53,507 nt of DNA from Planctomycetia bacterium (GTDB taxonomy: Bacteria; Planctomycetota; Phycisphaerae; Phycisphaerales; SM1A02). The translations under genes and the position numbers were made by a program. Shown one piece after another: positions 1 to 53,507 of this stretch. The notes beneath the pieces are model-generated. The model was not told where the DNA came from and did no database searches. It saw nothing but the letters and a program-made list of their open reading frames with translations. Every line of letters starts with the position of its first letter. The stretch's first letter is position 1. The stretch spans positions 1-53,507 of the forward strand of contig SXUI01000054.1 in the NCBI GenBank assembly GCA_005790605.1, given 5' to 3'.

Positions 1-150
1 GTAAAAGACCAGCTCATCCAGCCCGTCCTCAAAATATTGGCGGGCTTTGGCTACTGGGTCGCCAATGTCTTTTGTATCAACAAAGCGGATGCTTTTGGCA
101 AGTTTGCCATCTCGCACATCCAGGCAGCTGATGATCCGTTTACTTAGCAT
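1..150 (-). CDS. hisF: Imidazole glycerol phosphate synthase cyclase subunit HisF (N-terminal fragment, cut by window edge)
   Basis: Only the first 50 codons lie in the window; the gene runs off the left edge. The start [15 protein letters not shown] matches HisF, whose first beta strand carries the catalytic Asp of the CLDV motif, and GDPVAKA and DELVFY follow as in the family. HisF closes the imidazole ring using ammonia passed from HisH. The ATG is preceded by AGGAGCG, which overlaps the hisH stop codon (TAG), leaving 6 bp between the genes and suggesting translational coupling. It is the last his gene visible in this operon. Confidence 0.93.
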
Positions 151-156
151 ACGCTC

Positions 157-768
157 CTAAGGTTTCCATCGGGAGAAATTTTGCAACAATCGCAAACCGG
201 CCTTGCCACTTTTTTCCGCATGGAATTGCACCGCGAACAAGTTACCCTCGCCAATCGCTACCGGAAATGTGGATCCATACTCGCACTCGGCAAACACCTG
301 CTCTGGCAAGCTGGGTTGGGTGTAGTAGGAGTGGACAAAATAAAACTCTGTACCGCTGGCCAATCCCTCAAAAACTGGGTGTTGCTGGGTGATGGTAATG
401 CTGTTCCAGCCCATATGCGGGATCTTGTATGCCGGGTCGTCAATTTCGAACCTTTTTACTTTGCCGGGCAAAATGCCCAGGCATTCGGTATCCCCTTCTT
501 CAGAATGGTCAAGAATGATCTGGCTTCCGATGCAAATGCCCAAAACAGGGATACCCGCAGCATAGGCTTGTTTAAGGGCAATATCGAGTCCACGCTCTTG
601 CAAAACTTTCATAGAGGCACCAGCATGCCCTACCCCCGGAAAAACCAACCGGTCTGAGGAGAGGATCAGCCTTGGATCGGCACTGATCTGATTGGGGATA
701 CCCAAATAATTCAATGCCCGATGCACCGAGGTTTGGTTGCCGGCTTTATAGTCAATGATCGTGATCAT
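157..768 (-). CDS. hisH: Imidazole glycerol phosphate synthase glutaminase subunit HisH
   Basis: A class I glutamine amidotransferase of 203 residues that releases ammonia from glutamine for HisF. The N-terminus MITIIDYKAGN is typical of HisH. The nucleophile elbow is GICIGSQI, with Cys near residue 80, and the His/Glu of the triad are in AVQFHAEKSG near the C-terminus. The reading frame is open back to a TTG at 786, which would overlap hisA, but the ATG at 768 gives the family N-terminus and sits 2 bp after the hisA stop, so it was chosen. It lies between hisA and hisF in one transcript. Confidence 0.93.
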   Translation of the reverse strand: MITIIDYKAGNQTSVHRALNYLGIPNQISADPRLILSSDRLVFPGVGHAGASMKVLQERGLDIALKQAYAAGIPVLGICIGSQIILDHSEEGDTECLGILPGKVKRFEIDDPAYKIPHMGWNSITITQQHPVFEGLASGTEFYFVHSYYTQPSLPEQVFAECEYGSTFPVAIGEGNLFAVQFHAEKSGKAGLRLLQNFSRWKP

Positions 769-770
769 GT

Positions 771-1496
771 TCAGACTGTTATGCAATCCTTTAAATTAAT
801 TTGGCCGGTATATAGCGCGCGGCCAATGATGATACCTGCAAGGCCGGCCAGTCTTGCTTTTTTTACTTCCTCGATGCTGGCAACCCCACCGGAAGCGACA
901 ACACGCAAGCCGGTTTGGTTTTGCAACCCTAAGGCAGAATCTATGTTGACACCTTTGCCTACACCATCACGGCTTACATCCGTCAGCACACACCACCTAA
1001 CACCGGCATCAACAAACAATTTGCCTGCATCCGCTACGGATAGTGGAAGCGATTCCTGCCAGCCCTTGATCACTACCTTGCCATCCTTCGCCCCAATATC
1101 GCCTGCGATCTTTTGGTCTCCAAAAATTGATACCGCCTGCTGTAGCAATTGGGGTTGCTGAATAGCGATAGTGCCGAGAAAAATGCGATCGACGCCAAAA
1201 GCGAGCAGTTTTTCAATCGTTTCCAAGCTGCGAACCCCACCACCAAACTCCACTTTTAAGCCAGTGGAAACGATCTTTTTCAACGCATCCATATTGGCTG
1301 TCTCATCCTCGCCAAAGGCGCCGCTAAGGTTGATGATGTGCAACCAGGCCGCCCCGGCTGAGCGCCACTTTTGGGCAAAAGCCGCCGGGTCATCACTGTA
1401 TATGGTTTGCCGGTTGGGGTCTCCCTGTTCCAAGCGGACCACTTTTCCATCCCGCAGATCGATTGCCGGAAAAACTGTGAAGGATTGTTCCGTCAT
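771..1496 (-). CDS. hisA: Phosphoribosylformimino-5-aminoimidazole carboxamide ribotide isomerase HisA
   Basis: A (beta/alpha)8 barrel of 241 residues that performs the Amadori rearrangement of ProFAR to PRFAR, the substrate of HisF/HisH. Visible marks are FPAIDLRDGKVVRLEQGD at the N-terminus with the first catalytic Asp, VEFGGGVRS in the middle, VLTDVSRDGVGKG with the second catalytic Asp, and VASGGVAS plus GIIIGRALY forming the phosphate sites. The length is normal. It starts 5 bp after hisB and ends 2 bp before hisH, as part of the his operon. Confidence 0.95.
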   Translation of the reverse strand: MTEQSFTVFPAIDLRDGKVVRLEQGDPNRQTIYSDDPAAFAQKWRSAGAAWLHIINLSGAFGEDETANMDALKKIVSTGLKVEFGGGVRSLETIEKLLAFGVDRIFLGTIAIQQPQLLQQAVSIFGDQKIAGDIGAKDGKVVIKGWQESLPLSVADAGKLFVDAGVRWCVLTDVSRDGVGKGVNIDSALGLQNQTGLRVVASGGVASIEEVKKARLAGLAGIIIGRALYTGQINLKDCITV

Positions 1497-1501
1497 GCTC
1501 G

Positions 1502-2086
1502 TCAGATCACACCTTTGGTCGACGGGATCCCGCCTCGGCGGCTATCGATCTGGGTGGCAGCATCTAAACAGCGGGCAAAGGCTTTAAATAGAGCCTCAGC
1601 TTTGTGGTGGTCGTCTCGGCCATACTCCACCCGGGCATGCAGGTTGCATTTGGCATGGACGGCAAAGGATTCAAAAAAGTGTTCGAACAGGCTGGTTGGG
1701 ATATTGCCAACCGGGCTGGGGCCAAACTGCGCGGAAAACACACTGTACGGTCGGCTAGACAAGTCCACCGCCACAAAAGCCAGTGTTTCATCCATCGGCA
1801 CATAACTATGCGCGGTTCGAACAATTCCTTTTCGGTCCGACAAGGCTTGGTCAAAGGCCATCCCAAGGGTGATGGCGATGTCCTCCACAGTATGGTGAAC
1901 ATCGATGTGCAGGTCTCCCTTGGCGTGGACCTCCAGATCGAACATCCCATGCACAGCCACATGGGTGAGCATATGATCTAAAAATCCGATACCGGTTTGG
2001 ATGGTGTGTTTCCCTGTTCCATCCAGGCACAATTCAACACGTACTTGTGTTTCATTGGTTTTCCGTTCGATCTTCGCGGTTCGCAT
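1502..2086 (-). CDS. hisB: Imidazoleglycerol-phosphate dehydratase HisB
   Basis: A single-function IGPD of 194 residues, without the phosphatase domain found in enterobacterial HisB. It carries the manganese-binding repeats GFLDHMLTH / [10 protein letters not shown] and [14 protein letters not shown] / [11 protein letters not shown]. It dehydrates imidazole glycerol phosphate to imidazole acetol phosphate, which HisC then uses. Three starts are stacked (GTG 2092, ATG 2089, ATG 2086). The ATG at 2086 was chosen because it gives the usual [13 protein letters not shown] start and lies 5 nt after GAGG. It begins 7 bp after the hisC stop. Confidence 0.94.
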
Positions 2087-2093
2087 CATCACC

Positions 2094-3206
2094 TCACTTT
2101 ACAATTTCACGCAAAGTAGCAAGCAACAGATCATTTTGTTCCGGGGTACCCACCGAAATGCGAATGCAATCGGTAAGGCCTGGTTTGTTGAAATAGCGAA
2201 TAAAAATCCCGTGATCATTGGCAAGTCGTTCTTTTAGCTCTAACGCATTGCGGCCAGTTACTGTGCACAAAATAAAATTGGATTCGCTTGGAAAAGGTGA
2301 CAGAAAACCGAACTTTGCCAATTCGACAAGCATCCGTTGCCGCTCTGCAACCAAAATGGCTACCGTGTTAAGCAGGTAGCTCTCATCCTTTAAGGCCGCG
2401 ATCGCGGCTACACTGGCGGCCACATTAACATTGTATGGTTGCTTGGCCTTCCATAACACTTGCATCATCCAACCCGGGAAAGCGCCATAGCCAACCCGCA
2501 AACCGGCCAACCCGGCAAGCTTGCTGAAGGTGCGCAGAACGATGAGGTTGTCGCGCCGGGCAACCTGTTGGATCAAACTGGCCGAGCGGCCAAGGTCACT
2601 CGGTGAGGCAAATTCAATATAGGCTTCATCGAGCACAACCAAGGCAGGTAATTCCAAAATGCGCTCGATCACTTCCCGTGTGATCAAGGAGCCATCCGGA
2701 TTATTGGGCGATGTTAGGAAGATCAGCTTTGGCTGGAATTCTTCAGCCGCTTGCAAGAGTGCCGGCAGGTCCAGGCTAAAATCTGGCTTGCGGAAAATAT
2801 CGACCACCGTGGCGCCGTTCAAGTCGCCATCGAAGCGATACATTCCAAAGGTAGGTGGGCAGTTCAGGATCACATCCCCTTTTTCAAGTGTTACCCGCAT
2901 CACCAGGTCGATCAATTCATCCGCCCCGGCGCCTGCCAACAGGTTATCGGCTGGCACAGCGCAAAAATTCGCCAGCGCGCTACGCAAGGCGCGGCTTTCG
3001 GGGTCTGGGTAGATGTGGGCAAAACGCAAGTCTGCAAGTGCCTCCCTTGCCCGCGGAGACATGCCAAACGGATTTTCATTGGCATCCAGCTTGATGATCT
3101 TGTCGGGTGGCCGGTTTATCCGCGCGGATAACACTTCGAATGGTTCGATCGGCGTATACGCAGGCAGATCGGTGATGTGTTTCGGTAATTTGATCGGGGG
3201 TGCCAT
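2094..3206 (-). CDS. hisC: Histidinol-phosphate aminotransferase HisC
   Basis: A fold-type I PLP enzyme of 370 residues that transaminates imidazole acetol phosphate with glutamate. Visible features: LDANENPFG near residue 40 (substrate loop), LTSPNNPDG (Asn binding PLP), [10 protein letters not shown] (Asp pairing with the PLP pyridine), and [17 protein letters not shown], whose Lys forms the Schiff base. Its ATG directly follows the hisD stop (TAAATG) and the Shine-Dalgarno AAGGA lies inside the end of hisD, so the two are translationally coupled. Confidence 0.95.
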
Positions 3207-4571
3207 TTATCCTTCGTTGATCCTAAAATCGGCAGAACGGGCGTGTGCTTCGAGCCCCTCGGCGCGGGCAATTCTGGCTGCCAAAGGGGAGATCTCCTGG
3301 GTTGTCTTTTTGTCCAACGCGATCAGGCTGATGATGTGGACAAAATCCCACACATTGACAGGGGAAGCAAATCGCGCGGAACCGCCGGTTGGCATTACAT
3401 GGCTGGGACCGGCGATATAATCGCCGAGCATTTCAAAACTCTGTTCGCCTATAAAAATACCCCCGGCGTTCTTCACCTTATCGCTCAGGCTCCATGGGTC
3501 ATCCACCGCAAGGCACAAATGCTCAGGGGCGTATTGGTTGTTGATGTTTATGGCTTCTTCCAGGTTTTCAGTGATCACGATGCCGCTTTGGTTGGCGAGC
3601 GACTGGTCGAGGATCTCCTTACGCGGCAAGGTTGCGGCTTGCTTTTCCAGCTCGGTTTGTACCTGTTTTGCAAGATCCAACGATGGTGTAAGCAAGATGG
3701 CTGAGGCCAGCACATCATGTTCTGCCTGGGCCAGCATATCTGCTGCCACCCAAGCCGGTTTTGCATTGCCATCAGCAATGATCATCGTTTCAGTCGGCCC
3801 CGCAAGGCCATCGATGCCCACCATTCCAAATACCTGACGTTTGGCAAGGGTTACAAACAAGTTTCCCGGGCCAAAGATCTTATCCACTGGTGGAATGGTT
3901 TCGGTACCAAACGCCAGCGCGCCGATCGATTGTGCCCCACCGATGGCATACACCTCGGTAATGCCGATCACGGCACAGGCTGCCAAAATGATCTTTGGCA
4001 GATAAGGGAAGATCGGCGATTCGGCCGCATCTTGCCCTGAAGCGCGAACAGGCGGGGAGACGATCACGATCTCTTTAACCCCGGCTACCTGGGCGGGCAC
4101 CGCGCTCATCAACACAGATGACGGCAACGCTGCCGTTCCACCAGGTACATATACGCCTACCCGATGATGCGGGCGAATGAACTGCCCGAGCGTGCCACCC
4201 AAGTCGTTGGTGACCCAACTATGGGTTGGTTGCTTTTGGTAAAACGAACGGATCCTTTGCGCAGCAACTGTCAAGGCTTCCCGCTCCGCGTGGGGGATCA
4301 ATTCCAACGAACGTTGGATATCTTCTACCGGAACTTTATTCGAAACGCCCCTTGGAAAACCATCCAGTTTTTGGTTCCACAATGCCAAACCGGCATCTCC
4401 GTTTTCACGAATATCACGGATGATGCGTCGCACCGCCTCTTCAGGCATGATCCGCTCGCCAAAGGTAGCTTCTATGCGCGCCAACATGCCCTCTGTAACT
4501 TTGACTTCATCAGGCGGAATGCGCTTTAATATGGTTTTTTTTGCATCTTCAACTGAATAGATCTTAACCAC
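3207..4571 (-). CDS. hisD: Histidinol dehydrogenase HisD
   Basis: A 454-residue zinc enzyme that oxidises histidinol to histidine in two NAD-dependent steps. Typical segments are YVPGGTAALPSSVLM, YAIGGAQSIGALAFGTETI, DKIFGPGN, GIDGLAGPTE, DMLAQAEHD (zinc ligands Gln/His), NNQYAPEHLC and GPSHVMPTGGSARF. The frame is open to a GTG at 4577, but the GTG at 4571 lies 7 nt after GAGG, whereas the first lies only 1 nt after it, so 4571 is preferred; both start codons are unusual. It is the first gene of the his operon. Confidence 0.94.
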   Translation of the reverse strand: MVKIYSVEDAKKTILKRIPPDEVKVTEGMLARIEATFGERIMPEEAVRRIIRDIRENGDAGLALWNQKLDGFPRGVSNKVPVEDIQRSLELIPHAEREALTVAAQRIRSFYQKQPTHSWVTNDLGGTLGQFIRPHHRVGVYVPGGTAALPSSVLMSAVPAQVAGVKEIVIVSPPVRASGQDAAESPIFPYLPKIILAACAVIGITEVYAIGGAQSIGALAFGTETIPPVDKIFGPGNLFVTLAKRQVFGMVGIDGLAGPTETMIIADGNAKPAWVAADMLAQAEHDVLASAILLTPSLDLAKQVQTELEKQAATLPRKEILDQSLANQSGIVITENLEEAININNQYAPEHLCLAVDDPWSLSDKVKNAGGIFIGEQSFEMLGDYIAGPSHVMPTGGSARFASPVNVWDFVHIISLIALDKKTTQEISPLAARIARAEGLEAHARSADFRINEG

Positions 4572-4607
4572 TGTCACACCTCAATTTTGTCGCAAATTCT
4601 GAGCAGT

Positions 4608-4616
4608 ATTGTAACA
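4608..4616 (-). promoter_or_regulatory. Candidate extended -10 promoter of the his operon
   Basis: On the minus strand this reads TGTTACAAT, an extended -10 element (TG, one base, then TACAAT). It would start transcription near 4601, about 30 nt upstream of the hisD GTG. No good -35 box is seen 17 bp upstream. No his-leader peptide or T-box was recognised in the 180-bp leader region. Confidence 0.4.
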
Positions 4617-4750
4617 CCCAAATATTCGCGGTTACTCGTACAGACAAGATTTGACAGGATCACTTACCCGCAGCATGCATCGCACATAATCATGGAAAAG
4701 ATCCTTTGGCCAAGCAGTCCGATCTCTTTCTGCATTTTTGGCAATGCCTA

Positions 4751-4782
4751 AAAAAAAGCTACCGGCGCAATCACCGGTAGCC
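4751..4782 (-). terminator. Rho-independent terminator of nrdJ
   Basis: On the minus strand an 8-bp perfect stem (GCTACCGG / CCGGTAGC, loop of 8) is followed directly by seven T residues. It lies about 30 bp after the nrdJ stop and separates the nrd transcript from the his operon. Confidence 0.88.
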
Positions 4783-4809
4783 ATAAATGTTATTGCCGAT
4801 CTGCGAGGG

Positions 4810-7371
4810 TTAGCACTCGCTAAAGCCGCAGGAGTAACACTTGCGGCAACCTTCTTCATTGACCACTGCTGCCTCGCCACATTCCGGGCACAGATCCCCA
4901 AAAGCCATCGGCTGGGAGATCCCAGAGTATGTACTGGTTGTTTGGCTACTATCCATTTCCTCTTCCGATTCCTTGGAACCTTCCCAGGTACGCAGATACT
5001 CACCCAAAACCTGACCAACACCATCGGGCAGGCTGCGTACACGGTGAGGGCCAAACCCTAACGCCCGGCCGCCGCCAATACCCATCAACTGTGCAACCAC
5101 CTCTCGCATCCTGTCGATCGGGGCGATCGGAGATGCCAATCGCAGAATGTAGGAGATCAATCGGCCGATCGCCTCTGATACGGCGGCGGTATCGGACCCA
5201 GCCTTGGAAGTATTTACGAATACTTCGAATGGCTGGTTACCGCCATTGGCATTGACAGTTACAAACGCCTTACCGAGAGGTGTATCTACGTTGAAGGTCA
5301 TGCCGTGCAAGGAACGGGGGCGCGGCTTTTTAGTCTCGTGCCAGATCACTTTTTGCGTTTCGGGTACTGGCAGATGATCAGCAACAGGGGTTTCTTTTTT
5401 GCTGGCGGTGGCGTGGGTCTCCAACACTACTTTGTCGCGGCTTCCGGTAACGTACACGGTGATCCCTTTTGCACCCAGTTCCCAAGCCAACAAATACGCT
5501 TTGGCAACCTCATCTTCGGTGGTGCCTTCAGGGAAGTTGATCGTTTTGGAGATCGAGTTATCTACAAAGGCCTGCAAAGCCGCGGCCATCCGAACGTGCT
5601 CTTCGGCTGTCACATCGCCAGCGGTAACAAATACATCACGTAAATTACTCGGCAAATTGGATATGGTTTGGCAGCTGCCGAAATTCATTACTTGCTCAAA
5701 GATATCTTGTTGGTCATCCAGCGGGACTCCGGCCTTGCGCAGGGCTTTTTCGAACGCAGGCGACCCATAGGTAAGTTTGAGGTCTTTGCCATTGTCGTTG
5801 ACATGACGGATGTAGGCCAAGGCAAAGACCGGCTCACAACCGTACCCTTCGCAACCTGCTACGGTGGCGATGGTGCCTGTTGGTGCTACGGTTGTTTGGG
5901 CAGCATTGCGGATGCCAAAAGCACGGATACCATCTACAATTTCCTCCCAATTGAGCTCAGGGCGTTCCCAACTGGACTGATATGGTTCCAATGGCTGCGG
6001 GACGGTCCATTTCAAATTTTCAGGGTCGTAAACCGAGCCGCTGATCGCAGGGAAAGCACCACGACTTTTGGCGAGCTCGATTGATGTTTGCATACAGTGG
6101 TAGCGGATAAATTCCATCACCTGGGAAGCAAATTCCTGGCCTTCCGGGGAGCCATAGCGGACGCCAACATGGTACATCAGGTCGGCAAGGCCCATGATGC
6201 CCAAGCCAATACGGCGAGCCCGCAAGGCAGCCTCGCGCAGTTGCGGTACGGCAGGTACATAGGCGTTTGCTTGCACAACATCATCCAAAAAGATGGTGGA
6301 GAGAGAAATGCTTTGTTTTAATCCATCCCAGTCCACTGAACCATTTTCACCGAAATGCTCTGCCAGGTTAATCGAACCCAGGCAGCAGTTTTCGTAAGGT
6401 CCAAGCCATTGTTCGCCGCACGGGTTGGTGGATTCCAACGGATACAAATGCGGTACCGGGTTTTGACGGTTGGCGGCATCCAGGAAAAGCACTCCGGGTT
6501 CGCCATTGTGGTGTGCCTGGGTCACGATCTGTTCAAACAGGTCTCGCGCCCGAACAGTTTTATACACCACCAAAGGAATATTATGTTCCCGCGCCTGTTC
6601 AATGGTGCCGCGGAATTTTCGGTATTCAGGTGAGGCGATGTCAGGGAAAACCAAATCCCAATCTTTGTCCTCGCGTACAGCTTCCATGAAGGCATCGGTA
6701 ATGCCCACGGAAATATTGAAGTTGGTGATGGCGTTTTCACTGGTCTTGCAGGTGATGAATTCTTCCACATCCGGATGGTCTACCCGCAATACACCCATGT
6801 TGGCACCCCGGCGGGTTCCGCCTTGGGCGATCTCTCCAAAGGCATGGTCGTAGACGTGTAAAAATCCTACCGGGCCGGTGGCTGTGCCAGAGGAGCTTTT
6901 GACCAAACCACCTTTGGGGCGCAACCGGGAAAAGGAGAAGCCATTTCCGCCACCGGTTTGTTGGATCAGTGCCGCATCTCGAAGCGATTGGAAGATGCCG
7001 GATGGGTCCTTGCCCATATCGTCTGTGATCGGCAATACGAAACAGGCAGCCAATTGGCCCAATGGTGTTCCTGCCCCGGTAAAGGTGGGGGAATTAGGGA
7101 AGAATTTTTTACTGCTGAGAAGGGTGTAAAAATGCTGGGCGCGCTGCATTACATCGCCATCCCATTCAACTTCCACCTTGGCAACATGGTAAGCCACACG
7201 CCAAAACATTTCTTCCACCGTTTCGGCAGGCTTGCCATCGTCACCACGCCTAACATAGCGTTTTAGAAGTACCTGTTTGGCATTTTCTGTAAGCGCTACC
7301 TGACCCAAACCAACCGGAATATCGGGGGTTGGCAAAATACCATGTTTTGAAGGCATGTTAACTGTTGCCAT
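4810..7371 (-). CDS. nrdJ: Adenosylcobalamin-dependent (class II) ribonucleoside-diphosphate reductase NrdJ
   Basis: A single-chain class II ribonucleotide reductase of 853 residues that makes dNDPs with a B12-derived radical and no oxygen. Visible parts: an N-terminal helical region, [17 protein letters not shown], the barrel motif STNPCGEQ with Cys and Glu of radical chemistry, [10 protein letters not shown], and [19 protein letters not shown]-type domain follows ([18 protein letters not shown]), and a C-terminal zinc-ribbon (CPECG near the end, then [12 protein letters not shown]) provides the shuttling cysteines. The frame is open 33 codons further upstream, but the ATG at 7371 has GGAG in front and gives the family N-terminus. 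It follows nrdR by 40 bp. Confidence 0.94.
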
Positions 7372-7411
7372 TTTTTCTCCTTTTTGCTCGGCGGTAACAA
7401 TTAGTAGCTGA

Positions 7412-7870
7412 TCATTTCTGTTCCGCCTCAAGCAGACGGTCAATTTCAGCCCGGATGGACCGCAGGTCATCCAGTTTTAAATAAACAGTGGCATAGCGAA
7501 TATAAGCCACCTGATCAATTTCCTTTAGGCCTGCCGTAACCAAATCCCCCACAACTCTTGAGGATACTTCGGCTTTGCCCATTTTTTGCAGTTCTGCCTC
7601 TACTTTGCCAACCAGACGTTCGATATCAGCCGCCGAAACCTTGCGTTTGGCGCAGGAGATACGGATACCACGGGCGAGTTTTTCGCGATCAAACTCCTCG
7701 CGAGTACTATCCTGCTTGATCAACAAGGGGGTTGCCAGGATCGGCCTTTCGTAAGAACTGAAACGCTGGCCGCATTTTAGGCACTCACGACGCCTGCGAA
7801 TTCCACCATGGCTGTCGTGGGTTGTGTCGATCACTTTGGATTCGTAATGCTGACAATAGGGACAACGCAT
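7412..7870 (-). CDS. nrdR: Transcriptional repressor NrdR
   Basis: A 152-residue repressor of ribonucleotide reductase genes that senses ATP/dATP. The N-terminus [16 protein letters not shown] plus [17 protein letters not shown] forms the Cys4 zinc ribbon that binds NrdR boxes. The rest is an ATP-cone ([20 protein letters not shown] type), here with [20 protein letters not shown] and [13 protein letters not shown]. It is immediately upstream of nrdJ and very likely cotranscribed with it, which fits autoregulation of the pair. Confidence 0.95.
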
Positions 7871-7900
7871 CTTTCTCCATTAATAGAACATTTGTAGCCG

Positions 7901-7910
7901 CCATATATGG
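7901..7910. promoter_or_regulatory. Possible NrdR box (palindrome)
   Basis: CCATATATGG is a perfect 10-bp palindrome 31 bp upstream of nrdR. The known NrdR box is a 16-bp palindrome with core CwATATAwG; this site matches at all core positions except the two w positions (C/G instead of A/T). The position, about 35 bp after the predicted transcription start, would suit autorepression. Only one box is seen, whereas NrdR boxes usually come in pairs. Confidence 0.35.
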
Positions 7911-7952
7911 ATTAGAAGACGCGATGACCCTGCTCTATACGGCAATAAAAAG

Positions 7953-7981
7953 ATTTTAGCATAGCGCGACCATGGTAGCAA
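7953..7981 (-). promoter_or_regulatory. Candidate sigma-70 type promoter of nrdR-nrdJ
   Basis: On the minus strand TTGCTA (-35) and TAAAAT (-10) are separated by exactly 17 bp. Transcription would start near 7945, giving a leader of about 75 nt that contains the CCATATATGG palindrome. The region from 7871 to 8037 is AT-rich and holds no gene. Confidence 0.5.
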
Positions 7982-8037
7982 TGACCCATTCGTTAAATTT
8001 AAACTTTTTTAATGTTAAAGAATGGGGGGCAGGATCA

Positions 8038-8802
8038 TCACCGGACCTGGTATCCGGTTAGGCGCGAAACCAGGCTTTGAAGCAAGATAATCGGTGCTAA
8101 AAAAGCCAGGTGAAGAACATTACACACGCCGAAAATCAGGACCGCGATGCGGGAAAAATGGCCGAACGGTGATGCCATGGCTGTTTTTAACCAATCGCCA
8201 GCGCCAGCCAAAACCGCCAAACCAAGGATACCCGCCGAAAAAAATAATAGCGGGAACCAGGCGTGTCTGTCAGATTCTGAAGGCATCATGGTCGTAGAGA
8301 CTGCAAAGACCAAATAGATCCATAGCCATGCGTCTGGCACCTGAAAAACTGAACCCCACAATTGGGGGAGAAGCCGAGGACCGAGCTGTTCGGTTGCCAA
8401 AATGGGCAAACCGAATATGTACTGCGCAACCAACAAGATCACCCCCATACCACTGATCAAGGGCGCTACCCCAACCACGGAATCGCGCACAAAATCGGTC
8501 GCCGCTACTTCTACATATCCCAGCTGCACTTTTCCATTTGGCAACACTTTAGGTATCACCGAAAAACGGCCGGTCTTGACCCGCAATATTTTGGCAGCAA
8601 AAAAATGGCTTAACTCGTGCAATAAAACTCCGGGTAAAAACAGGAAGGAAAAAATGCCAATGGTTATGCCAAGGTCGTGCGTTAGCAGCAACAATAGCCC
8701 CTGCAGTGCCTTGTGCAACCAACGCTGCAACAACATCAGCAAAAACAACATTGCCAACAACCAAAATACACTTTCCAACACCAAGCGGGTTTCTTCAGCC
8801 AT
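8038..8802 (-). CDS. Membrane metalloprotease, M50 (site-2 protease-like) family
   Basis: A 254-residue polytopic membrane protein with about six hydrophobic segments. The HELSH motif near residue 62 sits at the membrane edge, as in M50 zinc proteases, and is preceded by a hydrophobic helix ending FLPGVLLHELSHF. A later acidic ligand could be the Asp in MMPSESDRHAW. A charged stretch after HELSH (VKTGRFSVIPKVLPNGKVQLGY) resembles the cytoplasmic segment of small M50-like proteins. No PDZ domain is visible, so the substrate is unknown. It starts 12 bp after the terminator that ends tpiA. Confidence 0.7.
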   Translation of the reverse strand: MAEETRLVLESVFWLLAMLFLLMLLQRWLHKALQGLLLLLTHDLGITIGIFSFLFLPGVLLHELSHFFAAKILRVKTGRFSVIPKVLPNGKVQLGYVEVAATDFVRDSVVGVAPLISGMGVILLVAQYIFGLPILATEQLGPRLLPQLWGSVFQVPDAWLWIYLVFAVSTTMMPSESDRHAWFPLLFFSAGILGLAVLAGAGDWLKTAMASPFGHFSRIAVLIFGVCNVLHLAFLAPIILLQSLVSRLTGYQVR

Positions 8803-8814
8803 ATCGGTTAAATT

Positions 8815-8849
8815 AACAGCGGCACGGGTTCCAGACCCATGCCGCTGTT
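8815..8849 (-). terminator. Hairpin terminator after tpiA
   Basis: A 14-bp inverted repeat (AACAGCGGCA core, loop of 7). On the minus strand the one imperfect pair is a U-G wobble, whereas on the plus strand it is a C/A mismatch, so the minus-strand transcript is the one that folds. It is followed by an AT-rich TTAATTTAA. It lies 12 bp after the tpiA stop and just before the M50 gene. Confidence 0.7.
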
Positions 8850-8861
8850 CGGGCTATCAGG

Positions 8862-9662
8862 TTAATTGGAAGCAGCCTGAACGATAGCGATAAAATCATC
8901 GCTCTTGAGGCTTGCTCCGCCTACCAAAGCTCCATCGATATCGGGCTTGGTAAAGTACTCGGCTGCATTGGCAGCATTGACGGACCCGCCGTACAGAATG
9001 CGGATCTTCTGGGCTACATCGCTGCCAAATTGATCCGCAAGTGATTTGCGAACAATATCGCAATGCACCTGCTGAGCGTCATCCGCAGTAGCGGCTAAAC
9101 CGGTACCGATCGCCCAGACTGGCTCATAAGCGACGACGAGGCCGCTCGCCCGTTCTTCGCTAATACCGCTGAGGGAACTTCGTACCTGCTCGTCGATCAC
9201 TGCACAGGCGCGACCTTCACGACGCTGCGCCTTGGTTTCCCCGACGCAAAGCACCGGAATCAGCCCATTCTCGACCGCTCGCGCCAACTTCACTCTCAGA
9301 AGCGCGTCAAGTTCGCCAAGTCCATGACGCCGCTCCGAATGCCCGATAAGCACGCAGCGGCAACCGAGGTCGACCAACATGGCAGCGCTTGTCTGCCCCG
9401 TGTACGCCCCCGCAGCGTGAGCACTCACATCTTGGCCGCCGACAAGCACCGGCCGGTGTCCGACCGCGTGCGCCGCGGAGTGGAGATACGGAAACGGCGG
9501 AAAGATCGCGATATCGAGGCGCTCGGCGAGTTGCGCGCATCCATTCGCGATGTCGTCGGCCAACTCGGCTGCCTGCGCGACATCCGTATTCATCTTCCAG
9601 TTGCCACCGATGAATGGACGGCGCGTGGGGCGTGCGGCACCGGAATGCAACGACTGGCTCAT
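8862..9662 (-). CDS. tpiA: Triosephosphate isomerase (chimeric composition)
   Basis: An intact 266-residue TIM barrel that interconverts dihydroxyacetone phosphate and glyceraldehyde 3-phosphate. The catalytic Lys is in GGNWKMN, the His in LIGHSERR, the Glu in AYEPVWAIGTG, and the phosphate loop in YGGSVNAAN and LVGGASL. The N-terminal two thirds use the GC-rich codons of the genes to the right. The C-terminal third, after the AYEPVWAIGTG motif (9,098-9,131), uses the more AT-rich codons of the genes to the left. The frame is open to 9710, but the ATG at 9662 was chosen because it leaves room for divergent promoters with alaS. See the findings for the junction. Confidence 0.9.
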   Translation of the reverse strand: MSQSLHSGAARPTRRPFIGGNWKMNTDVAQAAELADDIANGCAQLAERLDIAIFPPFPYLHSAAHAVGHRPVLVGGQDVSAHAAGAYTGQTSAAMLVDLGCRCVLIGHSERRHGLGELDALLRVKLARAVENGLIPVLCVGETKAQRREGRACAVIDEQVRSSLSGISEERASGLVVAYEPVWAIGTGLAATADDAQQVHCDIVRKSLADQFGSDVAQKIRILYGGSVNAANAAEYFTKPDIDGALVGGASLKSDDFIAIVQAASN

Positions 9663-9708
9663 GCTGCAAGCGTACACCGAGGATGCTCTCCCGTACGCTT
9701 GCGACCCC

Positions 9709-12546
9709 ATGCGCCCGTCTACCGCCGTTGCTATCCGTCAAGCGTTCATCGACTTCTTCATTGCGAAGGCGGGACACACCTTTGCGCCATCAAGCGCCGT
9801 CGTTCCGCATGATGATCCAACGCTTCTGTTCACGAACGCCGGAATGAACCAATTCAAGGATGTCTTTCTTGGAAGAGGCAAGCGCAACTACACACGGGCC
9901 GTCAATACACAGAAGTGCATTCGCGCGGGCGGCAAGCACAACGATCTTGAAGATGTGGGCAAGGACACCTATCACCACACATTTTTTGAGATGTTGGGGA
10001 ACTGGTCGTTCGGCGACTACTTCAAGTCAGAATCCATTCGCTGGGGATTCGAGTTACTCACGGAGGTGTACGGCCTCGATCCCAATCGGCTCTACGCAAC
10101 TTGGTTTGAGGGAAACAAGGAAGCTGGCCTCGAGCCCGATCTCGAGGCGAAGGCGCTTTGGGAATCACTCCTGCCCGCGGGTCATGTCATTCCTGGCAAC
10201 ATGAAGGACAACTTCTGGGAGATGGGCGAAACGGGCCCTTGTGGACCTTGCAGCGAAATCCACTTCGACCGAATCGGAGGGCGAAACGCCGCGCAACTCG
10301 TCAACAGCGGCGATCCTGATGTCCTTGAGATTTGGAATCATGTGTTTATCCAGTTCAATCGTGAACCGGATCGCTCGCTCAAATCACTTCCGGCAAAACA
10401 TGTCGACACCGGCATGGGTCTTGAGCGACTCGTCTCCGTCATTCAGGGCAAGCGCTCGAACTATGACACGGACCTGTGGTCGCCAGTGTTTGCAGCAATT
10501 CAAACACGCACCGGCGCTCGGCCGTACGGAGGCAAGCTCGATGACTCTGTCGATATCGCGTATCGCGTGATTGCAGATCACATTCGATGTCTCTCGCTTG
10601 CGATCACGGACGGCGCGAATCCTTCCAACGAAGGTCGTGGATATGTGCTCCGTCGCATCCTTCGGCGCGCGGTGCGTCATGGGCATCAAACCATGGGCGT
10701 GCGCGGGCCATTCCTTCACGACCTCGTGAACGCGGTGGTGCTTACGCTCGGCGATGCGTTCCCAGAGGTTAAGCAACACGCGACGCGAGTTGCGCAGGTC
10801 ATCCTCGATGAAGAAGTGCAGTTTGGGCGAACCCTTGAGCGAGGCCTCGCGCTCTTCGGCGAGGCGGCCGCACGCGTCCGCACGCAATCGGGCAACACGA
10901 TCCCCGCGCAAGATGCGTTCAAACTTCACGATACCTTCGGGTTTCCTATTGACCTCACGCAAGTGATGGCGGAAGAGGCTGGGTTAGGTGTTGATGTCGC
11001 TGGATACGAAGCCCTCATGGAGGAAGCCCGCGAAAAGAGCCGTGCGGTCCAAGGCACGGATGCGGAAATGCACTTCCCACCAGACGCCATCGCGAAGCTC
11101 GAAGCATTGCAGGTCCACGCGACGGATGATTCAACCAAGTTCGATCCAAAGCCACTCACCGCCACCGTGCGCGCGATCTGGAATGGCACTAGTTTCGACG
11201 AGCACGCGGATGCTGACGCGGAACGACTGGTCGCGGTGGTCTTCGGCCGCACGCCTTTCTATGCGGAAATGGGCGGACAGGTCGCCGATCACGGCGTGTT
11301 CCAAGCGGAGCATGCCAGTGGCGAACATGCGTCGATCTCCATCACCGATGCGAAACGCGTCGGCGGCTATGTCTTGCACATTGGGAAGGTGACACGAGGT
11401 CGCTTGCGCGTTGGCGATGAAGGAACGCTCATGATCGAGCGCGAACGCCGCGAACTCATTCGCGCGAACCACACAACTACGCATCTTCTCAACCTTGCGC
11501 TCAGAGCGGAACTCGGTCCTGATGTGGAACAGAAGGGTTCGATGGTCGATCGAGAACGATTGCGATTCGACTACAGCGCGAAGCAGGGATTGAGCCTCGA
11601 GCAAGTGAGATCCATCGAAGCGCGCGTCAACGACGCAATCCGCGCCAACCTGCTCGTGGATGCACAGGAAGTTTCGCTCGCAGCTGCGCGCACCATTCAC
11701 GGCGTCCGCGCAGTCTTCGGAGAGCGGTATCCCGACCCCGTACGCGTGGTCTCAATCGGCGCATCAGTGGATGCGCTTCTCGCAAATCCGAGTAACGCCG
11801 CATGGGCGCTTCAGTCCACCGAATTCTGCGGCGGTACGCATCTCGCACGCACCGGCGACGCAAAGCAGTTCGTCCTCGCGAGTGAAGGCGGCCTCGCCGC
11901 AGGCATTCGCAGAGTCTTCGCCTGGACTGGTGCGGCCGCCGCGGCGGCAGACGCAACTGTTGAAGGGCTGCTCAATCGGGTTTCCCTCGCTCTTGAGCTC
12001 TCCGGCCCTGAACTTCTCGCGGAATCTGCGGACATTTCGAAGTCCGCTCAGGCGCTCACGCTTGGCGCGCTCGGACGCGCGGCGTTCGATACCGCGATGG
12101 AGCCACTAAAAGCCAAAGCGAAGGCCGCGCGCAAAGATGCAGAGGGGGCGATGCGCGATCGCGCCGTCGCACAAGCACGCGAACTCACCGAACAACACGC
12201 CGCAAGCGGCGCCGGCGCAGACGCGGCGCTCATCGCCGTCATCGACGATGCAGACACGCCCACGCTCATGGCTGCACTTGATGTTGCACGCACACGACTT
12301 CCGTCGACTGCGACGATGTTTCTGAGTGCCGATCACGACGAGAAGAGAGTTTCTCTCGCCGCGATCTGTCCAAAGTGTGCGATCGAGAAGGGACTGAAAG
12401 CTGGTGAGTGGGTGAAGGTCGCAGCAGTTGCTTGCGGCGGCAACGGTGGCGGAAAGCCCGATGCGGCTCAGGCTGGAGGGAAGGATCCTGACAAACTGCA
12501 CGAGGCGCTACTCGCTGCACGAGCATTCGCCAACCAAACGCGCTAG
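9709..12546 (+). CDS. alaS: Alanyl-tRNA synthetase
   Basis: A 945-residue class II aminoacyl-tRNA synthetase that charges tRNA-Ala and edits Ser/Gly mischarging. Domains in order: catalytic core beginning IRQAFIDFF and including LLFTNAGMNQFKDVFLG and GNWSFGDYFK (motif region), tRNA recognition, then the editing domain with zinc ligands HTTTH near residue 590 and FCGGTH near 700, and the C-terminal Ala-rich C-Ala domain ending with GGNGGGKPDAAQAGG. The frame is open to 9550; the ATG at 9709 gives the family N-terminus, while an ATG at 9661 would overlap tpiA. It diverges from tpiA. Confidence 0.96.
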   Translation: MRPSTAVAIRQAFIDFFIAKAGHTFAPSSAVVPHDDPTLLFTNAGMNQFKDVFLGRGKRNYTRAVNTQKCIRAGGKHNDLEDVGKDTYHHTFFEMLGNWSFGDYFKSESIRWGFELLTEVYGLDPNRLYATWFEGNKEAGLEPDLEAKALWESLLPAGHVIPGNMKDNFWEMGETGPCGPCSEIHFDRIGGRNAAQLVNSGDPDVLEIWNHVFIQFNREPDRSLKSLPAKHVDTGMGLERLVSVIQGKRSNYDTDLWSPVFAAIQTRTGARPYGGKLDDSVDIAYRVIADHIRCLSLAITDGANPSNEGRGYVLRRILRRAVRHGHQTMGVRGPFLHDLVNAVVLTLGDAFPEVKQHATRVAQVILDEEVQFGRTLERGLALFGEAAARVRTQSGNTIPAQDAFKLHDTFGFPIDLTQVMAEEAGLGVDVAGYEALMEEAREKSRAVQGTDAEMHFPPDAIAKLEALQVHATDDSTKFDPKPLTATVRAIWNGTSFDEHADADAERLVAVVFGRTPFYAEMGGQVADHGVFQAEHASGEHASISITDAKRVGGYVLHIGKVTRGRLRVGDEGTLMIERERRELIRANHTTTHLLNLALRAELGPDVEQKGSMVDRERLRFDYSAKQGLSLEQVRSIEARVNDAIRANLLVDAQEVSLAAARTIHGVRAVFGERYPDPVRVVSIGASVDALLANPSNAAWALQSTEFCGGTHLARTGDAKQFVLASEGGLAAGIRRVFAWTGAAAAAADATVEGLLNRVSLALELSGPELLAESADISKSAQALTLGALGRAAFDTAMEPLKAKAKAARKDAEGAMRDRAVAQARELTEQHAASGAGADAALIAVIDDADTPTLMAALDVARTRLPSTATMFLSADHDEKRVSLAAICPKCAIEKGLKAGEWVKVAAVACGGNGGGKPDAAQAGGKDPDKLHEALLAARAFANQTR

Positions 12547-13001
12547 CTCTTGCAAAGCGAACTCGTTGCTAGGGCTCTCACCCCACTTCTGTGTATGTGG
12601 AGATATCACCATCCGCTCGACCGTATATTGAGAGCAGGAACCTCAGCGCCGCAGCTTCGTGATGGAACCGCGAAGCGACGATCGCAAGAGGCAAACATCC
12701 GGACTGCCACGCCACGAATTTTCGACGAGAGAGTGCGCCCACCGAACACGGCACACCTCTCCGTCGTAAAGCACTCACTATGTACGGCCGCGCGACTCCG
12801 CGATCGTGCATAGCATCAGCTGCAGCTCATCACCCCTCCGGGACCTGGTTGGTCGCAAGCAGGATGGCCGCCCGCCAAGCATTGCCCATGCTGGCGGGCG
12901 GTTGTGTTAGGAGAAGCGCTGTCGATCGCAATAGTTTCAGCAACTCCCGCGCGCAGATCTCGCTTCTCGCGCAGTCGAGCACTTTCGATATCTTTCCCCG
13001 C
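12547..13001. other. 455-bp gap between alaS and acs with two strong hairpins; no gene recognised
   Basis: No convincing coding region was found; short ORFs here lack family motifs. Two inverted repeats stand out. At 12,778-12,813 a 9-bp stem (CTATGTACG / CGTGCATAG, one G-U pair) encloses an inner CGCG stem. At 12,868-12,901 a 13-bp G/C stem (CCGCCCGCCA / TGGCGGGCGG plus TGC pairing across a one-base bulge) has a loop of about 7 and is followed by TTGTGTT, a poor T-tract. They may be an alaS terminator and/or structured leader of acs. No -10/-35 pair was convincing. Confidence 0.5.
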
Positions 13002-15008
13002 ATGTCGATTTCGCAAGTCTCGTCCACTTCGGTTGAGTCGCTACTCAAGGAGGATCGCATCTTTCCGCCTCACACCGCTCAAGCCGACGCGCTTGGTGGT
13101 GCGAATGTTGAGAGCCTAGAGCAGTACCACGCCCTCCACGCGCGCTCGGTCGCGGATCCAAGTGGTTTTTGGGGCGAAATCGCGCAGGACTTCGAGTGGT
13201 TCAAGCCATGGACGAGCGTTCTTGAGTGGAATTGTCCGGACGCGAAGTGGTTTGTGGGCGCGCAGACGAATGTGTGCTTCAACGCGATCGACCGCCATGT
13301 GCTCGAGGGCCACGCGAACGATGTCGGACTCATCTGGGAAGGCGAGCCACAAGCGAGCGGAATGCCAGAAGTGCGACACCTCGCCTATGGCGAGCTCCAA
13401 GACGAGGTCTCGCGATTCGCCAACGCGCTCAAAGCGCTTGGCGTGAAGAAGGGCGAAATCGTCACGCTCTACATGGGCATGGTTCCTGAGTTACCGATCG
13501 CGATGCTTGCATGCGCGCGCATCGGCGCCGCACACAGCGTCATCTTCGGCGGCTTCCCCGCACCGTCCATCGTCGACCGCGTTCTTGATGCGAAGTCGCG
13601 CGTGATCGTCACTTGCGATGGCGCATGGCGCCGCGGAAGCGTTGTTCCGCTGAAGAAGAATGTGGATGAAGCGATGCAGTCGTTGGTCGCGCAAGGACAC
13701 GCGATTGAGCACTGTGTTGTGTTGAAGCGCACGGCGACTCCGATCGAGTGGAACGCCGCGCGAGACCACTGGTGGCACGATGTCATCGCGAAGGAATCGA
13801 GCGAGTGCCCATGCGAGGCCGTCGATGCAGAGGACTTGCTGTTCGTGCTCTACACCTCAGGATCCACCGGAAAACCAAAGGGCATTCGGCATACGAGCGG
13901 TGGCTACATGGTCTACACCGCCTACACCGCGCGGATGACTTTCAACCTCAAGCCCAACGCGAATCATGTGTTCTGGTGCACGGCAGACATCGGATGGGTC
14001 ACAGGTCACTCCTACATTGTCTATGGCCTACTGCCCAATCGCGTGCCGACATTGATGTATGAAGGCGCCCCAAATTTTCCCGCAGAAGATCGTTTTTGGG
14101 AGATCGTCGCGCGGCATCGCGTGACGCACTTCTATACCGCGCCAACCGCTATTCGCGCCTTCATGAAGTGGGGGGAGTCGCATCCGAAGAAGCACGATCT
14201 TTCATCCCTCAAACTGCTTGGCACAGTTGGTGAACCGATCAATCCAGAGGCGTGGATTTGGTATCACGAACAAATCGGCGCCTCGCGTTGCCCGATCGTT
14301 GACACCTTCTGGCAAACCGAAACCGGTGGGCATGTGATTACACCGCTCCCCTGCGCGACGCCAACCGTGCCGGGATCTTGCACCCTTCCGTTCTTCGGCA
14401 TTGACGCGGCAATCGTCGATGAAACCGGAAACGAACTTCCTCCGAACACCGGAGGACTCCTCGTCATCCGCAAGCCATGGCCCTCCATGCTCCGAGGCAT
14501 TCACGGAGATCGACAGCGATTCATCGATACCTATTGGTCGCGAATTGCCGGCATGTACCTCGCGGGCGATGGTGCGCGCCGCGACGAACGCGGCTACTTC
14601 TGGATCATGGGACGCATCGATGATGTGATCAATGTCTCCGGTCATCGACTCGGCACGATGGAAGTTGAGAGCGCGCTCGTCTCGCACCCAGCAGTCGTTG
14701 AAGCGGCAGTCGTAGGCATGCCGCATGAAATCAAGGGAACCGGGATTGCAGCCTTTGTCACGCTCAGCCTCCAGGCGACCGCGAGTGAGGCGCTCAAAGC
14801 GGAACTGCGCGAGCATGTTTCAAGCGTGCTCGGCGCAATCGCAAGACCCGACATGCTGCGCTTTACAGCAGCACTCCCCAAGACCCGCTCCGGAAAGATC
14901 ATGCGTCGACTGCTGAGGGATGTCGCCGCGGGCAAAGAGTCTACGCAAGACACTTCCACTCTCGATGACTTCGGCGCGCTCGCCGCGCTACGAGGAAACG
15001 ACGAGTGA
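13002..15008 (+). CDS. acs: Acetyl-CoA synthetase (AMP-forming)
   Basis: A 668-residue adenylate-forming ligase that activates acetate through acetyl-AMP. Motifs: LYTSGSTGKPKG (P-loop like A3), GWVTGHSYIVYG, DTFWQTETGGH (A5), YLAGDGARRDERGYFWIMGR (A7/A8 hinge) and the C-terminal KTRSGKIMRR, whose Lys is the catalytic residue normally controlled by acetylation. The frame extends upstream to 12780, but that stretch has no family similarity; the ATG at 13002 gives a normal N-terminus with FWGEIAQDFEWFKPW following. The stop codon overlaps the next gene by 4 bp. Confidence 0.95.
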   Translation: MSISQVSSTSVESLLKEDRIFPPHTAQADALGGANVESLEQYHALHARSVADPSGFWGEIAQDFEWFKPWTSVLEWNCPDAKWFVGAQTNVCFNAIDRHVLEGHANDVGLIWEGEPQASGMPEVRHLAYGELQDEVSRFANALKALGVKKGEIVTLYMGMVPELPIAMLACARIGAAHSVIFGGFPAPSIVDRVLDAKSRVIVTCDGAWRRGSVVPLKKNVDEAMQSLVAQGHAIEHCVVLKRTATPIEWNAARDHWWHDVIAKESSECPCEAVDAEDLLFVLYTSGSTGKPKGIRHTSGGYMVYTAYTARMTFNLKPNANHVFWCTADIGWVTGHSYIVYGLLPNRVPTLMYEGAPNFPAEDRFWEIVARHRVTHFYTAPTAIRAFMKWGESHPKKHDLSSLKLLGTVGEPINPEAWIWYHEQIGASRCPIVDTFWQTETGGHVITPLPCATPTVPGSCTLPFFGIDAAIVDETGNELPPNTGGLLVIRKPWPSMLRGIHGDRQRFIDTYWSRIAGMYLAGDGARRDERGYFWIMGRIDDVINVSGHRLGTMEVESALVSHPAVVEAAVVGMPHEIKGTGIAAFVTLSLQATASEALKAELREHVSSVLGAIARPDMLRFTAALPKTRSGKIMRRLLRDVAAGKESTQDTSTLDDFGALAALRGNDE

Positions 15009-15466
15009 GCAAGCGGCCTGAAGGGACCCCGCATTCGCGCGACGCGGCGCCTCGAGCAACCGCGGCGGACCACGCTCGACTTCGCGCACAACACGCGAGT
15101 GAGCGCGCGGAAGACTATTGCGAGGCAATCCAAGATGCGATCGATGCGACTGGTGTGAGTCGAGTTGTGCACCTCGCGCGCCGATTCGGTCTGTCGCATG
15201 TCACCGTGAGCCGCACGATCGCCCGCCTCGGGCGTGAGGGGCTGCTTGAGTCTGCACCGTATCGACCGATCGTGCTCACGCCCAAGGGACGCAAACTTGC
15301 GGAAGCCGCTCGGGCAAGGCACGAGCTCGTGCACGCATTCTTGCTCGAACTGGGCGTTGATGATGCGACAGCTCGCATCGATGCCGAAGGCATTGAACAT
15401 CATGTGAGCCCAGCCACGATCGACGCATTCGCGCAATTCCTCGCCACGCGCCGAGCGCGACCGTGA
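15005..15466 (+). CDS. mntR: MntR-like manganese-responsive regulator (DtxR family)
   Basis: A 153-residue helix-turn-helix protein. ERAEDYCEAIQDAI, then VVHLARRFGLSHVTVSRTIARLGREGLLE (winged helix), PYRPIVLTPKGRKLA, ARHELVHAFLLELGV and AEGIEHHVSP match MntR, including the Glu/His residues that bind metal. The family represses manganese uptake genes when Mn is high. It starts at a GTG overlapping the acs stop (GTGA), and no Mn transporter is visible nearby. About 35 residues precede the conserved start, with no alternative in-frame start seen. Confidence 0.85.
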   Translation: MSKRPEGTPHSRDAAPRATAADHARLRAQHASERAEDYCEAIQDAIDATGVSRVVHLARRFGLSHVTVSRTIARLGREGLLESAPYRPIVLTPKGRKLAEAARARHELVHAFLLELGVDDATARIDAEGIEHHVSPATIDAFAQFLATRRARP

Positions 15467-15508
15467 CCCAACGAATCGAGAGGCGGTCGACTATTCTCCG
15501 GCACCATC

Positions 15509-16921
15509 ATGACTGCTCCTGACGCACCGTTCATGCTCTCCGTCTCAGGCGCGCGAGGCATCGTCGGCGCAAGTATGACGCCTGTCGTCGCAAGCAAGTT
15601 CGCTTCCGCCTTTGGATCGCACTTGTGTGCCGCAAGACGATCTTCCGACGCGCGACGCCCGAAGCTCGCGCTCGGACGAGACGGTCGCGCGGGAGGAGAG
15701 GCGTTCGCGCATTCGGTGAAGGGCGCGCTGACTGCAGTTGGATGCGATGTCGTCGACTTCGGGGTCGTGATGACGCCAACCATTGGCGTGATGATCCGAG
15801 AGCTCAATCTCGATGGAGGCATGGTCGTCACCGCAAGTCACAATCCGCTTGAGTGGAATGGCCTGAAGTGTCTCAACGAAGACGGCCTCGCGCCGGCCAA
15901 AGCGGAAGCGGACGCGATCATCGCTCGCTTTCGAAGTGAACAGTTTCTGTTCGTGGATGCTGAACGCATCGGAGTAGCAACCACGCGAAGCGACGCACAT
16001 GAGATGCATGTCGCGAAAGTGCTCTCTTTGCTTTCGCCTAAGAGCGTGCAAGCGATCGCTGCACGAAAGTTTCGCGTCGTGCTCGACAGCGTGAATGCAT
16101 CCGGATGCGTCCCAGGTCGGATGCTCCTTGAACGCCTCGGCTGCGAACTCTCCCATCTCAATGGTGAAGCAACCGGCATCTTTGCACATCGACCTGAACC
16201 CGTCGAGGAGAACCTCGGACAACTCTGCGCAGCAGTCGCGTCAACGCGCGGGACAGCAGTTGGATTCGCACAGGATCCCGACGCGGATCGAGTTGCGATT
16301 GTCGATGAACGCGGTCGGTTCATCGGCGAGGAGTACACCCTTGTGCTGTGCGCGTGCGCGATGCTCGCGCGCAGCGGACCGACCACGATGGCGGCAAATC
16401 TCTCGACGTCGCGCATGATCGATGATGTTGCGGCTCGCTATCCCGGCACGAGCGTGCTCCGCACGCCGGTCGGCGAGGCGCATGTCGTGAGCGCGCTCAA
16501 GCCTGCAGGTGGTCGAATCGGCGGCGAAGGCAACGGCGGCGTGATCGTTCCCGAAGTCTGCTTCGTGAGGGACTCGCTCTCCTCGATGGCCCTTGTGCTT
16601 GACCTTCTCGCGTCGCACCATCCTCAGTCACTTGCACAGCTCGTCGAAAGCATGCCTCGCTACACGATGCTGAAGACCAAACTGGATCTCGCGGCAATCG
16701 GCGGAAACGCCGCGGTTCCAGCAGCCCTTTCGAAAGTGAAACACGCGTTCGCCAAGGAGCGCATCAACGATGCTGACGGCGTGCGTATTGATTTCGATGA
16801 CGGCTGGGTGCACTTGCGCGCATCCAACACGGAACCGATCGTCCGGGTCATCGCGGAAGCCGCAACCGCCGAGCGCGCGCAGGCACTTGTACAGCAATGC
16901 CGCGCAGCCGCCGGGCTCTAG
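15509..16921 (+). CDS. glmM: Phosphoglucosamine mutase-like alpha-D-phosphohexomutase
   Basis: A 470-residue four-domain phosphohexomutase. SVSGARGIVG starts domain 1, VVTASHNPLEWNG holds the phosphoserine, DPDADRVAIVDERG binds the metal, GGEGNGGVI is the sugar-recognition loop and RASNTEPIVRVIAEA is the phosphate-binding loop. The EGNGG loop is closer to phosphoglucosamine mutases, including archaeal-type ones, than to the GEMSG of phosphoglucomutases, so glucosamine-phosphate is the favoured substrate, with phosphomannomutase activity possible. It would feed UDP-GlcNAc synthesis. Confidence 0.8.
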   Translation: MTAPDAPFMLSVSGARGIVGASMTPVVASKFASAFGSHLCAARRSSDARRPKLALGRDGRAGGEAFAHSVKGALTAVGCDVVDFGVVMTPTIGVMIRELNLDGGMVVTASHNPLEWNGLKCLNEDGLAPAKAEADAIIARFRSEQFLFVDAERIGVATTRSDAHEMHVAKVLSLLSPKSVQAIAARKFRVVLDSVNASGCVPGRMLLERLGCELSHLNGEATGIFAHRPEPVEENLGQLCAAVASTRGTAVGFAQDPDADRVAIVDERGRFIGEEYTLVLCACAMLARSGPTTMAANLSTSRMIDDVAARYPGTSVLRTPVGEAHVVSALKPAGGRIGGEGNGGVIVPEVCFVRDSLSSMALVLDLLASHHPQSLAQLVESMPRYTMLKTKLDLAAIGGNAAVPAALSKVKHAFAKERINDADGVRIDFDDGWVHLRASNTEPIVRVIAEAATAERAQALVQQCRAAAGL

Positions 16922-16963
16922 GTGATCGACTAGGGAATCGACTGGGCAGTACACTTCAAGCGC

Positions 16964-17443
16964 ATGTGTCTCGCTCGATCCACGAAGCTCGCCCACAACG
17001 CACTCTTCTCGTGCCTGCTTCTGTGCGCTTGTGTCAGTTGCGGTACAGGGGTGCGCACCGACCCTGCGAAGGCCACGCGCGCATATCCGTTTGAACTCTC
17101 ACAGAAGCGAGTGCTCAACGCGCAAGTGCTCAATGTCGACGCGACGATGGTGATCGTCAACGCCACGCTTGAGGAGTTCAAGGAAGTCGATGTCTGGCTC
17201 AATCAGCGGTACCTGCAGCATGTGCAACACATCGCTCCCGGCGAAACCATCCGACTCGCGGTCGAAGACTTTTGGGATCACCGCGGAGAAGCTCCCTTCC
17301 CTGGCGGAATCTTCCGCCGCTTTCAGCCCACGCCGATTCGGCTGGTGCAGTTTCAAACCGCAGCAGGCGATGAACTGATCGGTCTCATTTCGATCCCTAC
17401 GGAACGCGAACTCGATCGCGCGCGTCTCGCAACTGGGAACTGA
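16964..17443 (+). CDS. Small predicted lipoprotein, unknown function
   Basis: A 159-residue protein whose first 26 residues form a signal peptide with several Cys near the end of the hydrophobic stretch (LLLCACVSCGTG); either the LCAC or CVSC position could be lipidated. The mature part is short, beta-rich in appearance, and has a conserved-looking NVDATMVIVNATLEEFKEVDVWLN segment. The family was not recognised. It follows the mutase by 42 bp on the same strand and converges with thyX. Confidence 0.65.
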   Translation: MCLARSTKLAHNALFSCLLLCACVSCGTGVRTDPAKATRAYPFELSQKRVLNAQVLNVDATMVIVNATLEEFKEVDVWLNQRYLQHVQHIAPGETIRLAVEDFWDHRGEAPFPGGIFRRFQPTPIRLVQFQTAAGDELIGLISIPTERELDRARLATGN

Positions 17444-17464
17444 TCCCACTTCGGACCGAGAGGC

Positions 17465-18412
17465 TTAGAGCCCGAGCTGCGAACGCTTCGCTTCCCACTC
17501 CGCGCGCTCCCGAGAATTCTCCGTCGCGAGCGGCTGCCCACTTCGCAACGCCTCGACTTCAAGTGCGGTGAGATGCATCGACTTCAGCCGATAGTCCTCA
17601 AACGCCTCGCACGCGATGGGCACGATCGGCTTGATCAACGCGAACATCGCGCGCGCAAAGTCTTGAATCTCAAGTTGTGCATGATCATCCATTCGGAGCG
17701 AGAGGAAGTGGAAGATGTTGTGCAGATCGCATTTCCAATACCACTCGGTGTACAGACTGACCGGAAGTGCCGCGCGAGCAAGCTCGCGGGCAACCCCCTG
17801 CTCGATGAGCTTGAGATACTTCGCGTAGTGCGCCTCGGCATCCGCGAGGAGTTCGAGAAACTGCTCGGCTGTTCCAACGTCGATGGTGCCATCGGAACCT
17901 TGGCGATTTGACTTCGATTGCTTGCGCACGCTTGAGATGGAGGGGCGATAGAAGCGATCGGGCATGATCGAGTATCGCGCGGAGCATTCGTTCACATTCG
18001 CGGTCCGATGGCGGATCCATTGCCGCGCGATGAAAATAGGCATCGCGATGTGGAACTTGAACTCGACCATCTCGAGTGGCGTCGTGTGCCGATGGCGCAA
18101 GAGGTAGCGCACAAGCCCGCGATCCTCGTTGACATGCTTCGTCCCATCGCCGTAGGACACACGCGCGGCTTGCACAATGGCAAAGTCAGCCGTCTTTCCT
18201 TCAGGGACGAGTCGCGGCATCGCGTCGCACAGTGCAACAAATCCATGCTCGTGCACTGGAATCTGCCAGCGGCTGCTTCCGCCCATCACATCGATAAGTG
18301 GAGTTTCTGGAGCCGTGCGAACCATCGGTCGAACTGGCGCGCCCGCCATCATTTCCGGCAGAACAGATGTCGTTGTGGTCGCGCGTTGTTCGGTGGGCAC
18401 ATCAGATGGCAT
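17465..18412 (-). CDS. thyX: Flavin-dependent thymidylate synthase ThyX
   Basis: A 315-residue FAD-dependent enzyme that methylates dUMP with methylenetetrahydrofolate. The ThyX signature RHRTANVNECSARYS is complete, with HTTPLEMVEFKFH before it and DLHNIFHFLSLRMD near the C-terminus for flavin and dUMP binding. About 70 N-terminal residues precede the core, longer than the Thermotoga enzyme. The frame is open to a TTG at 18463, but the ATG at 18412 is preferred; an ATG at 18352 is also possible. Confidence 0.92.
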   Translation of the reverse strand: MPSDVPTEQRATTTTSVLPEMMAGAPVRPMVRTAPETPLIDVMGGSSRWQIPVHEHGFVALCDAMPRLVPEGKTADFAIVQAARVSYGDGTKHVNEDRGLVRYLLRHRHTTPLEMVEFKFHIAMPIFIARQWIRHRTANVNECSARYSIMPDRFYRPSISSVRKQSKSNRQGSDGTIDVGTAEQFLELLADAEAHYAKYLKLIEQGVARELARAALPVSLYTEWYWKCDLHNIFHFLSLRMDDHAQLEIQDFARAMFALIKPIVPIACEAFEDYRLKSMHLTALEVEALRSGQPLATENSRERAEWEAKRSQLGL

Positions 18413-18466
18413 TTCCGCATTATGCCAACAATTCCGATGCAATCGCTCCCGCAAATCTCGCAAAAA

Positions 18467-18880
18467 TCAGCGCGTCGGCGGAGGTACTCGCGTTCTCGCG
18501 CGGACCGCTGACGCAGCTTGGCTCAGTGCTTCCGCTGCCAAACCAAGTGCGCCTGCTTCGGTCGGTCGTCCATCGACGCGAAGAATCGGCTCGACCGTTC
18601 TATCGATGGGCCATTCCACCCGTACGACGCTGAGCGCCTCGATCATCGCGCGTCGGGCATGAGGATCGCCTCCATCGAGAAGTTCCTCCGCGCCTAGTGG
18701 AAACCCTCCCGATTGCGCCGAGTACTGCACGACCGCATCAGTCAGCAGGCGCAAGCGAGCTGTCGTGAACCTCGCATCCTTACGCACGCCGCTGACGACG
18801 CTCCATGCAAAGATCGTAGTACCGATGGCCGCGAGAACAAAGCAGATGAGAATGATGTGGACGAGGCGCTTGCCTTGCAT
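18467..18880 (-). CDS. Small membrane-anchored protein, possibly pseudopilin-like
   Basis: A 137-residue protein with one N-terminal hydrophobic helix (about residues 6-31) and a short basic start, then a soluble part. TARLRLLTDAVVQYSAQSGGFPLGAEELLDG resembles the region after the helix in type II secretion GspG-type pseudopilins (helix, Y..G.FP, then L), but no prepilin cleavage site is visible, so this is a weak inference. The frame is open to 19126; the ATG at 18880 was chosen because the upstream part is Cys/Arg-rich and overlaps the divergent sialidase gene. It lies 54 bp upstream of thyX. Confidence 0.6.
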   Translation of the reverse strand: MQGKRLVHIILICFVLAAIGTTIFAWSVVSGVRKDARFTTARLRLLTDAVVQYSAQSGGFPLGAEELLDGGDPHARRAMIEALSVVRVEWPIDRTVEPILRVDGRPTEAGALGLAAEALSQAASAVRARTRVPPPTR

Positions 18881-19119
18881 CGTGCAAGCGTAACACTCGA
18901 TTGACGCGAATCGCAGCCGGCGAGGCGTTTGCATCGATTCCGCGCTCCGCGACAAGCTCGAGCATGAACGAGCCCCGCAGTTTGCATGGCCCCTGCACCA
19001 GATGGAATCGCGAGGCGCGTTCAATTGCGCGCCGCGAGTTCTCTCTGCGTCGAGAAAAACCATCCGATCGATGGTGATAATGCACTTGCACGAAGACCGA
19101 AGCGTGTCATGTTTCGCGC

Positions 19120-21225
19120 ATGTCACGCGCTGATCGCTCCGACGGAAATGCAGGCACTCGCGCTTTCAAGTCCTCGCTGATCACGAGCGCGCTTGTCGCC
19201 GCGATCACTTCGACGGGATTCGGGGACATTGTGCTACCTGATGGCACACCCGACCCAGCGTTCACCAATCTCTATGCATGGTGGCGCGCCGATGTTGGTG
19301 TAAACGCGCAAGCGGGCGCGCCAGCCGATGGCACAACCGTCACACGATGGGAAGACTCCTCGATTCGCAATCACGACCTCGCGCGAGTCTCCGCCACACT
19401 CACGCAGCGACCAACCTTTCGAGCGTCCGTCGCAAACGGTGCGCCTGGCGTTGAGTTCGACGGGAACGACTACCTCTGGTCTGCGAACACCGCTGCAGAA
19501 TTCAGCGTGATCTCGACGGCGCGCACAGTGATCTGCGTCGCGCGACCGACGTCGGCCAACGGTGGTTACATCTTCGACAGCTCCTCGAGCGCTGGTCGCA
19601 CCGCGCTCTTGACTGGTGAACTTGCAACGCCCGCACAATGGGTTCTCTATCCAGGCGCGACACCCACCACACTCGGAGGCGCGGTCTTTGAGAGTGGCGT
19701 GTCACTCATTTCCTGCACGGTTTCTGCCGGTGCGCAGACTCTTCATGTGAACGGCGCGCTCGTAGGCACCGGAACCATCGCGATGCAAAACATGTCGGGC
19801 GCGATGCTCGGCAGTCGTTACAACTTGGCGAATCCACTGACTGGCTCGATCAGCGAGGTCCTCATCTTCGACAAGGCACTCTCGGACGCTGAACGGCTCT
19901 CCATCGAAACCTACATCGCGCAGAAGTATGTGATCGACACGCCACCGCCGCCGCTGCCGATGGTCGATGTGTTTGTGAGTGGGCAAGAGGGCTACAACAC
20001 CTACCGCATTCCCGCCATCATGCAACTTGAGTCAGGTCGGTTGCTCGCCTTTGCAGAAGGCCGCGGCTCTGGCGCCGACAACGGAATCAATGACATCGTG
20101 ATGAAGTCAAGCGACGATTTGGGTACGACTTGGAGTCCGCTCGCACTCGTCGACGATCAGCCTGGGCGTTCGCTCAACAACCCATGCGTCGTTGAAGTTC
20201 GCACGGGCATCCACGCCGGTCGCGCGATTGCGATGTATCAGTCTTACCCGACGGGTTGCGGTGAGAGTTGCGTCGTGCCTGGAAACAAGGGGACAAACAT
20301 CTGCCGGACCTTTGTGAAGTTCTCAGATGATGGAGGTGCGACTTGGAGTTCTGCCGTTGATGTGACCGCGTCCGTCAAACGACCAACCATCGTCACAAGT
20401 GTCGCAAGTGGCCCCGGCATCGGGATCCAACTTCGTCACGGGAAGCATGCAGGTCGAATCATCATGCCGTTCAACCAAGGACCCTACGGCGTCTGGGCTT
20501 GCTACGCCGTTTACTCCGATGATGGTGGCGACACATGGCAGTACGGCGAGGTCGCAGCAAATGGAAGTGCAGGTACCGGAAACGAAGTGCAAATGGTCGA
20601 GCGCGCCGACGGCTCACTCATGCTGAACTCTCGACAGTTCAGCGGCGGCGGCTGGCGCAAGACGGCAATCTCGACGGACGCCGGACTCACATGGAGCGCA
20701 CTCGCAAACGATGACGAGCTGCCAGATCCGTCATGCATGGCCGGATTGATTGCATTGACCGATCCACTCGACGGATTCGCGCAGTCGCGCCTCATCTTCT
20801 GTGGCCCCAACGCGACCGCGCGCACCAACGGCTTCGCGTGGCTCTCCTACGACGGCGGCCTCACTTGGCCGCGCAAAGCGCGTGTGTACATCGGAGCATT
20901 TGCGTACAGCCTGCCAGTACCACTTGATTGCGATCGATTCGGAGTCTTCTTCGAGAAAGATGGGTACACGCGCATCTCCCTTGCGCTCATTGACTTCACT
21001 GACTTCACCGCAGGCACCGATGATTTTTCGAACGAGGGGAGTTGCGTGATCGCTCCGCCATGCACGGGCGACCTGAACGGCGACAGCAATGTCGACGCTG
21101 CTGACCTTGCTGGCATGCTCGGTTCATGGGGCCTTGCCTCAGGCGCCGCCGACCTCAATGGCGATGGAATCGTGGACGCTGCAGATCTCGCAGCACTCTT
21201 GGATGCTTGGGGTCCCTGCTTCTGA
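19120..21225 (+). CDS. Secreted LamG-sialidase (GH33-like) protein with dockerin-like C-terminus
   Basis: A 701-residue exported protein. A signal peptide (about residues 18-36) is followed by a LamG/concanavalin-like domain (about 45-265, with FDGNDYLWS and ISEVLIFDKALS), then a six-blade sialidase. The FRIP-type motif YRIPAI is near residue 294, and five Asp boxes lie near 330, 401, 465, 517 and 575 (SDDGGATW type). Two dockerin-like repeats end the protein (DLNGDSNVDAADLA and DLNGDGIVDAADLA, near 650 and 677), a calcium-binding tail common in Phycisphaerae exported proteins. It probably removes terminal sialic acid or a related sugar from glycans. No sialic acid uptake genes are nearby. 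Confidence 0.85.
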   Translation: MSRADRSDGNAGTRAFKSSLITSALVAAITSTGFGDIVLPDGTPDPAFTNLYAWWRADVGVNAQAGAPADGTTVTRWEDSSIRNHDLARVSATLTQRPTFRASVANGAPGVEFDGNDYLWSANTAAEFSVISTARTVICVARPTSANGGYIFDSSSSAGRTALLTGELATPAQWVLYPGATPTTLGGAVFESGVSLISCTVSAGAQTLHVNGALVGTGTIAMQNMSGAMLGSRYNLANPLTGSISEVLIFDKALSDAERLSIETYIAQKYVIDTPPPPLPMVDVFVSGQEGYNTYRIPAIMQLESGRLLAFAEGRGSGADNGINDIVMKSSDDLGTTWSPLALVDDQPGRSLNNPCVVEVRTGIHAGRAIAMYQSYPTGCGESCVVPGNKGTNICRTFVKFSDDGGATWSSAVDVTASVKRPTIVTSVASGPGIGIQLRHGKHAGRIIMPFNQGPYGVWACYAVYSDDGGDTWQYGEVAANGSAGTGNEVQMVERADGSLMLNSRQFSGGGWRKTAISTDAGLTWSALANDDELPDPSCMAGLIALTDPLDGFAQSRLIFCGPNATARTNGFAWLSYDGGLTWPRKARVYIGAFAYSLPVPLDCDRFGVFFEKDGYTRISLALIDFTDFTAGTDDFSNEGSCVIAPPCTGDLNGDSNVDAADLAGMLGSWGLASGAADLNGDGIVDAADLAALLDAWGPCF

Positions 21226-21308
21226 CGCGACGGGAACGCGCGATCACGATTTTCAAGGTCTATCCGCTCGCCACCCGTGCGGAGCGTGAACGCATCTCGC
21301 ACTGATCC

Positions 21309-22172
21309 TCACATCCGCATGCCGTCGAATGTAATGCGCTTCTTCTTTCGATGAGGATCGGGCTCTGGCACGGCAGACAGAAGTGCCTGCGTATACGCCT
21401 GTTGAGGTCGCTCGATCACTTCGGCGCGCGAACCCTCTTCCACGATCTTGCCGTTATACATGACAGCGATTCGATCACAGATGTGATGGATGACTGCCAT
21501 GTCGTGTGAAATGAAAAGGTAGGAGAGCCCAAACTCTGACTGGAGATCCTTCAAGAGGTTCAGAATCTGCGACTGAATCGAGACATCAAGGGCGCTCGTC
21601 GGCTCGTCGCACACGATCAACTTCGGGTTCAGTGAAAGCGCGCGTGCGATACCGATGCGTTGCCGCTGTCCACCGGAAAACTCATGTGGATAGCGGTCCG
21701 CCGCTTGTTTCCAGAGACCGCACTTCACGAGCAACTCCTCGACTCGCGCACGCGTCTCCTCGCTCGACTTTGTCAGCCCATGCACCTCGAGCGGCTCGCC
21801 GATGATGCTTCCGACGCGCATGCGAGGATTGAGACTTCCACCGGGATCCTGAAAAATAATCTGCATCTGACGACGCAACGCACGCAGCTGCGTTGCCGTC
21901 GCATCAAAGACCGAGTTCCCTTCAAATCGAACTTCGCCTCCAGTCGCGCGAATCAGACGCAAGATCGTGCGTCCGACTGTGGTCTTCCCACATCCGGACT
22001 CTCCTACCAATCCAAGCGTCTCACCCTTCGCGATCGTAAAACTCACATCATCGACGGCCTTGAAGTGACCGACCGTTCGCTGGAGGAGACCCTTGCGAAT
22101 GGGAAACCAAGTGCGGAGGTTTTTCACCTCGAGAAGCGCGGGAGCATGAGTGTCAGAGAGCACGCTCGGCAC
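21309..22172 (-). CDS. Oligopeptide-type ABC transporter ATP-binding protein (OppF/DppF-like)
   Basis: A 287-residue ATPase subunit. Walker A is GESGCGKTT, the signature is [10 protein letters not shown], and Walker B is [13 protein letters not shown]. The C-terminal tail [18 protein letters not shown], with the ending of OppF/DppF that contacts the partner protein, identifies the peptide/nickel subfamily. The start is a GTG with only a distant GGGAG; a second in-frame GTG lies 9 bp downstream. No permease, substrate-binding protein or OppD partner is seen, so it must work with subunits encoded elsewhere or be a remnant. It follows the HtrA-like gene by 51 bp. Confidence 0.88.
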
Positions 22173-22223
22173 TCTATCTCATCGCTCCCAAAGTCAACAG
22201 GAAAATCCGATGGATTACATCCG

Positions 22224-23714
22224 TCAATAAAGGCGAACCGCAATCTGGATCGTACGGCCATCGGCAAGTTGACAGGTCAGCGGGACTTCGCGAGGCAGCG
22301 CGCCCTGCGGGCCAGCGGCGCGAAGCACACGCGCGTACAACTCGTCGATGGTCTGAATGGGCTGCCCCATGATGCCGATGATCGTGTCACCCTCGTCGAG
22401 AAGTTGATCAACATCGGATCCTTCTCGCACCGACTCGATCAGTACGCCGGGGTGATGCGTCGCTTCAAGACGCGCAGCGGAAGCCACATTACTCGTCACC
22501 AAACTCTCGAAGCCCGCGCGACGGAGCGCTGCGAGCAACGCCGGCGACGCGCGCAAGGCGGGATCAAGTTCACTCAGCGTCGCGCTCATCGTGAGTTCCT
22601 CGAGCGCGTTCGTCTCGACATTGGGTCGGACAACAGAGAAATTCACTGAAGAGCCGGGGCGCATTGAACTAATGAGCGCAGGAATCTGTCCGTCCTCTGT
22701 GATCCGTTTTCCGTCGAGGCTCACGATGACATCACCGATACGAAGGCCTGCGTTCGCTGCGGGCGAGCCCTCACTGACAAAGCTCACAACCGCGCCATCG
22801 CCGTTGTATGCGTTCGCGAGCACGCGCATCGCCGGATTATCGAGGCGCACACCCGAACGGATCATCGCGATCGGTGCGACGCTTACGCCGAGATAGCCCT
22901 TTTTCACTTCGCCAAGCTCGATGATCTGCGAGACCACGGAATCGATCATGGAAATCGGAATCGCGAGTCCGATGCCCGCGAATTGTCCCTGGCCAACAGA
23001 GTTCCCGCGCCCAGTGGCGATTGCGGTGTTCATGCCGATTACGCGTCCACGAATGTCGGTGAGCGGACCGCCGGAATTCCCAGGATTGATCTCCGCATCG
23101 GTCTGAATGAAGTTCTCGTAATCGATGTCTGCAAGACCCGCGCTACGACCGAGTCCGCTCACGATGCCTCGCGACATCGAGAAACGAAAGTCAAAGGGAG
23201 AGCCGAACGCAAACACTTGGTCGCCCTGCCGCACAGCATCACTGTCGCCTCGGAGTGATGCGTGAAGTCGACCCGGCGCAACGGCGAGGACCGCGATATC
23301 GGTATGCAGATCAAGACCAACCAGCGTTGCGCTGCGCATTTCGCCGTCGTGCAGTTGAATCTGAATCCGATCCGCGCCATCCACAACATGTGCGTTGGTG
23401 ACGACATGTCCATCTTCATCCCAAATCCATCCGCTTCCACTTGAGGCGTAGGACTCCGTGAAGCGCCTCCGTTGCATGGTGGTCTCGGTGCTGACATGCA
23501 CGACCGATGGCTCGACGAGCGTTGCGATGTCGCGCTGCGCTTGATTGATCTGCGCAAGCACATCCGTCTGATCCAACCGTTGTGATGCCGCTTGCACAAG
23601 CGAGCGCGTTTCCGCCTCAGCGCTGTTGCGGATCACCGCAGGCGCAGCGACGAGCACCGCACCGACCGCGGAGAGGACGACAAGGGCAGGACCATAGGTA
23701 GTGATTGCTCTCAT
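22224..23714 (-). CDS. HtrA/DegP-like trypsin-type serine protease with PDZ domains
   Basis: A 496-residue envelope protease. An N-terminal hydrophobic segment (about residues 7-25) acts as signal or anchor. The catalytic triad is visible as His in TNAHVV, Asp in LHTDIAVL and Ser in INPGNSGGPL, with GIGLAIPISM closing the protease domain. Two PDZ-like regions follow, the first around GYLGVSV to GLRIGDVIVSLDG, the second around HPGVLIESVREGSDVDQLLDEGDTI. HtrA proteins degrade misfolded envelope proteins. The frame is open to a TTG at 23732; the ATG at 23714 with GAGGA upstream was chosen. Confidence 0.9.
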   Translation of the reverse strand: MRAITTYGPALVVLSAVGAVLVAAPAVIRNSAEAETRSLVQAASQRLDQTDVLAQINQAQRDIATLVEPSVVHVSTETTMQRRRFTESYASSGSGWIWDEDGHVVTNAHVVDGADRIQIQLHDGEMRSATLVGLDLHTDIAVLAVAPGRLHASLRGDSDAVRQGDQVFAFGSPFDFRFSMSRGIVSGLGRSAGLADIDYENFIQTDAEINPGNSGGPLTDIRGRVIGMNTAIATGRGNSVGQGQFAGIGLAIPISMIDSVVSQIIELGEVKKGYLGVSVAPIAMIRSGVRLDNPAMRVLANAYNGDGAVVSFVSEGSPAANAGLRIGDVIVSLDGKRITEDGQIPALISSMRPGSSVNFSVVRPNVETNALEELTMSATLSELDPALRASPALLAALRRAGFESLVTSNVASAARLEATHHPGVLIESVREGSDVDQLLDEGDTIIGIMGQPIQTIDELYARVLRAAGPQGALPREVPLTCQLADGRTIQIAVRLY

Positions 23715-23774
23715 GGAGATTTCCTCAAGCAATGATCAAACGGGCAGCCGCGCGTTCGGATGCGCGCACACGGT

Positions 23775-24701
23775 TCAATGCTGCATGCGCCGCCGAAACT
23801 CGACTGCTTCTTCTTCGCTCAGCGCGTAAGGATGTTCGCCCAACACGCCAGTCCGCACTCGTTCTCGCCACATTTTTGCCATTTCATCGAGCATCGCGCC
23901 CATTTGCACGAGCGGTAACGCGAAAGGTGGCTGGCGCGCCGTCAATCCGAGCAGATCCGAAGTCACGACAACTTGGCCATGGCAGGCCGCGCCAGCGCCA
24001 CAACCGATGACCGGGATCGTCGACCGGCGAACGATTTCCTCCGTGACCTCAACAGGCGTCGCCTCCACGAGCAGCATCGTCGCGCCCGCCTCGATCATGA
24101 CGCGCGCGTCCTCAACCAAGTCCACCGCACTCGCTGCGGTCTTTCCAGCTGCGTAGTACCCGCCCTGCACCTTCGCATGCTGCGGCCGCGAGCCAATGTG
24201 CGCAACAACCGGGATGCCTGCCCGTGACAGGCGCGTCACAAGCGGAGCAAAGGAGCGATCCACTTCGAGCTTGACGCAATCCGCCGTGCCTTCCGTCATG
24301 AATCGCCCAGCGTTGCGGACGCCTTCCGCATCCTCAACTTGATAACTCATGAATGGCATGTCCGCCATGACAAGGCATTTTGGAGCGCCGCGTTTCACGG
24401 CCGCGGTGAGCGTGATCAGAAAGTCAAGCGGCGCGTGAAGCGTGTTCGGAAAACCGAGAATCATCTCTGCGGCCGTATCCCCAACGAGCAACACGGGGAC
24501 GCCCGCTCGTTCGAGCCAGCGAGCGGAGGTCGCGTCGTAACAAGTGAGGCACGCAAACTTCAATCCTTCACGCGTCGCGCGTTGGAGCGCGCGGATACTG
24601 ACTGGCGCGATGGAAGAGTCTGGCCCGGACCACTTCGGCGGCGCATTGCAATCGTCACATTGCGGTACCGAAGTTTCGGGCGATTCTCGCGTGGGCTGCA
24701 T
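23775..24701 (-). CDS. panB: 3-methyl-2-oxobutanoate hydroxymethyltransferase PanB
   Basis: A 308-residue ketopantoate hydroxymethyltransferase, the first step of pantothenate synthesis. Matching parts are LTCYDATSARWLE, LVGDTAAEMILGF, VMADMPFMSYQ, CVKLEVD (metal/substrate region), AHIGSRPQH, VEATPVEV and VIGCGAGAACHGQVVV. About 35 residues precede the core, including CDDC and PPKWSG, which the usual PanB lacks; no alternative start codon is in reach. With coaD and the gene between them it forms a run of minus-strand genes with two CoA-pathway members. Confidence 0.92.
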   Translation of the reverse strand: MQPTRESPETSVPQCDDCNAPPKWSGPDSSIAPVSIRALQRATREGLKFACLTCYDATSARWLERAGVPVLLVGDTAAEMILGFPNTLHAPLDFLITLTAAVKRGAPKCLVMADMPFMSYQVEDAEGVRNAGRFMTEGTADCVKLEVDRSFAPLVTRLSRAGIPVVAHIGSRPQHAKVQGGYYAAGKTAASAVDLVEDARVMIEAGATMLLVEATPVEVTEEIVRRSTIPVIGCGAGAACHGQVVVTSDLLGLTARQPPFALPLVQMGAMLDEMAKMWRERVRTGVLGEHPYALSEEEAVEFRRRMQH

Positions 24702-24729
24702 GCGGAAATACTATTCGACACCGTGCGCG

Positions 24730-25416
24730 CTAGAACGGTCTGCGGGTCGGGTTCGGGAGCACATTATCTCTCCCACAGACGATCCAATCGGCAATCTCAG
24801 CCGCCTCCCCGAGCGACGCGCGCGCCATCTCAAGGTCGAAACATGGCGTGAGCACTTGCCCGCCTTCGAGATGCTCAAGTGTCGGAACCGCATCGCCCGC
24901 GATGAGCACGGTCGCGGTCCGTCCGGGGAGCAAGAGTCCCGACAACCCGGGTGACACGCCACAGAGCGGGAACAGATCAACGCCCTTCCCGAGCGCGTCT
25001 GGTGCCGCCTTGGTCCGCTCAAGGACCGCGATCTCGGGCGTGATGGCCGCGAGCAATTCTGTATCGCCCGCACCGCGAGCCTCATGGAATTTCGCGACAA
25101 GTTGTTGCCCGATCGCCTCGCGTTCTCGTTCGGCGATCAACCACTGCGCGCTCTCAAAGGAAGCGATCGCGCGTCGATGGATCGGGCTGAAGCAGGTCAA
25201 GAACACATGCGTGATCTGCTCTGGCTGAAGACCAGATCGTTCCGCAAGTTTGGGCAGGAGGATCTGCGCGGGAAGCGAGGGATCGACGAGGATGCGAGCA
25301 TCGCCGCTGAGAATGAGCGTCGTCGTTGCGTGCGCTGCGCGAACCGATCCTCGCTCATTCCAAAACGGATTCGCGGCGAGCGTGCCAATGGAGATAACAC
25401 GGAAACTTGCGGACAT
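24730..25416 (-). CDS. Degenerate metallo-beta-lactamase-fold protein
   Basis: A 228-residue protein that keeps the outline of the fold: an N-terminal beta strand region, TTTLILSGDARILVDPSL, ITHVFLTCFSPIH where LTHxHxDH is expected, and VLIAGDAVPTLEHL. Of the four HxHxDH ligands only the last His remains (Cys, Ser, Ile in the other places), and no later metal His is clear, while the Asp of GDAV persists. It is probably not a standard metallo-hydrolase. It lies 5 bp after coaD and 28 bp before panB, so it is almost certainly cotranscribed with CoA genes. Confidence 0.65.
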   Translation of the reverse strand: MSASFRVISIGTLAANPFWNERGSVRAAHATTTLILSGDARILVDPSLPAQILLPKLAERSGLQPEQITHVFLTCFSPIHRRAIASFESAQWLIAEREREAIGQQLVAKFHEARGAGDTELLAAITPEIAVLERTKAAPDALGKGVDLFPLCGVSPGLSGLLLPGRTATVLIAGDAVPTLEHLEGGQVLTPCFDLEMARASLGEAAEIADWIVCGRDNVLPNPTRRPF

Positions 25417-25421
25417 ACGAT

Positions 25422-25991
25422 TTACTCTGCAAGGCCATCGCGCGCGAGTCGGCTGATGGCGCTGTTCGGATCGCGACGCATCTTGGCGAGTGCCGCGACG
25501 ACCTGCGGCGGCACAAGCGTCGCAAGTGCATCGAGCGATCCACCAAGTGCCGCAATCTGCTTGATGAGGCTTGAACTCGTGTATGCGTAACTCTCACCTG
25601 TCACGATGAAGACCGTCTCGATCTCCGCAACCTGCCGATTGGTGATCGCGAGTTGACACTCGGCCGCAAGATCGGTGATGTTGCGGATGCCGCGGATGAT
25701 CGCGCTCGCGCCAACGCTGCGCGCGTAATCCACCGTCAATCCGGCGTAATGCTCGACGCGAATCGGCGCTCCATCTTTTTCCGACGCAAGAAGTTCGTTG
25801 ACAAGGAGCTTTGCGAGTTCAACCCGTTCCTCGAAGGTGAACATCGCCTCCTTGTTTGGATTTCGTCCGATCGCAAGCACGACTTCATCGAACAACTTTC
25901 GGCTGCGCCTGAGGATGTCAAGGTGACCGAAGGTGATCGGGTCAAACGATCCGGTGTAGATCCCGAGATGATGCGTGTGCGAACTCTTCAA
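25422..25991 (-). CDS. coaD: Phosphopantetheine adenylyltransferase CoaD
   Basis: A 189-residue nucleotidyltransferase that makes dephospho-CoA from 4'-phosphopantetheine and ATP. GIYTGSFDPITFGHLDI contains the TxGH-type active site, IRGIRNITDLAAECQLA is the substrate region and TGESYAYTSSSLIKQIA matches the ISST-type loop. The start codon is TTG at 25991, with no in-frame ATG near; GGAG lies 5 nt upstream and supports it. It is longer at the C-terminus than the ~160-residue E. coli enzyme. First of coaD, MBL-fold gene, panB. Confidence 0.94.
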   Translation of the reverse strand: MKSSHTHHLGIYTGSFDPITFGHLDILRRSRKLFDEVVLAIGRNPNKEAMFTFEERVELAKLLVNELLASEKDGAPIRVEHYAGLTVDYARSVGASAIIRGIRNITDLAAECQLAITNRQVAEIETVFIVTGESYAYTSSSLIKQIAALGGSLDALATLVPPQVVAALAKMRRDPNSAISRLARDGLAE

Positions 25992-26119
25992 GAGGGCTCC
26001 AACGGTTGAGGGCGCCCATCTTAGGGCTTGCGAAGGGTCTGAATCGATCTAGAACGCACAGGTGGAACACTCTCGCAACCCACTGTAATCACTTCACTTG
26101 CATGTGGCGTGTCTACATT

Positions 26120-26271
26120 CGATGTTCTCTTTGTCACGGGCGCGTCTGGGACTCCGCGTTCGTGATGGGTTTCGACCCTGGATCGGCCCTGCATCGGAAC
26201 GCCTCCCCGATCAGGGCCTTTGAGGAGAGACAGGCCTCGCGGCACGCAATTCCGCGAGGCCTGTCGTTTTT
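26120..26271 (+). ncRNA. Candidate structured small RNA (four consecutive hairpins ending in a terminator)
   Basis: In a 305-bp gap with no gene, four hairpins follow each other on the plus strand. H1 (26,134-26,165) is an 11-bp stem with two G-U pairs and a 10-nt loop. H2 (26,167-26,178) is GGGT-TTCG-ACCC. H3 (26,185-26,218) pairs GGCCCTG with CAGGGCC plus ATCGG with CCGAT. H4 (26,229-26,265) is a perfect 14-bp stem followed by GTTTTT. A TACATT at 26,114-26,119 could be a -10 box, but the -35 is poor. No known RNA family was recognised. The 5' end is uncertain. Confidence 0.5.
26229..26271 (+). terminator. Rho-independent terminator
   Basis: GACAGGCCTCGCGG pairs perfectly with CCGCGAGGCCTGTC across a 9-nt loop, followed by GTTTTT on the plus strand. 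The minus strand continues TCTCTCC, so the plus strand is the functional direction, although the stem could also stop the AhpD-like gene transcript. No plus-strand protein gene lies upstream. Confidence 0.8.
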
Positions 26272-26296
26272 CATCCACCCTCAAGCACAGAGATGT

Positions 26297-26836
26297 TTAG
26301 TCCGCTTGATCGTTGTCGATCGCGGGCGCCTCTGGGAAGTCAATCTCTGTCTCATGAACATGATTGAAGAGATTCGTGAATGTCATCAAGGTGATGCACG
26401 CGATCACTTCGATCGCAGCACGGTCGCCGTATCCAGCGCGTCGGAACTCTGAGAGTTCTTCGTCCGTGACGAAGCCATCGGACTCAAGAATGATTGCAGT
26501 GAAGTCGAGCAACGCCTGTTGCTTCTCGTCCCCGCCTTCGCCTGTGCGTGCGGCCATCGCGGCTTCCGCACTGAGACCAGCCTTCGCGCCGATCACGGTG
26601 TGTGCAGCAAGGCAGTAATCGCAATCGCGAATCTCGCTCACGAACAGCATGACGATTTCACGCTCGATTGCCGTCAGCGCGCCGCCTTCAGCGAGTCCCT
26701 TGCTGAACGCGAGATAGCCCTCAAAGAGTCGAGGGTGGGCGGCGAGACCCTTGAAGATGTTGATCGGCGCGCTCGCGAGCGTTTGGGCGACGATGCCCGT
26801 GGTGGACGATGGTTCAGCAACTTCGAGTCGGGGCAT
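26297..26836 (-). CDS. AhpD-like / carboxymuconolactone decarboxylase family protein
   Basis: A 179-residue all-helical protein. The active motif CDYCLAAH near residue 73 has the CxxC and the following His of AhpD-type peroxidase partners (proton relay for peroxide reduction), with IVMLFVSEIRDCDYC before it and a FTNLFNHVHETEID C-terminus typical of alkylhydroperoxidase-like family members. It may help remove peroxides; other subfamilies have unrelated roles. It is a single gene, 81 bp after the hotdog gene on the same strand. Confidence 0.8.
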   Translation of the reverse strand: MPRLEVAEPSSTTGIVAQTLASAPINIFKGLAAHPRLFEGYLAFSKGLAEGGALTAIEREIVMLFVSEIRDCDYCLAAHTVIGAKAGLSAEAAMAARTGEGGDEKQQALLDFTAIILESDGFVTDEELSEFRRAGYGDRAAIEVIACITLMTFTNLFNHVHETEIDFPEAPAIDNDQAD

Positions 26837-26917
26837 AGTGGATTCTCACAGTCATCAAGGAGTCACGGTGGGTTCAGGGAGAGAGGAAGCGGTCAAACTC
26901 AAGTTGCCCGCACGAGA

Positions 26918-27457
26918 TCAGCTCGCAGGCGCTGGTGCGGTCGCAGGTTGGGCTTTCTGAAGTCCCGCACCAATCAGGAGCGTGCGGAAATTCTCGCCGA
27001 ACACGAAGTTCTCCTCAGGAAACTTCATGCCTGCGCGATTCTGATCAAGGTGGCTAAACATCATTTCGATGCGACCAATCTGCGTCCACGAGCCATCGCG
27101 GTGATCGAGGCGCTCTATCGTCCCGATCGTGTTCGCGCCAACCTCGTCCACGCGATCGATGGTCGCGTCGTAACGAATGCACTGACCTGGCAATACATCC
27201 GAGGCGATGACGGCGGAGGCAATCTTTGCGAGGACGACTTTCTCCTCGAAGTTTCGGGTTGCGCCCACGAGAATGCCCGCCGTCTGCGCCATCCCCTCGA
27301 TAATGAGCGAGTTGGGCATCACAGGGAACGCCTCGAGTTGACCATCGCGCGCGAAGTGGTCGTGCAGATGCTCTTCAGCCAACGAGACATTCTTCACCGC
27401 GACGAGTCGTCGGCCGGGTTCATGCAACACAACTCGGTCAATCCACATCCAACGCAT
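26918..27457 (-). CDS. Hotdog-fold 3-hydroxyacyl-ACP dehydratase-like protein
   Basis: A 179-residue FabA/FabZ-family protein. The active-site His is in HLHDHFARDGQLEAFPVMP, with an insertion of several residues between HF and FPVMP, and the acidic residue is in SLIIEGMAQTAG. The start MRWMWIDRV is usual for planctomycete members. The C-terminus ends in an Ala/Pro-rich tail. It probably dehydrates an ACP-bound 3-hydroxyacyl chain. It lies 27 bp after the ACP gene. Confidence 0.82.
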   Translation of the reverse strand: MRWMWIDRVVLHEPGRRLVAVKNVSLAEEHLHDHFARDGQLEAFPVMPNSLIIEGMAQTAGILVGATRNFEEKVVLAKIASAVIASDVLPGQCIRYDATIDRVDEVGANTIGTIERLDHRDGSWTQIGRIEMMFSHLDQNRAGMKFPEENFVFGENFRTLLIGAGLQKAQPATAPAPAS

Positions 27458-27484
27458 GCGGTGCGCAGTTCTTCGAGAGGGTGT

Positions 27485-27889
27485 TTAGGCGGAGAGTTTT
27501 CTCTCAACAAAGTCACAGAGGCTCTTCACCGTGAACAACGATGAGAGCTTGGTCACCTGCGGATCGGCGGCGAAGTCGCCAAGCGCGATATGCGGCATGC
27601 GGTCGCGGAGCAATTGCATCCCTGCTTCCGTCACCTTGCCGCCGACAACCAACCCAGGATCGGTCATCAGATTTTCAGGAAAGAGCTCGCCCTGCTGAAC
27701 CTTGAATGGCTTCTCTGGGGTCGCGAACTTCTTCTCGAGTCGGTACACGATGTCGAGGTAGTCGATGCTCTCAGCGCCAAGGTCGCCTGCGAGGGTCGCG
27801 TCCGGAGTGACATCGGAATCATCCACCCCGAGGGCGTCGACGAGGACTTCAGTCACATGCTTCTCGATATCTGCACGGTTCATTGTCAT
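27485..27889 (-). CDS. Specialised acyl carrier protein (long, 134 residues)
   Basis: An ACP with LGAESIDYLDIVYRLEKKF, where the Ser of ESI replaces the usual DSL Ser as the likely phosphopantetheine site. It is much longer than the ~78-residue housekeeping ACP: a segment with FPENLMTDPGLVVGGKVT and a second helical part to ...FVERKLSA follow helix II. The ATG at 27889 has GGAG 6 nt upstream, while the frame runs open to 28111 without family similarity. It sits between two dehydratase genes, so it is likely a dedicated carrier for them. Confidence 0.85.
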   Translation of the reverse strand: MTMNRADIEKHVTEVLVDALGVDDSDVTPDATLAGDLGAESIDYLDIVYRLEKKFATPEKPFKVQQGELFPENLMTDPGLVVGGKVTEAGMQLLRDRMPHIALGDFAADPQVTKLSSLFTVKSLCDFVERKLSA

Positions 27890-27923
27890 AGCGGTCTCCG
27901 CGGTCTCACCCGGCGATTGCCGG

Positions 27924-28343
27924 TCATTCGGTCGTTTGAAGGGGGCGCAGTATAAGGCGACCCGAGACCGCTGTTTCTGGCTTGGAATCGCCTTCTTTCG
28001 GCCCTGAGGCGAGCCTAACAACAGTTCCGGCAGCCTTGAAGGAGACCCTTCCGTCGTCAAGTAGTTTCTCAAGAGTGACTTCGACTCGAAGCGTCTCTCC
28101 TGGTCGCACAAACGAACCGTAGCGCAGCGCCTTCACCTCGCCAAGAACCATGCGGGGCACGCCACGCTTCGCCATGACCGCGCGCGCGGCTTGAGTCAAC
28201 GCTTCAATCATGAACACGCCAGGCAGGACGGGAAAACCCGGAAAGTGATCGCCGAGGTACTCCTCTGCGGCCGTGACATTCTTGACCGCGACGGCGGCGT
28301 TTTCATCGAGCGAGAGGAAGCGATCCACGAGGACAAATTTCAT
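27924..28343 (-). CDS. 3-hydroxyacyl-ACP dehydratase, FabZ family
   Basis: A 139-residue hotdog protein with the classic active site DHFPGFPVLPGVFMIEALTQAA (His and Glu). It starts with the MKFVLVDRF typical of the planctomycete form and is close to normal FabZ length. It dehydrates ACP-bound 3-hydroxyacyl chains and is the first gene of the dehydratase-ACP-dehydratase set, 70 bp from the divergent ftsK. No ketosynthase or ketoreductase is seen in the window. Confidence 0.88.
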   Translation of the reverse strand: MKFVLVDRFLSLDENAAVAVKNVTAAEEYLGDHFPGFPVLPGVFMIEALTQAARAVMAKRGVPRMVLGEVKALRYGSFVRPGETLRVEVTLEKLLDDGRVSFKAAGTVVRLASGPKEGDSKPETAVSGRLILRPLQTTE

Positions 28344-28413
28344 GCGTCCGGAATCCTATCGGCTCTGGGCGAATCTGGTCACAACAACCGCTAAACGCCG
28401 ATGTTTCGCAACT

Positions 28414-31086
28414 ATGGCTAGGTCGAAGACTCCGTCTGTTTCGGTTCTCGCGGAAGAAGAAACACCCCTCCCGATCCCCGAGCACATTCGCAAGAAGATC
28501 CTTTGGGTTGCCGCAACGGCAGCTTGGGTCGTGCTCGTCGTTTCGCTCGCCAGTTTCCAGTCCGCCGATTGGCCAACCCATGTCGTCGCAAACCCCACCG
28601 ATCCGCCGGTCAACCTCTGTGGTCGTTTCGGCGCGGCGATTGCGTACTGGAGTTACCACTCACTCGGATTCGGCGTTTGGGTTCCAGTGTTGTTTCTTGG
28701 AACTTGGCTGGGATTCGTCGCGGCAAGTCGCGAACTGACGCACGCCGGAACTCGCGCGCTTGGCACGCTCATCATGATGCTCGCGGTCGGTGCGCTCCAC
28801 GCGCAGTGGTTTCCCAATGTCGGCACGCTCGGCGGCGCGGCCGCTGGACTCATTCCGACCTTCTTCACGGATGAACTCGGCGCGAGATTCGGACCTGTCG
28901 GCGCATCGCTTCTCTTCATGACGGCGCTGCTTGTTGGCGCAGTCGTGACTGCGGATCACATCGTCGCTCGCATTCCTGGTGCGGTGCAATCGGCCCTCTC
29001 ATTCCTTGCGCCGATTTTCCGCGCGGACTGGAGTGGTCACTTCGAATCCATCAGGATGCGCGTTGCCGGTCTGTTCCCCCAACCACAAGTCGCTGGTGTT
29101 CCATCGAACGCTCCAAGCAAGCCAGCACGCACACGCGCCACCGCGCTCGCCACCGCCGTCACAACACAGTCCGCGCCCGCGATTGCCGACCTTGACGAAG
29201 AAGATGCGGCTCTCGTTGCAGAGGAAACTGAGGACGCATGCGAGGAGCTCGACACAACTCCCGCTGCCGTTGCGACGCCAGTCGAGGCCGAGCCAACCAA
29301 ACGCGCGCCTCTGAGCGATGATGAAATCCGGTCTCGCATCAGCATGTTGCCGGTGAAGATTGCGTCGCATGTGGAACAGCCCGCGCTGCGCGATGAGGAC
29401 ATCCCGCGCACGCCTGACTACTCCGGCTATCAGTTCCCAACGCTCGATCTTCTCGAAGAAGCGGAAGGGAACTACTCCGCCAAGCTTGAAACCTTCGTGC
29501 GAGATCAGGCTACGGTCTTGATCAACGCCCTACGCGAGTACAAGATCGAAGGCGAAATCACACAGATCGAGAGTGGGCCGGTCGTCACCGTGTACTCGGT
29601 AGAACTCGCGCCAGGAACGCTCGTCTCGAAACTCGAGCGCGTCTCGCTCGACATTGCACGATCGCTGCGCGCGCCGAACATTCGAATCATTCCCAACATG
29701 GTGGGCCGAACGGCGGTCGGCATTGAAGTGCCCAATCAACAGAAGGAGAAGGTGCGCCTCAAAGAACTCATGTCGAGCGGCCATGCGGCAGGCATGACGC
29801 TCCCCATGTTCCTCGGGAAGGACAGCGCGGGTGAGCCACTCGTTCTTGACCTCGCCAAGATGCCGCACATGCTGATCGCCGGAACCACAGGTTCGGGAAA
29901 GAGCGTGTGCATGAACACGATCATCATGAGTTGGCTGTACACGAAACGGCCCGACGAATTGAAGCTCGTGCTCGTCGACCCCAAGATGGTCGAAATGGCG
30001 CAGTTCAGCGAGGTTCCACACCTCGCGTGCCCAGTCATCACCGAGATGTCGAAGGCCTCCGCCGTGCTCGAGTGGGCTGTTCAAAAGATGGACGAGCGAT
30101 ATGAACTGCTCAAGGAGGTTGGTGTGCAGAACATCGCCTCGTTCAACAACCTCGGCGAGGAGGAGTTGAAGAGCCGCGTCAGTCCTGCGGATGATCTTGA
30201 GTGGGCGAAGTTCCCCAAGAAGATGCACTACATGGTCTTCGTCATCGACGAGCTCGCAGACCTCATGCTCACCAACAAGGAGGTCGAACACTCGATCGTT
30301 CGCATCGCGCAGAAGGCGCGCGCGGTCGGTATCCACCTCGTGCTCGCGACGCAACGACCACAAGCATCCGTCGTCACTGGTCTCATTAAGTCCAACATGC
30401 CCTGCCGCATCGGATTCAAAGTCGCGTCAAGCATGGACAGTCGCATCGTGCTTGATCAGAAGGGCGCGGAACTCCTGCTCGGTCAAGGCGACATGCTCGT
30501 CGTCACGCCAAGTCAAACCGAGGCGCGCCGCTGCCAAGGCACGTTCGTGACCGACGGCGAAACGCGCAAGGTTGCGCGATTCCTGCGGGATGTGGCGATG
30601 CCAACATTTGAACGGCAACTCATGACGCTGCGTGCCGTTTCGAAATCGCCCGAGGGCGACGGCGAGGCCGACATCAGCGATGGCGAAGCGGATCGCGACC
30701 CACTCTTCGACAAAGCAGTCGAGGTAATGATCGACTCTGGTCGTGGAAGCGTCTCGCTCCTGCAACGCCGACTCGCAATTGGATATGGTCGCGCATCCCG
30801 CCTCGTGGATCAGATGGGTGCGGCAGGCATTCTCAGTGACCACAAGGGTTCGGTTGCGCGCGAGGTCTTGATTTCAGTCGATGATTGGCAACGCATGAAG
30901 TCGATGCGCGACGCGGGCGAACGCGAAGGCACGGTCTTTGCAACCGAGCGTGATTCTGCTGTGCTCACCGTAGGGAGCGCGCGCAGCGTTTCGGCCAATA
31001 GCAGCTACACACCGTCCGCATCGCGCGAGCCAAGCAGCGACGAGAGTGCGCACTGGGCTGACGACATCAACGACGAAGACGATTGA
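28414..31086 (+). CDS. ftsK: DNA translocase FtsK/SpoIIIE
   Basis: An 890-residue septal DNA pump for chromosome segregation. Four hydrophobic N-terminal segments (within residues 25-190) are followed by an Ala/Glu/Thr-rich linker, then the motor: GPVVTVYSVELAPGT (alpha domain), PHMLIAGTTGSGKSV (Walker A) and LVLVDPKMVEMA, FVIDELADLM (Walker B), LATQRPQASVVTGLIKSNMP. The C-terminal winged-helix gamma domain is SVSLLQRRLAIGYGRASRLVDQM, which reads KOPS-type sequences in other bacteria. The frame is open to 28273, but that stretch overlaps fabZ; ATG 28414 was chosen. Confidence 0.95.
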   Translation: MARSKTPSVSVLAEEETPLPIPEHIRKKILWVAATAAWVVLVVSLASFQSADWPTHVVANPTDPPVNLCGRFGAAIAYWSYHSLGFGVWVPVLFLGTWLGFVAASRELTHAGTRALGTLIMMLAVGALHAQWFPNVGTLGGAAAGLIPTFFTDELGARFGPVGASLLFMTALLVGAVVTADHIVARIPGAVQSALSFLAPIFRADWSGHFESIRMRVAGLFPQPQVAGVPSNAPSKPARTRATALATAVTTQSAPAIADLDEEDAALVAEETEDACEELDTTPAAVATPVEAEPTKRAPLSDDEIRSRISMLPVKIASHVEQPALRDEDIPRTPDYSGYQFPTLDLLEEAEGNYSAKLETFVRDQATVLINALREYKIEGEITQIESGPVVTVYSVELAPGTLVSKLERVSLDIARSLRAPNIRIIPNMVGRTAVGIEVPNQQKEKVRLKELMSSGHAAGMTLPMFLGKDSAGEPLVLDLAKMPHMLIAGTTGSGKSVCMNTIIMSWLYTKRPDELKLVLVDPKMVEMAQFSEVPHLACPVITEMSKASAVLEWAVQKMDERYELLKEVGVQNIASFNNLGEEELKSRVSPADDLEWAKFPKKMHYMVFVIDELADLMLTNKEVEHSIVRIAQKARAVGIHLVLATQRPQASVVTGLIKSNMPCRIGFKVASSMDSRIVLDQKGAELLLGQGDMLVVTPSQTEARRCQGTFVTDGETRKVARFLRDVAMPTFERQLMTLRAVSKSPEGDGEADISDGEADRDPLFDKAVEVMIDSGRGSVSLLQRRLAIGYGRASRLVDQMGAAGILSDHKGSVAREVLISVDDWQRMKSMRDAGEREGTVFATERDSAVLTVGSARSVSANSSYTPSASREPSSDESAHWADDINDEDD

Positions 31087-31109
31087 TCCCACAGTAGGTT
31101 CGTGCTGTC

Positions 31110-31144
31110 GATAAACCTCGCGCCCTGCGCGAGGTTTATCATTT
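31110..31144 (+). terminator. Rho-independent terminator after ftsK
   Basis: A perfect 14-bp stem (GATAAACCTCGCGC / GCGCGAGGTTTATC) with a 3-nt loop, followed by ATTTG. It lies 24 bp after the ftsK stop and before the helicase gene. The T-tract is short. Confidence 0.75.
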
Positions 31145-31176
31145 GAAGTACCCTTCATGGGCACGGGGACCCCCAC

Positions 31177-32904
31177 ATGGCGAAGTTCTTTCCGTCTACG
31201 GCCGATCCAACCACTCCTCATGGCGAGATGGTCTTTCGCGCGCAACTTGAGGCGGCGCTCGCGCACACTGATCTTGAGGTGTACTGCGGCTTGACCTTTT
31301 CCGTACCGCAGCGGCCAAGCACTCGGGAGATTGATTTCCTCATCGTCGATGATCGGCGCGGGTGGCTCTCCATCGAAGTGAAAGGTGGTCCCTACGGATT
31401 TGATGCCGCGAGCGGGCGCTGGGGTTGGTTCCGACATAACGGATTCAGCAGTGACGGAAAGGGTGCGTACGAGCAGTCGCTCTCAGCCACGCACACACTC
31501 ATGCGCACTCTTTGCAAGCGCTTTGCGTGGAATGACGGAGAACCGCGCATTCGATTTCGCGCGCTCGCCGCGCTCCCGGAGTCCGATCCGGTTGCATTCC
31601 CCGCCGGAATGGATGACCGCGACTTCATCTGCGCGCGCACCGCGATCAACTCGGTCAAACTCGGCGACGCCATCGAAACGGAGCTTGCGAATCTGTCGAA
31701 GCGATTTCCTGATCTCGCCGCCGGTCACGCAAACACCGTCAGCATGGTTCGGAGTGTTTGGCTTCGCCCTCACGCCGTGCCTCGCGTTCGCGTCGTGGCG
31801 GAAATCGAACGCGATCGGTCGCTCGAGGCGGATCTCGTGAGTCCGGCGCTGCATGTAATCGACGCTGCACGCGACCATCGCCGAGTGCTCGTCGAAGGTG
31901 CTGCCGGAACGGGGAAGACCTTCGCCGCCGTGAGACGCGCGTTGCGAGAACGAGCTCGCTTGGCAAGCGCCAATCTGCAGCGCGCTCCTCGGGTACTCGT
32001 GACTTGTTACAACCGTTTTCTTGCGGAGCACATTGCCAAGCGCATGCTCCACAACGAATCGCATATCGCGTGCCTCCACTTTCACCAACTCGCTGAACAG
32101 ACGCTGCCGACCGCGGCGCATGCGGCGCTCGAAGGCACCGCCCGCTTCGATGCGATCGAGTCGCAACTTTGCGAACTCGTCCGAACATCTGCCGCGTCAC
32201 TCCCCAAGTTCGACGCGATCGTGATCGACGAAGCGCAAGACTTCAAGCCAGCGTGGATCGAGTGTCTACTGCAAGGATTTCTCACACCAGAGGGCAGCGC
32301 GTGCGCCTTCCGCGACAGCGCGCAGGGCATCTACGAACACGAGGATCCTGCCTTGCTGCGCGCGCGATTCGGGCAACCGCTCCTTCTCACGCGCAATCTG
32401 CGCAACACCCGTCGCATCGCATCGTTCCTCCATCGGTTTGGCGTGGTTCCACCGTGCGAGGAAGCACTTCCGCACGAATCACGCGAAGGGCGCGAACCTC
32501 GTGTCGCGCCCTATCCGTCTGGCGATAGAAGCGTGCAGAGCCAACTGCAATTGCTCGATCAGTACTTGACCGAGTTACTCGAGTCTGAAGATGTCCGACC
32601 CCGCGACATCGTCTTACTCAGCCCGTTCCGACGCGATCGCACATGTCTCGCCAACGTGAAAACACTTTGCGGGATGCAACTCGTGCGGGCAAGCGAGTAC
32701 CCCCCAGATCGAGATCCTGATGAATACCTGCGGTACGAGACGCTGCATACGTTCAAAGGCGCGGAGAGCCCCGTCGTCATTCTGCATGATGTGCAAGGCA
32801 GCGGCGTCAATGTCAATCCGCGCGCGCTCTACACCGCCTGTTCACGAGCAACCAACGCGCTGTTTGTCCTCCACCGCGATGACTTCATCTTCCCGAGCGC
32901 TTGA
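31177..32904 (+). CDS. NERD nuclease-related domain fused to a UvrD/Rep-like helicase
   Basis: A 575-residue protein. The N-terminal NERD domain shows HGEMVFRAQL, then STREIDFLIVDD and WLSIEVKGG, giving the D..ExK pattern of PD-(D/E)xK nucleases. A superfamily 1 helicase follows with GAAGTGKTFAA (Walker A), LVTCYNRFLAEHI, FDAIVIDEAQDFKPAW (Walker B/motif II), LLLTRNLRNT, TLHTFKGAESPVVIL and ALYTACSRATNALFVL (motifs V/VI). It likely acts on nucleic acids; related NERD-helicases occur in DNA repair and in phage defence, and the role here is unknown. It stands alone after the ftsK terminator, with GGGGAC before the ATG. Confidence 0.85.
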   Translation: MAKFFPSTADPTTPHGEMVFRAQLEAALAHTDLEVYCGLTFSVPQRPSTREIDFLIVDDRRGWLSIEVKGGPYGFDAASGRWGWFRHNGFSSDGKGAYEQSLSATHTLMRTLCKRFAWNDGEPRIRFRALAALPESDPVAFPAGMDDRDFICARTAINSVKLGDAIETELANLSKRFPDLAAGHANTVSMVRSVWLRPHAVPRVRVVAEIERDRSLEADLVSPALHVIDAARDHRRVLVEGAAGTGKTFAAVRRALRERARLASANLQRAPRVLVTCYNRFLAEHIAKRMLHNESHIACLHFHQLAEQTLPTAAHAALEGTARFDAIESQLCELVRTSAASLPKFDAIVIDEAQDFKPAWIECLLQGFLTPEGSACAFRDSAQGIYEHEDPALLRARFGQPLLLTRNLRNTRRIASFLHRFGVVPPCEEALPHESREGREPRVAPYPSGDRSVQSQLQLLDQYLTELLESEDVRPRDIVLLSPFRRDRTCLANVKTLCGMQLVRASEYPPDRDPDEYLRYETLHTFKGAESPVVILHDVQGSGVNVNPRALYTACSRATNALFVLHRDDFIFPSA

Positions 32905-32922
32905 CACGACGACACGCGCGAG

Positions 32923-33387
32923 TCAATCGCCAATGTCTTCAGCCCAGAGATCGGGTTTCTCGCGAATCATGCGCTCCATCAATGCCACACAGCGCGGATC
33001 GTCAAGGACGAGGGCGATCACGCCTGTTTCCTTGAACCAGTGTTCGGCACCCATGTAGGTGCGATGCTCGCCGATCACGACGCGTGGGATCTTGTGCAGC
33101 ACTGTTGTCCCTGTACACATGGGGCATGGCGAAAGTGTCGAAACGAGCGTGAGGCGTTTCCAGTCGCGTCGTCGGCCTGCGTTCCGAATGCAATCGACTT
33201 CGGCATGCGCCGTGGGATCGCCGCTCTGCACGCGCTGATTGTGGCCGCGCGCAACGATGATGCCCGCTTCATTCATGAGCACGCTGCCGATCGGGATGCC
33301 GCCTTCGCGCCACCCCTTCTCCGCTTGCTCGATAGCTGCGTCAAGTCCGAGCCGCGCATGATCGGGATCAATGTGCATGAACATCAT
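32923..33387 (-). CDS. Cytosine deaminase-like protein of the yeast FCY1 type
   Basis: A 154-residue zinc deaminase. GIPIGSVLMNEAG, RVQSGDPTAHAEVDCIRNAG and TLSPCPMCTGTTVLHKIPRVVIGE hold the zinc ligands (His of HAE, two Cys of PCxxC) and the catalytic Glu. The ending REKPDLWAEDIGD closely matches the ERPQDWFEDIGE tail of yeast cytosine deaminase, more than TadA or bacterial CodA. Cytosine to uracil is the favoured reaction, but other nucleobases are possible. The ATG overlaps the epimerase stop (ATGA), so the two are translationally coupled. Confidence 0.8.
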   Translation of the reverse strand: MMFMHIDPDHARLGLDAAIEQAEKGWREGGIPIGSVLMNEAGIIVARGHNQRVQSGDPTAHAEVDCIRNAGRRRDWKRLTLVSTLSPCPMCTGTTVLHKIPRVVIGEHRTYMGAEHWFKETGVIALVLDDPRCVALMERMIREKPDLWAEDIGD

Positions 33388-34340
33388 TGTACGGAGAGTG
33401 AGTTTGGGGACTCGGCGCGTGCAAAGAGATCACGCAGTCCGGCTTCGAGTGACGTGCGTGGCTCGAAGCCGAGGAGCTCTTTCGCGCGCGCGATAACCGC
33501 GACGCTCTCATGCACATCACCCGCTCGCGCAGGACCAAACTCCACACATGTCGTGCAGTGTGCCAAGCGCGCCGCTGTCTTCGCCAGAACGCCGATGCTT
33601 GTGGAAAGACCTGTGCCAAGGTTGATCGCAGCGCCGCCGAACCGATGCGCGGACGAGATCGCGCTGACGAAGGCCGCTGCAACATCGGACACATGCACAA
33701 AGTCGCGCGTCTGCGTCCCATCCCCAAAGATCTGGACCGACTTCTTGTTCCGGAGGCGCGCGACGAATCCGGGAATCGCCGCGGAGTACGAGCCCGCCGC
33801 TGCCTGTCGCGGCCCGTAGACATTGAACATCCGAAACGCGAGCGCGTCACAGGATGTCGTTGCCGAAAGTTCTCGCAGCACCAGTTCCGCATCACATTTC
33901 GTTCGCGCATACGGCGAAGTCGGCGCGAAGGACGCCGTTTCCGAATGTGGTCCCGGTCGATCGCCGTACACCGCAGCACTCGACGCAAAGAGCATTCGAC
34001 GCGCTTCGCACTGCTTCGCCGCGGCAGCGACACGCTTTGTTCCTTCAAGATTCACGGCGATGTAATGCGCCTCGTCGAGAAAACTCGCGGCAACCGAAGT
34101 GAGCGCCGCGAGATGCACGACCACAGCACAACCACGAACCGCGCGTTCAACATCGATGGCCTCGCAAACGGAACCGTGCTCAATCTCGAGTGACGCGCCT
34201 GCCGGAGGTAGGTTAGACAGACTCCCCGAAGAGAAGTCATCGAGGACCCGCACGGCATAGCCCGCGCGAAGCAACGCTTCGCACACATGACTTCCGATGA
34301 AACCAGCGCCGCCCGTCACGAGCACGCGGCCATCAGTCAT
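33384..34340 (-). CDS. NAD-dependent sugar-nucleotide epimerase/dehydratase (extended SDR)
   Basis: A 318-residue extended short-chain dehydrogenase. VLVTGGAGFIGSHV binds NAD, LFASSAAVYGD carries the catalytic Ser and SPYARTKCDAE the Tyr-xxx-Lys pair, RMFNVYGPRQ and SVQIFGDGTQTRDFVHVSDVA are typical of UDP-glucose 4-epimerase-like enzymes. The exact substrate cannot be told from sequence. The ATG at 34340 overlaps the end of the membrane-protein gene by 8 bp; an upstream TTG at 34361 was not used. Confidence 0.88.
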   Translation of the reverse strand: MTDGRVLVTGGAGFIGSHVCEALLRAGYAVRVLDDFSSGSLSNLPPAGASLEIEHGSVCEAIDVERAVRGCAVVVHLAALTSVAASFLDEAHYIAVNLEGTKRVAAAAKQCEARRMLFASSAAVYGDRPGPHSETASFAPTSPYARTKCDAELVLRELSATTSCDALAFRMFNVYGPRQAAAGSYSAAIPGFVARLRNKKSVQIFGDGTQTRDFVHVSDVAAAFVSAISSAHRFGGAAINLGTGLSTSIGVLAKTAARLAHCTTCVEFGPARAGDVHESVAVIARAKELLGFEPRTSLEAGLRDLFARAESPNSLSVQ

Positions 34341-34809
34341 GCTTCGACCGCCGGCCTGCAAACGATGTCCCCATCAAGACGCTGAAGAACCCAATGCCGC
34401 CGTGCGCCCATGGCATCCACTCGGGCATGTCCGTCCACTTCCCTCCGTCCATGAAGCTCATGTCCGCCGTCGGGAACTCCGGACGACCCTCGAGATCACG
34501 CGGAGCACTCTTCACAGACCAAGCGACGCCGAGAGCCCCAATCATGACGATGAAGGCCAACAAAATGCCCGCTCGCTTCCGACCGATCATGGTTGTGACG
34601 ACTCCGCCTGTAAATCCCGCCACGAGGCAGATGCCAATGTCGAGTGCGAGCCAGAGGGTTGAAGGCTCCCACGACTGCGGCACATAGACCGACTCCCGTG
34701 GAAGCGCGAGGAACGCGACGGTGAACGCGACCATCACGATCAGCATCATCGCTATGTAGCCGACGATGATCGCGATGGGCACACGAAAGCAAGTTCCTAG
34801 GCATCCCAT
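34333..34809 (-). CDS. Hypothetical membrane protein with three to four helices
   Basis: A 158-residue protein with hydrophobic segments near residues 10-35, 57-78 and 85-105, and a soluble C-terminal part containing PTADMSFMDGGKWTDMPEWMPWAHGG. The family was not recognised. The ATG at 34809 is preferred over the start at 34854, which lies within the atp terminator. It overlaps the epimerase start by 8 bp, making a small three-gene set with the epimerase and deaminase. Confidence 0.65.
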   Translation of the reverse strand: MGCLGTCFRVPIAIIVGYIAMMLIVMVAFTVAFLALPRESVYVPQSWEPSTLWLALDIGICLVAGFTGGVVTTMIGRKRAGILLAFIVMIGALGVAWSVKSAPRDLEGRPEFPTADMSFMDGGKWTDMPEWMPWAHGGIGFFSVLMGTSFAGRRSKHD

Positions 34810-34844
34810 AGTGATGGCATCGTACCGGAGCGGGTGAACGAGCC

Positions 34845-34888
34845 AAAAAAGCACCCGCGAGGCTGCGTCGTGCGCAGCCTCGCGGGTG
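34845..34888 (-). terminator. Strong terminator after atpA
   Basis: On the minus strand a perfect 16-bp stem (CACCCGCGAGGCTGCG and its complement, 5-nt loop) is followed by CTTTTTTGG. It lies 20 bp after the atpA stop and shows that the atp transcript ends here, without atpG, atpD or atpC. Confidence 0.9.
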
Positions 34889-34908
34889 GAATGAGTCGTG
34901 TTGTTCGA

Positions 34909-36462
34909 TTAGGCCTTGAAGGTCGCCTTGTACTCGCGCATCGCCTTGAGATACGCGTCTTCACTGCCCTTGAAGGAGCGCTTTTCGACCAGTTGGTCAC
35001 GCAACGCCTTCGCCGGACCATGGAAGTACTCGAGCAATCCATCTTCAAACTTCCCGACCGCTGGAACAGGGACATCATCAAGGATGCCCTTCGAGCCTGC
35101 GAAGATCGAGATGCACTGATCGATCACATCAAATGGCTTGTACTGCCCTTGCTTGAGCAGTTCGACCATGCGCGCGCCGCGATCAAGTTGTCGCTGCGAA
35201 GCCGGATCGAGTTCCGTACCAAGTTGTGCGAATGCTTCGAGTTCACGGAACGCCGCGAGGTCAAGTCGAAGCGATCCAGCGACTTCCTTCATCGCCTTCA
35301 CCTGCGCTGCACCACCCACGCGTGAAACCGAGATACCGACATTGATCGCGGGACGGATACCAGCCGCGAAAAGTTCGGGCTGAAGATAAATCTGACCGTC
35401 CGTGATCGAGATCACATTGGTCGGAATGTACGCAGAGACGTCGCCTTCTTGCGTCTCAATGATCGGAAGCGCGGTGATCGATCCACCACCATGCTCCTTG
35501 GAGAGCTTGGTTGCGCGCTCAAGCAAGCGCGAGTGCAGATAGAACACGTCGCCAGGGTACGCCTCACGACCCGGCGGGCGACGGAGGAGCAAGGAGAGTT
35601 CGCGGTAGGCGGCAGCTTGCTTCGAAAGATCGTCGTACACGACGAGTGAGTGCTTCGGACCGGTGTAGTTCGGGTCCTTGCCCTTCCACATGAAGTACTC
35701 GGCCATCGCGCAACCGGAGTATGGCGCGATGTATTGCAACGGTGCTGCGGTGCTCGCGCCTGCTGCAACGATGATCGTGTACTCAAGTGCTCCAGCCTTG
35801 CGAAGTGTTTCCACCACGCTCGCGATGGTCGACTCTTTCTGACCGACAGCGACATAGATGCAAACGACCGCATCCTTCGTGCCCCAGTAGCGCTTCTGAT
35901 TGATGATCGCATCGAGGCAGACGGCAGTCTTGCCAGTCTTTCGATCGCCGATCACGAGTTCTCGCTGACCGCGACCGACAGGGACCATCGAGTCAACGGC
36001 CTTGATGCCGAACTGCAGTGGTTCAGTCACCGGCTGACGATAGGAGATTCCAGGCGCAACAATGTCGACCTTGCGGAACTCGCTGGGATTCAGTGCCGCA
36101 CCGCCATCGATGGGGGCGCCGAGCGGATCAACCACGCGACCGAGCATGCATTCGCCAACAGGAACCTCAAGCAGGTTGCCCGTCGCGCGAACGGATGCGC
36201 CCTCGCGCACATATCGCGCTTCACCGAAGATTGCGGCACCCACGGTGTCGCTCTCGAGGTTCATGACCTGACCCTGCACGGAGCCGTGCTCGGTCGTGAA
36301 CTCCAACAGCTCGCCAGCCATCGCCTTGGACAAGCCGTAGATGCGCGCGATACCGTCGCCCACTTCAACGACCTGCCCGACCTCGGAAATCTCGAGTTGG
36401 CTCGAGTATTGCTCGATTTCCTGGCGGATGACAGTCGTAATCTCGTCGGTCCTAATCTTCAC
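34909..36462 (-). CDS. atpA: F-type ATP synthase subunit alpha
   Basis: A 517-residue F1 alpha subunit. [15 protein letters not shown] is the P-loop and [15 protein letters not shown] and VYDDLSKQA the Walker B region; YISITDGQ-type [16 protein letters not shown] and [15 protein letters not shown] (arginine finger region) follow. The start is GTG, preceded by GAGG at 7 nt. It is the last gene of this operon; in most bacteria atpG, atpD and atpC would follow, but here a terminator does. Confidence 0.96.
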
Positions 36463-36535
36463 AGCGATGCCTCTTTGCGTCGTAAGGGGTTCTGTCGGTG
36501 CAGCGTCTGCTGCGGGTCATTGCATCAATCCAAGT

Positions 36536-37141
36536 TCAACGAAGAATGTCTCGCATCCGAGCACGAATCTGCTCGCCACCGAGGCGCGTGATCCGTGTTC
36601 GCATGTTGCGTAATCCAGTTGCAATCGAGCCGTCGATGAGTTGATCACCCACGCGCAGCTTGACGCCACCAATCATGTTGGGGTCGGCGTATTGATGGAG
36701 CACGGGCTCCTTGCCGAACGCCTCTTTCACTCGAGTACGCACGGTCGCGAGCGTCGCCTCATCGGCGTTCCCCGCAACGGTGTAGACATCCACTTCGATT
36801 CGGCCAAGTCGCTCTTGCAACAGTCGATCGAACGCGTCCGCGACATCCGACAGGCGACCAGCGCGACCGCGCTCGGCAAGCACCATTGCGAATCGGAACA
36901 ACACATCGCTCACGCGACCCTGCAAGATCTTGGAAAGCGAAGCAACTCGCTTCGATCCGTCAAGCAACGGCGAACGGAGAAACTCGCTGAACTTTTTGTC
37001 GGCGCGGATGAGTTCGCCGAGCTCGGTCAATTCCTGCCCGATCGAAACCGCCTGCGCGGTTCCGCCAGAGTGCTCACACTCTTCAAGCAAAGCGCGCGCG
37101 TAGACGAGGGCGATTTCATCGATGTTCGTGACGGCTGCCAT
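36536..37141 (-). CDS. atpH: F-type ATP synthase subunit delta
   Basis: A 201-residue delta/OSCP subunit, which ties the stator to the top of F1. The N-terminal helices (IALVYARALLEEC, then LGELIRADKKFSEFLRSPLL) and the C-terminal LHQYADPNMIGGVKLRVGDQLIDGSI with NMRTRI are typical of the family. Slightly longer than the E. coli subunit. It lies between atpF and atpA, 73 bp before atpA. Confidence 0.92.
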   Translation of the reverse strand: MAAVTNIDEIALVYARALLEECEHSGGTAQAVSIGQELTELGELIRADKKFSEFLRSPLLDGSKRVASLSKILQGRVSDVLFRFAMVLAERGRAGRLSDVADAFDRLLQERLGRIEVDVYTVAGNADEATLATVRTRVKEAFGKEPVLHQYADPNMIGGVKLRVGDQLIDGSIATGLRNMRTRITRLGGEQIRARMRDILR

Positions 37142-37210
37142 AGGTGAACTTAATGGGTGGTCTTTGCGAGAACTCAGGTCTGGAATCGAGGGCGTACCGC
37201 TTCGGGCGAC

Positions 37211-37729
37211 TCAGTTCTTGTTGCTCTTCCCCAACTCTGCGAGGGATTCACTCACCAAGCGCTGTTGGTCGTTCGCCGCAACTTCGCGGCGGAGAATCTT
37301 GGAAGCCATGACAGAAGCGAGACTGATCGCGTGCTCATTGAGTTCGCGCACCGCGCCTTCTTTGGCACCCTCGAGTTCCTGCATCGCCTTCAACTTCATG
37401 TCGGCGAGTTCTTGCTCATTCTTCGCCACGAGATCCGCGGCGATCTTGCGCGCAGCCTCGCGCGACTCTTCGATCATGCGCGCTGACTGTTCACGCGCGT
37501 CTTGGAGGCGCTTCTCGAACTCTGCTTGTGCGTCAATCGCCTTCCGGCTCGCCGCCTCGGCGGATTCGATCTCATGTCGAATCTTCTCGTAGCGCTCGTC
37601 GAGGCCCTTCGCGATCTTCGGCCACACGAACTTCGCGGCCAGCGCGAAGAACACAAGGAAGACGGTGAGCGCGACGGTGAATCCGACGAGGTCGAAGTCG
37701 AGTGGGCTTGCTGCGACGAGCGTGGCCAT
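37211..37729 (-). CDS. atpF: F-type ATP synthase subunit b
   Basis: A 172-residue stator stalk subunit. One N-terminal transmembrane helix (about residues 12-36, FTVALTVFLVFFALAAKFVW) ends before PKIAKGLDERYEKI, and the rest is a long charged Ala/Glu coiled coil. AGGA lies 8 nt before the ATG. A 165-bp gap with two hairpins separates it from atpE. Confidence 0.93.
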   Translation of the reverse strand: MATLVAASPLDFDLVGFTVALTVFLVFFALAAKFVWPKIAKGLDERYEKIRHEIESAEAASRKAIDAQAEFEKRLQDAREQSARMIEESREAARKIAADLVAKNEQELADMKLKAMQELEGAKEGAVRELNEHAISLASVMASKILRREVAANDQQRLVSESLAELGKSNKN

Positions 37730-37761
37730 AAGGAAAGTCCTGTCGATGAAACTAAGGAGTC

Positions 37762-37821
37762 GCGTGAGAGGAACTCACGCATGATCTGAATCGGTTCCGT
37801 CGGGTTTCCCCGACGGAACCG
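37762..37821 (-). promoter_or_regulatory. Two hairpins between atpE and atpF (RNA stability or attenuation element)
   Basis: On the minus-strand transcript a 13-bp perfect stem (37,792-37,821: CGGTTCCGTCGGG and its complement) is capped by GAAA, a GNRA tetraloop. It is followed by a second 7-bp stem (37,762-37,780: GCGTGAG / CTCACGC). Neither has a T-tract after it, so they are not normal terminators. The first could protect or trim the 3' end of an atpE message. Confidence 0.6.
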
Positions 37822-37894
37822 GATGTTTATGTGATCCGCTCAAGCGCAGCCACTCAATCAGAGCGATGCGCCTGAACAACCATCTTGCGGGCAA

Positions 37895-38296
<402 letters not shown>

Positions 38297-38350
38297 TCAT
38301 TCAGCCGGGCATCCCACAGCCCGGGGTAAGTCGGACGGGAGGAAATCAAC

Positions 38351-39346
38351 TCAATGCGCGTGTGCTCCGTGCCCTTCCTCATGCGCGTGCTCGCCGTGAT
38401 GACTCATCATGCTGATGAACACCGCGGTCAGGAACATGAAGACGAACGCCTGCAAGAAGGCGACAAAGAGTTCAAGGAAACTAATCGCGACGGCAAACGC
38501 GATCGAAATCACGCCGATCGGCGCTGCCAGCCCCCAACCACCTGCGGTGAGCGCCATGCCAGTGAACATAAAGATTGTCGCGAGCAGCGTGTGCCCTGCG
38601 AGCATGTTGGCGAAAAGACGAATGGCGAGCGCGGCGGGCTTGATGAACAAACCGAGCACTTCGACCACGAAGATGATTGGCACGACCAAGAGCAATCCCT
38701 TTGGTCCGTACAGCAGTTCCTTGCCGCCGCACATGTGCTCAAACAGGCCCTTCACGCCAAGTTCCCGCGCTGCTTGGAAGAGCATCGCGAAGAAACTCAC
38801 GAGCGCGAGACCCGCTGTCACCGAGATGGATGCCGTCGCGGTTCCGCCGAAGAAAATCAGGTCTTCTGCAGCATTTCCGTGACCAGCCCCGCTCATCGCG
38901 AAGCCCAACTCTTGCGCGTCACCGATCGGAATCAGGCCGACGAGATTCATCCCCAGGACGAAGAAGAACAGCGACAGCAGGAGCGGCATGTAGTACGCAG
39001 CCGTGGCCTTGCCGAGCAATGGTTCAAGCATGCCGTCGCGCAGCCCTTGCACGAGCACTTCAACGATCTGTGACACGCGACCCTTCGTGAGGAATCGACC
39101 GGTGCCTTCCGAGGCAGGTCCCGTCGAGATCCGCTTGGCCGCGATGCACAAGATGCAGAACATCAGGGCGCCGCAGGCCACGATCGAAACGGCACTCAAT
39201 TTCACCTTGAAACCAAGGAAGTCGCTGATCGCGGACTCCTTGTCCAACACATGTGCGAGTGGATTCGCGCCCGAGGCGATCACATTCGGCAATGCGTCAG
39301 CGAAATGACTGAAAGTTGGAATCGCGAAATCAAGCGTCATGGGCAT
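38351..39346 (-). CDS. atpB: F-type ATP synthase subunit a
   Basis: A 331-residue membrane subunit that forms the proton channel with subunit c. The essential Arg lies in LAIRLFANMLAGH, and LLLVVPIIFVVEVLGLFIKP and the last helices LELFVAFLQAFVFMFLTAV are conserved. The C-terminus is His-rich (SHHGEHAHEEGHGAHAH), which may bind metal or simply be a tail. Possible starts are GTG 39349 and ATGs at 39346 and 39340; no strong Shine-Dalgarno separates them. A 129-bp gap with a short GC hairpin precedes atpE. Confidence 0.93.
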   Translation of the reverse strand: MPMTLDFAIPTFSHFADALPNVIASGANPLAHVLDKESAISDFLGFKVKLSAVSIVACGALMFCILCIAAKRISTGPASEGTGRFLTKGRVSQIVEVLVQGLRDGMLEPLLGKATAAYYMPLLLSLFFFVLGMNLVGLIPIGDAQELGFAMSGAGHGNAAEDLIFFGGTATASISVTAGLALVSFFAMLFQAARELGVKGLFEHMCGGKELLYGPKGLLLVVPIIFVVEVLGLFIKPAALAIRLFANMLAGHTLLATIFMFTGMALTAGGWGLAAPIGVISIAFAVAISFLELFVAFLQAFVFMFLTAVFISMMSHHGEHAHEEGHGAHAH

Positions 39347-39516
39347 CACAAGAGCAGTGGAACTTCAGCACAAACGCAGAGCGAACTGATTCAAAACTTC
39401 GGGCGAAACGGAAGGAAAGACCCTTCGGTCGCGCTCGAGATCACATTCGAACACCGCCATCCAACTCTCGTTGTGCGCGGCCCGCTTGTCCCCGCGCGCG
39501 CATGACCAATCGAAGG

Positions 39517-39954
39517 TCATTGCTTCGCACGGTTGCCGTACTTGAGCATGGTGGCCGCGTCAGCGAACAACAGGATCAAATACGCCGCCAACGCCACCAG
39601 AAGGAGCGGCTTTGGTCGGACAGGGGCGGAGAAGTATAACGAAACTGCCGCTGCAGGGGTGATGAGGAATCGCAGCGCGGTCGAGGCAATCCACGCAACT
39701 TGCGGCCCCTTCGATTCAGCTAGATACCCCCCGAAGAACGCCCCCATAAAATTGCCAAAAAACGCGGCAAGAAGCCCCAAGACTCCCGCGAAATACACCT
39801 CCCCGTCGATACTTCCGCCGACCTTGATCAGCGTCCAAACAACCAGCAGCAACAGGCTCACAATCGTGATCGCCCCGACGAGGTGCAGGGTCGGATAGCA
39901 CGGAACGAGCTTGGCGCTAAATGGCTGCGTTGAATCATGTTGCGTCTGTGTCAT
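39517..39954 (-). CDS. AtpI-like small membrane protein of the ATP synthase operon
   Basis: A 145-residue protein with four hydrophobic segments (from about residues 25-45, 55-77, 90-105 and 115-135). Its place between atpZ and atpB is where AtpI (a c-ring assembly helper) is often found, and the topology fits, but sequence similarity was not judged. GGAGG lies 7 nt before the ATG at 39954, deciding the start; it overlaps the end of the atpZ-like gene by 20 bp. Confidence 0.6.
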   Translation of the reverse strand: MTQTQHDSTQPFSAKLVPCYPTLHLVGAITIVSLLLLVVWTLIKVGGSIDGEVYFAGVLGLLAAFFGNFMGAFFGGYLAESKGPQVAWIASTALRFLITPAAAVSLYFSAPVRPKPLLLVALAAYLILLFADAATMLKYGNRAKQ

Positions 39955-40315
39955 GTGACTCCCTCCGAGATGGCTCGCCTCGCGCGGCATCGTTGGTCCG
40001 CCTGCTCAGTTTCACCGCCGTGCGCCCAATGGTCACCATGGCCACGACGACTCCCGCGATGGACCCGACGACGATCCACTTTCGGTGCGTTCCGAGCAGT
40101 GCATCCGCCCCCCACCCCAAGGCTACTCCGGCGATCACCTCGCTCATGATTTGGGTCCCCAGCGCGAAGAGGGAAGCGTCGGTGTTTCCAAACAGTCGAA
40201 TGGCCGGCCCCTTGCGCTCCAGGCTCGCGCGCAACCGGCGAAGTTCGGCCGCGTCGGACTCCATGCTGCTTCTCGATGGCAGCTTCGGACGCGAGGGATG
40301 GTCACTTTCGTTCAT
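39935..40315 (-). CDS. AtpZ-like protein (AtpI/AtpZ family)
   Basis: A 126-residue protein with two central transmembrane helices (SLFALGTQIMSEVIAGVALGWGADALLGT and KWIVVGSIAGVVVAMVTIG) and charged ends, as in AtpZ proteins encoded at the start of atp operons, which with AtpI may move Mg or Ca or help c-ring assembly. It starts the operon and diverges from nuoI, with only 28 bp between them. Confidence 0.7.
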   Translation of the reverse strand: MNESDHPSRPKLPSRSSMESDAAELRRLRASLERKGPAIRLFGNTDASLFALGTQIMSEVIAGVALGWGADALLGTHRKWIVVGSIAGVVVAMVTIGRTAVKLSRRTNDAARGEPSRRESHDTDAT

Positions 40316-40343
40316 GACAGCGACACCCTACCATCTCTACCCC

Positions 40344-40901
40344 ATGGCTATCCGCGACGACGAAGTGGTTGATGTCACCCCTACCGCCCTCACGCGGACC
40401 GAGAGCCTCTACATCCCCAACATTTTCAAGGGGCTTGGCACAACCATGCGGCATGCGTTTCAGAATTTCGGCCGCAATGGCGCGGTTCGGAAGAATGTGT
40501 GGGTACTCCAGTACCCAGAACAGAAGCGCGATGACCGCGCGGTGGAAGATGGCGGGCAGTTCCGCGACAACTTCCGCGGCGTGCACCGACTCAATAAGGA
40601 CGAGGATGGTCGCGTCCGCTGCGTCGCCTGCATGATGTGCGCAACGGCATGCCCGGCGAACTGCATTCACATCGTCGCCGGCGAGAGCCCTTGGGAAGAT
40701 CGCGAGAAGTATCCAGTGCAATTCGATATCGACGAATTGCGCTGCATTTACTGCGGTATGTGCGAAGAGGCATGCCCGGTCGATGCAATCGAATTGACTC
40801 CGCACTACGAAGTCACGGGAACATCACGGCAAGAACTCATCTTTGACAAGACGAAGTTGCTTCAGGTGTTCGACGAGACCGTCGCCGACAAGCCGATGTG
40901 A
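40344..40901 (+). CDS. nuoI: NADH-quinone oxidoreductase subunit I (stand-alone)
   Basis: A 185-residue 2x[4Fe-4S] protein of complex I. The two clusters are bound by CVACMMCATACPANC (near residue 93) and CIYCGMCEEACPVDA (near 133), and QNFGRNGAVRKNVWVLQYPEQK with HRLNKDEDG precedes as in NuoI. It passes electrons from the NADH side to the quinone site. It is not in a nuo operon here: its neighbours are the divergent atp operon and an AsmA-like gene. The ATG at 40344 has no clear Shine-Dalgarno, and the longer frame overlaps atpZ. Confidence 0.92.
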   Translation: MAIRDDEVVDVTPTALTRTESLYIPNIFKGLGTTMRHAFQNFGRNGAVRKNVWVLQYPEQKRDDRAVEDGGQFRDNFRGVHRLNKDEDGRVRCVACMMCATACPANCIHIVAGESPWEDREKYPVQFDIDELRCIYCGMCEEACPVDAIELTPHYEVTGTSRQELIFDKTKLLQVFDETVADKPM

Positions 40902-40923
40902 CGCGACAGCGTTGCAGCCCGAC

Positions 40924-43900
40924 TCACTTCTTCAGTGCGTCGAAGATACTTGTGCCAAGATCGATCAGGCCACCAGGGTTATCGAGAATTGACTTCCCAA
41001 CATCGGGGAATGTCGGGGTTACTTCGAGTTTTGCTGGCTTGCCATTCGCGTCAAAAAGCGGACCCGAGAGTTTCACGCCGACCTTGAGGTTGCGCACAAA
41101 CTCCTGACCACTCGCGCCGAGACCCTGCACCAGGAGATCCGCCTTGCTCGACCAATGCGTTGCATCGGAGAGCGGCACCTCCGTGGTGATTGCGTTCGCG
41201 TAGAGCCGCACTAGATCCACATCGCCGGTGAACGCCAGCGTGTTCTTCCATTGCTTGTTCGGCATCGTTCCGAGGCGCAAGAAGAAGTCTCGATACGCCA
41301 ATCGCCCATCCACAACACTTGCGTGAAGTGGCTCCACAATCCCATCCATTCCTCCTGAAGAGAGAAGGAACGCGAGCACGCCAGAGTTTGTGAACTGCAC
41401 TTCCCCAAGCGTGAGATCGAACAGCGCATCGAACTTGCGCCGGTCTCCGTCCATTGGCCAATCAAGACTTGAGACCGTGAAAACAACAGGATTCGTTGTT
41501 TGCACATCAGTGAAAACAGGATTGATCGTCGCGAGCAGTTCCTGTTTGACCGCTCCGCTGACGGCGCATGTCACGCGCAGCGGGTGCTCCTTTGTGATGC
41601 GCAGGAATCCGTCACGGAGCGCGACCTCTGGAGCCTCAAGCGACGCCTGCGCGCCTCGCAAAGATGCGGCGATCACACCTCGATCTCGCGACAAGTGCTT
41701 CGCGACGAACTCCGCGTCGATCGCGTCACCGACATACTTCTGCACTGCTCCACCGGTGCCCGCGAGAACATCAATGGTGGCTGCGGGGAACTTTGTTGCG
41801 CGAATCTCCATATCCACGCTCGGCGACGCTCCGAGCAATTGCGCAGCCTTCGCGTCGATTGCGACGTCGCCTTGCGACGCAGTCGACGCATCACTCTCGA
41901 GCCGAAGGGTCAACTGATCGCCAAGGCGCGTGCAACTACTCTTGAGTTTCAGCGCTCCGGTTGAAAGCACGGCTCGCGTCGCATTCGCGCCTTGCCCGCT
42001 GAGGACCTCGATCGAAACTGGCGAGAGGCTTCCGGTCGCGCGAAACGAAACCTCTTCGATCTTTGGCTTCAACGCTTCGTTGAGTGGAACAACAAACGAC
42101 TCAAGCGAACACCCAACGATGACTGGCTGCAGCACACGACGCGTGGCGTCGCCATCGATCGCCGCAAGTTTCGCGAATCGCTCCTTCGAAATCGTGGCCG
42201 TCAAGTTCGCGCTGCCTTGCACAGTGCGCGCCTTCGCATCGCCACTGCCCCTCAGCGTCAGCGATCCTTGCAAGCTCGGAAACTCCAGCGACGCGCTCAA
42301 CTGTTCCTGCGCACCGTCGCTCATGCGCGCGGTCACTGCGCCGCGACCACCAAGCGCGCTTGAGTACTCGCCCGCACCAAATCCAAAGCTCGGTTCAAAG
42401 CGCGCAATATCGAAGTCGTTCAGCACGACCTCGCCACTCACGCCACCAAAGAGCGACGCATTCGTTGGCTTCGTCCATGCAAGATCAAATCGCATCGATC
42501 CGGCCGTCCCGCCTCCGCCGAGCGCTCCCACGCCAGCGCAGGTCGCGCGCTGCGCATCGACCTCGTACCCAAGTTTTGCTTCCAACGACGCAAGCCCGAT
42601 CGGAGCACGAAGCCAACTCGCGCGAAGCACGCGAACATTCTTGAGCGCGACCGTGGCCGCGATCGCGTTAGGAAGTTGGAAACCAGATGTCGTTTTCGTC
42701 AGCGAAAGGCTCGGGAGCGCGATCGATACCTCCGCGCCTGGCTCCATGAACATGTCTTGCCCGAGCGGAAGCGACGCGAGTCCTTCGGCGTTCAGCGTCG
42801 CACGCGCGCGGACCGACTCGAACGCGAGCGAGTCCCGCGAGAGCAGCATCGCGCCTGAACTCTCTGCGGTCACGGTACGCAACGCGTACTCCGCGACGAG
42901 TTTCCCGCCCTTACTCTCGTTGCGGACCGAAACAGTCAGCGGGTCGCGCCCAAGAATTCCAAGATACGGAGTCGTCGAGGGAGCGATGCGCGAGAGTAAG
43001 CGCGGATCCACGCCCACGAGATCGATCGTGCCATGCAGTCCAGAAGGAGCAATCTCTTCGATAGACTTTGGAATCGCAACGAAGGACTGTGCAATACGCG
43101 TGCTCGCGCCGTCGACAGAGGCATTGAGCGCAACACTTCCCTCTCTCGATGCCTGTGGAAAGTCGATCGCGATCGCGAGATCAGTTACGGCTGATTGCGT
43201 TCCCGCGCCTTCAAGGACGAGCGAGCCGCCAACCTCGAGCCGAACGCGCCCGCCTTCAACAGGTACTTGTGCGCCTGATTGCAACTTGACGCCCGCAACG
43301 GTCGCCTTGCAGTGTGCACCGCGAGGTCCAACTTTCACTGCGCCATTCGTCCAAGCCGAAACGAGCGCGGGATGGAGTGGCGCGGACAAGGAAGCGCTCG
43401 CGACCGCGATCGCTTTCGTTCCAAGATCGACTGCGCACTGCGCCTGAAGGGTCGTTGGGCTGCTTCCGTCGATCGCCCACTGCGCATCAAGATGAGTCGT
43501 CAAGGCCTCATCCCCTGCGCGCTTCTCGGCGCGGAGCGTGCAAATCGAAAAATCAGCACGCGTCGGGCTTGCGGTGTTGAGCATGTCGGGTGGCACGATC
43601 ATCGCGACGGGCCGCTTCAGTTCGGCAGCGAAGTTCCCCGCAACGGCATTCGTTGTGGACGCGACGCCATTCTTCGGCTTCGTCCACTCGATGGCATTAC
43701 CTCGGTACTCGACCGCCAACGGCGTGTCCACTTCGCAACCCGTGAGCCATGTCGCCACCTCGCTTCGTACCAACACACTTCCCTCAAGCCTTCCTTCCTG
43801 AACGCTCCCGCCATCTGCGGCGACTCTCCCCTCGAAGCGCAACTTCACGCGTTGCGTGTCGAACACAACGAACAGTGATCCGGCGCCTTCGCTCTGCACC

Positions 43901-44985
43901 GCAATGTCAGCCGACTCGCCGAAGTCAAGAACTGGATCCAGCGGCGCCTGCATGCCAAAGGCTCGAAGCGCCGGAGTCAGCGTTGCAACGGGGAACGCGC
44001 GAAGATCGACGTGTGCGACAAGACTCGACGGATCAAATTTCGTGCGACCTTCGGCGTCAATGCATTCTGGCGCACGCACCTTCATCGAGAGCGTCGATGG
44101 AGCGTGCCCATCAATCGCGCCCGAGCCGGATCCGTCAATCGCGATGGAGCCTTCCGCATCCTTCGTCGCGTGCACGGCAAGCCCGACGCCCTTCATCTCT
44201 CCGTCATTCGTAGAGACCCGCGCGTCCTTGACCTCAATGGCAAGATCCATCGTGCTGTGATGCAAATCGACCGCACCGTTTGTGCGTTGCTCGACATGCA
44301 CATCGCCCTTCAACGCGACTGTCCCCTGCGCGGAACTATCGGCGCCCTGCTTCGTTCCAATACTAAGTTGGAGATCGAGCCGCGCATCGCTCTGCGCGAG
44401 CGTCGCCATTCCACTCACGCTGAACATGGAACCAGTGGTTCGCGCCGCGTCGTATGTGCCAAGGGCACACTTCTCAAGCGAAACCTCAATCACGCGCGAG
44501 CCAAAGAACGGCGCAACTCTTGCACTCGCACTCGACACATCGCTCGACGGCGTCTCCGCGGGTTCAGCAGGCGCCGATAACTTGATCAACTTCAAGATGT
44601 TCGGACTTCCGTCGATACCCGTCCTGCTCATCGCGTTGCCAATGAGTTTGATGCGCACATCACTTCCTGTCGCCAACGCAAACAGACTTGGCTCCACTTC
44701 GACAAAGAGGTCAACCTTTCCAACCTCATCTCCTCCATCGACACTCATCGCGACGCTTTGCGACGAAAACCACCGCAAGAGCAGCGAGGAGACACGCACC
44801 TTTCCATTGACTCGCTCTCCGATCGCGCCTTCAAGATAGCCCGGCCCAATCGTCATCGAAAAGAGTGAGGGCAAAGCGAGAACCAGCGCAACGAGTCCGA
44901 TCGCAACCCAGGTTGCGCGGCGAAGGAAGCGGCGCGGGACAGGGCGCGGACGCGCATGCGCGGATGAGAGTGTGTCTGTGTTCAT
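40924..44985 (-). CDS. Large AsmA/TamB-like envelope protein
   Basis: A 1,353-residue protein with a basic N-terminus and one transmembrane helix (WVAIGLVALVLALPSLFS), followed by long beta-rich, low-Cys sequence with many repeated strand patterns and a C-terminal conserved-looking part (GVLAFLLSSGGMDGIVEPLHASVVDGRLAYRDFFLRLG split over 41,200-41,400). This fits AsmA-like bridge proteins that carry lipids between membranes; similarity was judged by topology only. The ATG at 44985 is 2 bp after the nadA stop, with an upstream TTG ignored. Confidence 0.6.
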   Translation of the reverse strand: MNTDTLSSAHARPRPVPRRFLRRATWVAIGLVALVLALPSLFSMTIGPGYLEGAIGERVNGKVRVSSLLLRWFSSQSVAMSVDGGDEVGKVDLFVEVEPSLFALATGSDVRIKLIGNAMSRTGIDGSPNILKLIKLSAPAEPAETPSSDVSSASARVAPFFGSRVIEVSLEKCALGTYDAARTTGSMFSVSGMATLAQSDARLDLQLSIGTKQGADSSAQGTVALKGDVHVEQRTNGAVDLHHSTMDLAIEVKDARVSTNDGEMKGVGLAVHATKDAEGSIAIDGSGSGAIDGHAPSTLSMKVRAPECIDAEGRTKFDPSSLVAHVDLRAFPVATLTPALRAFGMQAPLDPVLDFGESADIAVQSEGAGSLFVVFDTQRVKLRFEGRVAADGGSVQEGRLEGSVLVRSEVATWLTGCEVDTPLAVEYRGNAIEWTKPKNGVASTTNAVAGNFAAELKRPVAMIVPPDMLNTASPTRADFSICTLRAEKRAGDEALTTHLDAQWAIDGSSPTTLQAQCAVDLGTKAIAVASASLSAPLHPALVSAWTNGAVKVGPRGAHCKATVAGVKLQSGAQVPVEGGRVRLEVGGSLVLEGAGTQSAVTDLAIAIDFPQASREGSVALNASVDGASTRIAQSFVAIPKSIEEIAPSGLHGTIDLVGVDPRLLSRIAPSTTPYLGILGRDPLTVSVRNESKGGKLVAEYALRTVTAESSGAMLLSRDSLAFESVRARATLNAEGLASLPLGQDMFMEPGAEVSIALPSLSLTKTTSGFQLPNAIAATVALKNVRVLRASWLRAPIGLASLEAKLGYEVDAQRATCAGVGALGGGGTAGSMRFDLAWTKPTNASLFGGVSGEVVLNDFDIARFEPSFGFGAGEYSSALGGRGAVTARMSDGAQEQLSASLEFPSLQGSLTLRGSGDAKARTVQGSANLTATISKERFAKLAAIDGDATRRVLQPVIVGCSLESFVVPLNEALKPKIEEVSFRATGSLSPVSIEVLSGQGANATRAVLSTGALKLKSSCTRLGDQLTLRLESDASTASQGDVAIDAKAAQLLGASPSVDMEIRATKFPAATIDVLAGTGGAVQKYVGDAIDAEFVAKHLSRDRGVIAASLRGAQASLEAPEVALRDGFLRITKEHPLRVTCAVSGAVKQELLATINPVFTDVQTTNPVVFTVSSLDWPMDGDRRKFDALFDLTLGEVQFTNSGVLAFLLSSGGMDGIVEPLHASVVDGRLAYRDFFLRLGTMPNKQWKNTLAFTGDVDLVRLYANAITTEVPLSDATHWSSKADLLVQGLGASGQEFVRNLKVGVKLSGPLFDANGKPAKLEVTPTFPDVGKSILDNPGGLIDLGTSIFDALKK

Positions 44986-44987
44986 CT

Positions 44988-46277
44988 TCAATCCGAAAGA
45001 GCAACAGCCTGCGCGAGCTTCTTCTTGCTCGCAACATTCCCCAACATGCGCTGCAGCGCGAGGTTCGCGAGCCGCCGTGCATCGGCATGGACGCGAATCT
45101 CATTCACAACATTCCCTTCAACCAACTCATCGAGCACCCACGCGAGATGCTGTTGATCGATTCGGTACATCGTTGTGCAGAGACATTGGCAGTCGGAAAG
45201 TATGCGCGCATCAACACCACGCAACGCGGCTGCGGCCGCAACTCGATTCACCAAGTGCACTTCCGTGCCCAGCGCCCATCGGCTTCCTGGCGCAGCGGTC
45301 TCGATCGTGTTGATGATGTGTTCGGTTGAACCGCGCATGTCCGCGATGTCTACGACCTCCTGCGCGCATTCCGGATGCACGATGACGGTTCGTTTGTCAC
45401 TGCGCGCTTGGTGCACATGCTCAGGTCGGAACAACTTGTGCACGCTGCAGTGTCCGGCCCAGAGCAAGACCTTCGCGTCGCGGATCTGGTCCGCTGACAA
45501 ACCTCCCGCTGCCTTGCGCGGATTCCAAAGCGCGCAATCAGGCTTCTCACCGGTTCGCTGCGCATCGATTTCCGTCACGAGTCCCTTCGACTTCGCCGTG
45601 TTGCGACCGAGATGTTGGTCCGGAAGAAACAAAATCTTGACGCGCTCTTTTGCCCTCAGTGGCGTCTCGCCCCCGCGAAGTGCCCAATCGAAAACCTCCG
45701 CGGCGTTGGAACTCGTGCAGCATGCACCGCCTCGTTCGCCAACAAAAGCCTTCACCGCTGCACTTGAGTTGACATAGGTCACTGGAATGACCCGCGTCTT
45801 CGTTCCGGCTGTGGCGCTATTGATCGAGTCCCACGCGTCGACTGCGTCGTCGTACGCCGCCATGTCCGCCATGGAGCAACCTGCGCTTAAGTCTGGCAGC
45901 AACACTCGCACTGCCGCAGGAGTCAGAATGTCCGCCGTCTCGGCCATAAAGTGCACGCCACAGAACACGATGAACTCTGCGCCCCGCGTGAGTGCTTCCT
46001 TCGCAGCGATCTGCGAGAGCTTTAGGCTGTCCCCCGTAAAGTCAGCGTGCTGGATCACATCATCTTGTTGATAGTGATGGCCGAGGATCAAGAGTCGATC
46101 GCCGAGTTCCTTGCGCCGCGCGGAGATGCGCTGTGCGAGTTCCGCCTCGGATGCGGCGTAGTAGGAATCGTGCAGTTGCGGTTGGTACAGCATGGCGTGC
46201 CGAACAAGCGGGTGCTCGGTGTTGAAGTCTACGCCTTCTCTTCCACCAGAACCTGCATGAACATACGCTGAATTCAT
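44988..46277 (-). CDS. nadA: Quinolinate synthase NadA
   Basis: A 429-residue [4Fe-4S] enzyme that condenses iminoaspartate with DHAP to make quinolinate for NAD. ILGHHYQQDDVIQHADFTGDS, FCGVHFMAETADIL (first cluster Cys), LPDLSAGCSMAD, FLPDQHLGRNTA, LWAGHCSVHKLF (second Cys), VHPECAQEVVD and DCQCLCTTMYRID (third Cys) fit the family. It is longer than the E. coli enzyme. The frame is open to 46730; ATG 46277 was chosen because GGAG precedes it and ispE diverges from 46305. It is directly followed by the AsmA-like gene. Confidence 0.93.
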   Translation of the reverse strand: MNSAYVHAGSGGREGVDFNTEHPLVRHAMLYQPQLHDSYYAASEAELAQRISARRKELGDRLLILGHHYQQDDVIQHADFTGDSLKLSQIAAKEALTRGAEFIVFCGVHFMAETADILTPAAVRVLLPDLSAGCSMADMAAYDDAVDAWDSINSATAGTKTRVIPVTYVNSSAAVKAFVGERGGACCTSSNAAEVFDWALRGGETPLRAKERVKILFLPDQHLGRNTAKSKGLVTEIDAQRTGEKPDCALWNPRKAAGGLSADQIRDAKVLLWAGHCSVHKLFRPEHVHQARSDKRTVIVHPECAQEVVDIADMRGSTEHIINTIETAAPGSRWALGTEVHLVNRVAAAAALRGVDARILSDCQCLCTTMYRIDQQHLAWVLDELVEGNVVNEIRVHADARRLANLALQRMLGNVASKKKLAQAVALSD

Positions 46278-46304
46278 CTCCAACCTGAGTACCATTTGCA
46301 TCGC

Positions 46305-47204
46305 ATGCTCTCCACCGTCACGGTCCACGCACCTGCGAAAATCAACCTTGCGCTCTCGGTTGGACCGCCCGGACCCGACCGTATGCACCCGATCGCGTCG
46401 TGGATGGTGACCACCGACCTCTGCGACGAACTCTTGCTGACGCGACTTCCTGCGGGAACACCCGCTCGGTTTGCGATTGAGTGGCATGAAGACGCGCTGC
46501 GCAAGACGCCGATTGATTGGTCCATCTCTCAAGACCTTGCGGCGCGCGCACACCTCGCGCTTGAACGGTGTGTACAGCACTCGCTGCCGGTGCAACTGCG
46601 CATGCGAAAACGCATTCCGGTCGGCGGCGGACTCGGCGGCGGATCGAGTGACGCAGCAGCGATGCTTCGTGGACTCGTCGAGCTCTTTGCGCTTGATATC
46701 TCTCGCGCTCAACTTCGCGAGGTTGGACATGCACTTGGTTCAGATGTGCCGTTCCTCATCGAAGGTGGCAGCGCGATTGTCGAAGGACTTGGCGAACGCA
46801 TTGCGTCCGCGCCGCTTCCGGAGGCACATCTCGTCGCGATCTTTCCATCCGCATCCTGCCGAACCTCTGAGGTCTACGCGCAATTCGATCAACTTTCCAC
46901 TTCGGCGCGCGTCGATGCCAATCGAGTGCGCTCGATGGTTGGCGACACGCTCGCAAGTCACGCTCCGTTCAATGATCTCTCGGCAGCGGCGATGCAGTGT
47001 GCACCGACGCTGCTCGACGATGCCGAAGAGTTTGGTCGACTTGCGGAGCGCGAAGTGCACCTCAGCGGTTCGGGGTCCACGCTCTTTGTGGTCGCGGATG
47101 AAGCGGTCCACGCGGAGGCACTCGCTGATGCGGTCTCGCGCAAGCTCGGCATCCCCGCTCGAGCCATGCGCCTTGCTCCTGCGCCCTCGGTTGAACACGC
47201 CTGA
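46305..47204 (+). CDS. ispE: 4-diphosphocytidyl-2-C-methyl-D-erythritol kinase IspE
   Basis: A 299-residue GHMP kinase of the MEP isoprenoid pathway. VHAPAKINLALSVG at the N-terminus, PVGGGLGGGSSDAAAMLRGL as the ATP loop, LGSDVPFLIEGGSAIVEGLGE and HLSGSGSTLFV as the third motif are complete. The frame extends to a TTG at 46296, but ATG 46305 is normal. It diverges from nadA and is 54 bp before pepF. Confidence 0.92.
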   Translation: MLSTVTVHAPAKINLALSVGPPGPDRMHPIASWMVTTDLCDELLLTRLPAGTPARFAIEWHEDALRKTPIDWSISQDLAARAHLALERCVQHSLPVQLRMRKRIPVGGGLGGGSSDAAAMLRGLVELFALDISRAQLREVGHALGSDVPFLIEGGSAIVEGLGERIASAPLPEAHLVAIFPSASCRTSEVYAQFDQLSTSARVDANRVRSMVGDTLASHAPFNDLSAAAMQCAPTLLDDAEEFGRLAEREVHLSGSGSTLFVVADEAVHAEALADAVSRKLGIPARAMRLAPAPSVEHA

Positions 47205-47258
47205 GCGCTCCAACCCGCGATTTTCGCGCGAAGCTGCAAGACCGTAAACTCTTGCTCT

Positions 47259-48965
47259 ATGCCTTCTGTCCCCGCCGCGAACGAATTTGTGCCTGCAACG
47301 CTCGACGCCACCGACTGGGCGAACATCGCGCCCTACTACGAGGCGCTGACCACGCGAGGCGTCCACTCGGCGCAGGATCTTGAACAACTCATTCTCGACC
47401 GAAGCACACTCGACGCAACAACCGGCGAAGCAGAAGCGAATCTCTACATCGAGATGACGCGGCATACGGATGACACGGCCATCCAAAAGGCATACGCCGA
47501 CTTTGTCTCGAATGTCGAGCCAAACATGCGCAAAGCCGCGTTCGAGTTAGATAAGAAAATCTCGCGCAGCCCGCATGCCTCCGGTCTTCCGCTGCCGCGG
47601 TATGCCATTTATCTCCGCAATCTCGCCGTCGATGTCGAACTCTTCCGCGAAGAGAATGTCTCGATTCAGACCGAACTGTCGCAATTGGACCAGCGCTACA
47701 GTCAGATCAACGGCAGCATGACGGTGCAGTTCAATGGGACGGAACACACGATGGCGCAAATGGGGCGCTACTTCGAAGATACCGACCGTGCACTCCGCGA
47801 ATCTGCGTGGCGCACGACCCAAGCTCGCCGCGCACTCGCGCGCGTCGACATCGATGCGATTTACGATGAGATGCTCGCCAAGCGCCAGCAACTTGCGAAG
47901 AACGCGGGCTTCGACAACTTCCGCGACTTTCAACATCGACGCTACAAGCGCTTCGATTACTCGACCGCCGACTGCATCCGGTTTCAGAGCTCCATCGCAT
48001 CGACGCTTGTTCCGTTGCAGCGCAAGATCCATGACGAGCGCGCAAAGGCGCTCGGCCTTGCGAAGCTCCGGCCCTGGGACCTCGCGGTTGATCCGCACGG
48101 TCGGCAACCCCTCCGACCATTCGACGACGCCGCACGCCTCTACGACGGCTGCGGAGACATGTACCGCCGCATGGACGCAGAGCTCTCGCAGATGTATGCG
48201 TCGTTGGCGGAAGGCGATTGCCTCGATCTCGCGAGTCGCAAAGGCAAAGCGCCCGGAGGCTATCAGTACCAGCGACAACGCAGCGGTCGCCCCTTCATCT
48301 TCATGAATGCCGCTGGAGTACATCGCGATCTCGTCACAATGGTGCATGAGGCTGGGCACGCATTCCACTCCTTGCTGTGCGCCTCTGATCCACTCGTGGA
48401 TTACCGAAATGCGCCGATGGAGTTTGCCGAAGTCGCGTCAATGTCGCAGGAACTCTTGACGCTGCCTTTCCTCGACGAGTTCTACTCGCCACAAGAATGT
48501 CAGCGCGCAGAGCGCGATCGACTCGAGAAGTTCCCCACGCTCATGCCGTGGATTGCGACCATCGATGCGTTCCAGCATTGGACGCACACGCACATCGGGC
48601 ACTCGGTGAGTGAACGCCGTGCGCAGTGGCGCGCACTCGACGCCAGATTCGGCGGGGATTGCGATTGGTCGGGACTCGAGGAAACACTCGACAGCCAGTG
48701 GCAACGACAATTGCATCTCTTCGGCTCGCCCTTCTACTACATCGAGTACGGCATTGCTGAACTTGGCGCCATGCAGATGTGGATGCAGTCGAGACGAGAT
48801 AGCGCCCGCGCCTTGGCCAAGTACAAGCAAGCGCTCGCACTCGGAGGTTCGCGCCCCCTGCCGGAATTGTTCGAAACCGCTGGCATTCGGCTCGATCTCG
48901 GCGCGCCGCTGATGCAGGAACTCGTTACAGAGACAGAGCGAGCATTACAAACGCTTCCGGCCTAA
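47259..48965 (+). CDS. pepF: M3-family oligopeptidase (oligoendopeptidase F-like)
   Basis: A 568-residue zinc metallopeptidase. The active site LVTMVHEAGHAFHSLL (HExxH near residue 367) is followed by the distal Glu in YRNAPMEFAEVASMSQELL, as in M3 enzymes. The FQHWTHTHIGHSVSERRAQW region and the QRQRSGRPFIFMNAAGVHRD part fit oligoendopeptidase F. It cuts small peptides in the cytoplasm; no signal peptide is seen. Its stop codon overlaps that of the convergent GNAT gene. Confidence 0.88.
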   Translation: MPSVPAANEFVPATLDATDWANIAPYYEALTTRGVHSAQDLEQLILDRSTLDATTGEAEANLYIEMTRHTDDTAIQKAYADFVSNVEPNMRKAAFELDKKISRSPHASGLPLPRYAIYLRNLAVDVELFREENVSIQTELSQLDQRYSQINGSMTVQFNGTEHTMAQMGRYFEDTDRALRESAWRTTQARRALARVDIDAIYDEMLAKRQQLAKNAGFDNFRDFQHRRYKRFDYSTADCIRFQSSIASTLVPLQRKIHDERAKALGLAKLRPWDLAVDPHGRQPLRPFDDAARLYDGCGDMYRRMDAELSQMYASLAEGDCLDLASRKGKAPGGYQYQRQRSGRPFIFMNAAGVHRDLVTMVHEAGHAFHSLLCASDPLVDYRNAPMEFAEVASMSQELLTLPFLDEFYSPQECQRAERDRLEKFPTLMPWIATIDAFQHWTHTHIGHSVSERRAQWRALDARFGGDCDWSGLEETLDSQWQRQLHLFGSPFYYIEYGIAELGAMQMWMQSRRDSARALAKYKQALALGGSRPLPELFETAGIRLDLGAPLMQELVTETERALQTLPA

Positions 48966-49510
48966 CGCACGCAAAGTTCATACCGATGCGCTTGGCGGTT
49001 GCCGTCGAGACCGCACACTTCAACCATCTCGATTCGAACCTCGGTGAATCCGCAGTTCGCCAAGACGCGCCGCGAACGCTCATTGCCAACGTGCGCATGC
49101 GCCTCGAGTAATGCGAGCGGTGAGACCGCGGAGCGCTCTTCCCTCGCGTAGGCAACGACGCGGCGCGAAGCTTCCGTCGCGAATCCCTTGCCCCAGTGTG
49201 CGCGCCCGATCCAATATCCAAGCGCTGCGGTCGTCCTATCTTCGGAATATCGCAATCCGATGCCGCCGACCACCCTCTGCGTCTCGGTGATCGTGATCAC
49301 AAAGTCATCAAGGCTCCCCTCGCGCCTTCCCTCATGAACGATCCGCGAGAACGCCATCGCATCCGCGTGTCCATAAGGATGGGGAACCGTGCGAAGCCAT
49401 CGCGAAACCTCGCGGTCGTTGAGTCCCTCGACGAGTGCCGGAAGATCCGCATCGACGAGCGGCCGCAGCGTCAGCCGCGAAGTCGTAAGGATGGGCGCTA
49501 TGCACTCCAT
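48962..49510 (-). CDS. GNAT-family acetyltransferase (RimJ/RimL type)
   Basis: A 182-residue N-acetyltransferase. LTTSRLTLRPLVDADLPALVE starts the fold, VVGGIGLRYSED is strand 4, ALGYWIGRAHWGKGFATEASR is motif A (acetyl-CoA loop) and NERSRRVLANCGF is motif B. RimJ/RimL-like proteins acetylate ribosomal protein N-termini or small amines; the target here is unknown. It converges with pepF and diverges from the decarboxylase gene. Confidence 0.85.
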   Translation of the reverse strand: MECIAPILTTSRLTLRPLVDADLPALVEGLNDREVSRWLRTVPHPYGHADAMAFSRIVHEGRREGSLDDFVITITETQRVVGGIGLRYSEDRTTAALGYWIGRAHWGKGFATEASRRVVAYAREERSAVSPLALLEAHAHVGNERSRRVLANCGFTEVRIEMVEVCGLDGNRQAHRYELCVR

Positions 49511-49543
49511 GCGGATCTACTCTACACCGTTACTCTTTCCTCT

Positions 49544-51004
49544 ATGTCTGACGCAGAGACGCACAGTGCTCCACTCGATGCAGAGTCGTTTCGCCGACAT
49601 GGCTATGCACTCATCGACTGGATCGCGCAGTACCGCGAGTCATTGCCAACTCGTTCAGTGCAGCACACGACTACTCCAGGCGCGATTCGCGAAAGACTTC
49701 CCGCCACGGCGCCCGAACAGGGCGAGTCCTTTGAAACCGTTCTTCGGGATCTTGATGCAATCGTGATGCCGGGGATCGTGCATTGGCAGCATCCCGGTTG
49801 GTTTGCGTACTTCCCAGCAAACTCAAGTTACGAATCCATCCTCGGCGAACTCGCGAGTGCGGGTCTTGGCGTGCAAGGCATGCTGTGGTCAACAAGTCCT
49901 GCGTGCACAGAGCTTGAAACGCATGTGCTTGATTGGCTCGTGCACGCGCTTGGACTTCCAGCGCAATTTCTCTCGACCGGAAGTGGTGGCGGCGTCTTGC
50001 AAGACACCGCCAGCTCCGCTGCGCTTGTCGCGCTTGTCGCAGCGCGCGAGCGCGCAACGAACTTCGCGAGTGATGCGCGGGGATTGAGTGATACGCAAGC
50101 GCGCCTGACTGCCTACACGAGCGACCAAGCGCACTCCTCGATCGAAAAGAGCATGCGCATCGCTGGACTTGGCAAGGAAGCCCTTCGAATCATTCCGTCG
50201 GACGCTTCAGGCGCCATGCGGACTGATCTCTTGCATGAACGCATGGCTTCCGATCGCGCTTCCGGATTGCAGTGCGCATTCGTGACGGCCACAACGGGAA
50301 CGACTGGGATCAATGGATTTGATGATGTTCGTGCGATCCGCGAAGTCTGCCGCCGACATACCCACACGCAGCCCCTTTGGCTCCATGTGGACGCGGCGAT
50401 GAGTGGGACAGCGGCGCTTTGCCCGGAGTTTCGCTTCGTCGTCGACGGCGCGGAGTGCGCCGATAGTTGGTGCTTCAATCCGCATAAGTGGATGCCGGTG
50501 AACTTCGACTGCGACGCGATGTTTGTGGCCAATCGAAGCGAACTCGTGCGAGCCCTGAGCGTGCTCCCCGAGTACCTGCGCAACTCCGCAACCGAATCAG
50601 GAAGCGTGATCGACTACCGCGACTGGCAGATCCCACTCGGTCGACGGTTCCGCGCGCTCAAGCTGTGGTTTGTGCTGCGCTCATGGGGACTCGAAGGACT
50701 TCGCAAGATGATTCGCGAACATGTGTCCATGGCACAAGAACTAGCCGCGCGCATCCGGGCGTCGACACATTTGCACCTCGTTGTCGAACCAAAGCTCAAC
50801 CTCATCGCAATCGCGCACAACGATGGCGATACTTCCACCGAAGCACTGATGCAGCGCGTCAATGCAACCGGGCACTCGTTTGTGTCGCACTGCCGATTCG
50901 CGGGCTCAGAGCAAGACAGGCTAGTGCTGAGAGTGTCGATTGGCTCGCTTTCCACCAAGCGAGAGCACATCGATTTGCTCTGGCGTGAACTGTCGCTACG
51001 CTGA
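49544..51004 (+). CDS. PLP-dependent decarboxylase, aromatic-L-amino-acid decarboxylase family
   Basis: A 486-residue group II decarboxylase. HWQHPGWFAYFPANSSYESILGEL and WSTSPACTELETHVLDWL match AADC/DDC proteins, YTSDQAHSSIEKSMRIAGLG, HVDAAMSGTAALCPEFR, and CFNPHKWMPVNFDCDAM with the PLP Lys in HKW are all present. It decarboxylates aromatic amino acids such as tryptophan, tyrosine or DOPA; substrate not decidable. The frame is open to 49196, but ATG 49544 gives a normal N-terminus. Confidence 0.9.
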   Translation: MSDAETHSAPLDAESFRRHGYALIDWIAQYRESLPTRSVQHTTTPGAIRERLPATAPEQGESFETVLRDLDAIVMPGIVHWQHPGWFAYFPANSSYESILGELASAGLGVQGMLWSTSPACTELETHVLDWLVHALGLPAQFLSTGSGGGVLQDTASSAALVALVAARERATNFASDARGLSDTQARLTAYTSDQAHSSIEKSMRIAGLGKEALRIIPSDASGAMRTDLLHERMASDRASGLQCAFVTATTGTTGINGFDDVRAIREVCRRHTHTQPLWLHVDAAMSGTAALCPEFRFVVDGAECADSWCFNPHKWMPVNFDCDAMFVANRSELVRALSVLPEYLRNSATESGSVIDYRDWQIPLGRRFRALKLWFVLRSWGLEGLRKMIREHVSMAQELAARIRASTHLHLVVEPKLNLIAIAHNDGDTSTEALMQRVNATGHSFVSHCRFAGSEQDRLVLRVSIGSLSTKREHIDLLWRELSLR

Positions 51005-51008
51005 TGCG

Positions 51009-51785
51009 ATGCGGAACTTGAGAATCCTCTGCCTTGCCGTGCTCTTCGCGACCTTTGGCAGCGGATGCAAGTCATGGGATTCACTCACGGTGCAGGCGCC
51101 CGGAAGCCCGAAGGTTGAAGTCCTCGGAACACCGTTCTCTGATACCCAGAGCTTGAGTCTCTGCAAGTGGCAACTCCCGAACGAGGGCCAGTGCATTGAC
51201 CTCAAGACCAGGCTCGCAACCACGAAGGAAGAAGACGCGAAGGACAAACTCTATGCATGGAAGTCAAACTCATTCCTCGTGCTGATCGCCAATGAACCGA
51301 TCGAGCTCCCGCGCCGCAAGATGGGATTTTCGAAAGCGGGAACGGACATCATCGTTCCGCTCGGCCGCGAGACAAAGGCGCGTGCATGGATCATTCCACC
51401 GATGCCGCAAGGATCCGAGTGGACGACAGACAAGGACGCGCCGCTCGCACGGCAGATCGAACTTCGAAGCCTGCTCTGCAATTGGCACCTGCGGAAGTGG
51501 CGCGAGTCACTCTCGCACGATGCCGTTGCGCAGACCGACGCCGAACTCGCGGCGAGGCTTGACGAACTTGCTGTCCCGCTCGATGGCACTTTTGAGATAA
51601 ACCGAACGACGGAATGGACGACGACACTTGAGTTGATCGCTTCAGCCGAAGACAAACCCGTGCACCTCACCTTCCTGAGCAAGCACGGAAAGAATTTCTC
51701 TCCCGAGTATGCGGCACAGACAGCGCTCCTCTTCCCATTGCTGCCCATTCTCGCCTTGAGTGCCGCCTCAGGGAACGCGCCCTAA
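51009..51785 (+). CDS. Predicted lipoprotein, unknown function
   Basis: A 258-residue exported protein. MRNLRILCLAVLFATFGSGCKSW is a lipoprotein signal with the lipobox Cys at residue 20. The mature part has PGSPKVEVLGTPFSDTQSLSLCKWQLP, then beta-strand rich sequence and a hydrophobic C-terminus (TALLFPLLPILALSAASG) that could be a membrane helix. Family not recognised. The ATG at 51009 lies 4 bp after the decarboxylase stop, so it is cotranscribed. Confidence 0.65.
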   Translation: MRNLRILCLAVLFATFGSGCKSWDSLTVQAPGSPKVEVLGTPFSDTQSLSLCKWQLPNEGQCIDLKTRLATTKEEDAKDKLYAWKSNSFLVLIANEPIELPRRKMGFSKAGTDIIVPLGRETKARAWIIPPMPQGSEWTTDKDAPLARQIELRSLLCNWHLRKWRESLSHDAVAQTDAELAARLDELAVPLDGTFEINRTTEWTTTLELIASAEDKPVHLTFLSKHGKNFSPEYAAQTALLFPLLPILALSAASGNAP

Positions 51786-51799
51786 ATCGATTGGCGAGC

Positions 51800-52639
51800 T
51801 CACTGCGAGGTCGCTTGTACTTCAACCAAGACAACCTCCGGCGGGCAATGGACGCGAAGTGGAAACCACGCGCCCACGCCGCGTGTGACGATGAGGTGTG
51901 AGCCATCGCGCTCATAGAGACCAGACGAGAATCGGTGTGAAAACGCAAGATTGTGCTGCGGCCGCGTGCGTCGTGCGATTTGCCCGCCATGCGTATGACC
52001 TGCGAGAGTCAGGGGGATGCTGCGGGAACTCGCGGAGGCGAACGCCTTGGGATTGTGTGCGAGCAAGAGCTGAGGCAGCGCGTCCATTGCGTCGAGGCGC
52101 GCCGCATCGAGCGCGATGCGATTTGACCAATCGATTCCCCCGACGACAAGTGCGTCACCCGCACGCCGAACCTCGGTCGTCGAATTCATGAGCACCGTGA
52201 TGCCAACCTCTCGCGCTGCCTTGATGATCTTGCGCGGTGCATGGAGATGATCGTGATTTCCCAGCACCATATAGATGCCGCACGGCGCGCGCAGTTGCGC
52301 GAGTTCGGCGAAGAGGAGATCGCAATCGTCTGCGTGAAGGTCAACAAGATCGCCCGTCAACGCGACGAGGTCGGGCTGCGCCGCATTGGCCGTTGCCACG
52401 GCCTCGCGAATGCGCTCGCTCGACGCAAGGTGTCCGAAGTGAAAATCCGAGAGATGTGCGATCTTGAATCCATCAAAGCCGCGCGGCCAACCCTTCGGGG
52501 CAAGTGCGATCTTCGTGAGTTCGATCGGTTGGCTCAAGTGCCGCGCGCGGAGTCGACCACCCGTGAGCCGATCTGGAACCACCGTGAAGAGCGCGTGCCG
52601 AATGCGTGCGCGGAGAAACTTCGTTGGATGCCCGTCCAT
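51800..52639 (-). CDS. Calcineurin-like metallophosphoesterase
   Basis: A 279-residue metallophosphoesterase. IAHLSDFHFGH, ALTGDLVDL, MVLGNHDH, and LAGHTHGGQI give the di-metal site (Asp-His, Asp, Asn-His, His, His). Proteins with this arrangement include YkuE-like and LpxG/UDP-diacylglucosamine-type enzymes; the substrate is unknown. No clear signal is seen at ATG 52639, though a mild hydrophobic stretch follows RIRHALFTVV. The frame extends to 52729 into the upstream gene. It follows the beta-barrel gene by 7 bp. Confidence 0.85.
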   Translation of the reverse strand: MDGHPTKFLRARIRHALFTVVPDRLTGGRLRARHLSQPIELTKIALAPKGWPRGFDGFKIAHLSDFHFGHLASSERIREAVATANAAQPDLVALTGDLVDLHADDCDLLFAELAQLRAPCGIYMVLGNHDHLHAPRKIIKAAREVGITVLMNSTTEVRRAGDALVVGGIDWSNRIALDAARLDAMDALPQLLLAHNPKAFASASSRSIPLTLAGHTHGGQIARRTRPQHNLAFSHRFSSGLYERDGSHLIVTRGVGAWFPLRVHCPPEVVLVEVQATSQ

Positions 52640-52646
52640 GCGTTTC

Positions 52647-53471
52647 TCAGAATCGCCACGATGCGCCCGCGACAATGCCCTGCATACTTCCCGTGAGATC
52701 GATGTCGCGTCCGTCGAAGGCACCGCCAACGAGTTGGTAGCCGAGGTTCAACGAGAAGTGCGGCGAAAGCCAGAGTCGGCACCCTGCGTCAATGTTCAAG
52801 GCCATGCCAAATCCACCGTCCGATTGCAACGGCAGGGTCGCCCCAATCAGAGCGTCGGTGTAAATCTCCAGCCGCTGCACCATCGGCACGGCGTGCCCAA
52901 CATCAAATCCAACATTGAATCCTCCGCCCACGCTCGGAACGAGGAAGGAGTCATCTCCTTCCATCGAGTCCAGCGTCGTGAGGTCATTGATCGTGCGCGA
53001 GAGATTCACAAACTCCACCGCAACGATGCCTTGCATGACGAACGCGAAGTCATCGGCGTTAGGCGCGTTGGCATCTTCCGCGTAGGGTTCCCAAAAGTCA
53101 TACGCGACCTTGGCACCAAAGGTCCATGTGTCGAGATTGGAGGTAAATGCGTCCCCAGCATTGACGGTGATGCCAGAGAAAGACATCGTCTCTGCAGCCG
53201 AGCCGCTCCCGCTCGTGTTAAACGAGAGTGCCTGAAGCGATGCGTGAAACTTCCCTTCATGGACAGTGAACGCCGCGTCCATCGCGATCGCGCTGTCGTG
53301 GAGGCCGATGTCCTCGACGGAGACCTGCGCGGCGCCGTCGTTGAAGTTTCCAACGAGTCGTGTGAAGTAGGCTTGCCCCCCGAAATCCAACTCAAATGTG
53401 CGCTCGGGTGCGGATTCGGTCACTTCTGGTGGTGCTGCGAGTGCTGCTGCGACGACGATAGATGCAAGCAT
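52647..53471 (-). CDS. Predicted outer-membrane beta-barrel protein
   Basis: A 274-residue protein with an N-terminal signal (MLASIVVAAALAAPP), aromatic/alternating strands (VAYDFWEPYAED, HFSLNLGYQLVGGAF) and a C-terminus ending GIVAGASWRF, where the last Phe is typical of barrels recognised by the BAM machinery. Family not recognised; no known enzymatic motif. It is the first gene of a two-gene set with the metallophosphoesterase. Confidence 0.6.
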   Translation of the reverse strand: MLASIVVAAALAAPPEVTESAPERTFELDFGGQAYFTRLVGNFNDGAAQVSVEDIGLHDSAIAMDAAFTVHEGKFHASLQALSFNTSGSGSAAETMSFSGITVNAGDAFTSNLDTWTFGAKVAYDFWEPYAEDANAPNADDFAFVMQGIVAVEFVNLSRTINDLTTLDSMEGDDSFLVPSVGGGFNVGFDVGHAVPMVQRLEIYTDALIGATLPLQSDGGFGMALNIDAGCRLWLSPHFSLNLGYQLVGGAFDGRDIDLTGSMQGIVAGASWRF

Positions 53472-53507
53472 GACCGAGAGAGTACCTCCACGGCGAGTAC
53501 CCCGCGA

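Follow-up and report, generated by a model that had tools for sequence, protein, structure and literature searches.

The GUNC paper (PMC8201837) describes misassembly as the wrong placing of fragments from multiple sources into chimeric contigs and treats it as relatively rare compared with mis-binning. Set beside such contigs, the one analysed here does not differ in kind, since fragments of different organisms lie in a single contig; what sets it apart is that the join falls in frame within a housekeeping gene, so that the gene looks normal. The gene is tpiA, which encodes triose-phosphate isomerase (TIM). Like a known TIM, the hybrid product scores above the curated NCBIfam cut-off of TIGR00419 (193.6 bits against 130.6), but unlike a known TIM gene, the host's own copy appears to be split across two contigs, C41 (the window's contig) and C18. 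In the literature searched we found no paper that names the donor record and none that appeared to treat chimeric TIM in metagenomes, which does not imply absence from print.

Our analysis indicates, with a probability of roughly 97%, that the window (the whole stretch of DNA analysed, 53,507 nucleotides) holds DNA of two different bacteria, from position 1 to about 9.1 kb and from 9.1 to 53.5 kb, that was joined by an assembler. The contig is thus most likely chimeric and does not encode a domain-swapped enzyme. The chimera sits in an assembly of 3.03 Mb in 80 contigs with an estimated completeness of 99.02% and contamination of 1.93%. The initial annotation, made from the sequence alone, had already preferred a misassembly between two organisms, and this reading is strengthened by the recovery of both missing halves, one on the Chloroflexi contig SXKT01000054.1 and the other at the start of C18. 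Features of the window are collected in Table 1.

Table 1. Features on either side of the tpiA junction, in window coordinates.
Feature	Positions	Strand	Remarks
Foreign stretch past the Chloroflexi contig end	1-3345	minus	hisH, hisA, hisB, hisC and 3' end of hisD
hisH	157-786	minus	above curated cut-off of at least one NCBIfam model
hisA	771-1496	minus	best NCBIfam score 227.6, just below cut-off 228.95
hisB	1502-2092	minus	above curated cut-off of at least one NCBIfam model
hisC	2094-3206	minus	above curated cut-off of at least one NCBIfam model
hisD	3207-4577	minus	above curated cut-off of at least one NCBIfam model
Stretch matched by SXKT01000054.1	3346-9119	minus	about 99%
nrdJ	4810-7470	minus	above curated cut-off of at least one NCBIfam model
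nrdR	7412-7870	minus	above curated cut-off of at least one NCBIfam model
254-aa protein gene beside Chloroflexi tpiA	8038-8802	minus	99% identical on SXKT01000054.1 (L033), 8579-9343
Hybrid tpiA ORF	8862-9710	minus	282 aa, open throughout
Chloroflexi part of hybrid tpiA	8862-9099	minus	about the last 80 residues; protein identical to SXKT01000054.1 tpiA
Shared run, join within	9100-9119	minus	20 bases common to window and SXKT01000054.1; codons of VWAIGTG
Host part of hybrid tpiA	9120-9710	minus	about residues 1-197; relatives' identity and host-like composition
Host alaS	9709-12546	plus	divergent from tpiA; 803.5 bits to TIGR00344, alignment beginning at ORF residue 62

The donor was found by a scan with the 254-aa protein encoded beside tpiA. 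Seven loci were returned, one of them the nearly identical copy on SXKT01000054.1, a record of 14,033 bases named 'Chloroflexi bacterium isolate F1-120-MAGs121'; best segments at the other six loci were 31-42% identical, and these distant relatives belong to Patescibacteria and others. The 254-aa protein itself matched nothing in NCBIfam (E values up to 1e-10) or in Pfam (up to 1e-4); it carries an HELSH motif, which may point to a membrane metalloprotease. BLASTN of window positions 3346-9137 against SXKT01000054.1 gave 99.17% identity over 5792 columns, with 46 mismatches and 2 gap openings. The record carries an intact 252-aa tpiA at 7761-8519, which also exceeds the TIGR00419 cut-off (204.2 bits), with further genes beyond it. 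Outside the foreign stretch of the window, the Chloroflexi contig has no match in the window's own genome.

Near the junction, identity between the two sequences is unbroken from 8929 to 9119 and is followed by mismatches at 9120, 9129 and 9132, and in the 5' part of the gene beyond the junction just 10-18 of every 30 bases are equal per ungapped block. Since exact identity stops at 9120, the join is placed in the 20-base run common to both. The initial annotation had located the change inside one open reading frame, at the codons of the Glu motif (9,098-9,131), and the join does fall within that interval. Because the gene lies on the minus strand, the right-hand side encodes the N-terminal part of the hybrid TIM and the left-hand side its C-terminal part. 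Compared separately, the two parts of the protein differ in their affinities. The N half is 73% identical to the TIM of the same-genus genome G003 and 59% to that of G002, and the C-terminal tail is only 62% and 56% identical to these; over that tail the window's protein and that of SXKT01000054.1 are identical, from VVAYEPVWAIGTG through the C terminus.

Base composition agrees with this division. The GC content is 51.6% for positions 1-9100 versus 59.8% for 9101-53507. As training data for fourth-order Markov models we used only sequence from outside the window, namely the non-overlapping part of SXKT01000054.1 and 20 kb of contig C18 of the window's own genome. With these models every one of the nine kilobases in 1-9000 was donor-like and every one of the 11 kilobases in 9001-20000 was host-like, as were all 15 blocks to the right of 9100 (3 kb each, the last shorter). 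The cumulative score reached its maximum at 8891, which is some 210 bases away from the join. The shift in genome character that the initial annotation had described at about 9.1 kb is evident in both GC content and the composition switch.

The first 3345 bases of the window lie past the end of the Chloroflexi contig, and their composition is also donor-like. No DNA match to this stretch was found in the Chloroflexi MAG, which is a partial assembly of 1.6 Mb, in a search run without a positive control, and HisC was therefore used to place the stretch. Across the Chloroflexi MAG and its 30 relatives, 31 genomes in all, the best HisC match is 71% identical; among the 40 relatives of the window's genome HisC matches are at most 36% identical. 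The MAG itself is without this HisC, its HisC-like matches being weak (30% or less among those listed).

The host's native tail would be found on C18. This contig holds the sole other tpiA match in the window's own assembly, at its very start (positions 9-230), in a frame that opens at the last Gly of WAIGTG and reaches a stop; secG and yicC come next. The C18 tail is 75% identical to the genes of both G002 and G003; its secG is 80% identical to that of G003 and 74% to that of G002, and its yicC 96% and 90%, respectively. The third same-genus genome, G001, had no tpiA match. On one contig of G003, tpiA, secG and yicC are grouped with alaS, which adjoins tpiA and is truncated by the end of the contig. 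Loci with up to 1.5 kb on either side were taken from 29 of the 39 relatives with a tpiA match, and secG is near tpiA in 23 of them. Based on these comparisons, the native host tpiA most likely consists of the right part of C41 together with C18. The ends of the two contigs have four bases only in common (CCGG), which could arise from homologous codons anyway, and so what links them is homology, gene order and complementarity rather than overlap. In two of the relatives the tpiA match is broken as recorded: that of G018 (C2:273646-274476) is in two pieces, and the one of G026 (C98:45411-46190) contains one internal TAA.

The position of the join may be accounted for by the motif. The TIM motif pattern is present at 30 of 30 loci (the 29 relatives' loci and the donor) and is thus nearly invariant. 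For the shared runs we relied on the comparisons of the donor with each of the 29 relatives, because most of the 435 possible pairs compare relatives of one order. The longest run shared with the Chloroflexi tpiA is at least 20 bases for 6 of the 29 relatives' genes, and five of these six runs overlap the motif; the longest, 29 bases, is shared with G009. Among all 435 pairs, 148 have a run of at least 20 bases and 67 of these lie in the motif. A shared run of about 20 bases at this motif is no rare coincidence. These counts agree with two further statements of the initial annotation, namely that the motif is nearly invariant and that two unrelated tpiA genes could share a stretch there long enough to join contigs.

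We therefore propose the following course of events. Both tpiA genes would encode VWAIGTG with apparently the same 20 bases, and this run would form a branch point in an assembly graph built from short words. At the branch, the 5' part of the host gene would have been continued with the 3' part of the Chloroflexi gene, and the true host continuation would have been left as a separate contig, C18, beginning at the branch. The first four bases of C18 are the final four of the run, after which the contig departs from the window. These four bases are the independent view of the host sequence, as the host bases over 9104-9119 are visible in the window alone; all 20 are probably present in the host, and C18 is probably the direct continuation of its gene. 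We infer the assembler to be the maker of the join from the two orphan halves. The reading frame survives because the shared run occupies the same codons in both genes. As the initial annotation had observed, the protein stays in frame; even so, the 282-aa hybrid TIM probably exists in no cell.

The other reading given in the initial annotation was true recombination at the conserved site, in which the host took up Chloroflexi DNA in vivo and thereby acquired a working hybrid enzyme together with the his and nrd genes. We consider this very improbable. That the 282-aa ORF is clean and in frame, as expected of a real gene, and scores as TIM counts as a point against misassembly; moreover, 45 columns within 3346-9119 (about 0.8%) differ between the donor segment and the Chloroflexi contig, so that the segment is no literal copy of it. 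However, a difference of this size is to be expected from another strain of the same Chloroflexi. The left part of the window also shows the donor's own arrangement and not a fragment among host genes. A native-type tail with secG and yicC is still present in this assembly, starting at the same codon at the end of a contig, and this orphan end counts against a natural recombinant TIM since it would require a mixed population. Such a population can be imagined, with a lineage of the community carrying a Chloroflexi-tailed tpiA through recombination over about 20 bases beside an unrecombined majority that yielded C18, and we hold this version to be just as improbable. If it were true, the lineage would have brought his genes and nrdJ into a genus where hisD and hisC were not found. 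In the 29 relatives' loci, none of them from the same species, neither the window's nrdR nor its 254-aa protein gene occurs near tpiA.

Least probable of all is the insertion of a large Chloroflexi segment into the host tpiA, with the left part of C41 extending past position 1 until it meets C18 at a second junction: C18 does begin within tpiA and C41 does end inside the foreign stretch, but the edge of the insert would need an exactly matching in-frame 3' part of another tpiA, and no recombinase was found among the eight main ORFs scanned in 157-8802 (NCBIfam; main ORFs only). In view of C18 and the donor contig, both true recombination and an inserted segment were rejected.

If, as we conclude, the contig is a misassembly, the his genes, nrdJ and nrdR of 157-7870 are misattributed and cannot be credited to this genome. 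The his/nrd set that the initial annotation had recognized on the left was recovered with NCBIfam models as hisH, hisA, hisB, hisC, hisD, nrdJ and nrdR, with hisA just under its cut-off. The sole hisD match of the window's own genome lies within the foreign stretch, as does its sole HisC match at E values up to 1e-25. Among the relatives, hisD was found in none of the 3 genomes of the same genus, in 2 of the 21 others of the same family and in 11 of the 16 of the same order; for HisC at the threshold just given, the counts in these groups were 0, 2 and 9. A separate nrdR-type match, 39% identical, is present on contig C1 of the window's genome. Uncorrected, the genome would be credited with histidine biosynthesis genes and a B12-dependent ribonucleotide reductase of Chloroflexi origin, and the first 9.1 kb should come out of it. 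More generally, caution is called for because a housekeeping gene can remain clean and in frame after a join within an invariant protein motif. On a separate point, the hisD counts suggest that the family of the window's genome may largely lack the standard histidine pathway.

Some minor observations concern the host side. The start of alaS at 9709 was taken from the TIGR00344 alignment, the ORF being listed from 9550. With tpiA starting where listed (9710, minus strand) and alaS at its likely start (plus strand), the two would overlap in one CATG (9708-9711), so that the genes are divergent and abutting; an alternative, later tpiA start near 9662 is possible. Further to the right, positions 19120-21225 encode a 701-aa protein that looks secreted and combines BNR (sialidase-type) repeats with a laminin-G-like domain and, at the C terminus, a dockerin. 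The dockerin_GC model scores 27.3 bits on this protein, just under its cut-off of 29, and the match serves as a hint on the host phylum only.
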